From: a virus
Direction: 5' to 3' (one strand)
Length of the DNA: 51,459 nucleotides
IMG/VR virus record: IMGVR_UViG_3300034101_005634
Location: 1-51,459 of that record
Below, piece by piece: positions 1 through 51,459 of this stretch. Both the position numbers and the translations under genes were made by a program. Every line of letters begins with the position of its first letter. Within the stretch, counting starts at the first letter, position 1. A model generated the notes under the pieces. The model made no database searches, had not been told where the DNA came from, and saw only the letters and a list, made by a program, of their open reading frames with translations.

Positions 1-156
1 CGTTTGCTGTAATTGGTGAGGTATTTGCAGTAATACCAGCGTTTGCTGTAATTGGTGAGGTATTTGCAGTAATACCAGCGTTTGCTGTAATTGGTGAGGT
101 ATTTGCAGTAATACCAGCGTTTGCTGTAATTGGTGAGGTATTTGCAGTAATACCAG
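1..156. repeat. 39-bp perfect tandem repeat, four copies
   Basis: Four consecutive identical 39-bp units (1-39, 40-78, 79-117, 118-156) are followed by a partial fifth from 157. The period is a multiple of three and encodes the 13-residue unit GITANTSPITANA on the minus strand. There are no unique spacers, so this is a coding repeat and not a CRISPR array. Copy number can be expected to vary by slippage or recombination, and may also be miscounted in an assembly. Confidence 0.9.
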
Positions 157-229
157 CGTTTGCTGTTAATACGCCAGTGAAATTACCACTAGCAGCTTGT
201 AAATCAAAAACTCTAAAATATTGAGACAT
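1..229 (-). CDS. Repeat-containing tail fibre protein, N-terminal part (cut by window edge)
   Basis: The frame opens with ATG at 229 and runs off the left edge, so only the first 76 or so residues are visible. It begins MSQYFRVFDLQAASGNF and then enters a perfect 13-residue tandem repeat, GITANTSPITANA, encoded by a 39-bp DNA repeat. Such short polar Thr/Asn/Ala repeats are typical of elongated phage fibre shafts. The gene directly follows the holin-like gene: that gene's TAA lies 4 nt upstream of this ATG, in the context AAATAAAATCATG, which is nearly identical to the context at 42320. No Shine-Dalgarno sequence is present. A fibre role is inferred from composition and from the many other fibre genes here. 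The C-terminal receptor-binding or chaperone part is not in the window. Confidence 0.6.
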   Translation of the reverse strand, partial: MSQYFRVFDLQAASGNFTGVLTANAGITANTSPITANAGITANTSPITANAGITANTSPITANAGITANTSPITAN

Positions 230-233
230 GATT

Positions 234-551
234 TTATTTTTTAATAAACTTGCTTGGATTTTTTTCAAATTTTTTAGCTAAGGCGACAATTCCATTGATT
301 ATTTCTGGAGAAACAACTCCTATGATCCCGTAGGTGATTGCTTTATAAAGACTAGAAATATCAGTTTGCTCAAGTACAAACCAAGCTATACCAGATGCAA
401 TAGCTGCACTTAATATTTTTTTAAGTTGCTCTAAAATAGCTAATTCTCTATCAGAGGATAATAATCTTGCTACCATTGCGGCTGCACCAATTAAAGGTAT
501 TACCCATCCTCCATTTATAAATTCTTTAAAAAGAGATTTTTCTGGCTCCAT
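234..551 (-). CDS. Putative holin-like small membrane protein
   Basis: This 105-residue protein has hydrophobic stretches at about residues 14-29 (GGWVIPLIGAAAMVARLL), 47-61 (ILSAAIASGIAWFVL) and 70-92 (YKAITYGIIGVVSPEIINGIVAL), with charged segments between them and a lysine-rich C-terminus (KKFEKNPSKFIKK). Size, two to three membrane segments and a basic tail are the usual holin plan. The GGWVIPLIGAAAMVARL start recalls the LydA-like holin group, but I cannot confirm the family. It is the first gene after a strong terminator and has its own upstream AT-rich region with a 16-bp interrupted palindrome. No endolysin gene is seen beside it. Another small membrane protein remains possible. Confidence 0.5.
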   Translation of the reverse strand: MEPEKSLFKEFINGGWVIPLIGAAAMVARLLSSDRELAILEQLKKILSAAIASGIAWFVLEQTDISSLYKAITYGIIGVVSPEIINGIVALAKKFEKNPSKFIKK

Positions 552-568
552 TGTAAATTTATTTACAC
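552..568 (-). promoter_or_regulatory. Palindrome plus GTGTAA element before the holin-like gene
   Basis: Immediately upstream of the ATG at 551 is the interrupted palindrome TGTAAAT-TT-ATTTACA (552-567). On the minus strand it overlaps a GTGTAA element at 568-563, whose first base is 17 nt before the ATG. The same hexamer recurs at similar spacing before five other genes. It could be an operator, a -10-like element or a translation signal. No Shine-Dalgarno sequence is present. Confidence 0.35.
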
Positions 569-592
569 AAAAATATTTAAAATAATAAAAAA

Positions 593-621
593 AATAGCTC
601 CACTATTTTAGTGGAGCTATT
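593..621 (-). terminator. Rho-independent terminator, leftward
   Basis: A perfect 13-bp stem (593-605 with 609-621, arm AATAGCTCCACTA) closes a 3-nt loop. Read leftward it is followed by a run of eight T (complement of 585-592 region). It ends transcripts from the 653-856 gene and separates them from the holin-like gene, which therefore needs its own promoter or antitermination. On the plus strand no T-tract follows. Confidence 0.85.
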
Positions 622-652
622 AGAATGAATAAACTTATGATTTTAGTTGTTT

Positions 653-856
653 TTATTTATCGTTTTTGGCTGTGAAGACTGTTTTTACAATTTCTTGACC
701 ATCTTTAATTTCAATTTGATCAACCCTACCACTAACTCTATTAGCGCAAGCCTTTGCCCACTTTAGAGCGTCCTCAAAAAATGAATTGTAGGATTGTTGA
801 TAATTATTTTTTGAATCGTATACTCGATATACCAAATCGTTTTTAATTGTAGACAT
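653..856 (-). CDS. Small conserved-looking hypothetical protein
   Basis: This 67-residue protein is not recognised. It has a regular alternating pattern (DLVYRVYDSKNNYQQSYNSF, then a helix EDALKWAKACANRV, then strand-like VDQIEIKDGQEIVKTVF), suggesting a compact alpha/beta domain. It stands alone between a candidate promoter at 913-942 and the terminator at 593-621, so it may be a single-gene unit. Its codons for charged and aromatic residues fit a real protein and not antisense noise. There is no signal peptide, membrane segment or cysteine pair. Confidence 0.6.
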   Translation of the reverse strand: MSTIKNDLVYRVYDSKNNYQQSYNSFFEDALKWAKACANRVSGRVDQIEIKDGQEIVKTVFTAKNDK

Positions 857-912
857 TTCTTTTTAATTTTAATGTATGTATGTTTCTATGATAACGTATA
901 AGATGACGTAAG

Positions 913-942
913 TTAATACTGCTTTATTCATTAAATTGACAA
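913..942 (-). promoter_or_regulatory. Candidate sigma70-like promoter for the 653-856 gene
   Basis: Read leftward, TTGTCA (942-937) and TATTAA (918-913) are separated by 18 nt. The -35 lies in the loop of an inverted repeat (TGCTTTATT 920-928 with AATAAAGCA 941-949), which could act as an operator or simply be AT-rich chance. An ATAACGTA motif lies downstream near 893-900. Similar motifs occur near the starts at 14554 and 35753. Confidence 0.4.
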
Positions 943-963
943 TAAAGCATGTTTAAATTGAAG

Positions 964-1212
964 TCAAGAATTTTCTGGAAAAAATTCAAAAGCAATTCTT
1001 CCAACATAAAATTCATCATCACTTATGATGCCCTCTATGATGATTTTTTCATCTAAAAAAAATATTTTTTTAATGTCAAGCATGTATTTTTTACCATTTA
1101 AAAATAAAAAATGAATTCCATTATCAAAAAATAAACGGGAATTTTTAAATATTTTATTTTTTAGTTTTTCAAAATTAGAAGTGCTGTCTATAATTTTAAT
1201 TGAATTTTTCAT
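964..1212 (-). CDS. Hypothetical protein, 82 aa
   Basis: Not recognised. It is a lysine-, isoleucine- and phenylalanine-rich 82-residue protein whose second half reads as beta strands (IHFLFLNGKKYMLDIKKIFF, EKIIIEGIIS, FYVGRIAFEFF). Its start overlaps the 3' end of the preceding gene (1196-1687) by 17 bp, so the two are cotranscribed and probably translationally coupled. There are no cysteines, membrane segments or known motifs. A small beta-rich accessory protein is the most that can be said. Confidence 0.55.
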   Translation of the reverse strand: MKNSIKIIDSTSNFEKLKNKIFKNSRLFFDNGIHFLFLNGKKYMLDIKKIFFLDEKIIIEGIISDDEFYVGRIAFEFFPENS

Positions 1213-1687
1213 ATTTCCAACGTATTTTTAATATATTATTTTCTTTAAAGAATTCACATTTTTTATCATATTTTTTTAACCAATTTATAAAATTTCTTCT
1301 TTTATTTTCTCTATCTATATCAGATGATATAGAGGTTTTATTGAGTTTTTCTTGTGCGAATTTTAAAATTACATGAAATGCCTGAATTATTTTATTGGGA
1401 GTAAATTCGGTCGAGTCTCCATAGCAAAATTGTAAAGATAAATCATCTGATGATTCAAGTAGGTCTTCTGTTGCTTCAAAAAACACTATAGCTAGTAGTT
1501 TTTTATTTTCATAAATTGTAAAAATATTATCTGATTCGTATAATGAATTTAAAAGATCTCTGCTTTTTATTTCTAATAAATTCTTAGATGTGATTTTTCC
1601 AAAATCAGCAGGTTTAGATTTTAGTAAAAAATCAAATAATTTTTTATCTATTTTTTTATTTATTTTAATTATTTGTTTAACTTTCAT
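1196..1687 (-). CDS. Possible GNAT-like acetyltransferase, weak
   Basis: This 163-residue protein begins MKVKQIIKINKKIDKKLFDFL. The layout loosely matches a GNAT fold: strand-like segments around residues 55-75 (IFTIYENKKLLAIVFFEA), then a long helix (IIQAFHVILKFAQEKL), and a C-terminal RENKRRNFINWLKKYDKKC followed by a final strand (ILKIRWKYEKF). In GNATs an R/N-rich segment followed by a helix often closes the acetyl-CoA site. The canonical Q/RxxGxG/A pyrophosphate loop is not evident, so this is tentative. It diverges from tail gene L with only 40 bp between the starts. It is the head of a two-gene unit with the 964-1212 gene. Confidence 0.45.
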   Translation of the reverse strand: MKVKQIIKINKKIDKKLFDFLLKSKPADFGKITSKNLLEIKSRDLLNSLYESDNIFTIYENKKLLAIVFFEATEDLLESSDDLSLQFCYGDSTEFTPNKIIQAFHVILKFAQEKLNKTSISSDIDRENKRRNFINWLKKYDKKCEFFKENNILKIRWKYEKFN

Positions 1688-1700
1688 CTGTTTTTATTAT

Positions 1701-1719
1701 TATAAATAAAAAAGTGTAA
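1701..1719 (+). promoter_or_regulatory. T4-late-type TATAAATA box and GTGTAA element before gene L
   Basis: TATAAATA (1701-1708) matches the T4 late-promoter consensus exactly and ends 19 nt before the ATG at 1728. GTGTAA (1714-1719) begins 14 nt before the ATG. The 40-bp divergent gap leaves little room for a normal -35. Together with the sigma-like gene at 36328 this suggests late, phage-directed transcription of the tail-tip operon (inference). The region is very AT-rich, so chance is possible. Confidence 0.4.
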
Positions 1720-1727
1720 TATTAAAT

Positions 1728-2618
1728 ATGGGCCAAGGAAAAACAAAAATTTCAAGGAGTTTGCTTGATTTGCAACCATCTGCTGTTTTGGATTTTTTTA
1801 GAATTTATCCAAATACTGTAATTAAGCCTAATACTTATATATCTATTCATGGGGGTTCGGATTTTGGGGGGGCAATTTTTTGGCAAGGCATCAGCTATCA
1901 ACCAGTACCAATAGAAGTTGAAGGTTTTGAAATCAATGGTAATGGACAATTATCGAGACCAAAAATTAGAATAGCTAATGTAGATTATTTAATCACATCT
2001 TTGCTGCAAAATAATGAAGATTTGATTTATGGTAAAGTAGTTAGAAAAAGGACTTTTTTAAAATATATAGATGATATTAATTTTGATGGAGGCAATCCAT
2101 TTGGTGAAGCTGATCAAAGCGCAGAAATTGCAGAAGAAGAGTATTTAATATCGCAAAAAACATCAGAAAACAAATTATATGTAGAGCTTGAATTAACTTC
2201 TCCATTAGATTTAGATAATTACGAAGTCAACAATAGAGTAATATTAGGTAAATATTGCTCATGGTTATATAGAGGCGAAGGATGTAGGTATAATAAACAG
2301 CCAATAGAACAAGAAGATGGCGCTAATTTTTCAGTGCCAGTTGGCTCTAATCAAAATATTTGGTCATCAACTAAAGTTTATTTAAAAGGTCAATATGTGT
2401 ATGTTGAGCATAATAGAATGACAGTTAATAACCAAAAATTAAAAACTTATTATGTATCGACACAAAATGGAAATATAAATAATCAACCAGAGAATAACCC
2501 ATCTTTTTGGCAAAAAGATGGATGTAATAAGTCAATGACTGCTTGTAAAAAGAGATTTGGAGCTTCCACACTACCTTTTGGAGGTTATCCAGGAACAGAC
2601 GGCTTTAATTATGGATAA
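1728..2618 (+). CDS. L: Minor tail protein L homologue with inserted CBM-like module
   Basis: This 296-residue homologue of lambda gpL, a tail-tip protein, shows GSDFGGAIFWQGISYQPVPI near residues 43-62, GFEINGNGQLSRPKIRIANV and the cysteine framework C177-x8-C186 and C266-x6-C273. The pairs have the same internal spacing as the four cysteines that bind an iron-sulfur cluster in lambda gpL. Between the pairs lie about 57 extra residues compared with lambda. These carry a tryptophan/tyrosine pattern (NIWSSTKVYLKGQYVYVEH, TYYVSTQNG, NNPSFWQKDGC) resembling a CBM5/12-type carbohydrate-binding module. It starts the rightward L-K-I-J operon. The gene K ATG lies inside its last codons (8-bp overlap). 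No Shine-Dalgarno sequence is visible. Confidence 0.88.
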   Translation: MGQGKTKISRSLLDLQPSAVLDFFRIYPNTVIKPNTYISIHGGSDFGGAIFWQGISYQPVPIEVEGFEINGNGQLSRPKIRIANVDYLITSLLQNNEDLIYGKVVRKRTFLKYIDDINFDGGNPFGEADQSAEIAEEEYLISQKTSENKLYVELELTSPLDLDNYEVNNRVILGKYCSWLYRGEGCRYNKQPIEQEDGANFSVPVGSNQNIWSSTKVYLKGQYVYVEHNRMTVNNQKLKTYYVSTQNGNINNQPENNPSFWQKDGCNKSMTACKKRFGASTLPFGGYPGTDGFNYG

Positions 2619-3018
2619 TATAAAAAAAACAAAAAATATCAAATTGATTTTTAAAACAATAGCTGATTGGTCAAAAATTAATTTAGGTATAGAAATATGT
2701 GGATTTGTTGGGTTTGATGAAAAACAACAGAAATATATTATTCAATTAGAAAAAAATTGTTCTTCAGATCCAAGTAATTTTTTTGCAATTGACGCTTTAA
2801 ATTATTTAATGTTCAAAACTAAGTATTCTATTGTCGCCGTGTTTCATAGTCATATTTTGGGTGATGAAGAGCCTTCTGAATTTGATATCAAAATGTCAGA
2901 AAATTGTTGTATTCCATTTTTAATTTATTCTTTAAATAGTGGTAAATTTAAAATTTATGAACCCAAAAATAAAGAATATGATGTAAATAAATTAAAAAAC
3001 TTAATTAAAGAAATATGA
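2611..3018 (+). CDS. K: Tail assembly protein K homologue, JAMM (Mov34/MPN) peptidase domain only
   Basis: I chose the ATG at 2611 (MDNIKKTKN), which overlaps gene L by 8 bp. A longer in-frame start at 2557 would lie deep in gene L. The 135-residue product has a full JAMM zinc-peptidase signature: E28 in EICGFVGF, H79-S-H81 and S89-x-x-D92 (HSHILGDEEPSEFD). Lambda gpK has this MPN domain followed by an NlpC/P60 domain. Here the protein ends after the MPN domain and the NlpC part is absent. Its place between L and I is the standard lambda order. It acts in tail-tip assembly and perhaps in peptidoglycan or protein processing at infection (family knowledge). The ATGA overlap at 3015-3018 couples it to gene I. 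Confidence 0.85.
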   Translation: MDNIKKTKNIKLIFKTIADWSKINLGIEICGFVGFDEKQQKYIIQLEKNCSSDPSNFFAIDALNYLMFKTKYSIVAVFHSHILGDEEPSEFDIKMSENCCIPFLIYSLNSGKFKIYEPKNKEYDVNKLKNLIKEI

Positions 3019-3692
3019 CAAAAATTATTTTACATGGTATTTTAGCAAAAGAATTTGGTGATAGTTTTGAAATGAATATTTCAAGACCAAAAGATGCTAT
3101 TAAAGCTATTAATGCTAATTTTATTAATTTTGAAAATAGAATAAGAGAATTAGCTTTAGAGGGTTTGAATTATATTATAATAGTTGATAATAAAAAAATA
3201 CAAGATATAAAAGAATTAGAAATAAAAAATAAATTCAAAACAATTCAAATAGTTCCTTTGATATTTGGTGCTGGAGCAGCAGCAATTGGAGCTTTCGTGT
3301 TAACTTCAGTCGCTTCTTTAGGAGGTGCAGCGGCTGCGGCTGGAATGGCTGCATTTTTAGCAACAGGTGCAGGTTTTTTAACTTCTGCTTTAGTTGGAGG
3401 ATTAATATTAGCTGCGGTTACAATAGGCTTGCAAATGTTACTAACGCCAAAGGGAGAAAAAATAGATCCAGTTAAATCATCAACGACAGCTATAAAGGAA
3501 TCATTTTCATTTTCAAATAAAGCTAATGTCGCTAATCAAGGTTCAGTAATTCCAATTGGGTATGGAAGATTGAAGGTTGGTTCGCAAGTAATTCAATATA
3601 CAGTAAAAAGCTATCAGTCTCAAGTTAAATTTAGTGATTTCGCTCTAAAAGCAAATGATAATAATGTTGAATCCGTATCGAGCAAACAATAA
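3015..3692 (+). CDS. I: Tail assembly protein I homologue
   Basis: A 225-residue lambda gpI-type protein. Residues 1-80 form the ubiquitin-like beta-grasp region (MTKIILHGILAKEFGDSFEM, ending FKTIQIVPLIFGAG). A glycine/alanine-rich hydrophobic stretch follows at about 84-150 (FVLTSVASLGGAAAAAGMAA, LVGGLILAAVTIGLQMLLTP). The C-terminal part, SNKANVANQGSVIPIGYGRL, is the conserved segment seen before gpJ. The start ATG overlaps the gene K stop (ATGA), and its TAA overlaps the gene J ATG (TAATG at 3690-3694), indicating coupled translation. It acts in assembling the tail tip with L and J. Confidence is high from both sequence pattern and order. Confidence 0.85.
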   Translation: MTKIILHGILAKEFGDSFEMNISRPKDAIKAINANFINFENRIRELALEGLNYIIIVDNKKIQDIKELEIKNKFKTIQIVPLIFGAGAAAIGAFVLTSVASLGGAAAAAGMAAFLATGAGFLTSALVGGLILAAVTIGLQMLLTPKGEKIDPVKSSTTAIKESFSFSNKANVANQGSVIPIGYGRLKVGSQVIQYTVKSYQSQVKFSDFALKANDNNVESVSSKQ

Positions 3693-6529
3693 TGAAGCAC
3701 TTATTAAAGAAGGTTGGTATCCAAGGAGCAAGAAGACGAGGGAGGCAACAAAAAGCACCTCCAGCTCAGTTAGATCCTCCAGTTTTAGGTGTGCATAGTC
3801 TAGCTGGATCTTTTGCTCATTCAGAAATATTAGATTTGGTTTCAGATGGACCAATAGAAGGTGTTGTTGATCAAGATGGTAAATTATGCAATGACGATAT
3901 ATTCAAGGGTATATATTTAAATGATACAGTTGTTAAAACAAAAGATAATAAGTTTAATTTTGCAAACGTATTAGCTCAAGCTAATTTTGGAGAAGAGACC
4001 CAAAGTAAATTAAGCAACTTTAAAAATGTATACATTGATACTACATATAATTCAGATTTATTTGGTCCATATAGACAAGGTGGACAAGTAGATAAATTGA
4101 CTGAAAATAAAAATATTCTTACTGATTCATGGGCTTTGAATAGAGGAAGTCAGCCCTTAGAGTATAGTGATAGTGAGGGTAGTGATGATAGTTCAAGATT
4201 AACAAAAAGGAACTATACAAATTGGAATACTTTAGATCAAAATAATGAAACCGCAATACCAGTAACGCATATAATTTCAAACCCAAATGTTAAACAGTGT
4301 TTTGTAAGTTTATATATATCAGCTCTTTCGGATACGATGTCGCAGGATTTAGAAGGAGTCACAAACGCTGTTGATAAAAAATTAAAAGCAGGATCTAAAT
4401 ACCCATCTGTTTTGTATGTAGAAGTTGAAACAGGAAAAATAAATCAAGATGGCTCACAACAACCTCATGGTGTTTTTGTATTTCGATTTGTATCATTGAT
4501 TCAATCAGAAGTCGCCGTAGATTTAGGAAATTCTGATGCTTCTTCTTTTGGATCATATTATAATTGGATTAAAACAACTAGTCCACATATTTTTCAACCA
4601 TTTAACCTTCCAGATGTATCATTATCTGGAAAAGAACAAACTTATGAAAAAAGATATATCAAAGTGACTAGAAGATCTACAGAGACATTTTCTTCATTAA
4701 TAGCAAAAAAAGTTAAATTAGCAAAAGTTACTGAAATTATACCAATAAATTTAAATTATCCATTTTCTGCTATAATTGGGACCAAAATAGATTCAAGAAG
4801 TTTTAGCTCTATACCTTCAAGAATATTTGATTTGAAATTAAAAAAAGTCAAAGTGCCAACTAATTATAATCCAATAGATACGGATGGAAGCGACAAAAGA
4901 TATTTAAAAAATTCATCACAAACTAAAAAACAAGTCTATAATGGCATGTGGGATGGAACTTTTAAAATTGCATGGACAGATAATCCAGCTTGGATTCTTT
5001 ATGATCTTATAACTAGTAAAAGATATGGTTTAGGTCAATACATTGATGAAGAAAGAGTAGATAAGTGGGATTTATATAAAATTGGAAGATTTTGTGACGC
5101 GGTTGATGAAAATGGATACTTTGTTGGTTCGCCTGATTTAAGGGGGGGATTAGAACCAAGATTTTCTTGTAATCTTCTTTTTCAAGAAAAAACAAAATTA
5201 TTTGATAGCATAAATGTAATTGCGTCTTTGTTTAGAGGTATTGTTTATTACAATAATTCTGAAATTAGTTTTGTAGATGATAGACCTAAAACGCCATCAG
5301 CTTTATTTACAAACTCAAATATTAAAGATGGTCATTTTAGTTATTCAAATTATAAAAGAGATGAGCAATATAATAGTATAGAAGTTTTATATATTGATAG
5401 GTTTGAAAATTTTGAATCTAAAATAGAATACGTTGAAGATGAGGAAGACATGAGAAAAAGAGGTGTTTTTAAGAAAACCATTAGTCCTCTTGGGGTTACT
5501 TCAAGAGCAATGGCGAGAAGAATAGGTCAACATTTTATATTTCAAACAATTAAAGAAAATCAAGCAGTCAATTTTATAGCTGGTCTTGAAACGTTACTAT
5601 GTAGACCAGGTGATTTAATAATAATAGAAGATGAATTAAAAACGTTAAGATCTAATTTTGGTAGAGTTTTATCTGTTGATCAAGCGTCTAGAAAAATTAG
5701 ATTATCTGAAAAGCATGATCAAGATAATTTCACCAATACATTGACAGTATATTCTCCAACAGGCATACCGACATTAAACGAGCAAAATAATCCACAAGGC
5801 GATCAAGATATTATTAATTATAGAAATAATTCTTTAGTTTCAAGTGTGTCGCAGATAACTACTTTTAATAGTATACAAAGCATAATAAATAAAGATTTTG
5901 GATCTGAAATTATAGTATCCGCTAACGACATTAATGTTAATTTAATACAATATATTGCTGAGGGCAGTCCATACAGATATAAAAGAAAAAATTTAGATGA
6001 TAAAATTTATAAAGTTTTATCCATAAAGGAAGATAATCCAAATGAATATCAAGTAATTGCGACAAAATATATCACTGGAAAATTCCAATTTATTGAAGAA
6101 AATAAAAGTATTCAATATAAAGAAGATAATTATTATGGCAATAATGGTGGTGGCAGCAATATTAAGTATGAATCTCTTCAGCAACCAGATAATTTAACTT
6201 TATCTACTCAAAAAATTTCAAATACTTGGAGGCTTTACGCAAATTGGAATTCTGTTCCGTATGCAACTGGATATAATGTAATATGTAATTTTCCAAATGG
6301 TCTATCAGAAGAAAAAAATATAAATTCATTATCAACTTTTTTTCAAATTAATGCAATTGGCACTTATTCCATTTATGTATCTGCATTATCCAATACTCAA
6401 CCAATAAACAATACATTTTATTTTAATTCAGATCAAAGCGTTGAATCATTATTTTTTATTAATAATGATAATGAGACATTGATACAATTCGACAGAAGTT
6501 ACATGTATGATATAACTATTAATAATTAG
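3692..6529 (+). CDS. J: Tip attachment (host-specificity) protein J homologue
   Basis: A 945-residue homologue of lambda gpJ, the central tail-tip fibre that contacts the receptor. The N-terminal conserved part is clear (residues 30-75: VLGVHSLAGSFAHSEILDLV, SDGPIEGVVDQDGK, GIYLNDTVVKTKDNKFNF). The phage-tail-type core around 400-650 has NPAWILYDLITSKRYGLGQY and RPGDLIIIEDELKTLRSNFG. Near residues 825-900 there is a fibronectin-III-like stretch (QQPDNLTLSTQKISNTWRLY, then NWNSVPYATGYNV). At 945 residues it is shorter than lambda J (1132), with the shortening at the C-terminal, receptor-specific side. Gene order L-K-I-J supports the call. Host range should map to its C-terminus (family knowledge). 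Confidence 0.9.
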   Translation: MKHLLKKVGIQGARRRGRQQKAPPAQLDPPVLGVHSLAGSFAHSEILDLVSDGPIEGVVDQDGKLCNDDIFKGIYLNDTVVKTKDNKFNFANVLAQANFGEETQSKLSNFKNVYIDTTYNSDLFGPYRQGGQVDKLTENKNILTDSWALNRGSQPLEYSDSEGSDDSSRLTKRNYTNWNTLDQNNETAIPVTHIISNPNVKQCFVSLYISALSDTMSQDLEGVTNAVDKKLKAGSKYPSVLYVEVETGKINQDGSQQPHGVFVFRFVSLIQSEVAVDLGNSDASSFGSYYNWIKTTSPHIFQPFNLPDVSLSGKEQTYEKRYIKVTRRSTETFSSLIAKKVKLAKVTEIIPINLNYPFSAIIGTKIDSRSFSSIPSRIFDLKLKKVKVPTNYNPIDTDGSDKRYLKNSSQTKKQVYNGMWDGTFKIAWTDNPAWILYDLITSKRYGLGQYIDEERVDKWDLYKIGRFCDAVDENGYFVGSPDLRGGLEPRFSCNLLFQEKTKLFDSINVIASLFRGIVYYNNSEISFVDDRPKTPSALFTNSNIKDGHFSYSNYKRDEQYNSIEVLYIDRFENFESKIEYVEDEEDMRKRGVFKKTISPLGVTSRAMARRIGQHFIFQTIKENQAVNFIAGLETLLCRPGDLIIIEDELKTLRSNFGRVLSVDQASRKIRLSEKHDQDNFTNTLTVYSPTGIPTLNEQNNPQGDQDIINYRNNSLVSSVSQITTFNSIQSIINKDFGSEIIVSANDINVNLIQYIAEGSPYRYKRKNLDDKIYKVLSIKEDNPNEYQVIATKYITGKFQFIEENKSIQYKEDNYYGNNGGGSNIKYESLQQPDNLTLSTQKISNTWRLYANWNSVPYATGYNVICNFPNGLSEEKNINSLSTFFQINAIGTYSIYVSALSNTQPINNTFYFNSDQSVESLFFINNDNETLIQFDRSYMYDITINN

Positions 6530-6533
6530 AAAT

Positions 6534-8300
6534 ATGCCAATTTACAACAGACAAGGAGAAGGTGTAATAAACGAATTATCTATTGATAGTTCAGACGTAT
6601 TATTAGATCCTTACACTAATAATCCAATCTATCAATTTGATTCTAAATATTTATTTAATTCAGATTTAAGTAAAACATCTACTGGAATTGGTGTTGTAGT
6701 GAATACATCAAATGAATTTAATTTTAATATTAAAAATAGATTAAATATTACATTGGATGAATCTTCAATGGGTGAAGATGTGTTTTTTAATGGTGTAAAA
6801 ATTGATATTTTAAATAAAAATAAACAATTAATAAAAGATAATTTTATTAGTGGCGATATAGAATCTATAGATTTTACAGAGCAGAATAATATTGAAAGTT
6901 TTGGTTCTTTTAATAAAAATTATGGCATCAGAATGAGCATAGATGATCAAACTAATATTTATGATCACACAAGTGAATATTATGTATATGGAAACGAGCT
7001 TTATATAAAAAATGTACAAGTTAATGACTCAAGCGGTATTTTTATTAATTATGATCCAATTGAATATCAAGAGTATAAACCTTATAGTTTAGATGCGTCT
7101 TCATCGGAGGTATTAGTTGGAGAAGAAAATGCTTTATATTGCTCTAAATTCTTGCAAACATTAAATAATAAAAATGCAAGCCTTAATATAAAAGTTGTTT
7201 TTGCATCTGGAAAGCAAGAAAAATTAAAAATTAACTGGGGTGATGGAAATGAAGATATTATTTTTTATTATAATGGAAATACCTTTGTTGGACCAGGTGT
7301 TACAGTAACAAATACTGATCCACAGGATCAAAAGTTTTTAAGTATTGATGATTCGATACTAATAAATGGCAAAACTTATGAATTTACAAAAAACCATACT
7401 TATAATGTTAACTCTTTAACTACTTATCCAATAGCAATTGAAGTGGCAGAATCTAGTACTTCTGAATATGTAGAAATATTAAATAATGAAATTTTATTAC
7501 CCAATGCCATTACTCCAAATGGTATTTTAATTTCCACTGGTTTAATTAGCGGATCAATTGATTTTGAGTTGGAGTTTTTCAATAATGAAAATTATACATC
7601 ATTTAATAAAATTGATATTTATGCCAAAAAAAGCCAAGGCATCTCTATTGATCAAAATGATCTTATAGGAAGTGTGGATGTTTTAAATTCAAATGAATAT
7701 GGTAAATATGAATTTTCTATAGATGATGAAAGAATAGATCCATTTTTTGAATATTGGATTACTCTTGTTCCTTATAGTGATTTAGGTTCTGGATATGCAT
7801 GGAACATTGGCCCTTATTCTATAACACAGGAGATTATTGATACTAGAATTGCAGTCGATGTTGGTGAATTTAGAGTAATGGGTTTATCTTCTTACTCTTT
7901 AACGGATATAGTAGAGGGATTTTTAACTGGAATAAATAGTAATATATTAATTGATGAATTGCCACTTGATACTGGAATTTTATCTTGTGAATATTATGCA
8001 AATATCATAAATAGTCAAAAAGATACATGCTCTTTAAAATTAGTATTAAATAATAATTTAGAAAGCGATAATCAAAATAGGAGAAGTTTTCACGTATCTG
8101 AATATTCTGTTAGCGAAAATTGTTTTGTAGATTTTACAGCTGATTTAGAATCTACAGAAGATGGAGATTTTTTGAATTTATCTGGCAAGATAAATAATAC
8201 TTTTGGTTTAACGCCAGATCAATCTTTATCTTTTTATACTATAAGAAGAACAGCTATGGCTTATGATACTGGAGTCATTAATCCAATTTTATTTGAATAA
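6534..8300 (+). CDS. Tail-tip associated structural protein with PKD-like motif
   Basis: A 588-residue protein following gene J by 4 bp and closing the rightward tail-tip operon. It is rich in Asn, Ser, Asp and aromatic residues and strongly beta-strand-like, with no membrane segment. Around W235 it has INWGDGNEDIIFYYNGN and later KNHTYNVNSL. A WGDG loop followed by an H-T-Y strand is the hallmark of PKD/Ig-like domains, and two fibre-region proteins here carry the same motif. The family is otherwise unrecognised. Position suggests a fibre or decoration protein anchored at the tail tip, perhaps substituting for a side fibre. It converges with the leftward 8306 gene with only 5 bp between stops and no hairpin terminator. 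Confidence 0.65.
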   Translation: MPIYNRQGEGVINELSIDSSDVLLDPYTNNPIYQFDSKYLFNSDLSKTSTGIGVVVNTSNEFNFNIKNRLNITLDESSMGEDVFFNGVKIDILNKNKQLIKDNFISGDIESIDFTEQNNIESFGSFNKNYGIRMSIDDQTNIYDHTSEYYVYGNELYIKNVQVNDSSGIFINYDPIEYQEYKPYSLDASSSEVLVGEENALYCSKFLQTLNNKNASLNIKVVFASGKQEKLKINWGDGNEDIIFYYNGNTFVGPGVTVTNTDPQDQKFLSIDDSILINGKTYEFTKNHTYNVNSLTTYPIAIEVAESSTSEYVEILNNEILLPNAITPNGILISTGLISGSIDFELEFFNNENYTSFNKIDIYAKKSQGISIDQNDLIGSVDVLNSNEYGKYEFSIDDERIDPFFEYWITLVPYSDLGSGYAWNIGPYSITQEIIDTRIAVDVGEFRVMGLSSYSLTDIVEGFLTGINSNILIDELPLDTGILSCEYYANIINSQKDTCSLKLVLNNNLESDNQNRRSFHVSEYSVSENCFVDFTADLESTEDGDFLNLSGKINNTFGLTPDQSLSFYTIRRTAMAYDTGVINPILFE

Positions 8301-8305
8301 AATTA

Positions 8306-8503
8306 TTAACTATGAACTAAATACGCATTAAAATCTGGCGTGTTGTCTTTTTTAAAATCATTTTTAAAAATAGAGATATTAACTTTTTGTGTAGAGCCAT
8401 CCTTTAAAGTAAATTCTATAGACCCAGAAAGATATTGTTTTTCTTGTTTTGTTTTTTTAATCCAAAACGATCCTATTTTTTTATTACTCCAAGGACTCTG
8501 CAT
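8306..8503 (-). CDS. Small DUF736-like protein
   Basis: A 65-residue protein whose pattern (IGSFWIKKTKQEKQYLSGSI, then a G-S-T-Q-K-V-N-I-S-I-F-K-N-D strand) resembles the DUF736 or OB-like group of small phage and plasmid proteins, which have G.W.....G..Y.SG followed by a V.IF.N strand. Function is unknown. Such genes often lie near DNA-metabolism genes. Its ATG overlaps the stop of the 56-residue gene upstream. It is the last gene of the leftward unit that starts at 14554. Confidence 0.55.
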   Translation of the reverse strand: MQSPWSNKKIGSFWIKKTKQEKQYLSGSIEFTLKDGSTQKVNISIFKNDFKKDNTPDFNAYLVHS

Positions 8504-8654
8504 TTAATGTTTTTTTTAATTCTTTAATAAAGATTGGTCGAGCGCTTCTTGATAGTAATTTATATTGTTTTTTCAAACGCTTATAAACTCTTTTAGATAT
8601 TTCGTCATCAAAATTAATTAATTTTCTCAATTCTTTAGCTTTTTTGTTGTTCAT
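8484..8654 (-). CDS. Small basic protein, 56 aa
   Basis: A short gene starting at ATG 8654-8652 (MNNKKAKELRKLINFDDEIS) and ending at TAA 8486-8484. It is very lysine/arginine rich with a helical pattern (KRVYKRLKKQYKLLSRSARP). Its start overlaps the stop of the GNAT gene as ATGA (8654-8651), and its 3' end overlaps the next gene start by 20 bp, so coupled translation on both sides supports a real gene. A nucleic-acid-binding role is possible from charge alone. No family is recognised. Confidence 0.6.
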   Translation of the reverse strand: MNNKKAKELRKLINFDDEISKRVYKRLKKQYKLLSRSARPIFIKELKKTLNAESLE

Positions 8655-9106
8655 AATTTTCCAATAAATGTTTGGGTATCTTTTTTAAAATCCATTTTTT
8701 CATAAAAGTTTTTAACTTGATATGAGTTTGGATGTTTATAAACTCTTGACATACATATATATTTAAATTCTTTTTCTTTAGCGAATTTTACAGCTTCTTT
8801 AAAAAGCTTATAACCTGCTTTTGGATTTTTAGATAACCAAAGAAATTCAGTAAAAATTGATTCATTAAATTTAACACTCTTATCGTTTATAAAAATTATT
8901 AATGCATCATATTTTTCTCCATTAAAATTAGCCCATACAAATACATCCCAAGCTAAAATATATTTATTAGCAAAATTATTTGTTATTGAATCTTTGCTAT
9001 GTTTTAAATAATAATGAGATTGATTTTCGTTTTCAAAAATGAATAACTCATCAATATCTTCTATTACTTTTTTATATTCTTCTGGGTCTAAGATTCTTTT
9101 TATCAT
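8651..9106 (-). CDS. GNAT-family N-acetyltransferase-like protein
   Basis: A 151-residue protein with GNAT layout. An N-terminal helix (DPEEYKKVIEDIDELF) is followed by central strands (NKYILAWDVFVWANFNGEKY, DALIIFIND). Next come a phosphate-loop-like position around KNPKAGYKLFKEAVKFAKEK, the strand FKYICMSRVY, and the typical C-terminal segment NFYEKMDFKKDTQTFIGKL, where GNATs have FYEKxGFxxxxxxFxK. The acetyl-CoA loop lacks the textbook QxxGxG, so the substrate and even activity are uncertain. It overlaps its neighbours by 4 bp on each side (ATGA type). Phage GNATs act on host proteins or on modified bases, but nothing here tells which. Confidence 0.6.
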   Translation of the reverse strand: MIKRILDPEEYKKVIEDIDELFIFENENQSHYYLKHSKDSITNNFANKYILAWDVFVWANFNGEKYDALIIFINDKSVKFNESIFTEFLWLSKNPKAGYKLFKEAVKFAKEKEFKYICMSRVYKHPNSYQVKNFYEKMDFKKDTQTFIGKL

Positions 9107-9930
9107 TTTTTACTTAAAATTGATAGTAATGATCTAGCTTCTTTTGCTGGAATATCTTCAAATTTAAACCAATCTTTTGCTGATTCATTTCTATACGTTT
9201 CAGACGACCACAAATCTCTTAAAAGGTTTTTAAATTCATCAAAGCTTGTAACACTATGTTTCTCTCTAACGATTTTTTCCAAAATATTACTTGGAGTAAT
9301 TGGAATGATTGAAGAATCGTAACCTGTTTCCTGTATACCAGATGGAAGTGCTGTTTTTGATTTATCAATTTCATCAGCACCAACAATATGGATATTTAAA
9401 AAATTACGAACACAACGAACGAATGCTCTATTACAGGCGATAGTCTCCAAGAATTTAATACAAAAATCATCAGTATTTTCAGAAGTAGCATTAGCTGCAT
9501 CTTCGAACGTTATAACACGATTATCTGTTTCATAGTTTCCGATCCAAGAAATTCTACACACTGCTGTCACGTAATTTTTGTCAATATGAGAAATTGTATA
9601 TGAGATATCATTATAACCCCTAAGCTTAGTAAGCTCTTTAATCCCACCAAGCATAATTAAGAGTTGGTTGTCTGCTAAACCTTCAATTGAATTTGGGAAT
9701 TCTTTTTTTCTCAAATCAAACCACCCCTTATTAGGGTAGAGAAATTCGTTTTTAATCATTTTCCTCCAATTGATTGAGCCGTCATCATTGAAATGATAAT
9801 TTACGCTATTCAATAATCCATATTCATTTCTTGAGTATTTTTGAAACGGACTAATAGTTGATTCTTCATTAATGTTTTCAAATGCTTCTTGCTTAACTTC
9901 AATTGGTTGCTTTTGTTTTGTTTTGCTCAT
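9103..9930 (-). CDS. Candidate Rad52-like single-strand annealing protein
   Basis: A 275-residue protein. The central part, residues about 55-190, reads INWRKMIKNEFLYPNKGWF, later YTISHIDKNYVTAVCRISWI, and then FLETIACNRAFVRCVRNFLN. A beta-hairpin with a V.A...W strand followed by a helix carrying ACNRA..R..RNFL is the layout seen in phage Rad52/Sak/Erf-type annealing proteins and their relatives. I cannot assign a specific family. A flexible N-terminus (KQKQPIEVKQEAFENINEE) and a helical C-terminus flank the core. It overlaps the GT9-like gene upstream by 32 bp. A recombination role would complement RecA and the nucleases here, but a different beta-rich phage protein is possible. Confidence 0.4.
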   Translation of the reverse strand: MSKTKQKQPIEVKQEAFENINEESTISPFQKYSRNEYGLLNSVNYHFNDDGSINWRKMIKNEFLYPNKGWFDLRKKEFPNSIEGLADNQLLIMLGGIKELTKLRGYNDISYTISHIDKNYVTAVCRISWIGNYETDNRVITFEDAANATSENTDDFCIKFLETIACNRAFVRCVRNFLNIHIVGADEIDKSKTALPSGIQETGYDSSIIPITPSNILEKIVREKHSVTSFDEFKNLLRDLWSSETYRNESAKDWFKFEDIPAKEARSLLSILSKK

Positions 9931-11071
9931 AAATATAAAAATGATCTAATTCACTCCAATATTCATCATTGTCTAATATGTAAGATATTTTGTCAACCAT
10001 TTTTTCTTTAATCAGCCAATGAGCTTTGCTTGCGTATATATCATCACCTTCAACTAAAATTTTATTAGAGAAGAATTTACAATTTTGGTGAGCATTTTTT
10101 AATTTATTTTTATTTATAGTATATAGATTTACTGGATAATCAAAATATTTATTTTTAATCAAACCCAAGTCGCCTTCGTTTTTTACTAAAATTTGAAATT
10201 CAATTTTATATCTTTTTAAAATATTAAAATATTCTTCAGGTATTGTATCAGAATCTTTATCAACTATTAAAGATAGTTTTTTGATATTATTTTTAATTTT
10301 TAATAGACCTTTGTGTTGTATTATTTTATCGGTAATTATGGCGACTTTATAATTTAAACAATATTGTAAGAATATTTCTTCATTAAATCCATAATCAGTT
10401 CTAATAAATATTATTTTATTTTTATCTAAATTATTATTAAATGATTTATCTGGGATAACCTCTATAACTCTCTCGTTAAATAGCGGACCAATATGAATCG
10501 TTTTGAAGTTAACTGTCTTTTTTTGTTTTAAAATTGTTAAAACAGCTTGAGCTATTTCTTCTGGGTTTATAGTGTTAATTTCTTCTTTGGGGTCTATTAA
10601 ATTAAGACATGGTTTATTTGACCATTTTGCAGAAATATCAATTTTTTCATTTTTTCTAGACCAGTATCCATTTGAGATAGATGGATATATGTTGCCAAAT
10701 AAATTAATAATAGGTATGTTTTTAGAGCTTGCATAATGAGAGTAAACATTGTCAACGCCAATATATAACAAAGATTTTGATAATACATATGCGTATTGTT
10801 TGAATGATAAATTAGATAAGCATTTATTTACATTACGAATCGGTTCCGAACTGCAATCTATCTGTATGATTTTTATATTTTTTTCAATTAAAAATGGTTT
10901 CAATAATTCTAAAACCATATTGTAATGTTTATAATTTTTTGATTGAGTTTTGTCTTCAGAGTAAATAACTATATATTTTTCATCACAAATTGGAAAATAG
11001 TGTTCTGAGATTATTGGTTTTGAAATATAAACACCTAAACTTTTTGCGTATTCTTCTAAAATGTGCGACAT
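9899..11071 (-). CDS. C-terminal half of a GT9 (heptosyltransferase-like) glycosyltransferase plus extra domain
   Basis: A 390-residue protein that starts like the middle of a GT9 enzyme: HILEEYAKSLGVYISKP, then the second Rossmann domain with KYIVIYSEDKTQSKNYKHY. The GT9 acceptor/donor region follows (LSKSLLYIGVDNVYSHYASS, PIINLFGNIYPS), corresponding to the D...H.A....P...LFG signature. Residues after about 190 form an additional region (VNFKTIHIGPLFNERVIEVI onward) of unknown function. The N-terminal GT9 half is encoded at the end of the preceding gene, which stops 2 nt before this ATG (TAA-TT-ATG). The two products may assemble as a split enzyme. The substrate is probably a surface sugar (inference). 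Confidence 0.65.
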   Translation of the reverse strand: MSHILEEYAKSLGVYISKPIISEHYFPICDEKYIVIYSEDKTQSKNYKHYNMVLELLKPFLIEKNIKIIQIDCSSEPIRNVNKCLSNLSFKQYAYVLSKSLLYIGVDNVYSHYASSKNIPIINLFGNIYPSISNGYWSRKNEKIDISAKWSNKPCLNLIDPKEEINTINPEEIAQAVLTILKQKKTVNFKTIHIGPLFNERVIEVIPDKSFNNNLDKNKIIFIRTDYGFNEEIFLQYCLNYKVAIITDKIIQHKGLLKIKNNIKKLSLIVDKDSDTIPEEYFNILKRYKIEFQILVKNEGDLGLIKNKYFDYPVNLYTINKNKLKNAHQNCKFFSNKILVEGDDIYASKAHWLIKEKMVDKISYILDNDEYWSELDHFYIYEQNKTKATN

Positions 11072-11073
11072 AA

Positions 11074-12984
11074 TTATTTATATAATGAAAATTGATTTTT
11101 AGTTAAACCATTATGAATATAAGAGATGTTTTTCTGTGTTGTTGTATGTGGATAAAACGCTAATTGAAAAAACCCATTAGAATCGCCAACACCCTCTAAC
11201 ATAAATTGATTTTCTAAAATGGGTGAGTATGGTAAACATTTATAAATAAATGGATTATCTTCTATGTATTCGAAATACTTTGGATTAGTAAATATATATA
11301 TGTTATATGTTGGATATTGTTTTTTTAAATTTTTTATTAAAGAATTAATCAATAATACATCTGTTTCTGATTGTGGAATAACTACGGCAATTCTTTTGTC
11401 TTCGTCTTCTTTTGAGAATAATGAAGAGAATTCTATTTTTTTGTTTTTTAAATTATTTTCTTTTGCTATTTTTATAAAATGATCTACCACCTGATCAGTA
11501 TTTATTTTTTCATTCGTTATTTTATTTCTCCATATCTTAAATGCATTGGAATTAAAATCTATATCTTCATTTAAAATATTTTTGTGAATGTCTATAATAA
11601 ATTCTTCAATAGACATCTGCCCTTTGGATGGTTTATAATATTCATTAAACTTTGTTTCTGAATTAGAGAAATCATAATTATGATCTGGCATGGAATCAAT
11701 AATTTCTTCCAATTTTCGACCTATTACTTCTACTGAAAAATTATCAATAACCCAATTTCTAGCTATGACTCCAATTCTATTTTTTTCTTCAGCGTTCATA
11801 TTGTAAACCTTTTCTAGGTTTAATGCTATGGATTCTGGAGATGTTGAAGCTTTGATAAATTGAGTTCCTGGTTCTCTATATTCACTCCATTCAAGCGGGA
11901 TACCACCGCTTTCTTCTGTGCAGTTCTCTTCGCCACAAGAATAATTAGTTACTAGTGTAATCAACTCCGTAAGTTTAGCTTCTTGAATTGGAATCTCTTG
12001 CCCTCCGCTTGTAAATGGGTGGCAATAGACATCCATTAAATTATAAATTTCATTTAATTGTTTTTCATTTACTCCGTGGGTAACATTAGTGGTATTTAAT
12101 GTGTTATTTTCTCCACATGAATCACAATTTTGTTGTTCTCCGCTAAATGGTTTTATTTTATATGTATTGCAATTATTACAAAAATAAGTAGTAATAATAT
12201 CATTGTGATCAATGCCCTTTTCATTTAAAAAATTAATAATATTCCACCCTTCTGACCAGCAGGTATGTAATAATAGTTTGCATTTGGATTCTGGGTTTTT
12301 GTTTTTAAAAATCTTAAATCCATCTAAGAGATTAGGAACTGACTTTCTTAATTGATTTCTGAACACAAAACCGACAATAAAACAATCTAAATCTATATTG
12401 TTTTGGAGTCTTAATTCATTTCTTTTTTGAGTATCTAATTTGTAAAAATTATGAATATCCACTGATCCGTGTAATGTTTTTATATGATCATAACCCATTT
12501 GTTGAAATGCTTTTTCTGCAAATGAAGACCAAACATAGTAGTTTTTTATTTTTGGCGCATACTCAATAGCTTGGGGTAATATTGGAAGACTGTCTAGCGT
12601 GGTCCAAACCATACAATTTATTTTATTCCACCAAGGTTTTGTATGAAATTGATTGAATGCCCAGATATCCTCTATACCAATATAGACATCTGGTTTTACT
12701 GCATTAATAATCTGGTCAATCATTAATCCTCCATAACTAGCAACCCTTTGTTCGTCTTGATTTAAATTCTGAATTGTTTCCATTGGCGGCAAAGTGCCAT
12801 AGCATTGCCACGGAGTTGAATTTGTGATTTGATTTTTTCTAAAATCATGTCCATTTGCAGCTTCAACAATATTATATTTATTTGTCGAATAAAGATATCT
12901 TAAGATATTTTTTTTATTTTTACCAAATCCTGTAAAAGCTTTACAAAAATTAGAATGTATTAATACTGTTTTTTTATTTTTCAT
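11074..12984 (-). CDS. GT4 glycosyltransferase with zinc-ribbon insert, fused to GT9 N-terminal half
   Basis: A 636-residue protein. Residues 1-470 are a GT-B fold GT4 enzyme with LIHSNFCKAFTGFGKN at the start and the donor-site segment YNLMDVYCHPFTSGGQEIPI with the following EAK helix. Between these sits a Cys insert, CNNC-x14-CDSC, a likely zinc ribbon. After about residue 525 a new Rossmann half starts (DKRIAVVIPQSETDVLLINS, YPTYNIYIFTNPKYFEYIED), which matches the N-terminal half of GT9 heptosyltransferases. It ends at NQFSLYK, and the next gene continues with the GT9 C-terminal half. A phage-encoded surface- or virion-glycan role is likely. The donor sugar is unknown. It overlaps the 12974-13444 gene by 11 bp. 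Confidence 0.75.
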   Translation of the reverse strand: MKNKKTVLIHSNFCKAFTGFGKNKKNILRYLYSTNKYNIVEAANGHDFRKNQITNSTPWQCYGTLPPMETIQNLNQDEQRVASYGGLMIDQIINAVKPDVYIGIEDIWAFNQFHTKPWWNKINCMVWTTLDSLPILPQAIEYAPKIKNYYVWSSFAEKAFQQMGYDHIKTLHGSVDIHNFYKLDTQKRNELRLQNNIDLDCFIVGFVFRNQLRKSVPNLLDGFKIFKNKNPESKCKLLLHTCWSEGWNIINFLNEKGIDHNDIITTYFCNNCNTYKIKPFSGEQQNCDSCGENNTLNTTNVTHGVNEKQLNEIYNLMDVYCHPFTSGGQEIPIQEAKLTELITLVTNYSCGEENCTEESGGIPLEWSEYREPGTQFIKASTSPESIALNLEKVYNMNAEEKNRIGVIARNWVIDNFSVEVIGRKLEEIIDSMPDHNYDFSNSETKFNEYYKPSKGQMSIEEFIIDIHKNILNEDIDFNSNAFKIWRNKITNEKINTDQVVDHFIKIAKENNLKNKKIEFSSLFSKEDEDKRIAVVIPQSETDVLLINSLIKNLKKQYPTYNIYIFTNPKYFEYIEDNPFIYKCLPYSPILENQFMLEGVGDSNGFFQLAFYPHTTTQKNISYIHNGLTKNQFSLYK

Positions 12985-13444
12985 TTGAACTTATGCGAAA
13001 AGAATAAATTTGATTTAATGCAAACTTAAAAAATTGAACCAATGAGTATGCTTCTGCCATTTCTAAACCTATGCCAAATTTATTGGCAGAATTCCTTGTT
13101 ATTGAAAATGAAAATGCTTTTTGTCCGTTCTTTTTTGTATATGGTTTAAATGATATTGCGGTTTTATTCTCTTCGTAAGTATGAAAAGCTGAAAACTCCG
13201 AATACTGTTCTATTGCATAAATAAATCCGCCAAGTTCGTTTTCGTTAAATTTTAAAGAAATTGATTTTTCTGGATTTTTAAAATTTTCAGAGAAAGAGCC
13301 ATTTTTTGTTTTATCATTCCATGAAAATTGTTGTATAGCAGTCATAAATACTGCTGGCTCTTTTGATTTATTTGCCACTCCAATTTGGAAGCCAAAGGCG
13401 CAACCACTATTACTTGAGTTTGGTTTATAATACTGAACAATCAT
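12974..13444 (-). CDS. Unknown beta-rich protein, possible Whirly/PC4-like ssDNA-binding protein
   Basis: A 156-residue protein, MIVQYYKPNSSNSGCAFGFQ. It shows repeated strand pairs (AFGFQIGV, AVFMTAIQQFSWN, SISLKFNENELGGFIYAIEQ, KTAISFKPY, KAFSFSITRNS) and a C-terminal helix (EMAEAYSLVQFFKFALNQIY). A strand set followed by a K.s..E...... helix, then again strands and a helix, is compatible with the Whirly/PC4-like ssDNA-binding fold. That is a structural guess without a diagnostic motif. It sits between the APH-like gene and the GT4 gene with an 11-bp overlap. Single-copy acidic and basic patches are balanced, and there is no membrane segment. Confidence 0.4.
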   Translation of the reverse strand: MIVQYYKPNSSNSGCAFGFQIGVANKSKEPAVFMTAIQQFSWNDKTKNGSFSENFKNPEKSISLKFNENELGGFIYAIEQYSEFSAFHTYEENKTAISFKPYTKKNGQKAFSFSITRNSANKFGIGLEMAEAYSLVQFFKFALNQIYSFRISSNEK

Positions 13445-13483
13445 GTTATATGATTATATTAATTTTAAAAAATTCAATAAAAT

Positions 13484-14554
13484 TTAAGCTTTTTCGTATA
13501 AAATTGGCTCAGTAATTGTTTTGAATATGAAATCTTTATTTTCAAAAAAATAATTTATTTTTAAAAATCTTTGAAAATTATTAGAAAAATCTTTTGCTAT
13601 GTCAATTATTTTTTCTTGTCTTATTGAATTTAATAAATATGTTTCCTTTAGATAAGAATGAAGTATATGCAATAGTTTTTTTCTTATGGCTATATTATAA
13701 CAAATAGAATAAAGATTTTTATTTTCTTCTAGATTCAAATCAAAATTTTTGCAAAATTTATTTAAGAAATAAATTTCAGATTTTTCATCCAAGCATAAAT
13801 TTATAAATAAATCAGCCAAATCTAGAAAACAATGACAAGAATAACAATCACCAAAATTAATAAATTTAAATGCATTATTTCTATATAAAATATTTTTTGT
13901 GTTTAAATTGCCATGGCATATAAATTTTTTATTGTTTATTAATTCTTCATTAATATTTTTAAGGTCTTTTTCTAAATTTTTAAATATTTTTTGTAACTTA
14001 TTTAAATCTGTATATTCATCTATCAAAGTTAGAGATTCTTTTGATAATGAATTTAAGTTATTTTTATTTAAAAAACTTTTTATATGGTGTTTATAATCAA
14101 ATGTTATATTTTTGGAGTTTTGTAATAATTTATATGAGTGGCAAAAATTATTAAATTTTTCACAAATTATTGAAGGTCCATATGAGTATATGGAGTCTGC
14201 GTTTTCAAATGATGTCATTAACGCATACAACTCCTCACCAACTTTAATTTTTTTTCCTTCTATTAAGATTGGACTAATAAGATTATTAATTTTTTTTAAA
14301 TTTTTATATTCTTTTAGTAGATATTCACATTCTGGGTCAAGGGAGATTTTTAAGCAAAAGGTATTTTTTTGATATTCAAATTTATATAAATCATAATTAT
14401 CATTTACGCTAATTAAATTAATATTTTTTGGATGTTTGATTGGTTTATTAATATTATTCAATATCATTTTGATAAAATTTTCTTCATTATCAGAAGAGGT
14501 TGATTGCTCCACCGTGCAAAGAACTCTGTCTTGAAATAAATTTATATCACTCAT
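13484..14554 (-). CDS. APH/choline-kinase-fold protein with altered catalytic residues (possible pseudokinase)
   Basis: I chose ATG 14554 (MSDINLFQDRVL), giving 356 residues. The longer in-frame start at 14587 lies inside the upstream terminator. The C-lobe has the APH pattern: Brenner loop H214-G-N216-L-N-T-K-N221 and metal loop I-N233-F-G-D236, then CFLDLADLFINL. In active APH and choline kinases the catalytic residue is Asp (HGD) and the metal ligand is Asp (IDFGD or IDW). Both are Asn here, read directly from AAT codons. An N-lobe lysine remains in TFCLKISLD. It may be a pseudoenzyme that binds nucleotide or sugar, or use D236. It heads the leftward unit running down to 8306, just after a terminator. 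Confidence 0.6.
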   Translation of the reverse strand: MSDINLFQDRVLCTVEQSTSSDNEENFIKMILNNINKPIKHPKNINLISVNDNYDLYKFEYQKNTFCLKISLDPECEYLLKEYKNLKKINNLISPILIEGKKIKVGEELYALMTSFENADSIYSYGPSIICEKFNNFCHSYKLLQNSKNITFDYKHHIKSFLNKNNLNSLSKESLTLIDEYTDLNKLQKIFKNLEKDLKNINEELINNKKFICHGNLNTKNILYRNNAFKFINFGDCYSCHCFLDLADLFINLCLDEKSEIYFLNKFCKNFDLNLEENKNLYSICYNIAIRKKLLHILHSYLKETYLLNSIRQEKIIDIAKDFSNNFQRFLKINYFFENKDFIFKTITEPILYEKA

Positions 14555-14568
14555 AACGTATGATAAAA

Positions 14569-14598
14569 AATAAACCCCATTTTTCAATGGGGTTTATT
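14569..14598 (-). terminator. Rho-independent terminator, leftward
   Basis: A perfect 12-bp stem (14569-14580 with 14587-14598, arm AATAAACCCCAT) closes a 6-nt loop. Read leftward it is followed by a T-rich tract (TTTTTTATCA). It ends the very long leftward unit that begins at nrdB (35535), about 21 kb upstream, and separates it from the APH-like gene. It also argues against the 14587 start codon of that gene, which lies in its loop region. Confidence 0.85.
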
Positions 14599-14623
14599 TA
14601 TTGTGTATTATTTAGGTTTAATC

Positions 14624-14857
14624 TTAGAAGGTTGAACCAACGCTTCTTTCTGAGATTCTAACCCCAACAACACTCGACTTTGCGAGTCTGCGCTCTGATC
14701 TATTATTCCTGTCATATACAGAGACATACGATGGGCTTTCGTTAATAAAGCGAGCGTTGATTGATTCGCCCTGCTTTGTATAAAGACCGAAGAAACGACC
14801 CCTGCTTTCACGAATTGCTCCCATAATTTGATTCAATGTTGCATTTTTCATAGGCAT
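14624..14857 (-). CDS. Small conserved phage protein, 77 aa
   Basis: Begins MPMKNATLNQIMGAIRES; the second ATG (MKNATL) is an equally possible start. The body alternates strands with conserved-looking small and charged residues (GRFFGLYTKQGESINARFIN, SPSYVSVYDRNNRSERRLAK, SSVVGVRI), which suggests a small SH3- or OB-like beta barrel, possibly RNA- or DNA-binding. I recall similar short proteins in other phages but cannot name the family. It lies 5 bp after the Clp-like gene and is followed by the terminator at 14569-14598. A second frame over the same DNA (14608-14811) is a shadow. Confidence 0.6.
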   Translation of the reverse strand: MPMKNATLNQIMGAIRESRGRFFGLYTKQGESINARFINESPSYVSVYDRNNRSERRLAKSSVVGVRISERSVGSTF

Positions 14858-14862
14858 TCATC

Positions 14863-17289
14863 TTACTCTATAACAAGGCCGTTGTCAATAACTTTTATTG
14901 AAACTTTTTTCAAATTAGCATTTTTAATAATAAATCTAGCAATTGGTACTTGTAGTTCCGAGCGAACTAAATCTTTAATATCTCTAGCATGGAGATTTTT
15001 GCTTTTAAATTTATTAAAAATAAAATTATCCACTCCTTTATTAAATACTAATTTAAAATTCTTATTGTTTAACTTTTCTTTGATTTTGTCAATTTCAAGA
15101 TGCACAATTGATACAAGCTGCTGATCTTTTAAATCATCAAATATTAATAACTCATTAATTCTAGAAATCAACTCTGGTTTTAGATGTTTTTTGACGGATT
15201 CTGTATAGGAATCATTATTATTTATTTCTTCTTGAATGAACCCAAGTGTTTTCTTTTTGGCTTCTTGATGTCCTATATTACTTGTCATCACGACAATAGA
15301 TTTAGTGAAATCAATTTTTCTATTAAGATTGTCATTAACATATCCCTCGTCCAATAAATGCAATAAAAGATTAAGTATTTGTGGATCACATTTTTCTATT
15401 TCGTCAAATAAGACTACGCAGTTAGGATTATTTCTAACGAATTCTGTTAAAAGTCCACCTTCTTCATATCCAATATAACCAGCATTAGCACCAATCAATT
15501 TACTAATACCCGTCTTCTCTTGGTATTCGCTCATATTGATTTGAATAAAGGCTTTCTTGTTGCCAAAGTAATGCTCTGCAATCTTCTTTGCTGTATAGGT
15601 TTTGCCAACGCTAGTTGCACCGACAAAGAATAAATTACACAGGGGTTTTTTGTCGTCATTCAAACCAATTTTAGCACACGCGAGTATATCAGAAATTTTA
15701 TCAATGTTCTTATCTTGACCAAAAATATCTTTTTTCATTTTTTGGTCAAAGTTAATAAATTCATCTGTTTCTGGACAGATCGATGATACTGGTAAATTTA
15801 TTTTGGAAGCAACTACCTCTAGAACATCTTTTTGTTTGATTTTAAATTTATTTTTCAGTACACTTTTATTAAAAAGGCTGATTTTATCTATGTATTCTTT
15901 TAATAAGGTTTCATAAAAAAGCTCTTCTTCTTTGTTTGATAAAATATAATCATCTGATAATTTAGATGAAATTTCATCTTGAATTTTTTGAATATCTGGA
16001 GGTAGTTTTAATTTTTTAACTTTAACTTTTGCTCCAACTTGATCAATAATATCAAAAGCCTTATCTGGAAATTTTTTATCTAAAATGTATTTATCGCACA
16101 AATCCACAATAAGATCTATGGTTTCTTGTTCGTACTTTACAAAATGAAAGTTTTCATAAAACTTAATAGAATTTTGAATGATTTTATTTGTCTGTTCTTT
16201 GTCTGGTTCATCAATTATAATTGAATCAAATCTCCTCTTCATTGCGGAGTCTTTTTCAAAGAATTTTTTATATTCACTTGTAGTTGTAGCTCCAATGCAT
16301 TTAATGGACCCTCTTGCGAGTTCTGGTTTAAGCATATTTGCTGCATCCAGAGATCCTTCTGCGCTTCCAGTGCCAATGATTGTGTGGATTTCATCAAAAA
16401 ATAAAATAATATTTTTAAATTCAGATGCAGCCTTAATAAGAGATTTAAATTTTTCTTCAAATTCCCCTCTGTATCTTGTGCCAGCAACCATTGATGCAAT
16501 ATCTACACAATGGATCTCAAAGCCAGATAGATTAGTTGGAACTTTATTTTGAACTATTCTTTGGGCAAGACCTTCTACAATAGCTGTTTTACCAACCCCA
16601 GCATCTCCAACTAAAATAGCATTGCTTTTTGTTTTTTTAGATATAGTTTCAATTAATTCATCTATCTCCTTATCTCTTCCAGAGATTGGGCTAATTGAAT
16701 TATTAATTACTTGATCATTTAAACATATACAATATTTTTGTAATGGTTCGTATTTTTTAGCTAATGATTTAGTATCTGAAATTGGTGTTTCGCTTGTATT
16801 AGTATCTGATATTGATTGTCCAGAATTATTGTCGATGATTAATGACTCAATCATTGATTTGAGTTTTTCTGTATCTACTCCAGATTTAAATAGATACTCA
16901 GAAAAGAATAAAGAGCATTCTAATATCGAGTATATAATGTGTTCTGAGCCAATATAATAATTATCATATATCTCTGAAAAAGATTTCGCTGCGACCATTA
17001 CATCATTGACTTCTTGATGCCAACTACCGCTATTTTTATTGGCTTTGAAAAAATTAGGTTTTTCCTTTTGGAGTTTTGTGAAAATTTCAATATAACTATC
17101 AATTGATAAGTTAATATCGTTGTTTTTTACGTTCCTCCAAAAAGAATCCGCAGCATTTGCTAAACACCCATAAAAAACATGAGCGTTGTTGATTAGAGTG
17201 TGCTCATTATCGCTGGCAAATTGTTTTGCAAGTTTGTATGCTTTTTTTGCTCTTGGAGTTAGATTAAAATCGTTAATTCCCATCATCAT
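14863..17289 (-). CDS. ClpC/ClpA-like AAA+ protein unfoldase
   Basis: An 808-residue double-ring AAA+ protein. The N-terminal Clp-N repeat domain spans about 1-150 (LTPRAKKAYKLAKQFASD, SEHIIYSILE). D1 has Walker A GDAGVGKT (228-235) and Walker B ILFFDEIHTIIG. A short ClpC-like middle region follows DIIDQVGAKVKVKKLKLPPD. D2 has Walker A GATSVGKT (557-564), Walker B VVLFDEIEKC and sensor 1 MTSNIG. After sensor 1 comes L682-G683-F684, at the place of the IGF/IGL loop that docks ClpP in ClpA, ClpC and ClpX. Sensor 2 is HARDIKD. Length and domains match ClpC (about 810). Three ATGs open the frame. The third (17283) sits 14 nt after a GTGTAA element and may be the real start. No ClpP gene is in the window, so host ClpP is the likely partner. 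Confidence 0.9.
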   Translation of the reverse strand: MMMGINDFNLTPRAKKAYKLAKQFASDNEHTLINNAHVFYGCLANAADSFWRNVKNNDINLSIDSYIEIFTKLQKEKPNFFKANKNSGSWHQEVNDVMVAAKSFSEIYDNYYIGSEHIIYSILECSLFFSEYLFKSGVDTEKLKSMIESLIIDNNSGQSISDTNTSETPISDTKSLAKKYEPLQKYCICLNDQVINNSISPISGRDKEIDELIETISKKTKSNAILVGDAGVGKTAIVEGLAQRIVQNKVPTNLSGFEIHCVDIASMVAGTRYRGEFEEKFKSLIKAASEFKNIILFFDEIHTIIGTGSAEGSLDAANMLKPELARGSIKCIGATTTSEYKKFFEKDSAMKRRFDSIIIDEPDKEQTNKIIQNSIKFYENFHFVKYEQETIDLIVDLCDKYILDKKFPDKAFDIIDQVGAKVKVKKLKLPPDIQKIQDEISSKLSDDYILSNKEEELFYETLLKEYIDKISLFNKSVLKNKFKIKQKDVLEVVASKINLPVSSICPETDEFINFDQKMKKDIFGQDKNIDKISDILACAKIGLNDDKKPLCNLFFVGATSVGKTYTAKKIAEHYFGNKKAFIQINMSEYQEKTGISKLIGANAGYIGYEEGGLLTEFVRNNPNCVVLFDEIEKCDPQILNLLLHLLDEGYVNDNLNRKIDFTKSIVVMTSNIGHQEAKKKTLGFIQEEINNNDSYTESVKKHLKPELISRINELLIFDDLKDQQLVSIVHLEIDKIKEKLNNKNFKLVFNKGVDNFIFNKFKSKNLHARDIKDLVRSELQVPIARFIIKNANLKKVSIKVIDNGLVIE

Positions 17290-17291
17290 AA

Positions 17292-17297
17292 TTACAC
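17292..17297 (-). promoter_or_regulatory. GTGTAA element between the polymerase and Clp genes
   Basis: The 8 nt between the polymerase stop and the first Clp ATG read GTGTAATT. The hexamer begins 8, 11 or 14 nt before the three candidate ATGs. It matches elements before the genes at 551, 1728, 32863, 35535 and 44603. No Shine-Dalgarno sequence is present. Confidence 0.3.
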
Positions 17298-19859
17298 TTA
17301 TTTTAGTTCAGAAAGTTTCATATAAATCTTATCGTTTAGTATATTAATTTTATCAATAAAAACGATGTCATCTCCCTTCGATCCTTCGATGATAATTATA
17401 TCATCTTTTGATGGAAGCTTTTTACCAGAGTTTAAATACTCAGTCAATCTTTCTTTTTGCGATCCATCCATAAATAATCCACATACAGCGCCTAAATCAT
17501 CTTGTAGTTCTAGTCTGGCGTATTTATTTCCATTAGAGCTAGTTCTTTTTATAATATCTGTGAGTATGCCAACAAATTGAATATTTGAGCGTTGCTCAGA
17601 ATGTCTAACTTCCTTGGAAGAAATTAGTGATTTAATCTCATTGTTTTTAAATATTTCTCTAATGTTGTAAGAATAACTATATCCCAAAAGTTCTTTTTCA
17701 AAGAACCAATTTGCATATTTAATATGTTTTCTATTTATTTCGTATATTTTTTTGTAAGGTTCATACTTTTTCTTAAATGTATTAAATCTCTTTTCGCTAA
17801 AGAGGACTTTATTATCGTCTCCTAGTTTTTTATTTTTAAATACATCATGAATACAATTTAAAACATCAAAGTCGTATTGATTTCCAATCTCCAAAACATT
17901 TCTCTTCTCTCTGTCTGTCAGGATATTAAATGCCTGAGCCTCTAAGACTAGACGACATCTATCCTTCGTGACAAATGAATCTAAAAGACCCGCTTGAATT
18001 AAACCAGAAAGACATCCTATATTAACTCCAGATTGCTTGGCTGAGATAAATACTTCATACTTATTGCGGAAGCATCCTTCTCTAAACTCAAGTAGTGACT
18101 CTAAAACTTTATCTGATACTCCTTTAATACAATTTAATCCATATCGAATGTTTTTATCTTCTATTTTAAAATCAATATCTGACTTGTTAAGATCTGGTGG
18201 CAATAATTTTATGTCAAACAAAGATAATTCTTGAGAAATTTTGTGAATTTCTTCATGAGCATTTGGTTCAAATCTAGCAAATTTTAATAAACTTAAAAAG
18301 AATTCTTGTGGATAATTAAATTTTAAATAAACTGTAATTGACGCTAAATAGGCGTAACTAATTGAGTGAGACTTATTGAATGAATAATTGGCTGAATCTT
18401 CTGCAACTTTCCATAAAACTTCACTAATCACTGGATCAAGATTATTAATTGACACCTTTTCTTGGATTTTGTCTTTCCAAGCAGCCATTTGATCCACCTT
18501 CTTCTTGCCTACGATTCTTCTTAATTGCTCTGACTCATCTAAACTGAATCCTACTTTTACAGCCATTTTCATCAACTGCTCTTGATAAAGAGGAATTCCA
18601 CCAGTATAACTCAAAATGTCATCAAAGAATGGGTGTACAGATTGGAAGTCTCCTGTCCTAACATACTCAGCATATCTGTCTTTGAAGTCTAATGCTCCAG
18701 GTCTAGCTATCGCAACCACAGCAGAAAGCTGTTCTAGGTTTTTTGGAGCTATCTGCTTACATACTTTAAAGTTTGTATCTGCTTCGATTTGAAATAATCC
18801 CTGTGGAGCTTCAAGGCACGCTAGTGCAGCATAGATGGATTCATGTTGGCAGTCAATATCTGCCACATTGATTCCGATGCGCTTACAGATGTCATTGACG
18901 ACAGAGAGTGTTCTGAGGCCCAAGATATCGAATTTAACGCTCAAGCTCGCTACGTCATTCATATCATAACCAGAAACAAGTGCTCCGTCATTTGTGAGCT
19001 GTAGAGGCATGATATCTTCAAGGCCGTAATAACTAATACATATACCAGATGGATGAACTCCTGTGTTTTTATTGAGACCTTCTAGTTTTTTAGCCACCCT
19101 AAACGCCCTTTTATATTTATCAGCGTATTTTTTAAATAACTCACTCTCTTCATATGCAACTTTTAATTTTGAAACCTTGCCAAATTTTTTAGGAATGGAG
19201 TCACTGATTTCATTTACCTGTGTCTCCGAAAGCTCTGAAACTATTTTGCCGCACTCTTTAATGCAGAGTTTGCCACTTAATGTATTCAAAGTCAAAATCT
19301 TTGAGGTTCTACCTTTATATTTTTCATTGATATAATTAATGACCTCCATTCGTCTGTCATAACTAATGTCATTGTCAATATCAGCCAATAGACTTCCATC
19401 TAGATATATCTGTCCATTGTGTTCTATTTTTTTGGCTCGACTCTTGGAAACAAATCTTTCAAAGAAAAGATCGTATTGAATAGGGTCAATGTTAGTTACG
19501 CCAATTACATAAAGAACAAGAGAACCTGCAGCACTTCCGCGCCCAGCACCAGTTGGAATAGATTTTTCTTTGCAGAAATTTAAAATGTCCCAATTTAATA
19601 GAATGTAATCAATAAACCCTAATTCATTAAGAATGTCTAGCTCCTCTTTTAATCTTTCGTAATACTTATTAACATCATGTTTTTTATCAATACCTCTTAG
19701 GATTACCCCTTTATAACAAAGTCTCCTCAAGAAATTGAAATTTGATGAATTAGGATCACAACCAGCATAGTCGTAATACTTTTTATCGATTTTAATTTCT
19801 GGTAATTTTACACCAACTGGGAAAGGTGTTTCATATTTTGAGTAGTTTTCAAATTTCAT
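17298..19859 (-). CDS. dnaE: DNA polymerase III alpha subunit, catalytic part without PHP domain
   Basis: An 853-residue protein covering the palm, thumb, fingers and C-terminal OB parts of DnaE. It starts just after where the PHP domain would end. Motifs seen: IPTGAGRGSAAGSLVLYVIG near 104-123; the catalytic pair D160-I-D162 in LADIDNDISYDRR (PDFDIDF in DnaE); KFDILGLRTLSVV; GGIPLYQEQLMKMAVKVGFS; EDSANYSFNKSHSISYAYLA; and an OB-fold start IQFVGILTDIIKRTSSNG. E. coli DnaE is 1160 residues, and the difference is mainly the missing N-terminal PHP domain, which is a separate gene at 20463-21245. The exonuclease gene lies between, overlapping by 4 bp (ATGA). This is the phage replicase. A clamp-binding motif was not recognised. 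Confidence 0.93.
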   Translation of the reverse strand: MKFENYSKYETPFPVGVKLPEIKIDKKYYDYAGCDPNSSNFNFLRRLCYKGVILRGIDKKHDVNKYYERLKEELDILNELGFIDYILLNWDILNFCKEKSIPTGAGRGSAAGSLVLYVIGVTNIDPIQYDLFFERFVSKSRAKKIEHNGQIYLDGSLLADIDNDISYDRRMEVINYINEKYKGRTSKILTLNTLSGKLCIKECGKIVSELSETQVNEISDSIPKKFGKVSKLKVAYEESELFKKYADKYKRAFRVAKKLEGLNKNTGVHPSGICISYYGLEDIMPLQLTNDGALVSGYDMNDVASLSVKFDILGLRTLSVVNDICKRIGINVADIDCQHESIYAALACLEAPQGLFQIEADTNFKVCKQIAPKNLEQLSAVVAIARPGALDFKDRYAEYVRTGDFQSVHPFFDDILSYTGGIPLYQEQLMKMAVKVGFSLDESEQLRRIVGKKKVDQMAAWKDKIQEKVSINNLDPVISEVLWKVAEDSANYSFNKSHSISYAYLASITVYLKFNYPQEFFLSLLKFARFEPNAHEEIHKISQELSLFDIKLLPPDLNKSDIDFKIEDKNIRYGLNCIKGVSDKVLESLLEFREGCFRNKYEVFISAKQSGVNIGCLSGLIQAGLLDSFVTKDRCRLVLEAQAFNILTDREKRNVLEIGNQYDFDVLNCIHDVFKNKKLGDDNKVLFSEKRFNTFKKKYEPYKKIYEINRKHIKYANWFFEKELLGYSYSYNIREIFKNNEIKSLISSKEVRHSEQRSNIQFVGILTDIIKRTSSNGNKYARLELQDDLGAVCGLFMDGSQKERLTEYLNSGKKLPSKDDIIIIEGSKGDDIVFIDKINILNDKIYMKLSELK

Positions 19860-20488
19860 AATTCAATATCAAAAAGTTGTTTTCTAAAGATTCTAAAATT
19901 CATCTCAATGTCATACATAGCGTCATGTAATCTTTTTGGATCGTGTGGTATGTCATACTTTTTCAATAAAGTGGCTTGAGATGTTTTTAAACCTCTTTCT
20001 TTGTGATTTAAAAGTCTATATTGCCAACTTAATAAATTTTCCTTTTGTACTGGTATTTCTTTTGCTATTGCCGTTGCAATAGATTTTGTATCAATGATTC
20101 TATTAATAAATGAATAATCTGAAGGCAGACCTATTTCTCTCCTCCAAATATTTACCATATAAACATCAAACCCAAGAAGATTTTGACCAATAATTAAATT
20201 ATTTTCATCTTCTAGGTATTTAGAGAATTTATCAAAGACATCTTTGGGGTCTAAACTCCTCCTGTCGTAGGCTTGTTTAGAGAAGCCAGTGATTTTTGCC
20301 GCCTCATCAGAAATGTTTAGATCTTCCCATCTTATATAAAGATCGTGTTTTTCTAAGACTTTATCTCCTTCCGCCAGAATCCAAGCAACTTGCCACGGAC
20401 GAGAATTAATTAAATTCAAGCCCTCTGTTTCTGTGTCAAAAATTAAATATCTCTGCTTCTTATTAAATCTTAGTAAGTTCTCTTTCAT
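19856..20488 (-). CDS. DEDDh proofreading 3'-5' exonuclease (DnaQ-like)
   Basis: A 210-residue DnaQ-superfamily exonuclease. Exo I is FDTETEGLN with D18 and E20, Exo II is IIGQNLLGFDVYMVN, and Exo III is H188-D-A-M-Y-D193, the DEDDh arrangement. The four acidic residues and the general-base histidine are all present. It lies exactly between the PHP gene (26-bp overlap) and the polymerase gene (4-bp ATGA overlap), so the three are translationally coupled. It is the obvious proofreading subunit of the split replicase. The order PHP-exo-pol on the mRNA resembles the domain order of PolC, where the exonuclease is built into the PHP region. Confidence 0.92.
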   Translation of the reverse strand: MKENLLRFNKKQRYLIFDTETEGLNLINSRPWQVAWILAEGDKVLEKHDLYIRWEDLNISDEAAKITGFSKQAYDRRSLDPKDVFDKFSKYLEDENNLIIGQNLLGFDVYMVNIWRREIGLPSDYSFINRIIDTKSIATAIAKEIPVQKENLLSWQYRLLNHKERGLKTSQATLLKKYDIPHDPKRLHDAMYDIEMNFRIFRKQLFDIEL

Positions 20489-21245
20489 GATTTTCTAAAT
20501 AACTTTCAAAACAAAATTCATTACTACCAAAATGATTTAAATTTGGATTAGATAGCGATGATACTTTACCAAAAGATCTATTGCATAGAATTTTGTAAGT
20601 CTGCAGGGCTTCATAATCTTTTCTACTCTTATAGAAAATTGATTTGCATAAAACAGTATTATATTTTTTATCATAATTTGTGAATTTTAAAACAAGATCT
20701 TCAATCAAAGAATCAAATGGCAAACCGTTTCTCTCTATCAAAAATGATGGTTTAATTTTGTTAAAGTCTGGTATGCAGTTGTTTAAATACATACTATTAT
20801 TAAATATAAAAGAGTCGTAAAATGGAATAACTAAATCCAAGTCCTTTGTCCAAATAGAGTTTAAATAATTAAAATCAATCTTATTTTTGCCGACTAAGGA
20901 TGTAAACGTGGATATTTTATTTAATAAAGTGCAACCATTATCATTCTTTGCAAAGATGATAATTTTATGATTTGATAAATTTGAATCTTCATCAATATCA
21001 TTGCAACATGTTAATCTCAAACCAAAGATTAATTGCATATCGTTTTCTTTGCATAAATTATGGCTTTTAATAAAGCCCGTCATGCAGTCTTCAACTAGAA
21101 CAAGCCTATCAATACCATTCTCTTTGCATATGTTAATGATGCTATCTGGACCATCCAAATCGTCAGATTTTTCGATTGTAAGTATACTCTTGCCTATGGA
21201 GTAACAAGATTTAAAAATAGGTATCATACCTATATATCGTAGCAT
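20463..21245 (-). CDS. Separate PHP-domain protein of DNA polymerase III, degenerate
   Basis: A 260-residue protein matching the N-terminal PHP part of DnaE. Visible are IPIFKSCYSIGKSILTIE (HLRVHSDYSMIDG in DnaE), IINICKENGIDRLVLVEDCM (A...GM.AlAiTDH.N), LIFGLRLTCC (KPIiG.e), IIIFAKNDNGCTLLNKIST (LtvLAkN..GY.NL..L.S) and finally the NHFGSNEFCFESYL type segment before DnaE's palm. The metal-binding histidines of the first and second PHP motifs are gone (HxH becomes FKS, TDH becomes VED). It is therefore predicted to be inactive as a phosphoesterase and to be structural, as in E. coli DnaE. It probably assembles with the 17298-19859 product. It overlaps the exonuclease gene by 26 bp. Confidence 0.8.
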   Translation of the reverse strand: MLRYIGMIPIFKSCYSIGKSILTIEKSDDLDGPDSIINICKENGIDRLVLVEDCMTGFIKSHNLCKENDMQLIFGLRLTCCNDIDEDSNLSNHKIIIFAKNDNGCTLLNKISTFTSLVGKNKIDFNYLNSIWTKDLDLVIPFYDSFIFNNSMYLNNCIPDFNKIKPSFLIERNGLPFDSLIEDLVLKFTNYDKKYNTVLCKSIFYKSRKDYEALQTYKILCNRSFGKVSSLSNPNLNHFGSNEFCFESYLENHERELTKI

Positions 21246-21260
21246 GATTAATCAACAAAA

Positions 21261-22286
21261 TCAAGAAGAAAAGGCTGGGCAACCAGCGTAATATTTCATC
21301 TCATAACTGCCATCGTCAGGAACCAGAGTTTCTTTAAAGTCTTCTTCCATAACCGATGAAACAAATTCTCCTTTTTTATTAAAAATATGATAATAAAAAA
21401 AATCAAACCTCATTGGGCAATTCCATTTTTTAGTTCCATCTTTTTTGAGTTCTCCTTTTTTGGATGCAAAACCACATAATAATTTCCCACTAAAAGATTT
21501 ATCTGATGGATAACCTTTATAATGAGCCATGTTTTTTTTAGCATCTTTTTCAGAAAAATTGTCTAAATATTTTTGTATTTCGGTTAATTGCACCTGAAAA
21601 CCAAAAAGCTCTTCATCTGTAATGGGTTTCATTCTTATGATACCAGAATTTTTTGACTCTTCATCTAAATCAAATTTAAGGAATAAAAACTCGCTTTCTC
21701 TATTATGAAATTCTGGAAATAGTTTTTTAACCGCAAGACTGTACATTAAGTCTTGCATATTATCCGTTATTTCTTTTCCAGAAAAAACTGACTTACTGCT
21801 TTTAAAGTCTCTAATTAGAGCGAATTTTTTATTTTTATACAGAAAAAGCTTATCAATAAATCCTTTTATTTTATATTTAATTAATCCATCATCCTCTTCA
21901 ATATCAAAAGATTGTTCTGACAAGGATTTGAATGGGGTCGCATTTTGATTGCCAAAAAAATCATAAGACAAACCATTAAATGTCATTTCTTTGATTAAAT
22001 TGATATTATCTTCATCGTCTACACCTTCTTTTTTGGCGTGTTTTAAAACAAGTCTCTTTATGGATTCAACACAAAAAATATCTTGTTGTTTAATAATTAA
22101 ATTAAAATGTTTTTTTCTTTTTGGATTGCCAAGTAATTCAAATATTAAATGACATATAGATCCTCTCTTAGCGCCATCATTACTCGGATCTGGCATCTTA
22201 AGATGATATTTAGCCCAATACAACCAAGAGCATGACTGCGCTGTCTTTATTCTACTCGCAGAAAGAGATGTTTTAAAATTGCTCAT
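21261..22286 (-). CDS. PD-(D/E)XK exonuclease, RecB/Cas4-like
   Basis: A 341-residue protein with the RecB-family nuclease layout. The N-terminal SASRIKTAQSCSWLYWAKYH is followed by GAKRGSICHLIFELLG with the motif histidine, then KGFIDKLFLYKNKKFALIRD-FKSSK (metal-binding Asp and the D-x-K core). The helix QDLMYSLA matches QxxxYxxA. Cysteines at about residue 19 and in the C-terminal part (LLCGFASKK, WNCPMRFDF, YAGCPAF) recall the one-plus-three cysteine iron-sulfur arrangement of AddB and Cas4, but the spacing is not classical. It likely resects DNA ends in recombination or degrades host DNA. It lies 15 bp before the PHP gene and overlaps the primase gene by 14 bp. Confidence 0.8.
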   Translation of the reverse strand: MSNFKTSLSASRIKTAQSCSWLYWAKYHLKMPDPSNDGAKRGSICHLIFELLGNPKRKKHFNLIIKQQDIFCVESIKRLVLKHAKKEGVDDEDNINLIKEMTFNGLSYDFFGNQNATPFKSLSEQSFDIEEDDGLIKYKIKGFIDKLFLYKNKKFALIRDFKSSKSVFSGKEITDNMQDLMYSLAVKKLFPEFHNRESEFLFLKFDLDEESKNSGIIRMKPITDEELFGFQVQLTEIQKYLDNFSEKDAKKNMAHYKGYPSDKSFSGKLLCGFASKKGELKKDGTKKWNCPMRFDFFYYHIFNKKGEFVSSVMEEDFKETLVPDDGSYEMKYYAGCPAFSS

Positions 22287-23355
22287 TGTAAAGTTTTTTG
22301 AATTTTTTAATATCGTTGATATTAAAATGGGCGCTATTTTTCTCTATGAAATCTATAATAAATTCTAATTGTTTTCTTTGATCTAGTTCGGCATTGATCC
22401 AATTATTAAAATCATAATCCTCTTCGTGTGCAGCATTAAAATCATTATATGGTTTTGGTGGTAATTTTATTATAAGTTGATCCAAGTTAAAAAATTTACT
22501 TAAAACGATAAATGTTTTTATAGATGAAACAAGTCCATGATTTTTGCTTGATTCAAAATCATTATTATTTGATATTATAATTTTATTAATTTCTTTGCTG
22601 CTTAAATACGATATAATATTAGAGTTTATACCCAAACCAAATGTAACAAGTGTATTTTTTATTCCTTGTTCAAATAATGACATGCAGTCACCTATGCTTT
22701 CAACCAAGATGACTTCTTTTTTTTCTGAAATAATCTTATCAACATTGTCTTCGGATGGTACATAAGCTGGATAAATCCAATTTCTTCTTTTTCCTAAATG
22801 CTTCCATTTTGGATAGTCATTATTATCATCTACTTTTCTGCCAGAAAATCCAACGATCTGTTCATGCTCATTATATATAGGAAAAACCATTCTTCTGTAC
22901 ATTTGACCAACTCCAGCCAATCCAGTCTTAAAAAACTTTTGAGTTTCTTCTGAGATTTTTCTGTTCTTATAAAAGTTGTAATTTGGAAATAATCTTTCTA
23001 AAATTGTATTCGGGTAAACGTTTTCCATTTGTATTAATTCTCTTGGTATGTATTCTACTACCTCTCCATTCAAAATATTTTTTAATATTGAATTTAATTG
23101 TTTTTTATCATGTTTTAATGTTAGCTTTATTAAGGCTTCGATTGGTTTTGGTCCTTGATTGTCTACGAAATCAGTCCAAACACCAGTATTTTTATATATT
23201 TGAACAGCGGTTTTATTATCCCCATTTCTATATAAAGCACTTGTTCTCCAATGATTTCCGCAATCAATTAACTGATATCCTATTGATTCTAAAATATCTT
23301 TAATTTTATTAGAATCTATCAAAGTCTGGGATTTCATCATTTTCGTTGTCATCAT
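22273..23355 (-). CDS. DNA primase (DnaG/TOPRIM type), degenerate motifs
   Basis: A 360-residue protein. The N-terminal part (IKDILESIGYQLIDCGNHWR, IYKNTGVWTDFV) has the shape of a CHC2-type zinc domain, but only C32 and H35 of the ligands remain. The RNA-polymerase basic region shows RMVFPIYNEHEQIVGFSGRK near 155-174. The TOPRIM domain has E219-S-I-G-D223 in ILVESIGDCMSLFEQG. At the usual DxD strand it reads IIISNNNDFES (258-268), with Asn in place of the two conserved Asp. Its place directly after DnaB supports a primase role. Activity with Asn at these positions is uncertain. The frame opens MMTTKMMKSQ inside dnaB; the ATG giving MKSQTL (23334) would shorten the overlap. Confidence 0.75.
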   Translation of the reverse strand: MMTTKMMKSQTLIDSNKIKDILESIGYQLIDCGNHWRTSALYRNGDNKTAVQIYKNTGVWTDFVDNQGPKPIEALIKLTLKHDKKQLNSILKNILNGEVVEYIPRELIQMENVYPNTILERLFPNYNFYKNRKISEETQKFFKTGLAGVGQMYRRMVFPIYNEHEQIVGFSGRKVDDNNDYPKWKHLGKRRNWIYPAYVPSEDNVDKIISEKKEVILVESIGDCMSLFEQGIKNTLVTFGLGINSNIISYLSSKEINKIIISNNNDFESSKNHGLVSSIKTFIVLSKFFNLDQLIIKLPPKPYNDFNAAHEEDYDFNNWINAELDQRKQLEFIIDFIEKNSAHFNINDIKKFKKLYNEQF

Positions 23356-24823
23356 CTAGTTCTGTTCCTTCTAAAGCTCTTGCAATATCTCTCAAATCTC
23401 CACATTCTTTAATGTTGAAGTTTCTAAATTCAAGATTAATAAAGTTTTTTCTTAAGGTGTCATTAATGCGGACTGGTTCAACTGCGCCAGCAATATCCTG
23501 ACCAAGATGTCTTGATTTTACATTAACTAATTTATGAGTTCCAAATCTAGCTCCCTCTGTCTCTATTTCATCTGATGTTTTATTTCTCAAGATGAACATA
23601 TGAGAGCAGAATTGAGTAATTCTATCAGAAAGAGAGACGATGCTTTCGTCGTCAATGATATTTTGTGAATTACGATTATTGGTGATTCCGCTTCTATTTG
23701 ACTGAACGGAAGTAATCATAGGTATTACTGGATTGCCATCTTCTAGAATTTCTTTTTGAATACACTTCTTAAATTTATCAACCATTTCCCCGACAACTTG
23801 CCATTCATTTTTATTGTTAGATGCTTCTGATGTCGTTTTGATGTAGTCAAAAGAAAATATCATGCTATTCCCTCTGCCAACTTTAGAATAATAAAATCTT
23901 TTCAAGGTATTAATCATTGAATCTACGTCCATGCCGCCAACATTATAATAATAAAATTTTAGATCTTTAATCTTATTCCAAACTGATCTAATTTTGTTTA
24001 CAGTTTCCTCGCCAGCTTGTCTCCATTTGCCGCTTTCAATCAAATGCATTGGTACTCCAGATAGTGCGGCACACTGCCTCATGACAAGCTCTTCTTTACT
24101 CATTTCTCCATTATCAAAATGCAGAACTGGAACTTTATATTTTACACTAACCTTTGTTGAGTAATCCATGCAAAACTGTGTTTTACCAACTCCAGATCTA
24201 GCAACGATAACAGTGATATTTCCAGGTCTTAATAGAGAACCATAAATCTCATTTACTTTAGTATGTGGTCCCATCATACCAAATTCAGTGATTGGATTAT
24301 TACCTCTGTCTTCTACGATGTTTTCCATTTCATCATAGATGTTTTCTGGTGTATCGTTTCCGATTTCAAATAAATTAATTTTTGAATTATATATAACATC
24401 AGCAGATTCAACTATCTGTTTGTAAGACGACTCTGGCGCAATTGTTTTCATTATCTTTGAAACATTTTGCGCGGAATTATATATTTCCCTTCTTACGGAG
24501 TATTTTTTTAATTCTTTAGCTGTTTTAATTAAATTACCAAATGGTACTTTCCTCAAAGCTAAGGATTTAATATAATCAGATGGGTTTACATTGTCTTCAA
24601 AAGACAGCCCTATAGAATTCACTCTTTGGGCAATGATGATTTCATCTATTGCATCGCCAGCTTCAATGGCTTGTTTTATAATTGTAAAAATAGTGCTATG
24701 AAGATTGCTTTGATCTGAATAAAAATCAGATGCACTTATAAAGTTTGCAATTTGAGAAAAATTATCTGGCTCTTTAATTAGCCCAGCAAGAAACTGTTTC
24801 TCTATTTCAAAGTTGTATATCAT
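23309..24823 (-). CDS. dnaB: Replicative DNA helicase, DnaB-like
   Basis: A 504-residue hexameric helicase of the DnaB family. The N-terminal helical domain (EKQFLAGLIKEPDNFSQIAN, LHSTIFTIIKQAIEAGD) is followed by the RecA-like motor: GSLLRPGNITVIVARSGVGK T with Walker A at 208-215, Walker B MIFSFDYIKTT, and a late conserved segment (ILRNKTSDEIETEGARFG, then NVKSRHLGQ). It unwinds the fork and loads the adjacent primase. The genes overlap by up to 47 bp. The acidic C-terminal tail (LDDDNENDEIPDFDRF) may bind partners. A DnaC-type loader was not found. Confidence 0.9.
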   Translation of the reverse strand: MIYNFEIEKQFLAGLIKEPDNFSQIANFISASDFYSDQSNLHSTIFTIIKQAIEAGDAIDEIIIAQRVNSIGLSFEDNVNPSDYIKSLALRKVPFGNLIKTAKELKKYSVRREIYNSAQNVSKIMKTIAPESSYKQIVESADVIYNSKINLFEIGNDTPENIYDEMENIVEDRGNNPITEFGMMGPHTKVNEIYGSLLRPGNITVIVARSGVGKTQFCMDYSTKVSVKYKVPVLHFDNGEMSKEELVMRQCAALSGVPMHLIESGKWRQAGEETVNKIRSVWNKIKDLKFYYYNVGGMDVDSMINTLKRFYYSKVGRGNSMIFSFDYIKTTSEASNNKNEWQVVGEMVDKFKKCIQKEILEDGNPVIPMITSVQSNRSGITNNRNSQNIIDDESIVSLSDRITQFCSHMFILRNKTSDEIETEGARFGTHKLVNVKSRHLGQDIAGAVEPVRINDTLRKNFINLEFRNFNIKECGDLRDIARALEGTELDDDNENDEIPDFDRF

Positions 24824-24861
24824 TATTACTAAATTAACATGTATCTATATCAAAATCAAGA

Positions 24862-25107
24862 TTAATCTGAGATGCATTCAGTATCTCCATCAGACTTCTC
24901 CAAGAAATCCATCATCGCTTTTCTTAACCCAAGCTCTGTAATCATTGAATCAAATCTAGAGTAAATTAATGGATGACCCTTCTCAGTTACACATGCGATA
25001 ATTACCCCTTTATATTTATCGGAATCGCCACTAAATTCATAAAGCTTATTAACTAAGTTCTCTGGTATGCTAAATTCAGGTTGTTCGTATGGTTCAAATT
25101 CACTCAT
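24862..25107 (-). CDS. Small acidic conserved-looking protein, 81 aa
   Basis: Not recognised. It begins MSEFEPYEQPEFSIPENLVN, has a central strand (GVIIACVTEKGHPLIYSRF) and a helical acidic tail (AMMDFLEKSDGDTECISD). The strongly acidic composition and its place between the nuclease and DnaB helicase genes suggest an accessory of replication or an inhibitor. That is inference only. Its ATG overlaps the upstream TAA (TAATG at 25107), so it is coupled to the Vsr-like gene. Confidence 0.6.
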   Translation of the reverse strand: MSEFEPYEQPEFSIPENLVNKLYEFSGDSDKYKGVIIACVTEKGHPLIYSRFDSMITELGLRKAMMDFLEKSDGDTECISD

Positions 25108-25514
25108 TATAAATAAATATCTTGATTTTCAAAAAATTCTTTTGAGACAACATCTGTATGATATATCTCTATTAATTTTATATTGTTTTTTTCACAAAAC
25201 TCTAGCTTTTTATGATCTCTTTTTAGTTGTTGTAAATATTTTAATCTATTGGTATGGAAAAATTTTATATATTTTGTGTGTTGTTGCCCTTGGACTTCGA
25301 TAGCTATTTTTTTATTAGCATTATAAAAATCAAACGTTAATCTTGTTCCAGCTATTCTAAATTCTTCAAACACAATATCAGTACTCCAATATGGCTGAAG
25401 AAAATTTTTTACATTTAATTGAAGTTTGCTTCTACTATCCTTTTGCCAATCAATTAAATACTTTTTAGCGTTTTTGAGATTTTTCTCTCTTCCATCTAAA
25501 CCAATAAATTTCAT
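25107..25514 (-). CDS. Vsr/DUF559-like PD-(D/E)XK endonuclease
   Basis: A 135-residue protein with a compact nuclease core: RLTFDFYNANKKIAIEVQGQ gives the D...E-x-Q pattern of Vsr, DUF559 and related very-short-patch-type nucleases. It is followed by QH and, further on, RDHKKLEFCEKNNIKLIEI, the typical D..K...C...G(N)..LI.I continuation. The N-terminus (MKFIGLDGREKNLKNAKKYL) is basic. It follows recA by 1 nt (TAA-T-ATG) and is coupled to the next gene by TAATG. A role in resolving recombination intermediates or cutting host DNA is plausible. A free-standing homing-like nuclease is an alternative. Confidence 0.7.
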   Translation of the reverse strand: MKFIGLDGREKNLKNAKKYLIDWQKDSRSKLQLNVKNFLQPYWSTDIVFEEFRIAGTRLTFDFYNANKKIAIEVQGQQHTKYIKFFHTNRLKYLQQLKRDHKKLEFCEKNNIKLIEIYHTDVVSKEFFENQDIYL

Positions 25515-25515
25515 A

Positions 25516-26655
25516 TTAATTTTGATTGCAAATTGCTGATTTGAAATAAGCAGTTAAAAACTGACATAATTTTTTATCGTCTTCAATTATTTTAAATAAA
25601 TTATAATCTCCTTGAATCTTATCGGAAAGGATAAATCCGTTTTCATTTAGCATTTCTTTAAATTCATCGGATAGATTAATCCAAGAACCTTTTTTTTCTA
25701 TAAATTCCCATGCGTAAAGCAAATCTACAATTTCTTTTTCAATCCATATTGAAGTTCCATTTTTTCTTCCGTATCTAATTGGATACGAAATAGTCATATT
25801 TGTTTTTTCATTTGGTGACTTTTTAACAGTCACCTTTGCAAAATGTCCAATAATTGGATTTTTTTGAATATCGGGTGTTTTGTTGGTTGGGTCTTGTAGT
25901 ATTAAATCTCCTTTATATCTTGCCTCAAATTCAATTATATAATTAGCAAAGTGAAGCAGTGCGTTTCCACCAGTTGCACTTGTTTGTCTAATTGGAGCTT
26001 TTGTATATGGATCTAACTTAATATCAGCCCTAACTTGACTAATAAAAATTGCCATGTGGCCTCTTTTCGCCAAGGCAATTGATAATCTTTTCATAAAGTT
26101 GGCAGCGATAACCGCTCCACCAGCTACTTTATTACTATCCTCAAAACTTTTATCTAGATCTCCTCTAGTGATTAATCCGTCAACAGAATCTAACAAAAAG
26201 CAATATTTAACTTTTTCATCATTTTTGGAAATGAGTTCCCTCATAATATCAACAACTGTTTCATAAATATTGCTTTCAAAAACAAAACATGTGCCAACCA
26301 CCCATTCTTCAGCCGAAAAAACGAACTTAACGCCAGATCTTTCCCTCATTTCTGGAGAGAGTCTACCCTCAGCTTTGATATAAAAAGCCTTTGTATCTGG
26401 TAGGTCTCTCAAGAAATTTTTAACAATCTCTAAAGACTCTGATGTTTTTCCACCTTCATTCATACCAACAAATCTATGAAGTCCTGGACCAAATCCGCCA
26501 TCTAGTTGCAAATCTAATTGAAGAGACCCGCTAGATACTTTATATGTAATTTCATCTTCAAAATTATAATGATCGCTTTTATTTGATTTTAAAAATGAAT
26601 CTAAAATATTTTGAGATGATATCGGTTCTTTTTCTTTCGTTTTGCTTTTATTCAT
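25516..26655 (-). CDS. recA: RecA-family recombinase
   Basis: A 379-residue diverged RecA. Walker A is G64-M-N-E-G-G-K-T71, and the segment AFYIKAEGRLSPEM corresponds to RecA's AEHALD-P region with its catalytic Glu. Walker B is YCFLLDSVDGLI, loop L1 lies around FEDSNKVAGGAVIAANFMKR, and MAIFISQVRADIK and the L2-side TSATGGNALLHFA follow. The C-terminal domain (after about 300) includes KGSWINLSDEFKEMLNENGF. It catalyses strand exchange for phage recombination and recombination-dependent replication. It overlaps the 26648-26992 gene by 8 bp. Divergence from bacterial RecA suggests a long-standing viral lineage, not recent host capture. Confidence 0.9.
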   Translation of the reverse strand: MNKSKTKEKEPISSQNILDSFLKSNKSDHYNFEDEITYKVSSGSLQLDLQLDGGFGPGLHRFVGMNEGGKTSESLEIVKNFLRDLPDTKAFYIKAEGRLSPEMRERSGVKFVFSAEEWVVGTCFVFESNIYETVVDIMRELISKNDEKVKYCFLLDSVDGLITRGDLDKSFEDSNKVAGGAVIAANFMKRLSIALAKRGHMAIFISQVRADIKLDPYTKAPIRQTSATGGNALLHFANYIIEFEARYKGDLILQDPTNKTPDIQKNPIIGHFAKVTVKKSPNEKTNMTISYPIRYGRKNGTSIWIEKEIVDLLYAWEFIEKKGSWINLSDEFKEMLNENGFILSDKIQGDYNLFKIIEDDKKLCQFLTAYFKSAICNQN

Positions 26656-26992
26656 TTAAAAAATCTTTAATTGTTTTAACTAGTCGTTTTATTTCTAAAT
26701 CTTCTCCAGATTTATCTCCAATATTGTAAGTCTGATATTTTGATAAGTCAATCTTAAAATTGAATGCTCTGTACTTTTTATCAAGAACGTTTTTTAATTT
26801 ATCGCTAACCAAATAAGCTAATGAATCGAATTTTTTTTCAAATGACACTATATTCATAAATTCTAATGAATATCTTTCACATAAAAGATTTAAAAATTTC
26901 ATTTCGCGCATATAAAATAAACGCTTATCCTTTGTGGGGATAAGCGTAAGTTTGGCAAGAATGTGTTTTTTGTTGATTTTAGACTTTGCCAT
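26648..26992 (-). CDS. Hypothetical phage protein with internal hairpin
   Basis: I chose ATG 26992 (MAKSKINKKHILAKLT), which overlaps the gmd stop by 14 bp. The frame stays open further upstream, but that part lies inside gmd. The 114-residue product has a charged N-terminus, then KRLFYMREMKFLNLLCERYS, a helix-strand pattern, and SFEKKFDSLAYLVSDKLKNV with KYRAFNF and a basic C-terminal helix. The family is unknown. The coding DNA for residues 16-24 forms a perfect 10-bp hairpin followed by a T-rich tract, so an alternative is that the gene really starts at MREMKF (26910) after a terminator. Confidence 0.55.
   Translation of the reverse strand: MAKSKINKKHILAKLTLIPTKDKRLFYMREMKFLNLLCERYSLEFMNIVSFEKKFDSLAYLVSDKLKNVLDKKYRAFNFKIDLSKYQTYNIGDKSGEDLEIKRLVKTIKDFLNE
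26921..26947 (-). terminator. Terminator-like hairpin inside the 26648-26992 coding region
   Basis: A perfect 10-bp stem (26921-26930, ACGCTTATCC, with 26938-26947) closes a 7-nt loop. Leftward it is followed by TTATTTTATA. It lies 32 bp beyond the gmd stop, inside the start of the next gene. It may attenuate transcription between the sugar island and recA, or serve as an RNA stability element. Confidence 0.5.
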
Positions 26993-28103
26993 ACTCAAGT
27001 ATATCATGAAAAACCATCTTGTCAACAAGTTCTTTAAATGATGTCTTTGGTTTCCACTCAAGTTCCTCACGCGCTTTTGTGGAATCTCCTAAAAGGAGAT
27101 CAACCTCCGCAGGTCTATAATATTTAATATTAATTTTCATTAAGATTTCATTAGTATTAATGTTATTAAAAGTTTCATCTATGCCGCTACCATCCCAATA
27201 ACCGATAATCCCAGCAGCCTTAAAAGCCAATTCAACAAACTCTCTAATTGTGTGGGTTTCGTTTGAAGAAAGAACGTATTCTTTTGGTTCTTGTTGATTT
27301 AACATTAACCAAATGCCTTCAACAAAATCTTCGGCATCACTCCAGTCTCTTTTTGCATCAACATTTCCAAGTTCAAGTGCGCAGAAATTTTGATTATTAT
27401 CTATTGCATTTTTAATTCTCGCAACCGCTTTGGTTATTTTTCTGGTAACGAATTCTTCGCCACGTCTAATTCCCTCGTGATTAAAAAGCCAACCCTGAAC
27501 AGCATAAAGATTATAAGATTCCCTCCAGACCTTAACAAGCTGTCTAGATGCGGCTTTAGAAGCTCCATATGGACTTCTAGGACGCAATGGATGATTTTCA
27601 TCTTGAGGAACATAAGATACATCGCCAAACTCTTCTGAAGATCCAGCTTGATAAAACCTACAGCTTGGGTGGTAAAGTCTAATAGCCTCTAATATATTGA
27701 GTGCTGATGTGGCATTTGTCTCCCATGTTTGTTGGGCAAAATCCCAGCTGCTTCCGACAAAGCTTTGAGCGGCCAAATTAATAAAATAATCTGGTTTTAT
27801 TTTTTCTATTATTCTGGCAATTGAGTAACTATCAGTAAGATCAAAGTTAATTAAATGAAAGCGCTTGTTATTTATATGAGAAATATTTTTATGATTATAA
27901 ACACTCAATCTACGAACACAACCAAAAATTTCATAATCAGTATTATTTAGCAAATAGTCAACCATGTGACTTCCATCTTGACCAGTAACCCCAGTAATAA
28001 TTATTGTTTTTTTACCAGTAGCTAATTTATACGCATCTTCTATATTAAGTATATCCATATGATCTATTTTTTTGCCAAAATATGTTTCGTTTAAATTTTG
28101 CAT
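26979..28103 (-). CDS. gmd: GDP-mannose 4,6-dehydratase
   Basis: A 374-residue short-chain dehydrogenase/reductase that converts GDP-mannose to GDP-4-keto-6-deoxymannose. Seen: NADP-binding T37-G-V-T-G-Q-D-G44, the acidic strand INFDLTDS, NLAAQSFVGSSW, the catalytic segment GSSEEFG, SPYGASKAASRQL with the Tyr-x3-Lys pair, GWLFNHEGIRRGEEFVTRKI, and GNVDAKRDWSDAEDFVEGIW. All catalytic features are intact. A 33-residue N-terminal extension precedes the Rossmann strand. It is the last gene of the sugar island. No partner reductase or epimerase (for fucose or rhamnose) is seen, so host enzymes or the neighbouring methyltransferase and glycosyltransferases would finish the sugar. No Shine-Dalgarno sequence is present. 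Confidence 0.93.
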   Translation of the reverse strand: MQNLNETYFGKKIDHMDILNIEDAYKLATGKKTIIITGVTGQDGSHMVDYLLNNTDYEIFGCVRRLSVYNHKNISHINNKRFHLINFDLTDSYSIARIIEKIKPDYFINLAAQSFVGSSWDFAQQTWETNATSALNILEAIRLYHPSCRFYQAGSSEEFGDVSYVPQDENHPLRPRSPYGASKAASRQLVKVWRESYNLYAVQGWLFNHEGIRRGEEFVTRKITKAVARIKNAIDNNQNFCALELGNVDAKRDWSDAEDFVEGIWLMLNQQEPKEYVLSSNETHTIREFVELAFKAAGIIGYWDGSGIDETFNNINTNEILMKINIKYYRPAEVDLLLGDSTKAREELEWKPKTSFKELVDKMVFHDILEYGKV

Positions 28104-28147
28104 TTAATTTGATTTTGAATTTATATTAAATACTTTATGTAGATATT

Positions 28148-28966
28148 CTATTTTATTTTATAATATTTATTAATAATTTCTGGGTGTTGATCCGCAAAAG
28201 GAAAGGTCTTACAACCAAATATATCTAATTCTTTGTTTGTTTGCCATTCCTTGAATAAAGAAATTTTATCAGGATTGTTATAAAATTTACTTTTAAATAA
28301 AACTTGCTCTTCAGAAACATAGCTATAATGATTTAATTTTAAGTTCATTTTTAATGTTTCATATTTTGAAATTATTTTCTCATATTCATTAAATAACATC
28401 TTAGGTGGTTCATGAGATATCCATTTACTATTTTTATTTATTTTAAATATTCTCATCCATGGTATTTTATTTGCCCATACTCCATCAGATCTTTCATCTA
28501 TGCAATAATCAAAACCACCCCAAAAGTGATTGGCAAAAAAATCAATTCTACTTGGTTTTTCTTGTTTTAAAATTTCAATAATTTTTTTAATGTCATTTTT
28601 TTTATAGAATTCATCAATATCAATTTGCCAAACATAGTCAGCTTCATAAATTGGAGAATTTTCATAAAACCAATAATTTAACATTGATGTTTTACCGTCC
28701 CAGAAATGCTCGGCTTCTTTTAAAAAAAAGTTTGATTTATTTTTTGCGAATTTTTTTATTACATCGACAGTATTGTCTGTTGATTTTCCATCTTTTGTAA
28801 AGAAAGATGTATCTCCATCCCAATAATGGTTTTTTGCTTTTGTAGCTCCTTCTGTAATAAAAACAAAATCCCCAATATCATTGACTTGCTCTAACCAGGC
28901 ATCCAACATTTTAGATGGAAGGCTATTTTGCGCATTAAATATAATTGATTGAACTGCAATTTTCAT
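28148..28966 (-). CDS. GT2/GT-A-like glycosyltransferase
   Basis: A 272-residue protein with a GT-A layout. It starts MKIAVQSIIFNAQNSLPSKM, has FVFITEGATKAKNHYWDGDT, then KSTDNTVDVIKKFAK, and the metal-binding motif in YVWQIDIDEFYKK (D-I-D) near residue 115. FANHFWGGFDYCIDERSDGV and a WISHEPPK segment follow. These fit the family-2-like enzymes often found in phage and surface-polysaccharide clusters. Its stop is 44 bp from the gmd start, the largest gap in this island. It overlaps the methyltransferase gene upstream by 4 bp. Donor and acceptor are not deducible. Confidence 0.75.
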   Translation of the reverse strand: MKIAVQSIIFNAQNSLPSKMLDAWLEQVNDIGDFVFITEGATKAKNHYWDGDTSFFTKDGKSTDNTVDVIKKFAKNKSNFFLKEAEHFWDGKTSMLNYWFYENSPIYEADYVWQIDIDEFYKKNDIKKIIEILKQEKPSRIDFFANHFWGGFDYCIDERSDGVWANKIPWMRIFKINKNSKWISHEPPKMLFNEYEKIISKYETLKMNLKLNHYSYVSEEQVLFKSKFYNNPDKISLFKEWQTNKELDIFGCKTFPFADQHPEIINKYYKIK

Positions 28967-29559
28967 TTTTCAAAAATACAATATCCATTTCTATGGTTTA
29001 AATTATCAACGATAATTTTATGTGTTTTCAATAAATCTTCTCTTGCCATAAAATTTTTTATTGTTGGAGGTCTTGTGTCATCTAAGAATACAATTCTTGA
29101 TCTATCTTTTAAAATCAAATATTCATTCCAACTAGAATATTCGCCTCCATCTAAAATTAGAAAATCTATTTCTTCTGGAATTTGATCTAAAACATTTTTA
29201 CAATTATTGATATTTTTTAGATCTTCATTATACCATGATAATTTCAAATTTTTATCATAATCAGTAAAAAATGAATCATCTAATAAGTTGAAATCTAATA
29301 GTTTATCACTAATGAATCCATTAATAATAGAAACTTCTTTTTTGTTTTTATAAAAATCAAAGGCAACATCATACATTTCTTTACATGTCTCTAAAGAAAT
29401 TAATTTTTTATTTGTGTTTTTAATTGCCTCATATATACAAAAAGTGGACCCCATCCCGTTCCATGTTCCTATTTCAATAATATTTTGGACATCTTCTCTT
29501 TCGCATATTTTTCTAATATGCAAGCCAGCCTCGTCCTTTAAATCTATTTGTCCAATCAT
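28963..29559 (-). CDS. SAM-dependent class I methyltransferase
   Basis: A 198-residue protein with motif I NIIEIGTWNGMGSTFCIYEA, the acidic end of strand 2 LISLETCKEM, and a late motif FLILDGGEYSSWNEYLILKD followed by SRIVFLDDTRPP. This is the pattern of small CmcI/TylF-like O- or N-methyltransferases that act on sugars. Its place between two glycosyltransferases suggests it methylates a sugar residue of the glycan made by this island (inference). It overlaps both neighbours by 4 bp (ATGA), so the genes are coupled. There is no membrane segment. Confidence 0.78.
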   Translation of the reverse strand: MIGQIDLKDEAGLHIRKICEREDVQNIIEIGTWNGMGSTFCIYEAIKNTNKKLISLETCKEMYDVAFDFYKNKKEVSIINGFISDKLLDFNLLDDSFFTDYDKNLKLSWYNEDLKNINNCKNVLDQIPEEIDFLILDGGEYSSWNEYLILKDRSRIVFLDDTRPPTIKNFMAREDLLKTHKIIVDNLNHRNGYCIFEK

Positions 29560-30512
29560 AATTCATTTAAAATTTTTGTCCACAATGAATAAATTATATC
29601 TTTATTTGATTGGTAATCAATATTTATTTCTGGTTTTTTTATATTATCCAATTGGAAAAACGAAGCTTTTATTGTTCCGTTGTAAAAATCTGAATAAGAT
29701 AGCCATTTTTTATTTAGAAAAAGATTAGGTTGCCTATCTGGATTATTATTTGGAAAAACAATTTCAGAAAATAATGGTATTTTATTGTTTATTAATTCAA
29801 TTGCATACTCTAATGATGGAAAATTAAGCGGAACTCCAGCTTCATATTGTTCAAATATAGACATGGTTGAAACATTGTATGGAAGATGAATTATACTTTG
29901 ATATGAGTAAAGCTCGTCCCATGAATATTGATGAATTTTACTTTGATGTATAAAATCATGATTATTAAAATCAATTAAAAATTTACTAAAAATTATAGAT
30001 TGATTTTTTATTGGTTTATATTTTGAATTTGTATATTTACATAAACTAGGAATCCATTGCCATTCTTTTTCAAGAAAAAGCTCACAATATTTTTGATCAA
30101 ATTGATTGTTTGCAACTAAAATTAAATTTTTATTATTGTTTAATGACTCCTCTAACCACGCTAGTCTTTTGGGGTCATCGGCAAATGGATAATCATACCT
30201 TGTCGCTGCAATTACGATAATTGGTTTGTTGAACTTTTCAAATAATTTCAAAAAACAAGGCGGATATGCACATATAAATGCATCATACTTGTCTAATTCA
30301 TCTTTGTGAAATTTATAAAAAATTTCAACCATTTCTTCGTTTAAGTTTTTCCAATTGTTTTCGTTTATAATTTTGGACGGACAGTTTGGTAAATTAAAAA
30401 CCCATTTGTGTCCAGACAATGACCATGAATCGACTTTATGACCAAGATCTTCAAAGATGTTTTTGATATCTGCTATAACAGATATGTGACAATCTATATT
30501 AAAAAAATTCAT
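29556..30512 (-). CDS. Putative GT-B glycosyltransferase
   Basis: A 318-residue protein beginning MNFFNIDCHISVIADIKNIF, with EDLGHKVDSWSLSGHKWVF as the first Rossmann start. Then come YDAFICAYPPCFLKLFEKFN and KPIIVIAATRYDYPFADDP. The second half contains YSYQSIIHLPYNVSTMSIFE-QYEAGVPLNFPS, which matches the donor-binding helix of GT4-like enzymes (S.fE....G.P). Similar proteins occur in phage and marine bacterial surface-sugar loci. Exact family and substrate are unknown. It overlaps the methyltransferase by 4 bp and the next gene by 14 bp. Confidence 0.6.
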   Translation of the reverse strand: MNFFNIDCHISVIADIKNIFEDLGHKVDSWSLSGHKWVFNLPNCPSKIINENNWKNLNEEMVEIFYKFHKDELDKYDAFICAYPPCFLKLFEKFNKPIIVIAATRYDYPFADDPKRLAWLEESLNNNKNLILVANNQFDQKYCELFLEKEWQWIPSLCKYTNSKYKPIKNQSIIFSKFLIDFNNHDFIHQSKIHQYSWDELYSYQSIIHLPYNVSTMSIFEQYEAGVPLNFPSLEYAIELINNKIPLFSEIVFPNNNPDRQPNLFLNKKWLSYSDFYNGTIKASFFQLDNIKKPEINIDYQSNKDIIYSLWTKILNEL

Positions 30513-31158
30513 AACTAGACAATGCGTTGATATGTTCTATTGGTGTTTCATCGTTTCCATTAAAAACTTGACCAACAAATTCATAGCCCTCCCTTTTCGT
30601 TGGAAAAGGTTTCTTTTCGAAAAATTCATCATGTGTAATTTTATCATCACCAATAAATGGAAATAATGTATTTATAAAAAATACGTAATCAGTTCCATAT
30701 TGATTTTCTGGTTTAAAAGATTTTAGAATATTTTCAAAATCATATTTTTTATTAACTTTCATTCCCCACATTCCGCCAAGAATTGGATATCCGTGATGCG
30801 GATGGTCCCTCATGATGTGAAATGTCTTATCAGATTTTTCCCACTCATCAACTGCATTTTTTTCTCTTAAGTTCAATCTTGAGTCAGTATCTCTAAAGAT
30901 AACAATATCAATATTATTATCGTAACCAGCTTCGAATCTCCAAAACATTGAAGACCAATCTGGTTTATCTTTTTTAATAAAAATTTCTGAATTTTCTTTT
31001 TCTAGTTTATCAATAATTGATTTATCTACATTATCTGAAATATAAAATCTACAGATCCAATCTGGATATATAATCTTTGATAAGATTGCGTTTTTTACTG
31101 CACCATCACAGTATTTTGGATCATTACCCCATAATGAAAATGATATTATTTTTTTCAT
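30499..31158 (-). CDS. GT-A glycosyltransferase-like protein with DxD motif
   Basis: A 219-residue protein: MKKIISFSLWGNDPKYCDGA, then YPDWICRFYISDNV, DWSSMFWRFEAGYDNNIDIV and the metal-binding IFRDTDSRLNLREK (D-T-D). After this come HIMRDHPHHGYPILGGMWGM and GTDYVFFINTLFPFI. The arrangement of a W.R..A....D.vi.RD.DSR block and a G.W..K segment is typical of a small group of surface-sugar glycosyltransferases related to GT32/GT8 types. It overlaps neighbours by 4 and 14 bp. Its acceptor is not known. Confidence 0.68.
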   Translation of the reverse strand: MKKIISFSLWGNDPKYCDGAVKNAILSKIIYPDWICRFYISDNVDKSIIDKLEKENSEIFIKKDKPDWSSMFWRFEAGYDNNIDIVIFRDTDSRLNLREKNAVDEWEKSDKTFHIMRDHPHHGYPILGGMWGMKVNKKYDFENILKSFKPENQYGTDYVFFINTLFPFIGDDKITHDEFFEKKPFPTKREGYEFVGQVFNGNDETPIEHINALSSYEFF

Positions 31159-31859
31159 GAATATTTTTTTCTTACTTCTATTACTTCGTCAATAGCCTTT
31201 TTTAATGTTTCTTGTTTTGTTGAAACACCATTTGGGTTGTGATAATAAGATCCAATAATTTCATTTATTTTTTGGAATTTACCATCACCAGTTAAAACCC
31301 TTAACCACATATCATAATCCGCAGCTGAAAAATATTTCGTATCAAAAAGTCCAAATCTTTCGTGCATGTCTTTTCTCCACATTGGCATACAGTGCGGAGA
31401 ATTGGTTTTTAACATGTCTTCAATTTTACCTTCATAACAATTTATGACTTTATTTTTATCGCAAAATTCAAAATTTAAATTAGGTTTGTCTGTTTGAATT
31501 GTATATCCATAACACAGATCAATTGAACTATTAGATTCTAAAACTTCTACTTGTTTTTGTAATGAATTATAAGATCTTCTATCGTCTGTATTCCAATTAG
31601 TTAAAAAATTGGATGTTGATAATTCAATTCCTTTATTCCATGCTTCATATACTGAGCAGTTGCCAATATTAAAATATTTAATATTTTTAAAATCTAAAAA
31701 TGGAGTTATGTCGTTCAACTCTTCGTGTGGTGAATCTGCATCTAATAATAAGAATTCACATTCATGAAAGATTGATTGTCTTTTTATATCTTGTAAAAAG
31801 TGATCTATAAATTCACCAGCTTTAAATATTGAAGTGATTACTGATACTCGATAATTCAT
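31155..31859 (-). CDS. GT2 family glycosyltransferase
   Basis: A 234-residue GT2 enzyme: MNYRVSVITSIFKAGEFIDH, FLLLDADSPHEELND, YFNIGNCSVYEAWNKGIELS and then LTNWNTDDRRSYNSLQKQVE, with the N-T-D-D element in place of the DxD. ADYDMWLRVLTGDGKFQKI is the conserved ED-type segment (a typical D..w..R). It is complete and of normal catalytic-domain length. It is the first gene of the sugar island, 20 bp after the 31880-32863 gene, and overlaps the next gene by 4 bp. It would transfer a nucleotide-activated sugar to a glycan acceptor. Confidence 0.8.
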   Translation of the reverse strand: MNYRVSVITSIFKAGEFIDHFLQDIKRQSIFHECEFLLLDADSPHEELNDITPFLDFKNIKYFNIGNCSVYEAWNKGIELSTSNFLTNWNTDDRRSYNSLQKQVEVLESNSSIDLCYGYTIQTDKPNLNFEFCDKNKVINCYEGKIEDMLKTNSPHCMPMWRKDMHERFGLFDTKYFSAADYDMWLRVLTGDGKFQKINEIIGSYYHNPNGVSTKQETLKKAIDEVIEVRKKYS

Positions 31860-31879
31860 GCTAGTGCATGATTATAATA

Positions 31880-32863
31880 TCAAAGCTCTTCTTCTTCAAA
31901 AAAATCTTCAATATTTTCAAGATCTGGATTTTCTGTAAAAATTTGGTCTTGATCAACAAATGTAGAATCGTCCCAACCCCAATCTAAACCATCATCATCG
32001 CTCAATAATAATTCTTCAGCAGATGCCATGGAGGAAACAGGTTTTGCAGACCAAAATTTACAGCTCCAATAACGGGCTTTCCATTTCGGTCCAATATTTG
32101 TATCGCATTGATGACGCGCTCTAAAACTTTTTCTACGCTCTGGGTCGTCGCGGCGAATCTCCATATTTGGATCGCCAAATTTAACTATTACAGTATTACC
32201 TTTATCGTTTTTAACATATACGCCAAATTTTTTATTTGATCCACTTGGTAATCTAAATGGTTTATTAAGCGTTTTCTTTTCTGCTTCTGTATAATCAATA
32301 TCATCTAACTCGATATCACCTTCTTCTTCGATATCGACACCAGCTTTTACTAAATCAATACGAGCTAAATCAAAATCAATTGAGTCAAATTCCCAAAAAC
32401 AATCTTCTGGTTTTTGTTCATAATAAAGCTCCTCTCCTCTAGCGACATCTTGATCTGCAGCGCGGTAAGAATCTTTAACTTTGCCACCTTTCTGCATTTT
32501 TAAAAACATATTGACTCTAGCCATTGCCCAACTATTTCTAGTTTGCCCAGGTCTGTGAGAAGTTGAAAAAGCACCAAGACCGCGACGATAAACTTTCTTT
32601 AATTGGTTTAGGGTAACTTTTTTATCATATTTTTCATTATGATCAGAAACCTTCTGTTTTAAAGAGTTAATTACTTTTTCAGTAAAAGTAATTTTTGAAT
32701 CAGAATCTGAAGACGCTGAATCTGGTTTGTTTTTTTCTGAACCCCTTCTGCGCTCAGATGGTTTAGAAGGTGTTTGCGCTCCACTTTTTGGTCCAGGTCT
32801 TGATGCTGCATCAGACTCGACTCCAAAAAAACTTCTTAATTTAGATGAAAAATCAACTTCCAT
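31880..32863 (-). CDS. Conserved phage protein (DUF5824/DUF6321-like)
   Basis: A 327-residue protein with a low-complexity, basic N-terminus (RPGPKSGAQTPSKPSERRRG), a helical block KKVYRRGLGAFSTSHRPGQT-RNSWAMARVNMFL, an acidic middle (EEEGDIELDDIDYTEAEKK) and a C-terminal core KFGDPNMEIRRDDPERRKSF with RARHQCDTNIGPKWKARYWS. The RGLGAFSTSHRPG and KWKARYWSC blocks recur in many large phages, where the function is unresolved and association with virion maturation has been suggested. I recognise the blocks but not a function. It follows nrdA by 44 bp and carries a GTGTAA element 16 nt before its ATG. Confidence 0.65.
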   Translation of the reverse strand: MEVDFSSKLRSFFGVESDAASRPGPKSGAQTPSKPSERRRGSEKNKPDSASSDSDSKITFTEKVINSLKQKVSDHNEKYDKKVTLNQLKKVYRRGLGAFSTSHRPGQTRNSWAMARVNMFLKMQKGGKVKDSYRAADQDVARGEELYYEQKPEDCFWEFDSIDFDLARIDLVKAGVDIEEEGDIELDDIDYTEAEKKTLNKPFRLPSGSNKKFGVYVKNDKGNTVIVKFGDPNMEIRRDDPERRKSFRARHQCDTNIGPKWKARYWSCKFWSAKPVSSMASAEELLLSDDDGLDWGWDDSTFVDQDQIFTENPDLENIEDFFEEEEL

Positions 32864-32907
32864 TATATTAATCTTACACTTTTTTTAAAAAAAATATATA
32901 TTTTTTA
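32864..32907 (-). promoter_or_regulatory. AT-rich gap with GTGTAA element
   Basis: The 44-bp gap between nrdA and the 32863 start contains a run AAAAAAATATATATTTTTTT-like palindrome (weak, AT only) and, on the minus strand, AAAAAAAGTGTAAGATTAAT with GTGTAA at 32879-32874, 16 nt before the ATG. The stretch is strikingly similar to AAAAAAGTGTAATATTAAAT before gene L at 1709-1728. A promoter or shared leader is possible. Confidence 0.35.
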
Positions 32908-34560
32908 TCAAGATTCACACGTTGAGCATGATAAAATTGATCTACTAAGTTCTTGAGATGGATTGCTAGAGCGTTGATAGTATAAACCTTTAATACCTTG
33001 TTCCCAAGCAAATATCATAAGTTCATTAACTTCCTTTGGCTTAGTGTTTGGTGGTATCATTAAATTAAGTGATTGACCTTGGTCAATAAATTTTTGTCTT
33101 TGAGCTGCTTGAATAATAATTTCTTTTTGAGAAATCTCTCCAAATGTTTTAAATGTATCTTTTTCTTCTTGAGTTAAAAAATCAAGATGTTGAACAGAGC
33201 CACCTTTAATCAAAATAGACTTCCATGTTTCTTGATCATTTTTATCTTTTTCTTTAAGAAGCTTTTCGAGATAAGGATTTTTATAAGTAAATTTACCCTT
33301 GGCTAGATCCTTAACAAAATAGTTGCTATTAAGCGGCTCAATAGATGGTGAAACTTGACCCAAAATAAATGAACTACTAGTTGTTGGAGCGACCGCAAGA
33401 GTGGTGGAATTGCGGCGACCATATCCTTCAAGCATTGGAGGTTCTCCAAATAAGTTTGCAAGTTCAATTGTTGCCTTATCTGATTTTTCTCTAATAGTGC
33501 GCCAAATTTGACCATTAAGCAGCTTAGCATCCATAGATTCGAATGGAATCATTTTTAACTGAAGTAGTGAGTGCCAACCAAGAACACCGACACCAAGAGC
33601 GCGTTGATTAATAGCAAATTTACGTGGAGCCTCCATAAACTTGACACCACCTGTCTTTTCAATAAACTCAGACATTACAGCATCAAGAAAATATACAAGG
33701 GTCTCTACTGCATCTGTTTCAGCAATCTCATTCCATTTCTCAAGATTAAGAGATGAGAGATCACAAACAAATGATTCATCATCTGAATTAGAAAGCATAA
33801 TTTCATTACAGAGATTAGAGTTATTGATTTTAAGCCCTTTATCTTTATACATTTGAGGAGCTTGATTATTAGCATTATCAGAAAAGAAAATATATGGATA
33901 ACCAGACTCAAAACGTTTCTTGATCACAAGACCCCAAATCTTACGAGCTTCTTTATCTCCTTCAATCATCTTTTTCATCCATTCGTCAGAAACACAAACG
34001 CCGATTGACATTTCTTGAATTTCGTGACCTTCACCACGAATTTTAAGAAATTCTTCGATATCTGGATGATCGATAGGTAGATAAGCGGCAAATGAACCTC
34101 TACGAACATTGCCTTGAGAAACAACATTCATAAGCTTATCGTAAAGCTCCATAAAATGTACTGAACCTGTAGATTTCCCGCCAGATGAGATTGAGGCTCC
34201 TCTGCCACGCAACGCTCCAAAATATGCACTAGTTCCTCCACCCGCTTTGGTCATTTGACCAACTTCTGAAATTTTTTCAAGAATTGAAGACATTTGGTCG
34301 GAAATGAAACTACCAAAACAGGAAATAGGTAGACCTCTCTCACGGCCAAAATTACTCCAAATTGGACTGGATAAGGAATAAAAACCCTTTGACATGTAAT
34401 TGACAAATTTTTCTGAGAAACCATCAAGATTACCTAATAAAGATTCAGCTCTATCAGCAATGTCTTTAATCCTCTGTTCTGGTGTTTCACCTTCTGTCAG
34501 ATACCCTCTTTCAAGAAATTTTCTTGAATCCTTGTTTAGCCAATATACCTCGTTCTTCAT
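32908..34560 (-). CDS. nrdA: Ribonucleotide reductase class I large subunit, without ATP cone
   Basis: A 550-residue alpha subunit that reduces ribonucleotides to deoxyribonucleotides for phage DNA synthesis. Seen: substrate-side PISCFGSFI (first active-site Cys), TKAGGGTSAYFGALRGRG, NNSNLCNEIMLSNSDDES with the N-x-C-x-E triad, FVCDLSSLNL (second Cys), GLYYQRSS (the Tyr-Tyr radical relay), and the C-terminal SCSTCES cysteine pair. It begins directly at the catalytic barrel (VYWLNKDSRKFLERGYL), so the N-terminal ATP-cone of E. coli NrdA (761 residues) is missing and dATP feedback inhibition should be absent (inference). It lies 3 bp after nrdB. Confidence 0.95.
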   Translation of the reverse strand: MKNEVYWLNKDSRKFLERGYLTEGETPEQRIKDIADRAESLLGNLDGFSEKFVNYMSKGFYSLSSPIWSNFGRERGLPISCFGSFISDQMSSILEKISEVGQMTKAGGGTSAYFGALRGRGASISSGGKSTGSVHFMELYDKLMNVVSQGNVRRGSFAAYLPIDHPDIEEFLKIRGEGHEIQEMSIGVCVSDEWMKKMIEGDKEARKIWGLVIKKRFESGYPYIFFSDNANNQAPQMYKDKGLKINNSNLCNEIMLSNSDDESFVCDLSSLNLEKWNEIAETDAVETLVYFLDAVMSEFIEKTGGVKFMEAPRKFAINQRALGVGVLGWHSLLQLKMIPFESMDAKLLNGQIWRTIREKSDKATIELANLFGEPPMLEGYGRRNSTTLAVAPTTSSSFILGQVSPSIEPLNSNYFVKDLAKGKFTYKNPYLEKLLKEKDKNDQETWKSILIKGGSVQHLDFLTQEEKDTFKTFGEISQKEIIIQAAQRQKFIDQGQSLNLMIPPNTKPKEVNELMIFAWEQGIKGLYYQRSSNPSQELSRSILSCSTCES

Positions 34561-34563
34561 AAA

Positions 34564-35535
34564 TTAAAACAAATCGTCTTCACTGAATGATTGATTTTTT
34601 TTGCTATACTCGACTGGTCTTGAGTGAAAGAAGTCAGTCATGTTGTTGCCCAAAAGTTCTTCATCAAACCATGTTGTACATGATATAAGATTTTCATCAA
34701 TTTTAAATACTTTTGGAAAATTAATTTGAGATAGTGATTCATTGATTCTGTTTTTAATGAATTCCTTTAAAATATCTGCAGATAATCCATCTTCGTTGAT
34801 TCCATTCACCATCCAATCAACGATTTTAGATTCTGATTTAAAAGCCTCTTCAGCCTCATGAAGAATTCTCTCTTGAAGATCTTCGTCGAAAAGTTCTGGA
34901 TGCTCATCACGAATTGTGTTAATTATTTTAATACCAACTAAAGCATGAATGTTTTCTTCATTGCGAGTATATTTTACCTGTTGATCAGTATCTTTAAGAA
35001 CATTCTTAAATCTCGCAAACCAATTGATAATATAAAATTGAGAAAATAAAGACACATTCTCAACAAATAAAGTAAATAGAATTAAAGCATAAAGATATTG
35101 CTTCTTTGAATCTTTATAGAATTTATGCGTGTACTTTTTTAAATACTTAACTCTTCCTTGAATCCACTCAAGTTTAAGATTTTCATCAAAAACATCTTCT
35201 AAATCAAGAACACTAATAAGTCTTTCATATGCGCTATTGTGAATAACTTCGATGTTAGCCATTACATAACCAAGATCTTGAAGCGATGGGTGTGGTAAGT
35301 TTTCACCAAGCTTGGCCCAAAATGTTTTAACAGCGACTTCAATTTGCCCAATTGCTGATAATGTGCGAACAATAATCTCTCTTTCTTGACCAGTCAATTC
35401 GGTTTTGAATTGTTGGACATCCGCTTTAAATGAAAATTCCTTATCTGTCCAAAAGCCATTGTGCATAGCTTCAATAAATTGTTCTGTCCAAGGGTATAAA
35501 TTAGGTTTGCGGGAGATTTGTTCTTCAAAGATCAT
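34564..35535 (-). CDS. nrdB: Ribonucleotide reductase class I small subunit
   Basis: A 323-residue beta subunit that generates the tyrosyl radical. The metal site reads IEVAVKTFWAKL, then ANIEVIHNSAYERLI with E-x2-H-x3-Y (the radical Tyr is present), FVENVSLFSQFYI, and NEENIHALVGIKII with E-x2-H. The C-terminal tail ends FSEDDLF, the usual peptide that docks to NrdA. It is the first gene of the 21-kb leftward unit, driven by the promoter at 35550-35577, with a GTGTAA element 16 nt before its ATG. Length and motifs fit a normal class Ia/Ib enzyme. No NrdI or thioredoxin gene was seen beside it. Confidence 0.93.
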   Translation of the reverse strand: MIFEEQISRKPNLYPWTEQFIEAMHNGFWTDKEFSFKADVQQFKTELTGQEREIIVRTLSAIGQIEVAVKTFWAKLGENLPHPSLQDLGYVMANIEVIHNSAYERLISVLDLEDVFDENLKLEWIQGRVKYLKKYTHKFYKDSKKQYLYALILFTLFVENVSLFSQFYIINWFARFKNVLKDTDQQVKYTRNEENIHALVGIKIINTIRDEHPELFDEDLQERILHEAEEAFKSESKIVDWMVNGINEDGLSADILKEFIKNRINESLSQINFPKVFKIDENLISCTTWFDEELLGNNMTDFFHSRPVEYSKKNQSFSEDDLF

Positions 35536-35549
35536 AGCAATGTATTTAC

Positions 35550-35577
35550 ACTATACCTTGTAATTAAAATTTTGCAA
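35550..35577 (-). promoter_or_regulatory. Sigma70-like promoter for nrdB
   Basis: Read leftward, TTGCAA (35577-35572) and TATAGT (35555-35550) are separated by 16 nt. The -10 is about 15 nt before the nrdB ATG, giving a very short leader, and GTGTAA overlaps the -10 end (35551-35546). It would drive the whole nrd, sugar and replication unit. Confidence 0.6.
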
Positions 35578-35602
35578 GTCGAAAAAATTATTATTTTTTT
35601 TA

Positions 35603-35630
35603 TTGACTTGTTGAAAATTGTCCATATAAT
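35603..35630 (+). promoter_or_regulatory. Sigma70-like promoter, rightward
   Basis: TTGACT (35603-35608) and TATAAT (35625-35630) are separated by 16 nt, a near-consensus match. The start site would fall inside the 14-bp palindrome that follows directly. It reads toward the dNMP kinase, sigma and ssb genes. Confidence 0.65.
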
Positions 35631-35643
35631 AACGTTAACGTTA
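35630..35643. promoter_or_regulatory. Perfect 14-bp palindrome, candidate operator
   Basis: TAACGTTAACGTTA is its own reverse complement and contains two overlapping AACGTT units. It begins on the last base of the -10 at 35625-35630 and so covers the likely start site, the classic place for a repressor. Related ATAACGTA motifs lie near 893, 14552 and 35743. Confidence 0.55.
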
Positions 35644-35710
35644 CAGAAAAGCTTACCTGAATAAATATTAATATTAATTAATATAAATATATTATATGAA
35701 ATAATTTTTA

Positions 35711-35739
35711 TTGACAAATATTTTATTTTGCTCTATAAC
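35711..35739 (+). promoter_or_regulatory. Strong sigma70-like promoter for the dNMP kinase operon
   Basis: TTGACA (35711-35716) and TATAAC (35734-35739) are separated by the ideal 17 nt. The ATG at 35753 is only 13 nt beyond the -10, so the leader is extremely short. A CATAACGTA motif lies between the -10 and the ATG. Two rightward promoters in tandem suggest early and later control. Confidence 0.75.
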
Positions 35740-35752
35740 TCGCATAACGTAA

Positions 35753-36352
35753 ATGAGTTTAAACAACAGAATCATAGCAATAGCTGGAAATGCAAGATCT
35801 GGGAAGGATACATTGGGTGGATTTCTATCAGAATTATTAAATGAATATGGAATATCAACATCCATTAATTCTTTCGCAAAATCTTTGAAGCTTGAAGTCG
35901 ATCCACTATTAAAAAACACAATTGGAATCTCTGCTTTTACCGAAGACTCGGAAGAGAAAAAAATTATTAGAGATTTCCTCGTTTTTTGGGGTTCTAATGT
36001 CAGAAGAAAACTCGATCCAGATATATGGATTAAAGAATTAAAAAATTCACATGATGACAAATCAGTATTAATTATAACTGATTTGAGGTTTGAAAATGAA
36101 TTACAATGGGTGAAAGAGAACAATGGTTTGGTTGTTTATATTTCAAGATTAGATGAAAATGGAAAAACAATAGAACCAGCAAACTCTCTGGAGGAGACTA
36201 ATAATAAAATTTTATCAGCTTCATGCGATAGCTCTCTAACATGGATGACCTCAAATGACCAATCCTTGCTGAAAAGTCTTTCTAATGAAATACTTGATTC
36301 TGTTCTAAATAAAGAAATTTTTGAATTATGGAAAGCGACTTGTCCCTTATAA
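35753..36352 (+). CDS. Deoxynucleoside monophosphate kinase
   Basis: A 199-residue P-loop kinase similar to T4 gp1, which phosphorylates dNMPs (including modified ones) to dNDPs. The Walker A segment is IIAIAGNARSGKDTLGGFLS at residues 8-27. It is followed by ISTSINSFAKSLKLEVDPLL, the LID-like FLVFWGSNVRRKLDPDIWIK, and SVLIITDLRFENELQWVKEN with the Walker-B-like Asp, then VVYISRL. All are features of this family. With NrdA and NrdB across the divergent promoter it forms the dNTP-supply system. It overlaps the sigma-like gene by 25 bp. Confidence 0.85.
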   Translation: MSLNNRIIAIAGNARSGKDTLGGFLSELLNEYGISTSINSFAKSLKLEVDPLLKNTIGISAFTEDSEEKKIIRDFLVFWGSNVRRKLDPDIWIKELKNSHDDKSVLIITDLRFENELQWVKENNGLVVYISRLDENGKTIEPANSLEETNNKILSASCDSSLTWMTSNDQSLLKSLSNEILDSVLNKEIFELWKATCPL

Positions 36353-36900
36353 ATAAAATAAAAAACAATAATGACGAATGGAGTTTGTTAGAGTTAATTA
36401 ATAGACACTCTGGTATTTATACGTCAATGGTTGAAAAATTTGCGAAAGGATCGTCTTACGCGATAGACAGAGGATTAATAATGGATGAAAAAGATTATAC
36501 GATATATTCATCCGCATTAAAATTTGATCCAGATAGATCAACTAAATTTTCAACCTATCTAGCAAACGAAACAAAATGGAAATGTTTAAATATTTTAAAT
36601 AAATTTAAAAAAAATAAAGAATTCTCAATTCATGATGAATTAAATTTTGTAGAACCCTGTTGTGATAATTTTTTAGATGAATTAAACAAATACGAAGCTT
36701 TAAAAGATTTTAAAAAAATATTAAATGAAGAAAAAGATGAAAGATTGAAAAAAATTATTGACATGAGATATTACATGTCTAATAATAAACTCACTCCTTG
36801 GAAAAAAATAGCTAAAGAATTGAATTTATCGATTCAAGGATGTATTAACATACATAATAAATTCATAAACAACATAAAGAAACAAATATACCATGTATAA
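36328..36900 (+). CDS. Sigma-factor-like transcription protein
   Basis: A 190-residue protein with a sigma region 2 pattern, ALKFDPDRSTKFSTYLANET followed by KWKCLNILNKFKKNKEFS (FDP..s.kFstY......I.......). A C-terminal helix-turn-helix like region 4 follows (MRYYMSNNKLTPWKKIAKEL, then NLSIQGCINIHNKFINNIK). The N-terminal ELINRHSGIYTSMVEKFAKG also fits. Its length is close to that of T4 gp55 (185 residues), the late sigma factor, which recognises TATAAATA. A perfect TATAAATA box lies before tail gene L. I infer that this protein directs late transcription. It is coupled between the dNMP kinase and ssb genes by overlaps of 25 and 8 bp. Confidence 0.7.
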   Translation: MESDLSLINKIKNNNDEWSLLELINRHSGIYTSMVEKFAKGSSYAIDRGLIMDEKDYTIYSSALKFDPDRSTKFSTYLANETKWKCLNILNKFKKNKEFSIHDELNFVEPCCDNFLDELNKYEALKDFKKILNEEKDERLKKIIDMRYYMSNNKLTPWKKIAKELNLSIQGCINIHNKFINNIKKQIYHV

Positions 36901-37291
36901 CACAATTATTACAGCTTGTCATCTTGTTAACGATCCAGAATTGAAAGAAATTGGCTCCGACAAAAAGGTTTGCAAAATGCGCATCGCAATTTCAAATCCA
37001 AATTCAAAAACTAAATGCTTCATTGATTGTGAAGCATGGGATCGAAACGCAGAAATCTGCTCTCAGTATCTAAAAAAGGGAAGAGAAGTATTAATTCAAG
37101 GCGAGCTTTGTATGGACTCCTGGAAGCAAGACGAAAAAACAATGACAAAATATTTCATCAAGGCATCTAATGTTCAATTTTTATCAAGCGGTAAAAAAGA
37201 AGACTCTACTCAAGCCGTGAATACTCAACAACCATCACAGGTTAACAAACAAACAGCAAATCAAAGCGCAGACGAAGATATCCCATTTTAA
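36893..37291 (+). CDS. ssb: Single-stranded DNA-binding protein
   Basis: A 132-residue SSB. The OB fold spans about 1-105: MYNTIITACHLVNDPELKEI, KVCKMRIAISNPNSKTKCFI, then DCEAWDRNAEICSQYLKKG, REVLIQGELCMDSWKQDEK. A Gln/Asn-rich linker follows, with the conserved acidic tip DEDIPF that recruits partner proteins in bacterial SSBs. It binds exposed single strands at the fork and in recombination. The bacterial-type tip suggests it can contact host or phage helicase, nuclease and polymerase subunits. It overlaps the sigma-like gene by 8 bp. Confidence 0.93.
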   Translation: MYNTIITACHLVNDPELKEIGSDKKVCKMRIAISNPNSKTKCFIDCEAWDRNAEICSQYLKKGREVLIQGELCMDSWKQDEKTMTKYFIKASNVQFLSSGKKEDSTQAVNTQQPSQVNKQTANQSADEDIPF

Positions 37292-37294
37292 TTT

Positions 37295-38374
37295 ATGAAA
37301 CTATTAGTTGAAGCCCCACTTAATTCTTTAAGTCTTGGAAACGTCTCATTAAATATTATAAGAGAATTCTTCAATAAGGATATCAAGATAGGCTTATTCC
37401 CAGTTGGAAATATCGATCTTAATAGTTTTGATTTGCAGTCCAATTTCTTAAATTACCTCCAGGAGTCGATAGACAATAGATTTTCTTTCTTGGATAAAGA
37501 AATACCATCTTTTAAATTGTGGCACTTGAATGGCAGTGAAAACAGGAAGAATAAAAATCAATATTTATATACATTTTATGAGTGCAACCAACCTACCAAT
37601 ACTGAAATTTCGATAGCCAATGCTCAAGAAAAAGTATTTTTTAGTTCAAATTATTCAAAAAATTTATTTTTAAATAAAGGCTGCAGCAACTCTAATTTTA
37701 TCCCACTTGGGTTCGACAGTGATTTTTTTAATACGAATAAAAATTATCTAAATAATGTAATTCATTTTGGTTTAATGGGTAAATTTGAAAAAAGAAAACA
37801 CACAGGAAAAATAATTCAAACATGGCTGAAGAAGTATGGTAATAATAATAAATACCAATTGACATGCTGTGTTACAAATCCGTTCTTCAAGCCAGAAGAT
37901 ATGAATAATATTATTCAAAACGTGTTAGATGGTAAGAGATATACAAATATTAACTTTCTTCCATTTTTGCAAAAAAACAAAGAAGTAAACGATCTTTTAA
38001 ATTCAATTGATATTGACCTAACTGGTTTAAGTGGCGCTGAAGGTTGGAATCTACCAGCATTTAATGCAACATGTCTTGGTAAATGGAGCATCGTTTTAAA
38101 CGAAACATCTCATAAAGACTGGGCAAATAAAGACAATTCAATTTTAGTTGAGCCAGATGGTGAGTTTGATTGCTATGATCAAGTTTTTTTTCAAAAAAAC
38201 TCAGAATTTAATCAAGGTACATTTTTTAATTGGAACGAAGAATCAGTTATCTCTGCAATGGAAAAGGCCGAAAACAAAGCGCGACAAATTAACACAGAGG
38301 GACAAAAATTAGCGGCCAATTTGACATACTCCAATACAACAGATAAGATTTTATCTAGTATTTTTAACGGTTGA
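37295..38374 (+). CDS. GT4-like glycosyltransferase
   Basis: A 359-residue GT-B protein: MKLLVEAPLNSLSLGNVSLN, YLYTFYECNQPTNTEISIAN, VFFSSNYSKNLFLNKGCSN, FIPLGFDSDFFN, then IHFGLMGKFEKRKHTGKIIQ, the start of the donor domain. The donor site is DIDLTGLSGAEGWNLPAFNA (E-G-W-N-L-P, the usual G.EG.gLp.lEA), followed by LGKWSIVLNETSHKDW. It is a normal-length glycosyltransferase set within a replication operon, 3 bp after ssb. Its stop codon is part of the -35 of the Hsp20 promoter. Substrate is unknown. Confidence 0.78.
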   Translation: MKLLVEAPLNSLSLGNVSLNIIREFFNKDIKIGLFPVGNIDLNSFDLQSNFLNYLQESIDNRFSFLDKEIPSFKLWHLNGSENRKNKNQYLYTFYECNQPTNTEISIANAQEKVFFSSNYSKNLFLNKGCSNSNFIPLGFDSDFFNTNKNYLNNVIHFGLMGKFEKRKHTGKIIQTWLKKYGNNNKYQLTCCVTNPFFKPEDMNNIIQNVLDGKRYTNINFLPFLQKNKEVNDLLNSIDIDLTGLSGAEGWNLPAFNATCLGKWSIVLNETSHKDWANKDNSILVEPDGEFDCYDQVFFQKNSEFNQGTFFNWNEESVISAMEKAENKARQINTEGQKLAANLTYSNTTDKILSSIFNG

Positions 38375-38399
38375 CAATTGGCACAATATATGATATAGA
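38371..38399 (+). promoter_or_regulatory. Sigma70-like promoter for Hsp20
   Basis: TTGACA (38371-38376) and TATAGA (38394-38399) are separated by the ideal 17 nt. The -35 contains the TGA stop of the preceding glycosyltransferase. The ATG at 38408 follows 8 nt after the -10, so the transcript is leaderless or nearly so. Confidence 0.75.
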
Positions 38400-38407
38400 A
38401 AAAGTCT

Positions 38408-38734
38408 ATGAATACATTATTTAATGAATTATTTGGATCAACGGATTTTTGCTCCAGGGGTAATTTAAAAAACGCCCATATTAAAGATTCTGGAGACGTA
38501 TATCTGGTTGATTTTGAACTAGCTGGATATGATAAATCTGAAATTAAAATTACAGCAACTGATGAGCTTCTTAAAATCAAAGCCAAAAACGAAGAAAGAT
38601 CTAAGGATCTAGCCATTAATCTTAATAATCTTGTTTCTATTAATCATATCAAATCAGAATACAAGAATGGATTACTAAAAATAACACTTCCAAAAAAATC
38701 CATATCTGATAGTCTAGATATAAAAATAAACTAA
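38408..38734 (+). CDS. Hsp20/alpha-crystallin small heat shock protein
   Basis: A 108-residue small heat shock protein. The alpha-crystallin domain reads DVYLVDFELAGYDKSEIKIT, DELLKIKAKN, then SEYKNGLLKITLPKKSISDS, the family's A..KNGvL.i.lPK signature. The N-terminal arm is short (MNTLFNELFGSTDFCSRGN), and the C-terminal I-x-I motif appears as DIKIN. Such genes are common in T4-like cyanophages, where they are thought to hold structural proteins or replication enzymes. It has its own strong promoter and terminator, a separate expression unit. No Shine-Dalgarno sequence is present. Confidence 0.9.
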   Translation: MNTLFNELFGSTDFCSRGNLKNAHIKDSGDVYLVDFELAGYDKSEIKITATDELLKIKAKNEERSKDLAINLNNLVSINHIKSEYKNGLLKITLPKKSISDSLDIKIN

Positions 38735-38741
38735 CACAAAT

Positions 38742-38775
38742 AAAAATAGGCAGAATTGAATTTCTGCCTATTTTT
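38742..38775 (+). terminator. Rho-independent terminator after Hsp20
   Basis: A perfect 14-bp stem (38742-38755, AAAAATAGGCAGAA, with 38762-38775) with a 6-nt loop is followed by a T/A tract. The T arm serves rightward transcripts. The A arm would give a T tract for leftward transcripts too, so it can work in both directions. Confidence 0.85.
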
Positions 38776-38789
38776 TATATATAATATAT

Positions 38790-39179
38790 ATGCCAATTTA
38801 TACATATAAAAATCAATTAACGGATGAATATAAAGATGTATTTCAATCCATGAATGATAAACATGAATACTTTGGGGAAAGTGGCGATGAAGATAATTGG
38901 GTAAGAATTTTTTATAGTCCAAACGCATCTATTGATACAAGCATAGATCCATTTAGTTGTAAAGACTTTAACAATAGAACGGAATCAAAAAAAGGAACAG
39001 TTGGAGACATGTTGGACTACAGTAAAGAAATGAGTCAGAGGAGAGCTGATTTGGCTGGTGGAAAAGATCCTGTTAAAGAAAAGTATTTTGAAAACTATTC
39101 TAAAGAAAGAAAAGGAGCCAAACATCCAGAACAAATAAAAACCTTTGAAAGCAAAAATGTTAAAGTTGATTATACTTAA
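38790..39179 (+). CDS. Small phage protein, FmdB-like N-terminus without zinc cysteines
   Basis: A 129-residue protein starting MPIYTYKNQLTDEYKDVFQS, like the N-terminus of FmdB-type and related phage proteins (MPxYxxxN..T.E.....S). The later part, NWVRIFYSPNASIDTSIDPF, matches the W.R.f..P segment of the phage versions, and the C-terminal half is a charged helix (KEMSQRRADLAGGKDPVKEK). The zinc-ribbon cysteines of bacterial FmdB are missing. Function is unknown. It begins 14 bp after the Hsp20 terminator in a TATATAATATAT context that could be a -10. Its 3' end converges with the 39160-39351 gene and overlaps it by 20 bp. Confidence 0.65.
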   Translation: MPIYTYKNQLTDEYKDVFQSMNDKHEYFGESGDEDNWVRIFYSPNASIDTSIDPFSCKDFNNRTESKKGTVGDMLDYSKEMSQRRADLAGGKDPVKEKYFENYSKERKGAKHPEQIKTFESKNVKVDYT

Positions 39180-39351
39180 AAAGTTTAATTAAATTATTTG
39201 CTTCTTCTTCACTATCAAACCAATACCATCCATCTACTGGATATTCATATTGGTCTTTATCTTGTGATACTAATACAAACCCATTTCCTTCTACTATGTT
39301 TGGAGCATATAAAAGTTCCTCATTATCTTTTTTGTAAAATCCTGATGTCAT
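39160..39351 (-). CDS. Small acidic protein at the end of the fibre operon
   Basis: A 63-residue protein, MTSGFYKKDNEELLYAPNIV, then FVLVSQDKDQYEYPVDGWYW and FDSEEEANNLIKLF. The PVDGWYWFDSEEEA segment looks like those of small phage proteins found beside tail-fibre genes. The function is unknown. It is the last gene of the leftward structural block, 4 bp after the repeat fibre gene, and converges with the 38790 gene. No terminator hairpin is seen at its end apart from the bidirectional one at 38742-38775. Confidence 0.6.
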   Translation of the reverse strand: MTSGFYKKDNEELLYAPNIVEGNGFVLVSQDKDQYEYPVDGWYWFDSEEEANNLIKLFKYNQL

Positions 39352-39355
39352 AAAA

Positions 39356-41953
39356 TTATGCTGTTACTGCCCAGCCTTTTAATAGGGCTGTTCCAGTTCT
39401 TAATTGTCTAAATGTTAAACTATTTGCACCTCCCGCAGCCATTTGTCGTGATACTGTGATGCTTACGTTGGGATTAATAGATACAACCTGTGTACGATAG
39501 CGTAAGGTTCCAGAACCGTTTGTCGTTAATGCTAGTGCTGGACCACCTAGAGTTGCTGCTACTTGAAATGTTCCAGCCGCAGCATTGACTACATAATAAA
39601 TTCTATTAGTAACAATACCAGTCGTTGTTACTATAGTTGCAAAAGAAACTTCATCTCCATTACTTAATCCATGACTTGCAAGGTTGACTAAATCACCTGC
39701 ATCGGTAAATGTTACTGCTCTTGTTGATGTAAGAGGGGAACCAGTACCAGTAATTTGCATACCCACAGCAATACCAGTGGTGTTTGCCATTGTTATTGTT
39801 GTGCTTCCAGCTGTTGTAGTTCCTGTAAGAGTTACAGGTGTCGGCGCTCCCCAATTGCTTGTTACTGTTATTGTTTGAGAAGCAGCACCTATTGTATCTA
39901 GATAATTGAATATAGATTCTAATTCTTCTTTTGATAATTTACAACCACTATAACTTATTGAATATTCTGAGCCATTCAATGCTGCTCTTGTAAGGTTTGG
40001 ACAGGTACTAAATATACCATTAAATTTATTAGCGTCTGTACCTGCTCCTGAAATTAATAACGGTACAGTTACAAGAGAAGTGCAACCACTAAACATACCA
40101 GACATATTAGTAACAACCCCTGTATTAAACAACGGTACAGTTGTAAGAGAAGTGCAAGTACTAAACATAAAAGACATACTAGTAACAACCCCTGTATTAA
40201 ACAACGGTACAGTTGTAAGAGAAGTACAAGCATTAAACATATCAGACATATTAGTAACAGCCCCTGTATTAAACAGTGGTACAGTTGTAAGAGAAGTACA
40301 ACTCTGAAACATAAAAGCCATATTTGTAACAGCTGTTGTATTGAATAGTGGTACAGTTGTAAGAGATCTGCAAGCACTAAACATACCACCCATATTAGTA
40401 ACAGCTGCTGTATTGAATAGTGGAACAGTTGTAAGAGAAGTACAACCATTAAACATACCATTTGGTGGAATAAAACCTCCCATAAGAGTAACAGCCCCTG
40501 TATTGAATAGTGGTACAGTTATAAGAGTAGTACAACCACTAAACATACTAACCATATTAGTAACAGCCCCTGTATTGAATAGTGGTACGGTTGTAAGAGA
40601 AGTACAACTCTGAAACATATTACTCATAGTAGTAACAGCCCCTGTATTGAATAGTGGAACACTTTTAAGAGTAGTACAACTACTAAACATACCACTCATA
40701 TTAGTAACAGCTGCTGTATTGAATAGTGGTACAGTTGTAAGAGAAGAGCAACCACTAAACATACTAGCCATATTAGTAACAGCTGCTGTATTGAATAGTG
40801 GTACAGTTGTAAGAGATCTGCAACTCTGAAACATAAAAGACATATTAGTAACAACCCCTGTATTAAACAACGGTACAGTTGTAAGAGAAGTGCAAGTACT
40901 AAACATACTAAACATATTAGTAACAGCTGTTGTATTGAATAGTGGTACGGTTGTAAGAGAAGTACAACTCTGAAACATACTACCCATAGTAGTAACAGCC
41001 CCTGTATTGAATAGTGGAACACTTTTAAGAGTAGTACAACCACTAAACATACTAACCATATTAGTAACAGCCCCTGTATTGAATAGTGGTACGGTTGTAA
41101 GAGAAGTACAACTCTGAAACATATTACTCATATTAGTAACAGCTGCTGTATTGAATAGTGGTACAGTTGTAAGAGAAGCGCAACTCTGAAACATACTAGT
41201 CATATCAGTAACAGCCCCTGTATTAAAAAGCAGTACAGTTGTAAGAGTAGTGCAACCAAAAAACATACTAGTCATATTAGTAATATTAGTAAGATCATTA
41301 AAAGATACATTTTTTAATGAAACTAAATTTGCAAATGAATTAGTTAAGTCAGTTAATAATCCTATATTGACTCCACTGAAACTAACTAAATTTTTACAAA
41401 AAGCCGAAGAAGCGGTTGCATTACCAAGAGTTAAACCTGTTAAACTTGGGCAAGATAAAGCTATTTCTAATATAGGAGAAGAATCGGGAAATGTAGATCC
41501 AGCTTGTGCATACTTTTGGTTAAAGTTTACACTTGTTATATTTTGACCAGCTTGAGGAGTAATGACTACAACTGCCATTTTATAACCATCACTTGTAACG
41601 GTGGCATTTAAATCTGGGTCGGTATAAGAGTATTCATGTTGAGCCTTAACACCAGATGCAACATTTTCTGTTACACCATCACCCCAATCAACTGTATATG
41701 CTCCAGATATTGTAAAAGCGAGAAAGTTAGATTGTTGCGGAAACACTGGCATCAACAAAGCTATTTTTTGCTCTGAAGATATTATAGTCGGCATTGTCAA
41801 CCAATCAGCAGGACGAACCCACGGAGACGGTGTGGCTGGAGTTGCTGCTGCTGTTGGTTGTTTAATTCTAAGTCGATCAAATCTATCCTTTTTAAAAAAA
41901 GAAGACTTACGTGAGACTAACGGTCCAACTTTATTTCCGTAACGAATACTCAT
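39356..41953 (-). CDS. Large fibre/adhesin with about 17 BspA-like (DUF285) repeats
   Basis: An 865-residue protein. The N-terminal part (to about 160) has a PKD-type motif (YTVDWGDGVTENVA, then HEYSYTD). From about residue 200 to 640 it is built of 24-residue repeats with the core MFQSCTSLTTVPLFNTGAVT-NMS, the DUF285/BspA-like leucine-rich type known from surface adhesins of Mycoplasma, Bacteroidetes and protists. The variable places are the two residues between F and C and the triplet after C. One unit has a 6-residue insertion (GGFIPPNGMF). The C-terminus (SQTITVTSNWG, TAGSTTITMANTTGIAVGMQ) is an Ig-like or phage-tail-type module. It likely is a receptor-binding or adhesin fibre. Intragenic recombination could change repeat number. 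Confidence 0.8.
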   Translation of the reverse strand: MSIRYGNKVGPLVSRKSSFFKKDRFDRLRIKQPTAAATPATPSPWVRPADWLTMPTIISSEQKIALLMPVFPQQSNFLAFTISGAYTVDWGDGVTENVASGVKAQHEYSYTDPDLNATVTSDGYKMAVVVITPQAGQNITSVNFNQKYAQAGSTFPDSSPILEIALSCPSLTGLTLGNATASSAFCKNLVSFSGVNIGLLTDLTNSFANLVSLKNVSFNDLTNITNMTSMFFGCTTLTTVLLFNTGAVTDMTSMFQSCASLTTVPLFNTAAVTNMSNMFQSCTSLTTVPLFNTGAVTNMVSMFSGCTTLKSVPLFNTGAVTTMGSMFQSCTSLTTVPLFNTTAVTNMFSMFSTCTSLTTVPLFNTGVVTNMSFMFQSCRSLTTVPLFNTAAVTNMASMFSGCSSLTTVPLFNTAAVTNMSGMFSSCTTLKSVPLFNTGAVTTMSNMFQSCTSLTTVPLFNTGAVTNMVSMFSGCTTLITVPLFNTGAVTLMGGFIPPNGMFNGCTSLTTVPLFNTAAVTNMGGMFSACRSLTTVPLFNTTAVTNMAFMFQSCTSLTTVPLFNTGAVTNMSDMFNACTSLTTVPLFNTGVVTSMSFMFSTCTSLTTVPLFNTGVVTNMSGMFSGCTSLVTVPLLISGAGTDANKFNGIFSTCPNLTRAALNGSEYSISYSGCKLSKEELESIFNYLDTIGAASQTITVTSNWGAPTPVTLTGTTTAGSTTITMANTTGIAVGMQITGTGSPLTSTRAVTFTDAGDLVNLASHGLSNGDEVSFATIVTTTGIVTNRIYYVVNAAAGTFQVAATLGGPALALTTNGSGTLRYRTQVVSINPNVSITVSRQMAAGGANSLTFRQLRTGTALLKGWAVTA
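40052..41290. repeat. 72-bp tandem repeat array in the DUF285 fibre gene
   Basis: About 17 imperfect 72-bp units, each encoding 24 residues on the minus strand with the constant core (ACAGTTGTAAGAGAAG on the plus strand) and variable segments. Variants recur in different combinations (Q-S, S-G, S-T, N-A, N-G or S-A before the Cys), a pattern expected from duplication and gene conversion. Because 72 is a multiple of three, the opposite strand also stays open over long stretches. Confidence 0.85.
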
Positions 41954-41954
41954 A

Positions 41955-42320
41955 TTAACTTATCCTATTTACATAGCCAAAAACATTAATGCCACTCAAT
42001 ACACTAGCATTTCCATATATAGAAGATCCCGTAGTTCCATCTCCTTGTAAAATTAAACCAGGGCAGATTAATGTATTTCCAGCATAAGCCTCAATAACAC
42101 CTTCAAATAAAATATCAGTTGAAAAATCTGTACCTCCATATAATAAATTAAACATTATATCTGATGTTGTAGAGTTTGTGGCGTATAACCACACCTCATC
42201 AACTACACTTGATGATGCTTGTGTTGTGTGTATTGTTGTAGTGTTAGCGCCACTGGCAGCTATAACAATAGACTTGCCATTTGTGCTTTGTGATAATAAT
42301 TGCTTTGTATATGTTGCCAT
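41955..42320 (-). CDS. Small beta-rich virion protein
   Basis: A 121-residue protein: MATYTKQLLSQSTNGKSIVI, AASGANTTTIHTTQASSSVV, DEVWLYATNSTTSDIMFNLL, and a C-terminal INVFGYVNRIS. It has the look of the small beta-sandwich proteins found beside fibre genes in many phages, where ..DEVWLYA.N.... and FGYVNRI recur. It contains no lysine-rich or membrane segment. A decoration or fibre-base role is likely (inference). Its start context, AAATAAAATCATG, is the same as at 229. It lies 16 bp after the paralogous fibre gene. Confidence 0.65.
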   Translation of the reverse strand: MATYTKQLLSQSTNGKSIVIAASGANTTTIHTTQASSSVVDEVWLYATNSTTSDIMFNLLYGGTDFSTDILFEGVIEAYAGNTLICPGLILQGDGTTGSSIYGNASVLSGINVFGYVNRIS

Positions 42321-42336
42321 GATTTTATTTATTTTT

Positions 42337-44274
42337 TTATAAAAAGATTGAAAGACCTATGATTGTATTTGAGTTTTCTACTAAAGAGTCTATTTGAGTT
42401 TGTAATTCACCACTTATTCCAGTTACATAAGTTTGAGTAGCATAAGAGGATAAATCGACTCCAGTAATAAACCCACTAGGATTAGAATTTGCGTAAAATT
42501 GTCCAGTTTGGCTATTTAGTACATAAGATCCTGTCGCACTGTTTAGTGTAGAAATTTGTGTTTGTAAACCTCCACTTATTCCAGTTACTTCTTCATAAGA
42601 AGCAATAGTATCCAAGGTGCTTAAATCACTTGCTCTAGTTGCAATGCCAAATTTAAATTTGTCAGAATGATCAAAACCAATAATTGCGCCAGAATCATTA
42701 ATCCCAGTAAGTCCAGATCCAGTAATGAAGAAAATACCACCATCAACTGCCCCACCAGTTAAGTTAAGCAGCAGATAATTACTCGCAACATTTGTGTTAG
42801 TAGTATTTATTATTGTTTCAAGACCTGTAACATATAAATTATTAATGTATACTTTATCGTGGAAAGTTTTATCTCCAAGGATTGTTTCTCCGCCTGTTGT
42901 ATTTACATATCTAGACTCAGATTCGTCTTTTGTATAGTAGTTACCAGAGAATGATAGATCGACTCCAGTAATATAACCTGAAGGGTTGGTTCTTGGGTAG
43001 TATGAACCAGTTTGATTGTTTAAAGTAGTTATTTGAGTTTGTAAACTACCACTAATTCCTGTTACATAAGTTTGTGTTGTTGCTTCTCCACTTAAAAGAA
43101 TCCCTGTTGAATTAACGGTTGGTCTAGTACCACTAATGTTTAACCCACTTCTAAATAAAGCAGTTCCATTAACATCTAAAGTCGCTGTTGGGGTAATGGT
43201 ATTTACACCTACTCTATTATTAGAAGTATTGACAAATAAATCACCACCATTAACTGTTAAATTATTAGAAAAAGTTTTTGCCCCATTAATGGTTTGATTA
43301 CCAGTATTATAAACTAAATTAGGAGCTTCAACTATTGAAGTAAATCTTCCAGTAGTGCCAGTGAGTGCATAATGCATTCTAGTTGGAGCATATACTTGAA
43401 AAGATTTAGTTAACGCTTCTAAGGTAACACCTAAATCACTTACTTCTATATAATTAACAGCATCGAAATTAGCTATAGCGACATAACTATCTAATTGATT
43501 AGGTTGCCAAAGCGCACCGTCAAAATAAGAATTATTAACTGAAAGTGTTCCACTAATATTTAATGCGGTATCATGTATAGCCCCAGTACCAATAACATTT
43601 AAACCACCACTTATTGTTTGATTACCAGTAGTAAAGACTAAATTATTAATTCCAGTAATATATCCACTTGGATTTGCTCTTGGGTAAAAAGAACCGCTTT
43701 GAGAATTTAAAGTCGTAATTTGCCCTTGAAGGTGGCCGCTGACACCTGTTACATAATTTTGGGTAGCGTATGAAGAAAGATCGACACCAGTTATAAAACC
43801 ACTAGGATTAAAATTTGGATAGAATTCTCCAGTTTGAGAGTTGGTAATAAAATCGCCAGTTTCTGTTTTTAAAACGTAGTCTCCAGTTTCATTATTTAAG
43901 CTATTGATTTGATTTTGTAAATCTCCGCTAATACCAGTTGTATAATCAATTGTTGCGTAATTAGACAAATCAACACCAGTAATGAAACCAGAAGGATTTG
44001 AATTAGGATAGAATTGTCCAGTTTCACCTGGACGCACAATTTCACCAGTAACTAAATTAAAATATTGTCCAGAATTAAGGTGATAATATTGATTACCAGA
44101 ACCACCCTGCAAGCTGCCAAGTAAATTATGATTAATCTCATCGCTTCCGCCACTTATATGAGTTACTGAATGTGTAGGAAAACTTATACCAGCGCCTATA
44201 ATTAAAGTTTCATCAACACCAACATTTATTGTTGTCGATGGCGGTTGAATTACGGATATGGTTATATCACTCAT
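42337..44274 (-). CDS. Tail fibre protein with trimeric-type repeats (paralogue A)
   Basis: A 645-residue fibre. The N-terminus has ISFPTHSVTHISGGSDEINH, and several recurring shaft blocks of the type FYPNSNPSGFITGVDLSSYA-TQNYVTGVSGHLQ follow. Others are TLDVNGTALFRSGLNISGT and a larger domain, NNLYVTGLETIINTTNTNVA to KFGIATRASDLSTLDTIAS, which is shared nearly word for word with the fibre at 47080-49323. The repeated G-I-S-G-x-L-Q-x-Q-I heptad-like helices suggest a trimeric coiled shaft. No chaperone or peptidase S74 domain is seen at the C-terminus. It begins on the stop of the 44271 gene (4-bp overlap). Confidence 0.8.
   Translation of the reverse strand: MSDITISVIQPPSTTINVGVDETLIIGAGISFPTHSVTHISGGSDEINHNLLGSLQGGSGNQYYHLNSGQYFNLVTGEIVRPGETGQFYPNSNPSGFITGVDLSNYATIDYTTGISGDLQNQINSLNNETGDYVLKTETGDFITNSQTGEFYPNFNPSGFITGVDLSSYATQNYVTGVSGHLQGQITTLNSQSGSFYPRANPSGYITGINNLVFTTGNQTISGGLNVIGTGAIHDTALNISGTLSVNNSYFDGALWQPNQLDSYVAIANFDAVNYIEVSDLGVTLEALTKSFQVYAPTRMHYALTGTTGRFTSIVEAPNLVYNTGNQTINGAKTFSNNLTVNGGDLFVNTSNNRVGVNTITPTATLDVNGTALFRSGLNISGTRPTVNSTGILLSGEATTQTYVTGISGSLQTQITTLNNQTGSYYPRTNPSGYITGVDLSFSGNYYTKDESESRYVNTTGGETILGDKTFHDKVYINNLYVTGLETIINTTNTNVASNYLLLNLTGGAVDGGIFFITGSGLTGINDSGAIIGFDHSDKFKFGIATRASDLSTLDTIASYEEVTGISGGLQTQISTLNSATGSYVLNSQTGQFYANSNPSGFITGVDLSSYATQTYVTGISGELQTQIDSLVENSNTIIGLSIFL
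42595..42850 (-). repeat. Fibre domain duplicated at 48385-48640 (copy 1)
   Basis: Encodes NLYVTG-ETI-TNTNV-SNYLLLN-TGGA-DGG-FF-TGSGLTG-NDSGAIIGFD, then KFGI..R..DL..L-TIAS. The same segment with few changes is in the second fibre gene. The constant residues over about 85 positions show recent duplication or recombination. Confidence 0.75.
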
Positions 44275-44603
44275 TTTGTAGAGCTTTTTATAATATAAAC
44301 TGGTCCAGATAACAATTTATCTGGACATTGACCAGACCTATCGGCATATAAATCCCAATAAGATGGTGCTAAATCAAGACCCAATGTTTGTAATGCATCT
44401 AAGCTTATTTTTGCTATGCCGCTTGACTCATTAAGCACTTCAGTTTTAAAAATAGCTTGTAAAGCATCGTCAAAATCTCTACGAATTTGACCAGTAAGAG
44501 ACACACCGCTTAAATTATATATATCTCCGCCTTTTTGTATTGTAAGCGTTAAATCATAACAAGCTCTTTGTTCAATAGTTATTCCAGTATTTGCAGCACT
44601 CAT
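44271..44603 (-). CDS. Baseplate/fibre-partner protein, BppU-like N-terminus
   Basis: I chose ATG 44603 (MSAANTGITIEQRACYDLTL); the longer start at 44606 would be TTG. The 110-residue product has the pattern of small phage proteins that sit beside fibres: EQRACYDLTLTIQKGGDIYN-LSGVSLTGQIRRDFDDALQA and FKTEVLNESSGIAKISLDAL. The Y-D-L/T-G-Q-I-R arrangement recalls BppU-type and other upper-baseplate N-domains. It ends YIIKSSTK. A GTGTAA element begins 15 nt before the ATG. It is 9 bp after the SET gene and overlaps the fibre gene by 4 bp. Confidence 0.6.
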   Translation of the reverse strand: MSAANTGITIEQRACYDLTLTIQKGGDIYNLSGVSLTGQIRRDFDDALQAIFKTEVLNESSGIAKISLDALQTLGLDLAPSYWDLYADRSGQCPDKLLSGPVYIIKSSTK

Positions 44604-44612
44604 CAAAGATTA

Positions 44613-45020
44613 TTACACCCAATCTATCTCTTCTGGAAGATATTTACACGTCAGTTCTTCACCAATTTCAATATTTTTAATGGCATAATACGTATCTGTC
44701 TCTAAATGATGATATAAATTAGGTTCTTCAGAATGATTTACATAATAAGATGGGCTAATTTTATTCACTGGGCAATCTATCCAAAATCCATGTTCATTGT
44801 GATTGCACATTTGTTTAATGTAGCGACTTATATTTTGCTCAATTCCTTCAATCTCAAACCATTGAATAAATTTATTCGTATTCGTGGCGAATACAATATC
44901 TTCTTTTTCAATTTTACTCATTGCAAAAACACCAACTCCAGCATTATTAATTTTACTTGGGGCAAGTTTTACAATAGTCTTATCAAAGAGTTCCTGTAGT
45001 ATTTGATTTCTGAGGTTCAT
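44613..45020 (-). CDS. Viral SET-domain protein (putative lysine methyltransferase)
   Basis: A 135-residue, stand-alone SET domain, about as short as the viral histone methyltransferase vSET of chlorella virus PBCV-1. Residues 28-33 give GVGVFA, followed by I42 at the motif-I strand. Residues 95-101 are N-H-S-E-E-P-N, the defining NHSxxPN of SET motif III. Residues 117-127 are IEIGEELTCKY, motif IV with the catalytic-type Tyr127. The pseudo-knot parts needed for S-adenosylmethionine binding are thus present. Post-SET cysteines are absent. It lies within fibre genes and overlaps the unknown 44983 gene by 38 bp. Its target could be a virion, host ribosomal or other protein lysine. Confidence 0.78.
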   Translation of the reverse strand: MNLRNQILQELFDKTIVKLAPSKINNAGVGVFAMSKIEKEDIVFATNTNKFIQWFEIEGIEQNISRYIKQMCNHNEHGFWIDCPVNKISPSYYVNHSEEPNLYHHLETDTYYAIKNIEIGEELTCKYLPEEIDWV

Positions 45021-45636
45021 TTGTAAATTCTGTCATATAACTATAATCTGTATATTGCGTCCTTTTATTTTCGACGCTATATACAGTTAAATCTATTTTA
45101 TATCCTGGGTTTTTATCAATTGGGACATCCACCCAAGCATCATCATGCCATATAATTCTGTTGTTAGGGTAAGCGTAAAAATTACCATTATCCATTTTAA
45201 ACAGGTGGGCGCATTTATGTTCGGGTGTTTCAGAGAAATTAGTATCTAGAATTGATTTATTTTCCCACCCCCAATCCAAAGTGAACATATATTCACCCCA
45301 TTCTTTTTTGCCAAGTGGATTAATAAGCTTCGCTTTCAATCCCTTGAGTCGCGCTCTTACTTGCACATCAACATATGGGCTAAAACAATCCCAATACATT
45401 GCGTGTTCCAATGGAGCTGGATCGCATTCTTTCCAGCAAAATGCAGTAATTGGTCTGCGCGTCCAGTTGACACCATTGGTTAAAAAAGCCTCAAAAAGCG
45501 GAACTCTTTTTTCGATTGAAGCAACAGAATGAACATCGCATGAAGTATACTCCCCATGTCCTTTCTCATGATTAAAAAGATACTCATTTCTTATTAAACA
45601 AGTAATAGTAGGAATATTGTGATTTAAGTAAGACAT
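44983..45636 (-). CDS. Unknown Cys/Trp/His-rich protein
   Basis: A 217-residue protein I cannot assign. It has a distinctive conserved-looking block GEYTSCDVHSVASIEKRVPL-FEAFLTNGVNWTRRPITAFC, then CFSPYVDVQVRARLKGLKAK and LINPLGKKEWGEYMFTLDWG. The C-terminal part (NRIIWHDDAWVDVPIDKNPG) is followed by KIDLTVYSVENKRTQ. The density of Cys, His, Trp and Asp looks enzymatic, perhaps metal-binding. It lies between the UPF0489-like gene (no gap) and the SET gene (38-bp overlap), so the three are made together. Confidence 0.6.
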   Translation of the reverse strand: MSYLNHNIPTITCLIRNEYLFNHEKGHGEYTSCDVHSVASIEKRVPLFEAFLTNGVNWTRRPITAFCWKECDPAPLEHAMYWDCFSPYVDVQVRARLKGLKAKLINPLGKKEWGEYMFTLDWGWENKSILDTNFSETPEHKCAHLFKMDNGNFYAYPNNRIIWHDDAWVDVPIDKNPGYKIDLTVYSVENKRTQYTDYSYMTEFTNEPQKSNTTGTL

Positions 45637-46467
45637 TTATTTTAAATACTCATTAAGGCTCTTTTTAAGATTGTCCAAAATAAATTGTACATTTTCTTTT
45701 TTTGTATATCCTGAGCTTTCGGATTTACACAAAACAATACCAAGGCATTTTTTTATGTCAAAATTTTGTTTTAAAAACGTCAACACTAAATTTATTTTTT
45801 TTAATATTTCATTTTTTGAAAAAACTAATTCATCAAAATTAATATCAAACGCTTCATTAAAAAAATCTATTTTTTCCAATCTATTTAAATGACACATAAA
45901 AGATAAAAAATCTTTTTCGTCTTTAATTTTTGAAAAGTCAATTAACATTTTTTCAAAATCATTGCTTGGAAAGCTTTTTTTTAATTGATCAAGCTCGTTT
46001 TTAAATGGATTTGAGCAACTAAAATAATCACAATCAATAGATAAAAACCATTTTTCATCATTAATTTTAAATTTATTTAATTTCTCTTCAGAAACAACTT
46101 GAAAAGAAAATTTCTTGCTATTTATTGGTGCATTTTTGCCATACACTCCATTTAAATAACAAAGTTTATGGTTCAAATCAAATACTAATGTATTATTTTT
46201 ATCTAACCATAAACTAGATTTATAAAAACCGTCTTCAAATTCATTTAAATTTTTATTATTTTTGATCCATAGATATTTTTTTAAAAAACCCCCATAAACT
46301 AAATAAGTAATAAAAGAACCAATAGTTGGCTCCTTCCCTAATTCGTAAACCCCCAAATCACTATGTGAATCTACATTCACAAAAATAAAATCATTTTTGC
46401 TTTTTTTTGACGCTTCTTTAATTAAATCAACAATTTCATTATGCTCTTCTATAACTTCTATTTTCAT
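45637..46467 (-). CDS. UPF0489/arginase-like metallohydrolase
   Basis: A 276-residue protein with the UPF0489 layout. An E-E-H-N-E start (residues 7-11) is followed by FIFVNVDSHSDLGVYELGKE with D33-x-H35-x-D37. Then come YLVYGGFLKKYLWIKNN and the second metal motif in WFLSIDCDYFSCSNPF, with D145 and D147. These are the ureohydrolase-type metal ligands (H, DxHxD, DxD). UPF0489 includes the peptide arginases that turn arginine to ornithine in some ribosomal peptides, so action on a protein arginine is possible (family knowledge, then inference). The C-terminal half is helical and lysine-rich. It is the first gene of the three-gene island with 44983 and the SET gene. Confidence 0.68.
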   Translation of the reverse strand: MKIEVIEEHNEIVDLIKEASKKSKNDFIFVNVDSHSDLGVYELGKEPTIGSFITYLVYGGFLKKYLWIKNNKNLNEFEDGFYKSSLWLDKNNTLVFDLNHKLCYLNGVYGKNAPINSKKFSFQVVSEEKLNKFKINDEKWFLSIDCDYFSCSNPFKNELDQLKKSFPSNDFEKMLIDFSKIKDEKDFLSFMCHLNRLEKIDFFNEAFDINFDELVFSKNEILKKINLVLTFLKQNFDIKKCLGIVLCKSESSGYTKKENVQFILDNLKKSLNEYLK

Positions 46468-46488
46468 AAAAAAGCAGTAATTTATTAT

Positions 46489-46776
46489 TTAATTTTGTGG
46501 ATTTTTAATTACATTTACAGCATCAATAATTGAACTGATGGCATTACGAATTTCTAAATTTTCTTCAGCCGCAGACCAGATATCCTCGATATGAATTCTT
46601 TCTACGGATGAATGAAGAATTTCTTTTGTTTCTGAGTTGTATGGACTTAATTCAATATGAACTCTTCCACTTTCTACTTTTGGCGCTTCAATAATAATTC
46701 TTGAAATCCAAAAATGTGGATAAGATTTTTCTTCTACTTGAGCAATAACTACTGGTTGTGTATTTTGTATTATCAT
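46489..46776 (-). CDS. Small virion-associated protein, 95 aa
   Basis: A 95-residue protein: MIIQNTQPVVIAQVEEKSYP, HFWISRIIIEAPKVESGRVH, IELSPYNSETKEILHSSVER, then IHIEDIWSAAEENLEIRNAI. The order W.S.i.i.AP....G.v...l.PY followed by DIW..A......l..A is the pattern of a small structural protein beside fibre genes in other phages. Function is unknown. It starts a group before the UPF0489 gene (21-bp gap) and follows a 56-bp gap after the 46833 gene with no clear promoter or hairpin. Confidence 0.6.
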   Translation of the reverse strand: MIIQNTQPVVIAQVEEKSYPHFWISRIIIEAPKVESGRVHIELSPYNSETKEILHSSVERIHIEDIWSAAEENLEIRNAISSIIDAVNVIKNPQN

Positions 46777-46832
46777 ATTAATTATATTTGTTTTTTTTAA
46801 TTTTTAAATCATATTATAGATATATAGCAAAT

Positions 46833-47078
46833 TTATAAATAATAAATATGATTTATTGGTTGATTGTTTGATATATTATCACTAGATAAATCGCCCCAAA
46901 AAACAGTTGATGTATCAGTTGGATTGGAAAAGTTTAAAGCAAACGATGTTAATGTTGCTGGTTGAGAATCAAAAGTCCAAAGCGTTTCACCAAATTGCGG
47001 CCAAACAATTATTCCATCCAAATATATTCGATCAACATTTTGGCTACCTATTTTAACATTATTTGCGGTATTTAACAT
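46833..47078 (-). CDS. Small protein with PKD-like WGD motif
   Basis: I chose ATG 47078 (MLNTANNVKIGSQNVDRIYL), 1 nt after the fibre stop; the longer start at 47087 would be TTG. The 81-residue product has KIGSQNVDRIYLDGIIVWPQ, a pattern seen at the N-terminus of many phage tail proteins. It is followed by one strand set and STVFWGDLSSDN with NHIYYL at the end. The W-G-D loop and final HxY strand match a truncated PKD/Ig-like fold, as in the proteins at 6534 and 39356. It may be a trimmed relative of those larger proteins or a real small virion protein. Confidence 0.55.
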   Translation of the reverse strand: MLNTANNVKIGSQNVDRIYLDGIIVWPQFGETLWTFDSQPATLTSFALNFSNPTDTSTVFWGDLSSDNISNNQPINHIYYL

Positions 47079-47079
47079 A

Positions 47080-49323
47080 TTATCCAATTATAATATAAAG
47101 AGTGGTTGGATTTGGTGTTAATGAATTATACTGACTCTGAGTTAATCTCGTGATTGATGCGACCCCTCCAGAATTTACAACAAATCCCGAAGGATTAGAA
47201 TTAGCGTAAAATTGACCAGTTTGACCTGTTAACACATAATCGCCAGTAGCATTATTAAGATTTGTGATTTGTGTTTGTAATTCACCGCTTATTCCAGTTG
47301 CATAGCCTTGTGTTACCGCCTCTCCGCTTAAAAGGACTCCAGTTGTGTTAACTGTTGGACGAGATTTGAAATTTGTTAGACCAGATATATTTATAGAGCC
47401 ACTAAAAGCATCTATATAAATATTATCATCACTTACTGATATGTTATTAGTATAATAACCTCCCATGCCAACAACTCCACCTGAAGGAGCTATCCAAGAT
47501 TGACCATCAAAATAAGAATTATTAACTGAAAGAGTTCCGCTGATATTTAAATCATTAGCGAATGTTTTTACTCCACTTATAGTTTGATTGCCAGTAGTAG
47601 CAACACCATTTATTCTCGTAACATCAATTGGATCTAATTCACTATGGTAAAAATTACCAGCAATACGCTGCGGTTTCCAAACTACACCATCAGAAGAAAT
47701 AAAAATTAAACTTGTCCCCAAAGGTAATGAACTACCACTAAATGTATATAAAGTCTGTTCTAGATTAGGATCATAAGAATTTCCTGTCCAAACGCGCTGT
47801 TTTATAGCAATAGGTCTGGTAAGTGAACTAATATTAATCCTTAATAAGCCACCATTACGTACTAAAGAATCGCTACCATAACCTCCAGTTGGTAAGAATA
47901 CTACACCAGTTCCAGAAGTCATATAACTTGTAATTCCTAAATTTATATTGTAACCAGTTTGAACATATCCAGTTGCATTTGTATTATCAAGGAATATATT
48001 ACTATTAATGGTTGAATCGAAAATTGTATTATTATTTTTATCGTATAAAATACCTGAAATTGTTTTATTTCCTTGGACTGTCTGATTACCAGTAAGCATA
48101 ACAGCTGTAGTATCTAAGGCTATTTCACCACTCTTAGATGGGAAAGCGTAGGAATAAGAATCTGGGTTTTCGCTACCACCATAAATCTTGGTAATTTTTC
48201 CATATTGATATTGTGTGGTATTTGGACTTGAATAATTCGTCTCATCAGCGCTAATAAAAGAAAAATTAGCATAACCCAAACTCGACCTTCTTACTAATGT
48301 GTTTGGTAAACTATAATCAGTAGACGCTATATCAAAAACAAAACCACTTAATCCACTAATTGAATCGTTTACAAATTTTGTTGAGGCGATTGTTTCTAAA
48401 TTATTAAGATCTTGAGATCTACTTCCAATACCAAATTTAAAATTCTCAAAATCATCAAAACCAATAATAGCGCCAGAATCATTTACGCCTGTTAATCCAG
48501 ATCCAGTAACAAAGAAAACGCCACCATCTGTAGCGCCACCAGTTACATTTAATAATAAATAATTACTAGAAACATTTGTATTTGTGCTACTTACAATTGT
48601 TTCCGAGCCAGTAACATAAAGATTCCTAATATAAACATCTTCTTCAAATTTTTTATAACCACTAATGACTTGATCACCAGTAGTATAAACTATATTTGAT
48701 TTTATTTTTTCTAAATCTGCAACTGGGTTTAAAAATATACCATAAGATTTTGTTCCAGTAGCGCTTTGTGGGTAGGTTTCAAGAAATATTGGAGTTGTTT
48801 CTGTTGGATTTGTTGGCGAGCTAGTTAACCAATCAACGTTTTCATAATTAACTGTATAAGAATTACCACTTGACTGTCTTAATATCCATGATATTTTTTT
48901 GAATCCAGTTTCTGGTGATCCAGTTGGAAAACCTAAATCTAAAAACACATGATTTTGCAATGTTAAATCTTTTACTAAAACTAAATTTTTATTAGAATAA
49001 TCTCTATTAACAACGTCATCAATATTAACTGGAGTTTTAAGTGATTTTAATTCTAAAAATGATTTTACTCCACTTATGGTTTGATCTCCAGTATTATAAA
49101 CAATATTGCTTCCATATAAATCTCCAGATGCTTTTATGTATCCAGAAGCTAATATATCACCAGCGACATTTAATTTTGCAGAAGGATCTAAAGTACCTAT
49201 GCCCACATTATTTGTATCATTATCAACAAATAATGTATCGCTGTGTACTAAAAAAGATTCAGTTACAGATAGGTTTCCTGTAATTGTTACATCATTATAA
49301 ATTGTAAGTGGTCCTGTTGCCAT
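47080..49323 (-). CDS. Tail fibre protein with trimeric-type repeats (paralogue B)
   Basis: A 747-residue fibre. It starts MATGPLTIYNDVTITGNLSV, then VDNDTNNVGIGTLDPSAKLN-VAGD, the head-shaft block of many fibres that end in S74 chaperones. Repeats of YNTGDQTISGVKSF and NISGTLSVNNSYFDG follow. The domain NLYVTGSETIVSSTNTNVSS is shared with the 42337-44274 fibre. The C-terminal GISGELQTQITNLNNATGDY-like heptads and TLYIIIG close it. No S74 catalytic motif is recognised. It is 4 bp after the YadA-like gene. The two paralogues could exchange segments. Confidence 0.8.
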   Translation of the reverse strand: MATGPLTIYNDVTITGNLSVTESFLVHSDTLFVDNDTNNVGIGTLDPSAKLNVAGDILASGYIKASGDLYGSNIVYNTGDQTISGVKSFLELKSLKTPVNIDDVVNRDYSNKNLVLVKDLTLQNHVFLDLGFPTGSPETGFKKISWILRQSSGNSYTVNYENVDWLTSSPTNPTETTPIFLETYPQSATGTKSYGIFLNPVADLEKIKSNIVYTTGDQVISGYKKFEEDVYIRNLYVTGSETIVSSTNTNVSSNYLLLNVTGGATDGGVFFVTGSGLTGVNDSGAIIGFDDFENFKFGIGSRSQDLNNLETIASTKFVNDSISGLSGFVFDIASTDYSLPNTLVRRSSLGYANFSFISADETNYSSPNTTQYQYGKITKIYGGSENPDSYSYAFPSKSGEIALDTTAVMLTGNQTVQGNKTISGILYDKNNNTIFDSTINSNIFLDNTNATGYVQTGYNINLGITSYMTSGTGVVFLPTGGYGSDSLVRNGGLLRINISSLTRPIAIKQRVWTGNSYDPNLEQTLYTFSGSSLPLGTSLIFISSDGVVWKPQRIAGNFYHSELDPIDVTRINGVATTGNQTISGVKTFANDLNISGTLSVNNSYFDGQSWIAPSGGVVGMGGYYTNNISVSDDNIYIDAFSGSINISGLTNFKSRPTVNTTGVLLSGEAVTQGYATGISGELQTQITNLNNATGDYVLTGQTGQFYANSNPSGFVVNSGGVASITRLTQSQYNSLTPNPTTLYIIIG
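48385..48640 (-). repeat. Fibre domain duplicated at 42595-42850 (copy 2)
   Basis: Counterpart of the segment at 42595-42850, encoding NLYVTGSETIVSSTNTNVSS to DLNNLETIAS. The conserved positions (GGVFFVTGSGLTGVNDSGAI) are nearly identical to copy 1. Confidence 0.75.
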
Positions 49324-49327
49324 AGTT

Positions 49328-51459
49328 TTAGAAAAGTTTAGACATTATATTGTATTGCCCGTCTACTGTTACGTTAGCATCAGGCGCGACAGTGCTGTAT
49401 GTTGTGGTAGAATAAACGGTTGTAGGTGCGGTAGCTGATAGACTGTTAACCGCATTTATTTTAATTTGATCTAAGAATATATCTCTTGTTGCAGTAGCAG
49501 TATCAATAGAAATGCCAGTTCCACCAGTTTGCAATCTTAAGTTTCGTAAGACTGGAGAGTTAGTTCCTCCAGTGTATGCAAAAACAATGCATGGACTAGA
49601 TGAGTCGTTGTTTAAGTTGACTCCACGATACGAAAATCCATTATGATTAACAACGCGAATAGTCGCATCTGTAGAATTTCCTATGACAGTCCATATGTCC
49701 ATAGTAACAGATACACTAGTATTGCAGTTTAAAAATTGTTTACATGACGCGGTGTGGGAACGGCGAATTACCAGTATTCCACTTCCTGTCAACACAAATC
49801 CGTCTGTTGTAGGTGCTACAATGCTCGCAAAACTTGTATTTAATGTGCCTCCAGATATTCTAAATAGTGTGTCTGTTGAGGTGCTTGTAATGCTTTGATA
49901 CTCTAAAAATAGAGTTCCATTTGATTGTGTTAGTATGCCCGCTGTATTGCTTAACGCAAATTGAGCAAATCCATTAACTGTTTTAGTTTCATTTGCAGTA
50001 AGAGAAAATGCAACTATATTACCAGGAATTGTAATTAATGCCGCTGTTTCAAAATATATATTACCCTTGCCGTTTAATGAAATTTGTGAAGATATCGTAT
50101 AAGACCCCGCACGAACATAAACTGTATCACCATTTGTAGACGCTGTTACAGCTGCTTCTATAGTCCTAAATGGTTTAAATTGATCATATTTTGATAATTG
50201 TGTTGAATTTTGTTTGCCATCAACGCTTTGTAATTGTCTCACATCCGTTCCAACAACACTATCAACTATTATTGTTTTTCCTGCTGGATTGTTTGCGTAT
50301 GACAATGCATTAAGCACTCCTGCAACATTTAAGTCGCCACTCGCATAAATCCCACTTGCAAAATCTAAAGATAAAGAATGTTCATATTTTGAAACGTGTT
50401 CTCTATTTTGTCCGTCACCCAAAACAGATGCTCCACTATGACCAGAAAGTATTTTACTATTTCTTCCGCCGCCAATAAACGAGTAATCTCCACTTGTGGT
50501 ATTACCAGAACCTCCTAGAATTATTGAGTATTGGCTTCTTATGTTATTGGAGATTCCTCCGAGTATATTTGAATGATTTCCAGTTATAAAATTATCAGAT
50601 CCGCCGCCAATAAATGAGTAATTTGCTCCAGTAAATCCTTGTCCAGATGATCCAATAATATTACCACTACCACCGACAATACTTGAGCAGGTTCCAGTTA
50701 CTATATTTCCACTTCCCCCGACGATTACTGAATTTTCTCCAGTAGTAATTGTATTTCTTCTTCCACCAACAATTAATGAATTACTAACTACACGACCACT
50801 TAATGTATTAAATTCTCCACCAACAATTAAGCAACCATTTGAAATATGACCAGAAAGTTTATTTTGCCAACCGCCACCAATAAATGAGTAATCAGATGAT
50901 ATAAAATTATCATATCCATTTACAATAGCTGAATAATTATTAATTGCTTGATTGAAAGTGCCGCCACAGACAACATTATAACCACCATTGGTTGAATTAT
51001 TGCTTCCGCCGCCAATAAAAGCACCCGCGCCGAGAGAAGTATTATTGATTCCACCAACTACAGCGCCATAAATATCGACTCTATTTCTGAATCCACCACC
51101 AATAAATGAATAGTTTGATGTAGCAAAATTTTCATATCCATTTCCTATAAATGTGCAATATCCTTCAGATATATTATTTACTCCACCTACAATTGCTGAA
51201 TTTTCATATGTTGATTTATTATTTTTTCCTCCTACAACAATAGCCCAATTACCTGACGCTGTATTTAGTTCTCCCCCACCAATTGTAGAAGAACCTCCAA
51301 CAACTCTGTTGCTGGTTCCGCCAGCCACTGTTGAAGCAACGCCCGTGATAAAGTTTGACGAACCACCGCCAACAGCAGAGTAGCTACCAGTCACTTGATT
51401 GCCAGTACCGCCAGCAATTGTGGTTGCGATTCCTGTCGAGAAGTTAAGCGATCCACCGC
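49328..51459 (-). CDS. YadA-head-like repeat fibre with beta-helix part (N-terminus cut by window edge)
   Basis: The frame is open through the right edge (preceding codons read GGSLNFSTGIATTIAGGTGN), so a GTG at 51394 is not needed as the start and the N-terminus lies outside. The first part in the window is built of 14- to 18-residue units such as GSYSAVGGGSSNFITG and NYSFIGGGFRNRVD, the left-handed beta-roll (SxxGGGxxN) of YadA-type adhesin heads. From about 350 on it changes to a right-handed beta-helix or pectate-lyase-like pattern (TIEAAVTASTNGDTVYVRAG, later GISIDTATATRDIFLDQIKI). It is a host-binding fibre or tailspike. No catalytic motif is evident. Confidence 0.78.
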   Translation of the reverse strand, partial: GGSLNFSTGIATTIAGGTGNQVTGSYSAVGGGSSNFITGVASTVAGGTSNRVVGGSSTIGGGELNTASGNWAIVVGGKNNKSTYENSAIVGGVNNISEGYCTFIGNGYENFATSNYSFIGGGFRNRVDIYGAVVGGINNTSLGAGAFIGGGSNNSTNGGYNVVCGGTFNQAINNYSAIVNGYDNFISSDYSFIGGGWQNKLSGHISNGCLIVGGEFNTLSGRVVSNSLIVGGRRNTITTGENSVIVGGSGNIVTGTCSSIVGGSGNIIGSSGQGFTGANYSFIGGGSDNFITGNHSNILGGISNNIRSQYSIILGGSGNTTSGDYSFIGGGRNSKILSGHSGASVLGDGQNREHVSKYEHSLSLDFASGIYASGDLNVAGVLNALSYANNPAGKTIIVDSVVGTDVRQLQSVDGKQNSTQLSKYDQFKPFRTIEAAVTASTNGDTVYVRAGSYTISSQISLNGKGNIYFETAALITIPGNIVAFSLTANETKTVNGFAQFALSNTAGILTQSNGTLFLEYQSITSTSTDTLFRISGGTLNTSFASIVAPTTDGFVLTGSGILVIRRSHTASCKQFLNCNTSVSVTMDIWTVIGNSTDATIRVVNHNGFSYRGVNLNNDSSSPCIVFAYTGGTNSPVLRNLRLQTGGTGISIDTATATRDIFLDQIKINAVNSLSATAPTTVYSTTTYSTVAPDANVTVDGQYNIMSKLF

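Follow-up and report, generated by a model that had tools for sequence, protein, structure and literature searches.

SET-domain enzymes have been studied mostly as chromatin enzymes of eukaryotes. Among described proteins, the closest in size and shape to the one reported here is vSET, the A612L product of Paramecium bursaria chlorella virus 1 (PDB 3kma/1n3j), which methylates histone H3K27. SET enzymes of intracellular bacteria or of the chlorella virus act on host proteins. To our knowledge, no SET enzyme from a phage of bacteria has been characterized, and a search of the open literature found no paper on SET domains in such phages. The DNA analyzed here (hereafter, the window), a virus record of 51,459 bases, comes from an aquatic bacterial virus and contains a gene for a small SET protein. 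Like this phage protein, vSET is a stand-alone viral domain of similar size without the pre- and post-SET zinc clusters, and the NHS..PN and catalytic tyrosine motifs of the two proteins align, whereas vSET belongs to a virus of a eukaryote and the phage protein to a virus of bacteria. The phage protein is further set apart from vSET by a C-terminal E-x-D-W tail and by its tie to a neighboring protein of 217 aa, called P217 here. The genes surrounding the SET gene in the window are as follows.

42337–44274, minus strand: fiber-like protein of 645 aa with a BppL_N domain (Pfam)
44271–44606, minus strand: gene of 111 aa, a phrog_1084 relative, weakly like L-shaped tail fiber assembly proteins
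44613–45020, minus strand: SET-domain protein of 135 aa, candidate SAM-dependent protein-lysine N-methyltransferase
44983–45020, minus strand: 38-bp overlap of the 3' end of the P217 gene with the 5' end of the SET gene
44983–45636, minus strand: P217, 217 aa, phrog_3704, constant partner of the SET gene
45637–46467, minus strand: arginase-fold candidate of 276 aa, UPF0489, a relative of peptide arginases
47080–49323, minus strand: fiber-like protein of 747 aa with BppL_N and Phage_tail_C domains (Pfam)

The genome as a whole is siphovirus-like, with a lambda J-like tail protein, and has no close cultured relative. It also encodes an AAA+ Clp-type ATPase and a bacterial-type DNA polymerase III alpha (noted at 14863–17289 and 17298–19859), a small heat-shock protein (Hsp20; 38408–38734), and an 865-aa fiber-like protein of DUF285 repeats (39356–41953).

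The SET ORF runs from ATG to TAA on the minus strand (45020–44613); on the plus strand of the same interval, stop codons break up the frame that was read. Pfam identified a single domain in this ORF, SET (PF00856; E = 7e-11, 42.9 bits vs. a gathering score of 22.4), and the match spans positions 1–104 of the 105 in the profile. An earlier note, made from the letters of the window alone, had placed a stand-alone SET domain at 44613–45020 and had recognized the main SET motifs in its 135 residues. Both points were confirmed, the coordinates exactly: GVGVFA (residues 28–33), NHSEEPN (95–101), and GEELTCKY (120–127) are all present. When 28 members with identities between 97% and about 34% were aligned, residues S22, G28, V29, G30, N95, H96, S97, P100, N101, E122, and Y127 were invariant, the E-x-D-W tail was conserved, and the post-SET cysteines were absent. 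The dN/dS of the SET gene, measured outside the overlap with P217, was about 0.06–0.25, which indicates purifying selection.

The family profile of the ORF also matches many solved SET enzymes. The earlier note had proposed structure prediction as a check, with a structure lacking the fold as a refutation, and the outcome did not refute it: the AlphaFold2 model, built with 50 relatives, has the SET fold with a mean pLDDT of 89.6. Foldseek returned 337 PDB matches with E < 0.001 for this model, and those displayed were all SET enzymes, with a probability of 1.00. VIA-align gave Z = 11–12.5 against SET chains and, for vSET (3kma), Z = 12.2 with an rmsd of 2.4 Å over 99 of 105 residues at 26% identity, so that the likeness to vSET, which the earlier note had drawn from size, extends to the fold. 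The superposition of the whole domain on knotted SET structures suggests that the model may contain the SET pseudo-knot. In all testable features, the ORF belongs to the SET family, and it is a real, selected protein rather than a chance reading frame. Homology and the predicted fold suggest that it is a methyltransferase. A degenerate SET fold that serves only as a binding module would be compatible with the absence of post-SET cysteines, and the activity of all members is predicted from sequence; however, the SAM-binding and catalytic positions are invariant in 28 diverse members and dN/dS is low, and we consider this explanation very improbable.

The distribution of the SET gene depended on the collection and the query. 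With the SET protein as the query, relatives were found in 7 of 50,697 phage records, all of them Synechococcus phages, and on 6 contigs in IMG/VR, whereas with the SET profile, 292 stretches in IMG/VR were found to encode relatives. The rarity of SET proteins in phages that the earlier note had claimed therefore holds among the phage records but not in IMG/VR. The SETs of the Synechococcus phages Sf-CH1b (SfCH1b_81), S-B05, S-B43, RN05-S, RB11-B, and SynMITS9220M01 are 36–39% identical to that of the window and adjoin P217, and those of Sf-CH1b and SynMITS9220M01 fall inside the phage clade of the SET tree. They are annotated as “SET domain-containing,” “methyltransferase,” or hypothetical, and GenBank record PV340850 already names a SET domain. 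Small SETs of Patescibacteria, Nanoarchaeota, and other bacteria and archaea (L168–L183) have the same length and core motifs and are 27–33% identical to the window's protein, but they have no P217 beside them and lie outside the phage clade (support 84/83).

We collected viral SETs by fetching 80 loci found with the profile and then scanning twice for divergent SETs, which gave 92 distinct sequences. P217 was adjacent in 79 of the 80 fetched loci, the exception being a SET at a contig edge, and likewise in all 13 loci found with the SET protein alone (7 phage records and 6 viral contigs). Among the 92 distinct sequences, 10 had no P217; the other 82 constitute the window's clade, in which, with the divergent searches included, 79 abut P217, two lie one gene away (as in L340), and one is at a contig edge. 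The ten sequences without P217 group in the tree with bacterial and archaeal SETs, although the dividing branch is unsupported, and a single change on the tree parts them and the bacterial SETs from the P217-linked set. Because that branch is unsupported, our claim of linkage is restricted to the 82 SETs of the window's clade. P217 was beside the SET gene in none of 31 bacterial and archaeal loci. One viral contig without P217 (L208, 3001–3845) carries two overlapping tandem SET ORFs of the Patescibacteria-like type.

The converse search, with P217 as the query, gave 24 loci with a neighboring SET gene and not one with SET at another position. All 66 members of a divergent P217 set lacked SET, as do most phages that carry P217. 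On the P217 tree, the presence of SET changes 11 times, at least 6 of these on supported branches. Where the two genes occur together, the order is P217–SET in 41 distinct pairs and SET–P217 in 18, and all 59 overlap or touch, by 0–113 bp as computed with the longest ORFs, a procedure that may overstate the overlaps. Well-supported branches of the SET tree force at least three switches of order, and the adjacency must therefore have been kept or re-made. The distances among the SETs and among their P217 partners are correlated (r = 0.55), and none of 2,000 permutations reached so high a value.

In the window, the two genes overlap by 38 bp and the SET ATG is not closely preceded by a clear ribosome-binding site; because of this, the translation of SET is likely coupled to that of P217. 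The two genes can nevertheless be separated. Between the window (44616–45636) and L003 (5385–6405), dS is 0.08 for SET and 1.05 for P217; the SET genes are nearly identical and the P217 genes have diverged at silent sites, which places a recombination breakpoint between them. The linkage may also stem in part from hitch-hiking on a single mobile segment. L042 (4001–4987) is a relative with the same context but without SET: the 111-aa gene comes straight after P217, a state that represents either natural loss or the condition before gain. In L164–L167, L144, and L268, a further gene comes after the SET–P217 pair; in L268 it matches S-adenosylmethionine decarboxylase, another SAM-using enzyme. 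Phage genes that score above the Pfam cut-off for ATE_C, a domain of arginyl-tRNA-protein transferase, lie directly beside P217 in L340 (2256–2744), where the gene sits between SET and P217, and in L049 (1752–2516).

The earlier note had described the SET gene as lying inside a fiber operon and had suggested a protein of the virion or of the host surface as its substrate. The flanking genes of the window are indeed fiber-like, but the neighbor that overlaps SET is the conserved P217. The outer neighbors of the pair vary among loci and include fiber and baseplate wedge genes, ribonucleotide reductase (nrdA/nrdB; L073 and L075), QueE/thymidylate kinase (L115), RNA ligase (L126), and terminase (L146). 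We therefore rejected the fiber operon as the general functional context: the constant neighbor of the phage SET is P217, not the fiber genes. Even the 111-aa gene is found after SET only in the subclade of the window itself. The Synechococcus phages have the order SET–P217 ahead of their baseplate wedge genes, whereas the window has P217–SET among fibers. Methylation of a fiber, tail, or host surface protein is favored by the fiber-assembly-like gene and fibers that come next in the window and its close relatives, by the place of the Synechococcus pair just before the baseplate wedge, and by the RefSeq label “virion structural protein” on the P217 of S-SCSM1. These neighbors are inconstant, however, and P217 genes that lack a SET partner lie in replication or nucleotide modules; the step from fiber placement to such a substrate was not upheld, and we regard this reading as unlikely. 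The adjacency points to a shared job of SET and P217 rather than to work on tail fibers.

The gene directly upstream of P217, the 276-aa arginase-fold candidate, is found there in this window only and lies outside the conserved pair. It is related to the FlmR/OhkR-family peptide arginases and has the metal-site motifs DSHSD and SIDCD; its match to Pfam UPF0489 is below the cut-off, and that to the peptide arginase model NF052474 (E = 5e-18) scores 65.6 bits, short of the threshold of 350. No relatives of it were found in the phage and viral-contig collections searched. PADLOC returned no match for SET, P217, or this arginase relative, and a role in defense or anti-defense was accordingly set aside.

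P217 belongs to phrog_3704 (E = 3e-50), which in cyanophages and pelagiphages corresponds to T4-GC 171. It is found in phages of Synechococcus, Prochlorococcus, Pelagibacter, Flavobacterium, and Aphanizomenon, in the context of replication, nucleotide, tail, or baseplate genes, and also beside DNA polymerase A or flanked by ribonucleotide reductase genes. Its dN/dS of about 0.003–0.03 indicates very strong conservation. The databases name the family PurM, phosphoribosylaminoimidazole synthetase, or ferredoxin. Identity with PurM (AIR synthase) was rejected because Pfam found no AIRS domain in 53 members. Among individual phages, the P217-family proteins of P-SSM2, P-RSM4, CL131, HTVC008M, and HTVC027P have no AIRS or AIRS_C match in Pfam, and those of P-SSM2 and P-RSM4 have no TIGR00878 match in NCBIfam. 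The RefSeq label ferredoxin was likewise rejected, since for the same 53 members Pfam gave, at E up to 0.1, nothing but sporadic chance matches and none to ferredoxin. In P-SSM2 (L206, 2501–4142), two adjoining genes are both called purM; PSSM2_176 is a true PurM (TIGR00878, 348 bits), whereas PSSM2_175 belongs to the P217 family, has no PurM match, and is unrelated to its neighbor. As judged from sequence, dozens of marine phages carry the “purM” label on phrog_3704 in error, and its probable origin is the true purM next door in P-SSM2. The label has been taken to indicate a purine auxiliary metabolic gene (PMC6293099), and another study counts purM in 8 of 16 cyanophages, a count that may include true purM (PMC3037559).

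The neighbors of P217 include 2OG-Fe(II) oxygenases, ATE_C transferases, and the peptide-arginase relative, yet ribonucleotide reductase, AdoMet decarboxylase, bilin reductase, and many genes of no known kind are found there as well. A general role of P217 as a hub of protein-modifying enzymes was rejected because this neighborhood is too mixed. In Sf-CH1b, the gene annotated as “DNA endonuclease V” (L001, 8959–9504) is a 2OG-Fe(II) oxygenase by Pfam, and another 2OG oxygenase abuts P217 in P-RSM4.

A sequence search of P217 against solved structures gave nothing significant. Its predicted model has a mean pLDDT of 69.8, higher in two barrels, and weakly resembles two SH3/Tudor-like barrels. 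The top PDB matches by Foldseek were the Tudor domains of 53BP1, Spindlin, and SETDB1 (E = 0.05–0.2, probability up to 0.93). In VIA, P217 aligned to the PHF1 Tudor domain with Z = 7.2 over about 54 residues at 2.0 Å, and residues 3–68 aligned to that of SETDB1 with Z = 6.6; such scores lie in a range that the tool describes as common. These matches raise the idea of a writer and a reader, in which a tandem Tudor-like P217 would bind the methyl-lysine set by SET on a host or phage protein. The Tudor domains that head the Foldseek list are those of methyl-lysine readers, and two separate stretches of P217 align to such domains. On the other side, SH3-like barrels are frequent and Tudor crystals over-represented, the model is of limited confidence, and P217 is common in phages without SET. 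In addition, the 53BP1-type cage motif F-D-D-G-Y is, by eye, not kept in P217, which has LFKMDNGNFY and FLTNGVNW instead, although the conserved aromatic residues Y116, F146, F153, and Y156 could form a cage. We consider a reader role for P217 improbable. The fuller proposal, that aquatic phages carry a mobile two-gene methylation switch composed of a SET writer and a tandem Tudor-like reader or carrier, a eukaryote-style pair in bacteria, is in our judgment more doubtful still.

Another possibility is that SET methylates a bacterial protein (e.g., a ribosomal, nucleoid, or photosynthetic protein) for host takeover and that P217 is an unrelated, co-expressed effector. This would agree with the action of the SET enzymes of intracellular bacteria and the chlorella virus on host proteins, and with both genes being optional and mobile, a common trait of takeover genes, but it fails to explain why SET was not found away from P217 within the clade; we hold it to be rather unlikely.

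The reading that we prefer, with a confidence about evenly divided for and against, is that the stand-alone SET methyltransferase is one half of a two-gene cassette and methylates a lysine on P217 or on a target that P217 presents. The overlapping genes would be translated in a coupled way, and the SET protein, by homology and fold, would bind SAM in the pocket formed by GxG and NHS..PN and transfer a methyl group to lysine, Y127 serving as the catalytic tyrosine. Gene linkage suggests that the most likely substrate is P217 itself or else a protein of phage or host that it binds and presents. The comparison of lysines between P217 proteins with and without a SET partner singled out no position after correction for relatedness: K141 is invariant in both groups, and K175 occurs at a frequency of 0.90 with SET and 0.50 without, a difference that is not significant on independent pairs. 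Since P217 works without SET in most phages, methylation would not be needed for its basic role, and SET would be an optional modifier that tunes the action of P217 during infection in some phages.

For the P217 family, these results mean that the widely used “purM” call for an auxiliary metabolic gene in marine phages rests at least partly on a mislabeled family, which affects published claims on phage purine metabolism. The phage SET differs from the known SET enzymes in the domain of life of its host and in having a fixed partner. With one such partner throughout the phage SET clade, the question of the substrate becomes testable with two genes of cultured Synechococcus phages.

What the first reader, a model, noticed from the sequence alone, without database searches (positions are those of the whole stretch)
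44613..46467. Three-gene candidate protein-modification island: UPF0489, unknown, SET
A ureohydrolase-like UPF0489 protein (possible protein-arginine to ornithine conversion), an unknown Cys/Trp-rich protein and a SET methyltransferase are contiguous, overlapping and flanked by fibre genes on both sides. Lysine methylation and arginine conversion both alter basic side chains, the residues targeted by host proteases or used in receptor contact. Together they could edit fibre proteins after translation. I know of no described system with this content.
Basis: inference. Interest (0 to 1): 0.72.

Follow-up and report, generated by a model that had tools for sequence, protein, structure and literature searches.

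The report
Phage methyltransferase pair plus added arginase
A virus of bacteria carries a protein-methylating enzyme locked to a very common but misnamed phage protein, plus a rare enzyme that probably turns arginine in proteins into ornithine; the first two form a recurring pair in aquatic phages, the third does not.

Summary
The three genes are real and abut on the minus strand: UPF0489 (45637-46467), a middle gene (44983-45636) and SET (44613-45020), between fibre genes. The middle gene is not an orphan. It is cyanophage cluster T4-GC 171 (phrog_3704), found in 112 phage records and hundreds of viral contigs, and deposited as "PurM" or "ferredoxin", which it does not resemble. Its predicted fold is two SH3-like barrels whose best, statistically weak, matches are Tudor domains.

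SET and this gene form a recurring, overlapping pair. In 168 dereplicated loci SET occurs 24 times, always directly beside it and never in another slot; the order varies, and SET presence changes at least nine times on the tree. One 636-kb phage has SET without it.

The UPF0489 protein keeps every metal-binding motif of the peptide arginases (OspR), so arginine-to-ornithine chemistry is plausible. It is peculiar to this phage: no intact copy in 47 related records, none in phage or plasmid collections.

Best reading: a two-gene lysine-methylation module with a lineage-specific arginase added.

The parts
45637..46467 (-). UPF0489 gene, peptide-arginase-like (276 aa)
   Evidence: PF12640 23 bits; NF052474 peptide arginase E 5e-18; predicted fold Z 20.1 to OspR 8brp
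46435..46449 (-). motif EEHNE of the arginase-like gene (E7, E8, H9, E11)
   Evidence: E7, E8, H9 and E11 invariant in 21 of 21 sequences; equals EEH(N/H)E of PMC10028609
46357..46371 (-). motif DSHSD (D33, H35, D37)
   Evidence: invariant ligands in 21 of 21; DXHXD of peptide arginases
46015..46044 (-). motif LSIDCDYFSC (D145, D147)
   Evidence: D145 and D147 invariant in 21 of 21; LDIDLDYFSC of peptide arginases
44983..45636 (-). middle gene, T4-GC 171 / phrog_3704 family (217 aa), labelled PurM or ferredoxin elsewhere
   Evidence: phrog_3704 E 3.2e-50; 112 phage records; alignment A1 of 40
45427..45636 (-). first predicted SH3-like barrel of the middle gene (about residues 1-70)
   Evidence: AlphaFold2 model m679b4f949fe5, strands 3-62; boundaries approximate
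45127..45369 (-). second predicted SH3-like barrel (about residues 90-170), the part that aligns best to Tudor domains
44613..45020 (-). minimal SET-domain lysine methyltransferase (135 aa)
   Evidence: PF00856 E 7e-11; A3 profile matches KMT2C/D and EZH2 SET domains
44718..44738 (-). SET motif NHSEEPN (N95-N101)
   Evidence: N95, H96, S97, P100 and N101 invariant in 23 of 23
44640..44642 (-). SET Tyr127, presumed catalytic tyrosine (role recalled)
   Evidence: invariant in 23 of 23
44983..45020 (-). 38-nt overlap of middle gene and SET
   Evidence: overlap recurs in homologous loci
44271..44606 (-). phrog_1084 protein that follows SET (also a weak match to L-shaped tail fibre assembly phrog_3304); neighbour, not part of the module
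   Evidence: cluster c3 beside SET in many freshwater loci

Best explanation
SET and the T4-GC 171 gene are a two-gene protein lysine-methylation module. SET is a minimal SAM-dependent methyltransferase; the partner, a double SH3-like barrel protein made from an overlapping frame, most likely works with it as substrate, as adaptor that presents a target, or as binder of the methylated product. In this phage a divergent peptide arginase (UPF0489) was added at the 5' end of the same gene string and most likely hydrolyses arginine side chains in a protein to ornithine. Shown by sequence: gene order, overlap, catalytic motifs, recurrence of the pair, non-recurrence of the arginase. Inferred: catalytic activity, physical complex, any target (fibres, the partner itself or a host protein).
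For: SET: Pfam over cut-off; GVG, NHSxxPN and Tyr127 kept in 23 of 23; profile matches histone lysine methyltransferases. Linkage: 38 of 359 GC171 loci have SET beside it (34 downstream, 4 upstream); in 168 representatives SET is in 24 of 332 slots at +-1 and 0 of 1290 slots at +-2 to +-8; its state changes at least 9 times on the GC171 tree, so the association was made or broken repeatedly. In 50 records scanned whole, SET is in exactly the 3 put in because they have it beside GC171, once each, and in 0 of the other 47. By tblastn with four SET queries 8 phage records have a SET, 7 of them overlapping GC171. Arginase: nine motif residues kept in 21 of 21, A2 profile to OspR 8brp E 2.7e-100, Z 20.1 to OspR, next family 11.4.
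Against: Most GC171 phages lack SET (24 of 168 representatives have it; 0 of 47), so GC171 has a role without it. A 636-kb phage has SET and no GC171 anywhere. No SET-specific lysine in GC171 could be established: Lys191 is in 21 of 22 SET+ against 14 of 26 SET- (p 0.001, uncorrected for relatedness) and the tree gives only 5 independent pairs. The loci were fetched through GC171, which biases distance counts toward near genes. UPF0489 adjacency is a single case. No expression, activity or mass data exist here.
Confidence: 0.55

Rival explanations
1. GC171 is the substrate: SET (and in other phages a 2OG-Fe(II) oxygenase, an arginyltransferase-like enzyme or here the arginase) modifies GC171 itself, a protein with its own infection role.
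For: The constant gene is GC171 and the neighbour varies: SET, several unrelated 2OG-Fe(II) oxygenases at slot -1, PF04377 ATE_C at +1, UPF0489 here. Overlap suggests equal dosage.
Against: No lysine marks SET+ GC171 beyond relatedness; most GC171 genes have no such neighbour; 2OG enrichment at -1 is weak (7 of 165 against 22 of 1457, p 0.022, post hoc).
Confidence: 0.2
2. Fibre editing: the enzymes modify Lys and Arg of the flanking fibre proteins to change receptor contact or protease resistance.
For: Fibres flank the genes and many freshwater loci continue into phrog_1084 and a fibre (c3 in 27 and c2 in 28 of 90 loci).
Against: The pair precedes baseplate wedge genes in Synechococcus myophages and follows DNA polymerase in L125; UPF0489 does not recur.
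Confidence: 0.2
3. Chance neighbours in an accessory-gene hotspot: UPF0489 is an unrelated cargo gene beside a SET-GC171 pair; it may act on a host peptide or on nothing.
For: UPF0489 occurs once; its GC is 22.7% against 30.3% for the window, though one gene is lower and its GC3 is ordinary; metabolic genes such as transaldolase and AdoMet decarboxylase also abut GC171 elsewhere.
Against: It is in the same string with 0 nt gap to GC171 and keeps all motifs, so it is probably under selection.
Confidence: 0.45
4. GC171 is a purine-biosynthesis enzyme (PurM) or a ferredoxin as annotated, and SET is incidental.
For: Labels in deposited records and papers.
Against: No AIRS match in 5 divergent members; the true AIR synthase of P-SSM2 is the next gene, PSSM2_176, with AIRS and AIRS_C; only one cysteine, C84, is nearly invariant; all-beta model.
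Confidence: 0.02

Closest known systems
OspR / BipC peptide arginases (UPF0489 superfamily; landornamide and biphenomycin pathways)
   Same: Metal motifs EEH(N/H)E, DXHXD and (L)xIDxDYFSC; full-length alignment; predicted fold Z 20.1 to 8brp
   Different: Phage gene, 20-26% identity to the bacterial set, no RiPP precursor recognised nearby, below PF12640 and NF052474 cut-offs
vSET of chlorovirus PBCV-1
   Same: Virus-coded minimal SET methyltransferase (PMC7019647 passages)
   Different: Infects a eukaryote and methylates histone H3 Lys27; the phage SET has no known histone target and is tied to GC171
T4-GC 171 / phrog_3704 of cyanophages and pelagiphages
   Same: The middle gene is a member
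   Different: In print treated as purM; the SET partner is not mentioned in the passages read
Tudor / tandem Tudor domains (SETDB1, 53BP1, PHF1)
   Same: Top matches of the GC171 model in Foldseek and VIA
   Different: Foldseek E 0.019 at best and Z 7.1 (rmsd 3.0, 75 residues aligned): only a common barrel arrangement can be claimed

Membership tests
Peptide arginase (UPF0489 / OspR) | Three motifs with six metal ligands | tested here: met
   H9, D33, H35, D37, D145, D147 kept, plus E7, E8, E11; 21 of 21 rows
Peptide arginase (UPF0489 / OspR) | Ureohydrolase alpha-beta-alpha fold, closest to OspR | tested here: met
   Z 20.1, 223 residues, rmsd 4.5 to 8brp; agmatinases 11.4. Model used homologues as its alignment, pLDDT 73.6
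Peptide arginase, FlmR/OhkR family model NF052474 and Pfam UPF0489 model | Curated model cut-offs (NF052474 350 bits, PF12640 27 bits) | tested here: not met
   65.6 bits; 23 bits. Filed therefore as a divergent, peptide-arginase-like protein, not as an FlmR/OhkR member
Peptide arginase (UPF0489 / OspR) | Arg to Orn on a peptide, Mn2+ dependent | not testable with these tools
   needs enzyme assay
SET lysine methyltransferase | PF00856 over cut-off; GxG, NHxxxPN and catalytic Tyr | tested here: met
   42.9 bits against 22.4; motifs invariant in 23 of 23
SET lysine methyltransferase | Methyl transfer to lysine | not testable with these tools
   needs assay
PurM (AIR synthase) | AIRS / AIRS_C domains | tested here: not met
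   none in the window, L005, L007, L008 and L009 members
Ferredoxin | Four conserved cluster-binding cysteines (feature recalled) | tested here: not met
   only C84 is nearly invariant in A1
Tandem Tudor methyl-lysine reader | Tudor-type barrels | tested here: inconclusive
   Foldseek E 0.019, probability 0.98; Z 7.1
Tandem Tudor methyl-lysine reader | Aromatic cage | not tested
   model coordinates were not at hand
Three-gene UPF0489-GC171-SET system | Co-occurrence in independent phages | tested here: not met
   no intact UPF0489 in 47 other GC171 records

The most novel reading that the evidence does not exclude
T4-GC 171 is a methyl-lysine-type reader or adaptor (tandem Tudor-like) around which aquatic phages swap side-chain-modifying enzymes (SET, 2OG-Fe(II) oxygenase, arginyltransferase-like, peptide arginase): a bacterial-virus writer-reader system, with this phage holding two different writers at once and the first phage-borne peptide arginase seen in these searches.
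Probability: 0.18. Interest if true: 0.88.

Novelty: new variant of a known kind. Interest (0 to 1): 0.6.

Why it matters
One of the commonest genes of aquatic phages is counted as a purine-synthesis gene in published surveys, although it lacks every AIR synthase feature tested; its tight pairing with a SET enzyme gives it a first concrete functional lead and makes phage protein lysine methylation testable in cultured Synechococcus phages. A peptide arginase in a phage would extend arginine-to-ornithine editing beyond peptide natural products.

Tried and rejected
Co-occurrence of UPF0489: tblastn in phages and plasmids (no match), peptide-pattern scans of viral and genome contigs (none confirmed), motif scan of viral contigs (9 stretches; on reading, none is a UPF0489 gene; L373 gave no frame with the motif). 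The motif does match the window, but it demands GAA as first codon and EEH(N/H)E, so variants are missed. PF12640 in 47 records: one match, in PV340850, with three stops inside.

PurM and ferredoxin for the middle gene were rejected. A defence role: no PADLOC match for five proteins. Profile of GC171 against PDB sequences: none at E <= 1. phmmer of the window UPF0489 alone against PDB gave only chance-level rows; the alignment was needed. BFVD search of the GC171 model returned three matches with E <= 0.001, all unnamed or uncharacterised. The window has no PF13640 enzyme.

Base composition as a sign of transfer: UPF0489 is AT-rich but its GC3 is ordinary, so not used. Promoter scan equal to shuffles, not used.

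2OG-Fe(II) linkage to GC171: enriched at slot -1 but weakly and chosen after looking; kept only as a lead. Three representatives of that class (L167, L173, L169) are below Pfam cut-offs.

Full report
Observation. The window is a 51,459-base virus record of a tailed phage with a lambda J-like tail tip, its own DNA polymerase, UvsX-like recombinase and ribonucleotide reductase. On the minus strand three genes run in the order UPF0489 (276 aa), middle gene (217 aa), SET (135 aa). UPF0489 ends where the middle gene begins (0 nt) and SET starts inside the middle gene (38-nt overlap). Fibre genes lie on both sides.

The middle gene. It has no Pfam match but matches phrog_3704 at 3.2e-50, and tblastn finds it in 112 phage records, mostly Synechococcus and Prochlorococcus phages, also Pelagibacter, Flavobacterium and Aphanizomenon phages. 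In the cyanophage records it is T4-GC 171. Scans of IMG/VR were full: 399, at least 598, 31, 259 and at least 599 confirmed stretches for five divergent queries (the best 80 kept in four of them, 29 distinct loci). It is deposited as PurM, phosphoribosylaminoimidazole synthetase or ferredoxin. Both names fail the tests run: five divergent members have no AIRS domain, while the gene next to it in P-SSM2 is a true AIR synthase with AIRS 1.4e-22 and AIRS_C 1.8e-24, which may be how the label spread (inference); and only one cysteine is nearly invariant in 40 aligned members. Papers that use the label: 45% of 82 pelagiphage genomes are said to carry purM (PMC9599517, passage); that their gene is this family is inferred from HTVC023P and HTVC027P. 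Cyanophage CL131 ORF051 'PurM' (PMC6293099, passages) corresponds to the CL131 row by its label. PMC9983427 and PMC7678222 also discuss viral purM (passages); whether they mean this family or true purM was not checked.

Its fold. AlphaFold2 on 40 sequences gives an all-beta model of two SH3-like barrels (mean pLDDT 76.2, pTM 0.72). The best PDB matches are Tudor domains: SETDB1 (Foldseek E 0.019, probability 0.98), Spindlin, 53BP1, PHF1 and UHRF1. This is weak: no E under 0.001, best Z 7.1 over 75 residues, and the tool warns that Z under 8 may be a common arrangement. I claim a double SH3-like barrel, and Tudor likeness only as a lead.

SET and the middle gene belong together. Across 359 loci with the middle gene (window, 8 phage records, 350 viral-contig loci; duplicates L001 and L091-L094 dropped before counting), SET lies beside it in 38: 34 downstream, 4 upstream. 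Overlap is the rule: every pair listed overlaps, by 1 to 113 nt. Dereplicated at 95% to 168 representatives (members under 190 aa dropped), SET is in 24 of 332 slots at +-1 and 0 of 1290 slots at +-2 to +-8. The middle-gene tree needs at least 9 changes of SET state. Scanning 50 records whole with the Pfam SET model, SET is in the 3 records I had put in as known positives, once each, and in 0 of the 47 others. Seen from SET, four SET queries reach 8 INPHARED records (two of them are both phage S-B05); 7 overlap the middle gene. The exception, a 636-kb uncultured phage, has SET and no middle gene in the whole record. The catalytic motifs are kept in 23 of 23 aligned SET proteins, and their profile finds the KMT2C, KMT2D and EZH2 SET domains.

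UPF0489. A motif scan of genome contigs gave 80 loci, of which 21 reading frames passed a motif filter; one (L451) showed no homology and was left out, L430 had no BLAST row but was kept. With these 20 and the window, E7, E8, H9, E11, D33, H35, D37, D145 and D147 are invariant in 21 of 21; the E-E-H-(N/H)-E and D-x-H-x-D parts were required by the search, so only the D145/D147 part is an independent test among the bacterial rows. OspR, the crystallised peptide arginase, is described with motifs EEH(N/H)EAF, DXHXD and LDIDLDYFSC (PMC10028609, passages), and BipC of the UPF0489 superfamily was shown to turn peptide Arg into Orn (PMC12707348, passages). The window reads EEHNE, DSHSD and LSIDCDYFSC. 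The profile finds OspR 8brp at 2.7e-100; the predicted structure matches 8brp at Z 20.1 and the next family, agmatinases, at 11.4. The model was built from family members, so this is support rather than independent proof. Against: it is below the PF12640 and NF052474 cut-offs. I call it a divergent, peptide-arginase-like protein. It stands alone: see Tried and rejected. In the library searched, 'peptide arginase' with 'phage' gave two reviews on lanthipeptides (listing only).

Other neighbours of the middle gene. The slot directly upstream is sometimes a 2OG-Fe(II) oxygenase: 21 loci at -1 and one at +1 of 79 such ORFs found by profiles seeded from these neighbours, with Pfam support over the cut-off for L207, L216, L258, L165, L161 and L002, and weaker for L167, L173 and L169. 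Ten representatives were scored as having one and the tree needs 10 changes. But such enzymes are common in these phages: 7 of 165 at -1 against 22 of 1457 elsewhere, p 0.022, seen first and tested after (its seeds came from the slot tested, which favours that slot). An ATE_C protein lies at +1 in three loci. Transaldolase, AdoMet decarboxylase and sulfotransferase-like genes and a superoxide-dismutase-like gene (by eye) also occur. So the pattern of swappable modifiers is a lead, not a result.

How it works, as far as can be said. SET methylates lysine using SAM (family knowledge); its partner gives specificity, is the substrate, or binds the product. A test for a SET-linked lysine in the partner found Lys191 in 21 of 22 SET+ and 14 of 26 SET- representatives, but relatedness leaves only 5 independent pairs: undecided. 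UPF0489 probably hydrolyses Arg to Orn in a protein; its target is unknown. Fibres remain possible for both, since many freshwater loci run on into phrog_1084 and fibre genes, yet elsewhere the pair is beside baseplate or polymerase genes.

Novelty. No paper in the held library has both 'SET domain' and 'cyanophage' or all of 'SET domain', 'phage', 'lysine methyltransferase' and 'cyanophage'; 'SET domain' with 'bacteriophage' and 'tail fiber' gave two papers unrelated by title. Subscription papers and preprints are not covered. The nearest known viral case is vSET of a chlorovirus (PMC7019647, passages).

Noticed in passing
L002 8627-9172 (PV340850): Gene deposited as DNA endonuclease V is a 2OG-Fe(II) oxygenase by Pfam (PF13640, 29.1 bits); it directly follows SET and GC171.
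   Followed up: partly
L053 6642-7406; same cluster in two further loci: Phage protein with an arginyl-tRNA-protein transferase C-terminal domain (PF04377, 31.6 bits over cut-off 25) abutting GC171.
   Followed up: partly
phage records: The labels PurM and ferredoxin on T4-GC 171 genes are not supported by domain content; counts of purM as a phage metabolic gene may be inflated.
   Followed up: partly
window 46833-47087: 84-aa ORF upstream of UPF0489 resembles by eye the start of the BspA-like (DUF285) fibre at 39356-41953; perhaps a fibre remnant.
   Followed up: no
window 9899-12984 and 28148-29559: Several glycosyltransferase-like genes and a methyltransferase-like gene.
   Followed up: no
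window 14863-17289: 808-aa ATP-dependent protease (phrog_4871, E 6e-200) coded by the phage.
   Followed up: no
L495 6001-6408 (LR756504): A 636-kb uncultured phage has a SET gene without the GC171 partner.
   Followed up: yes
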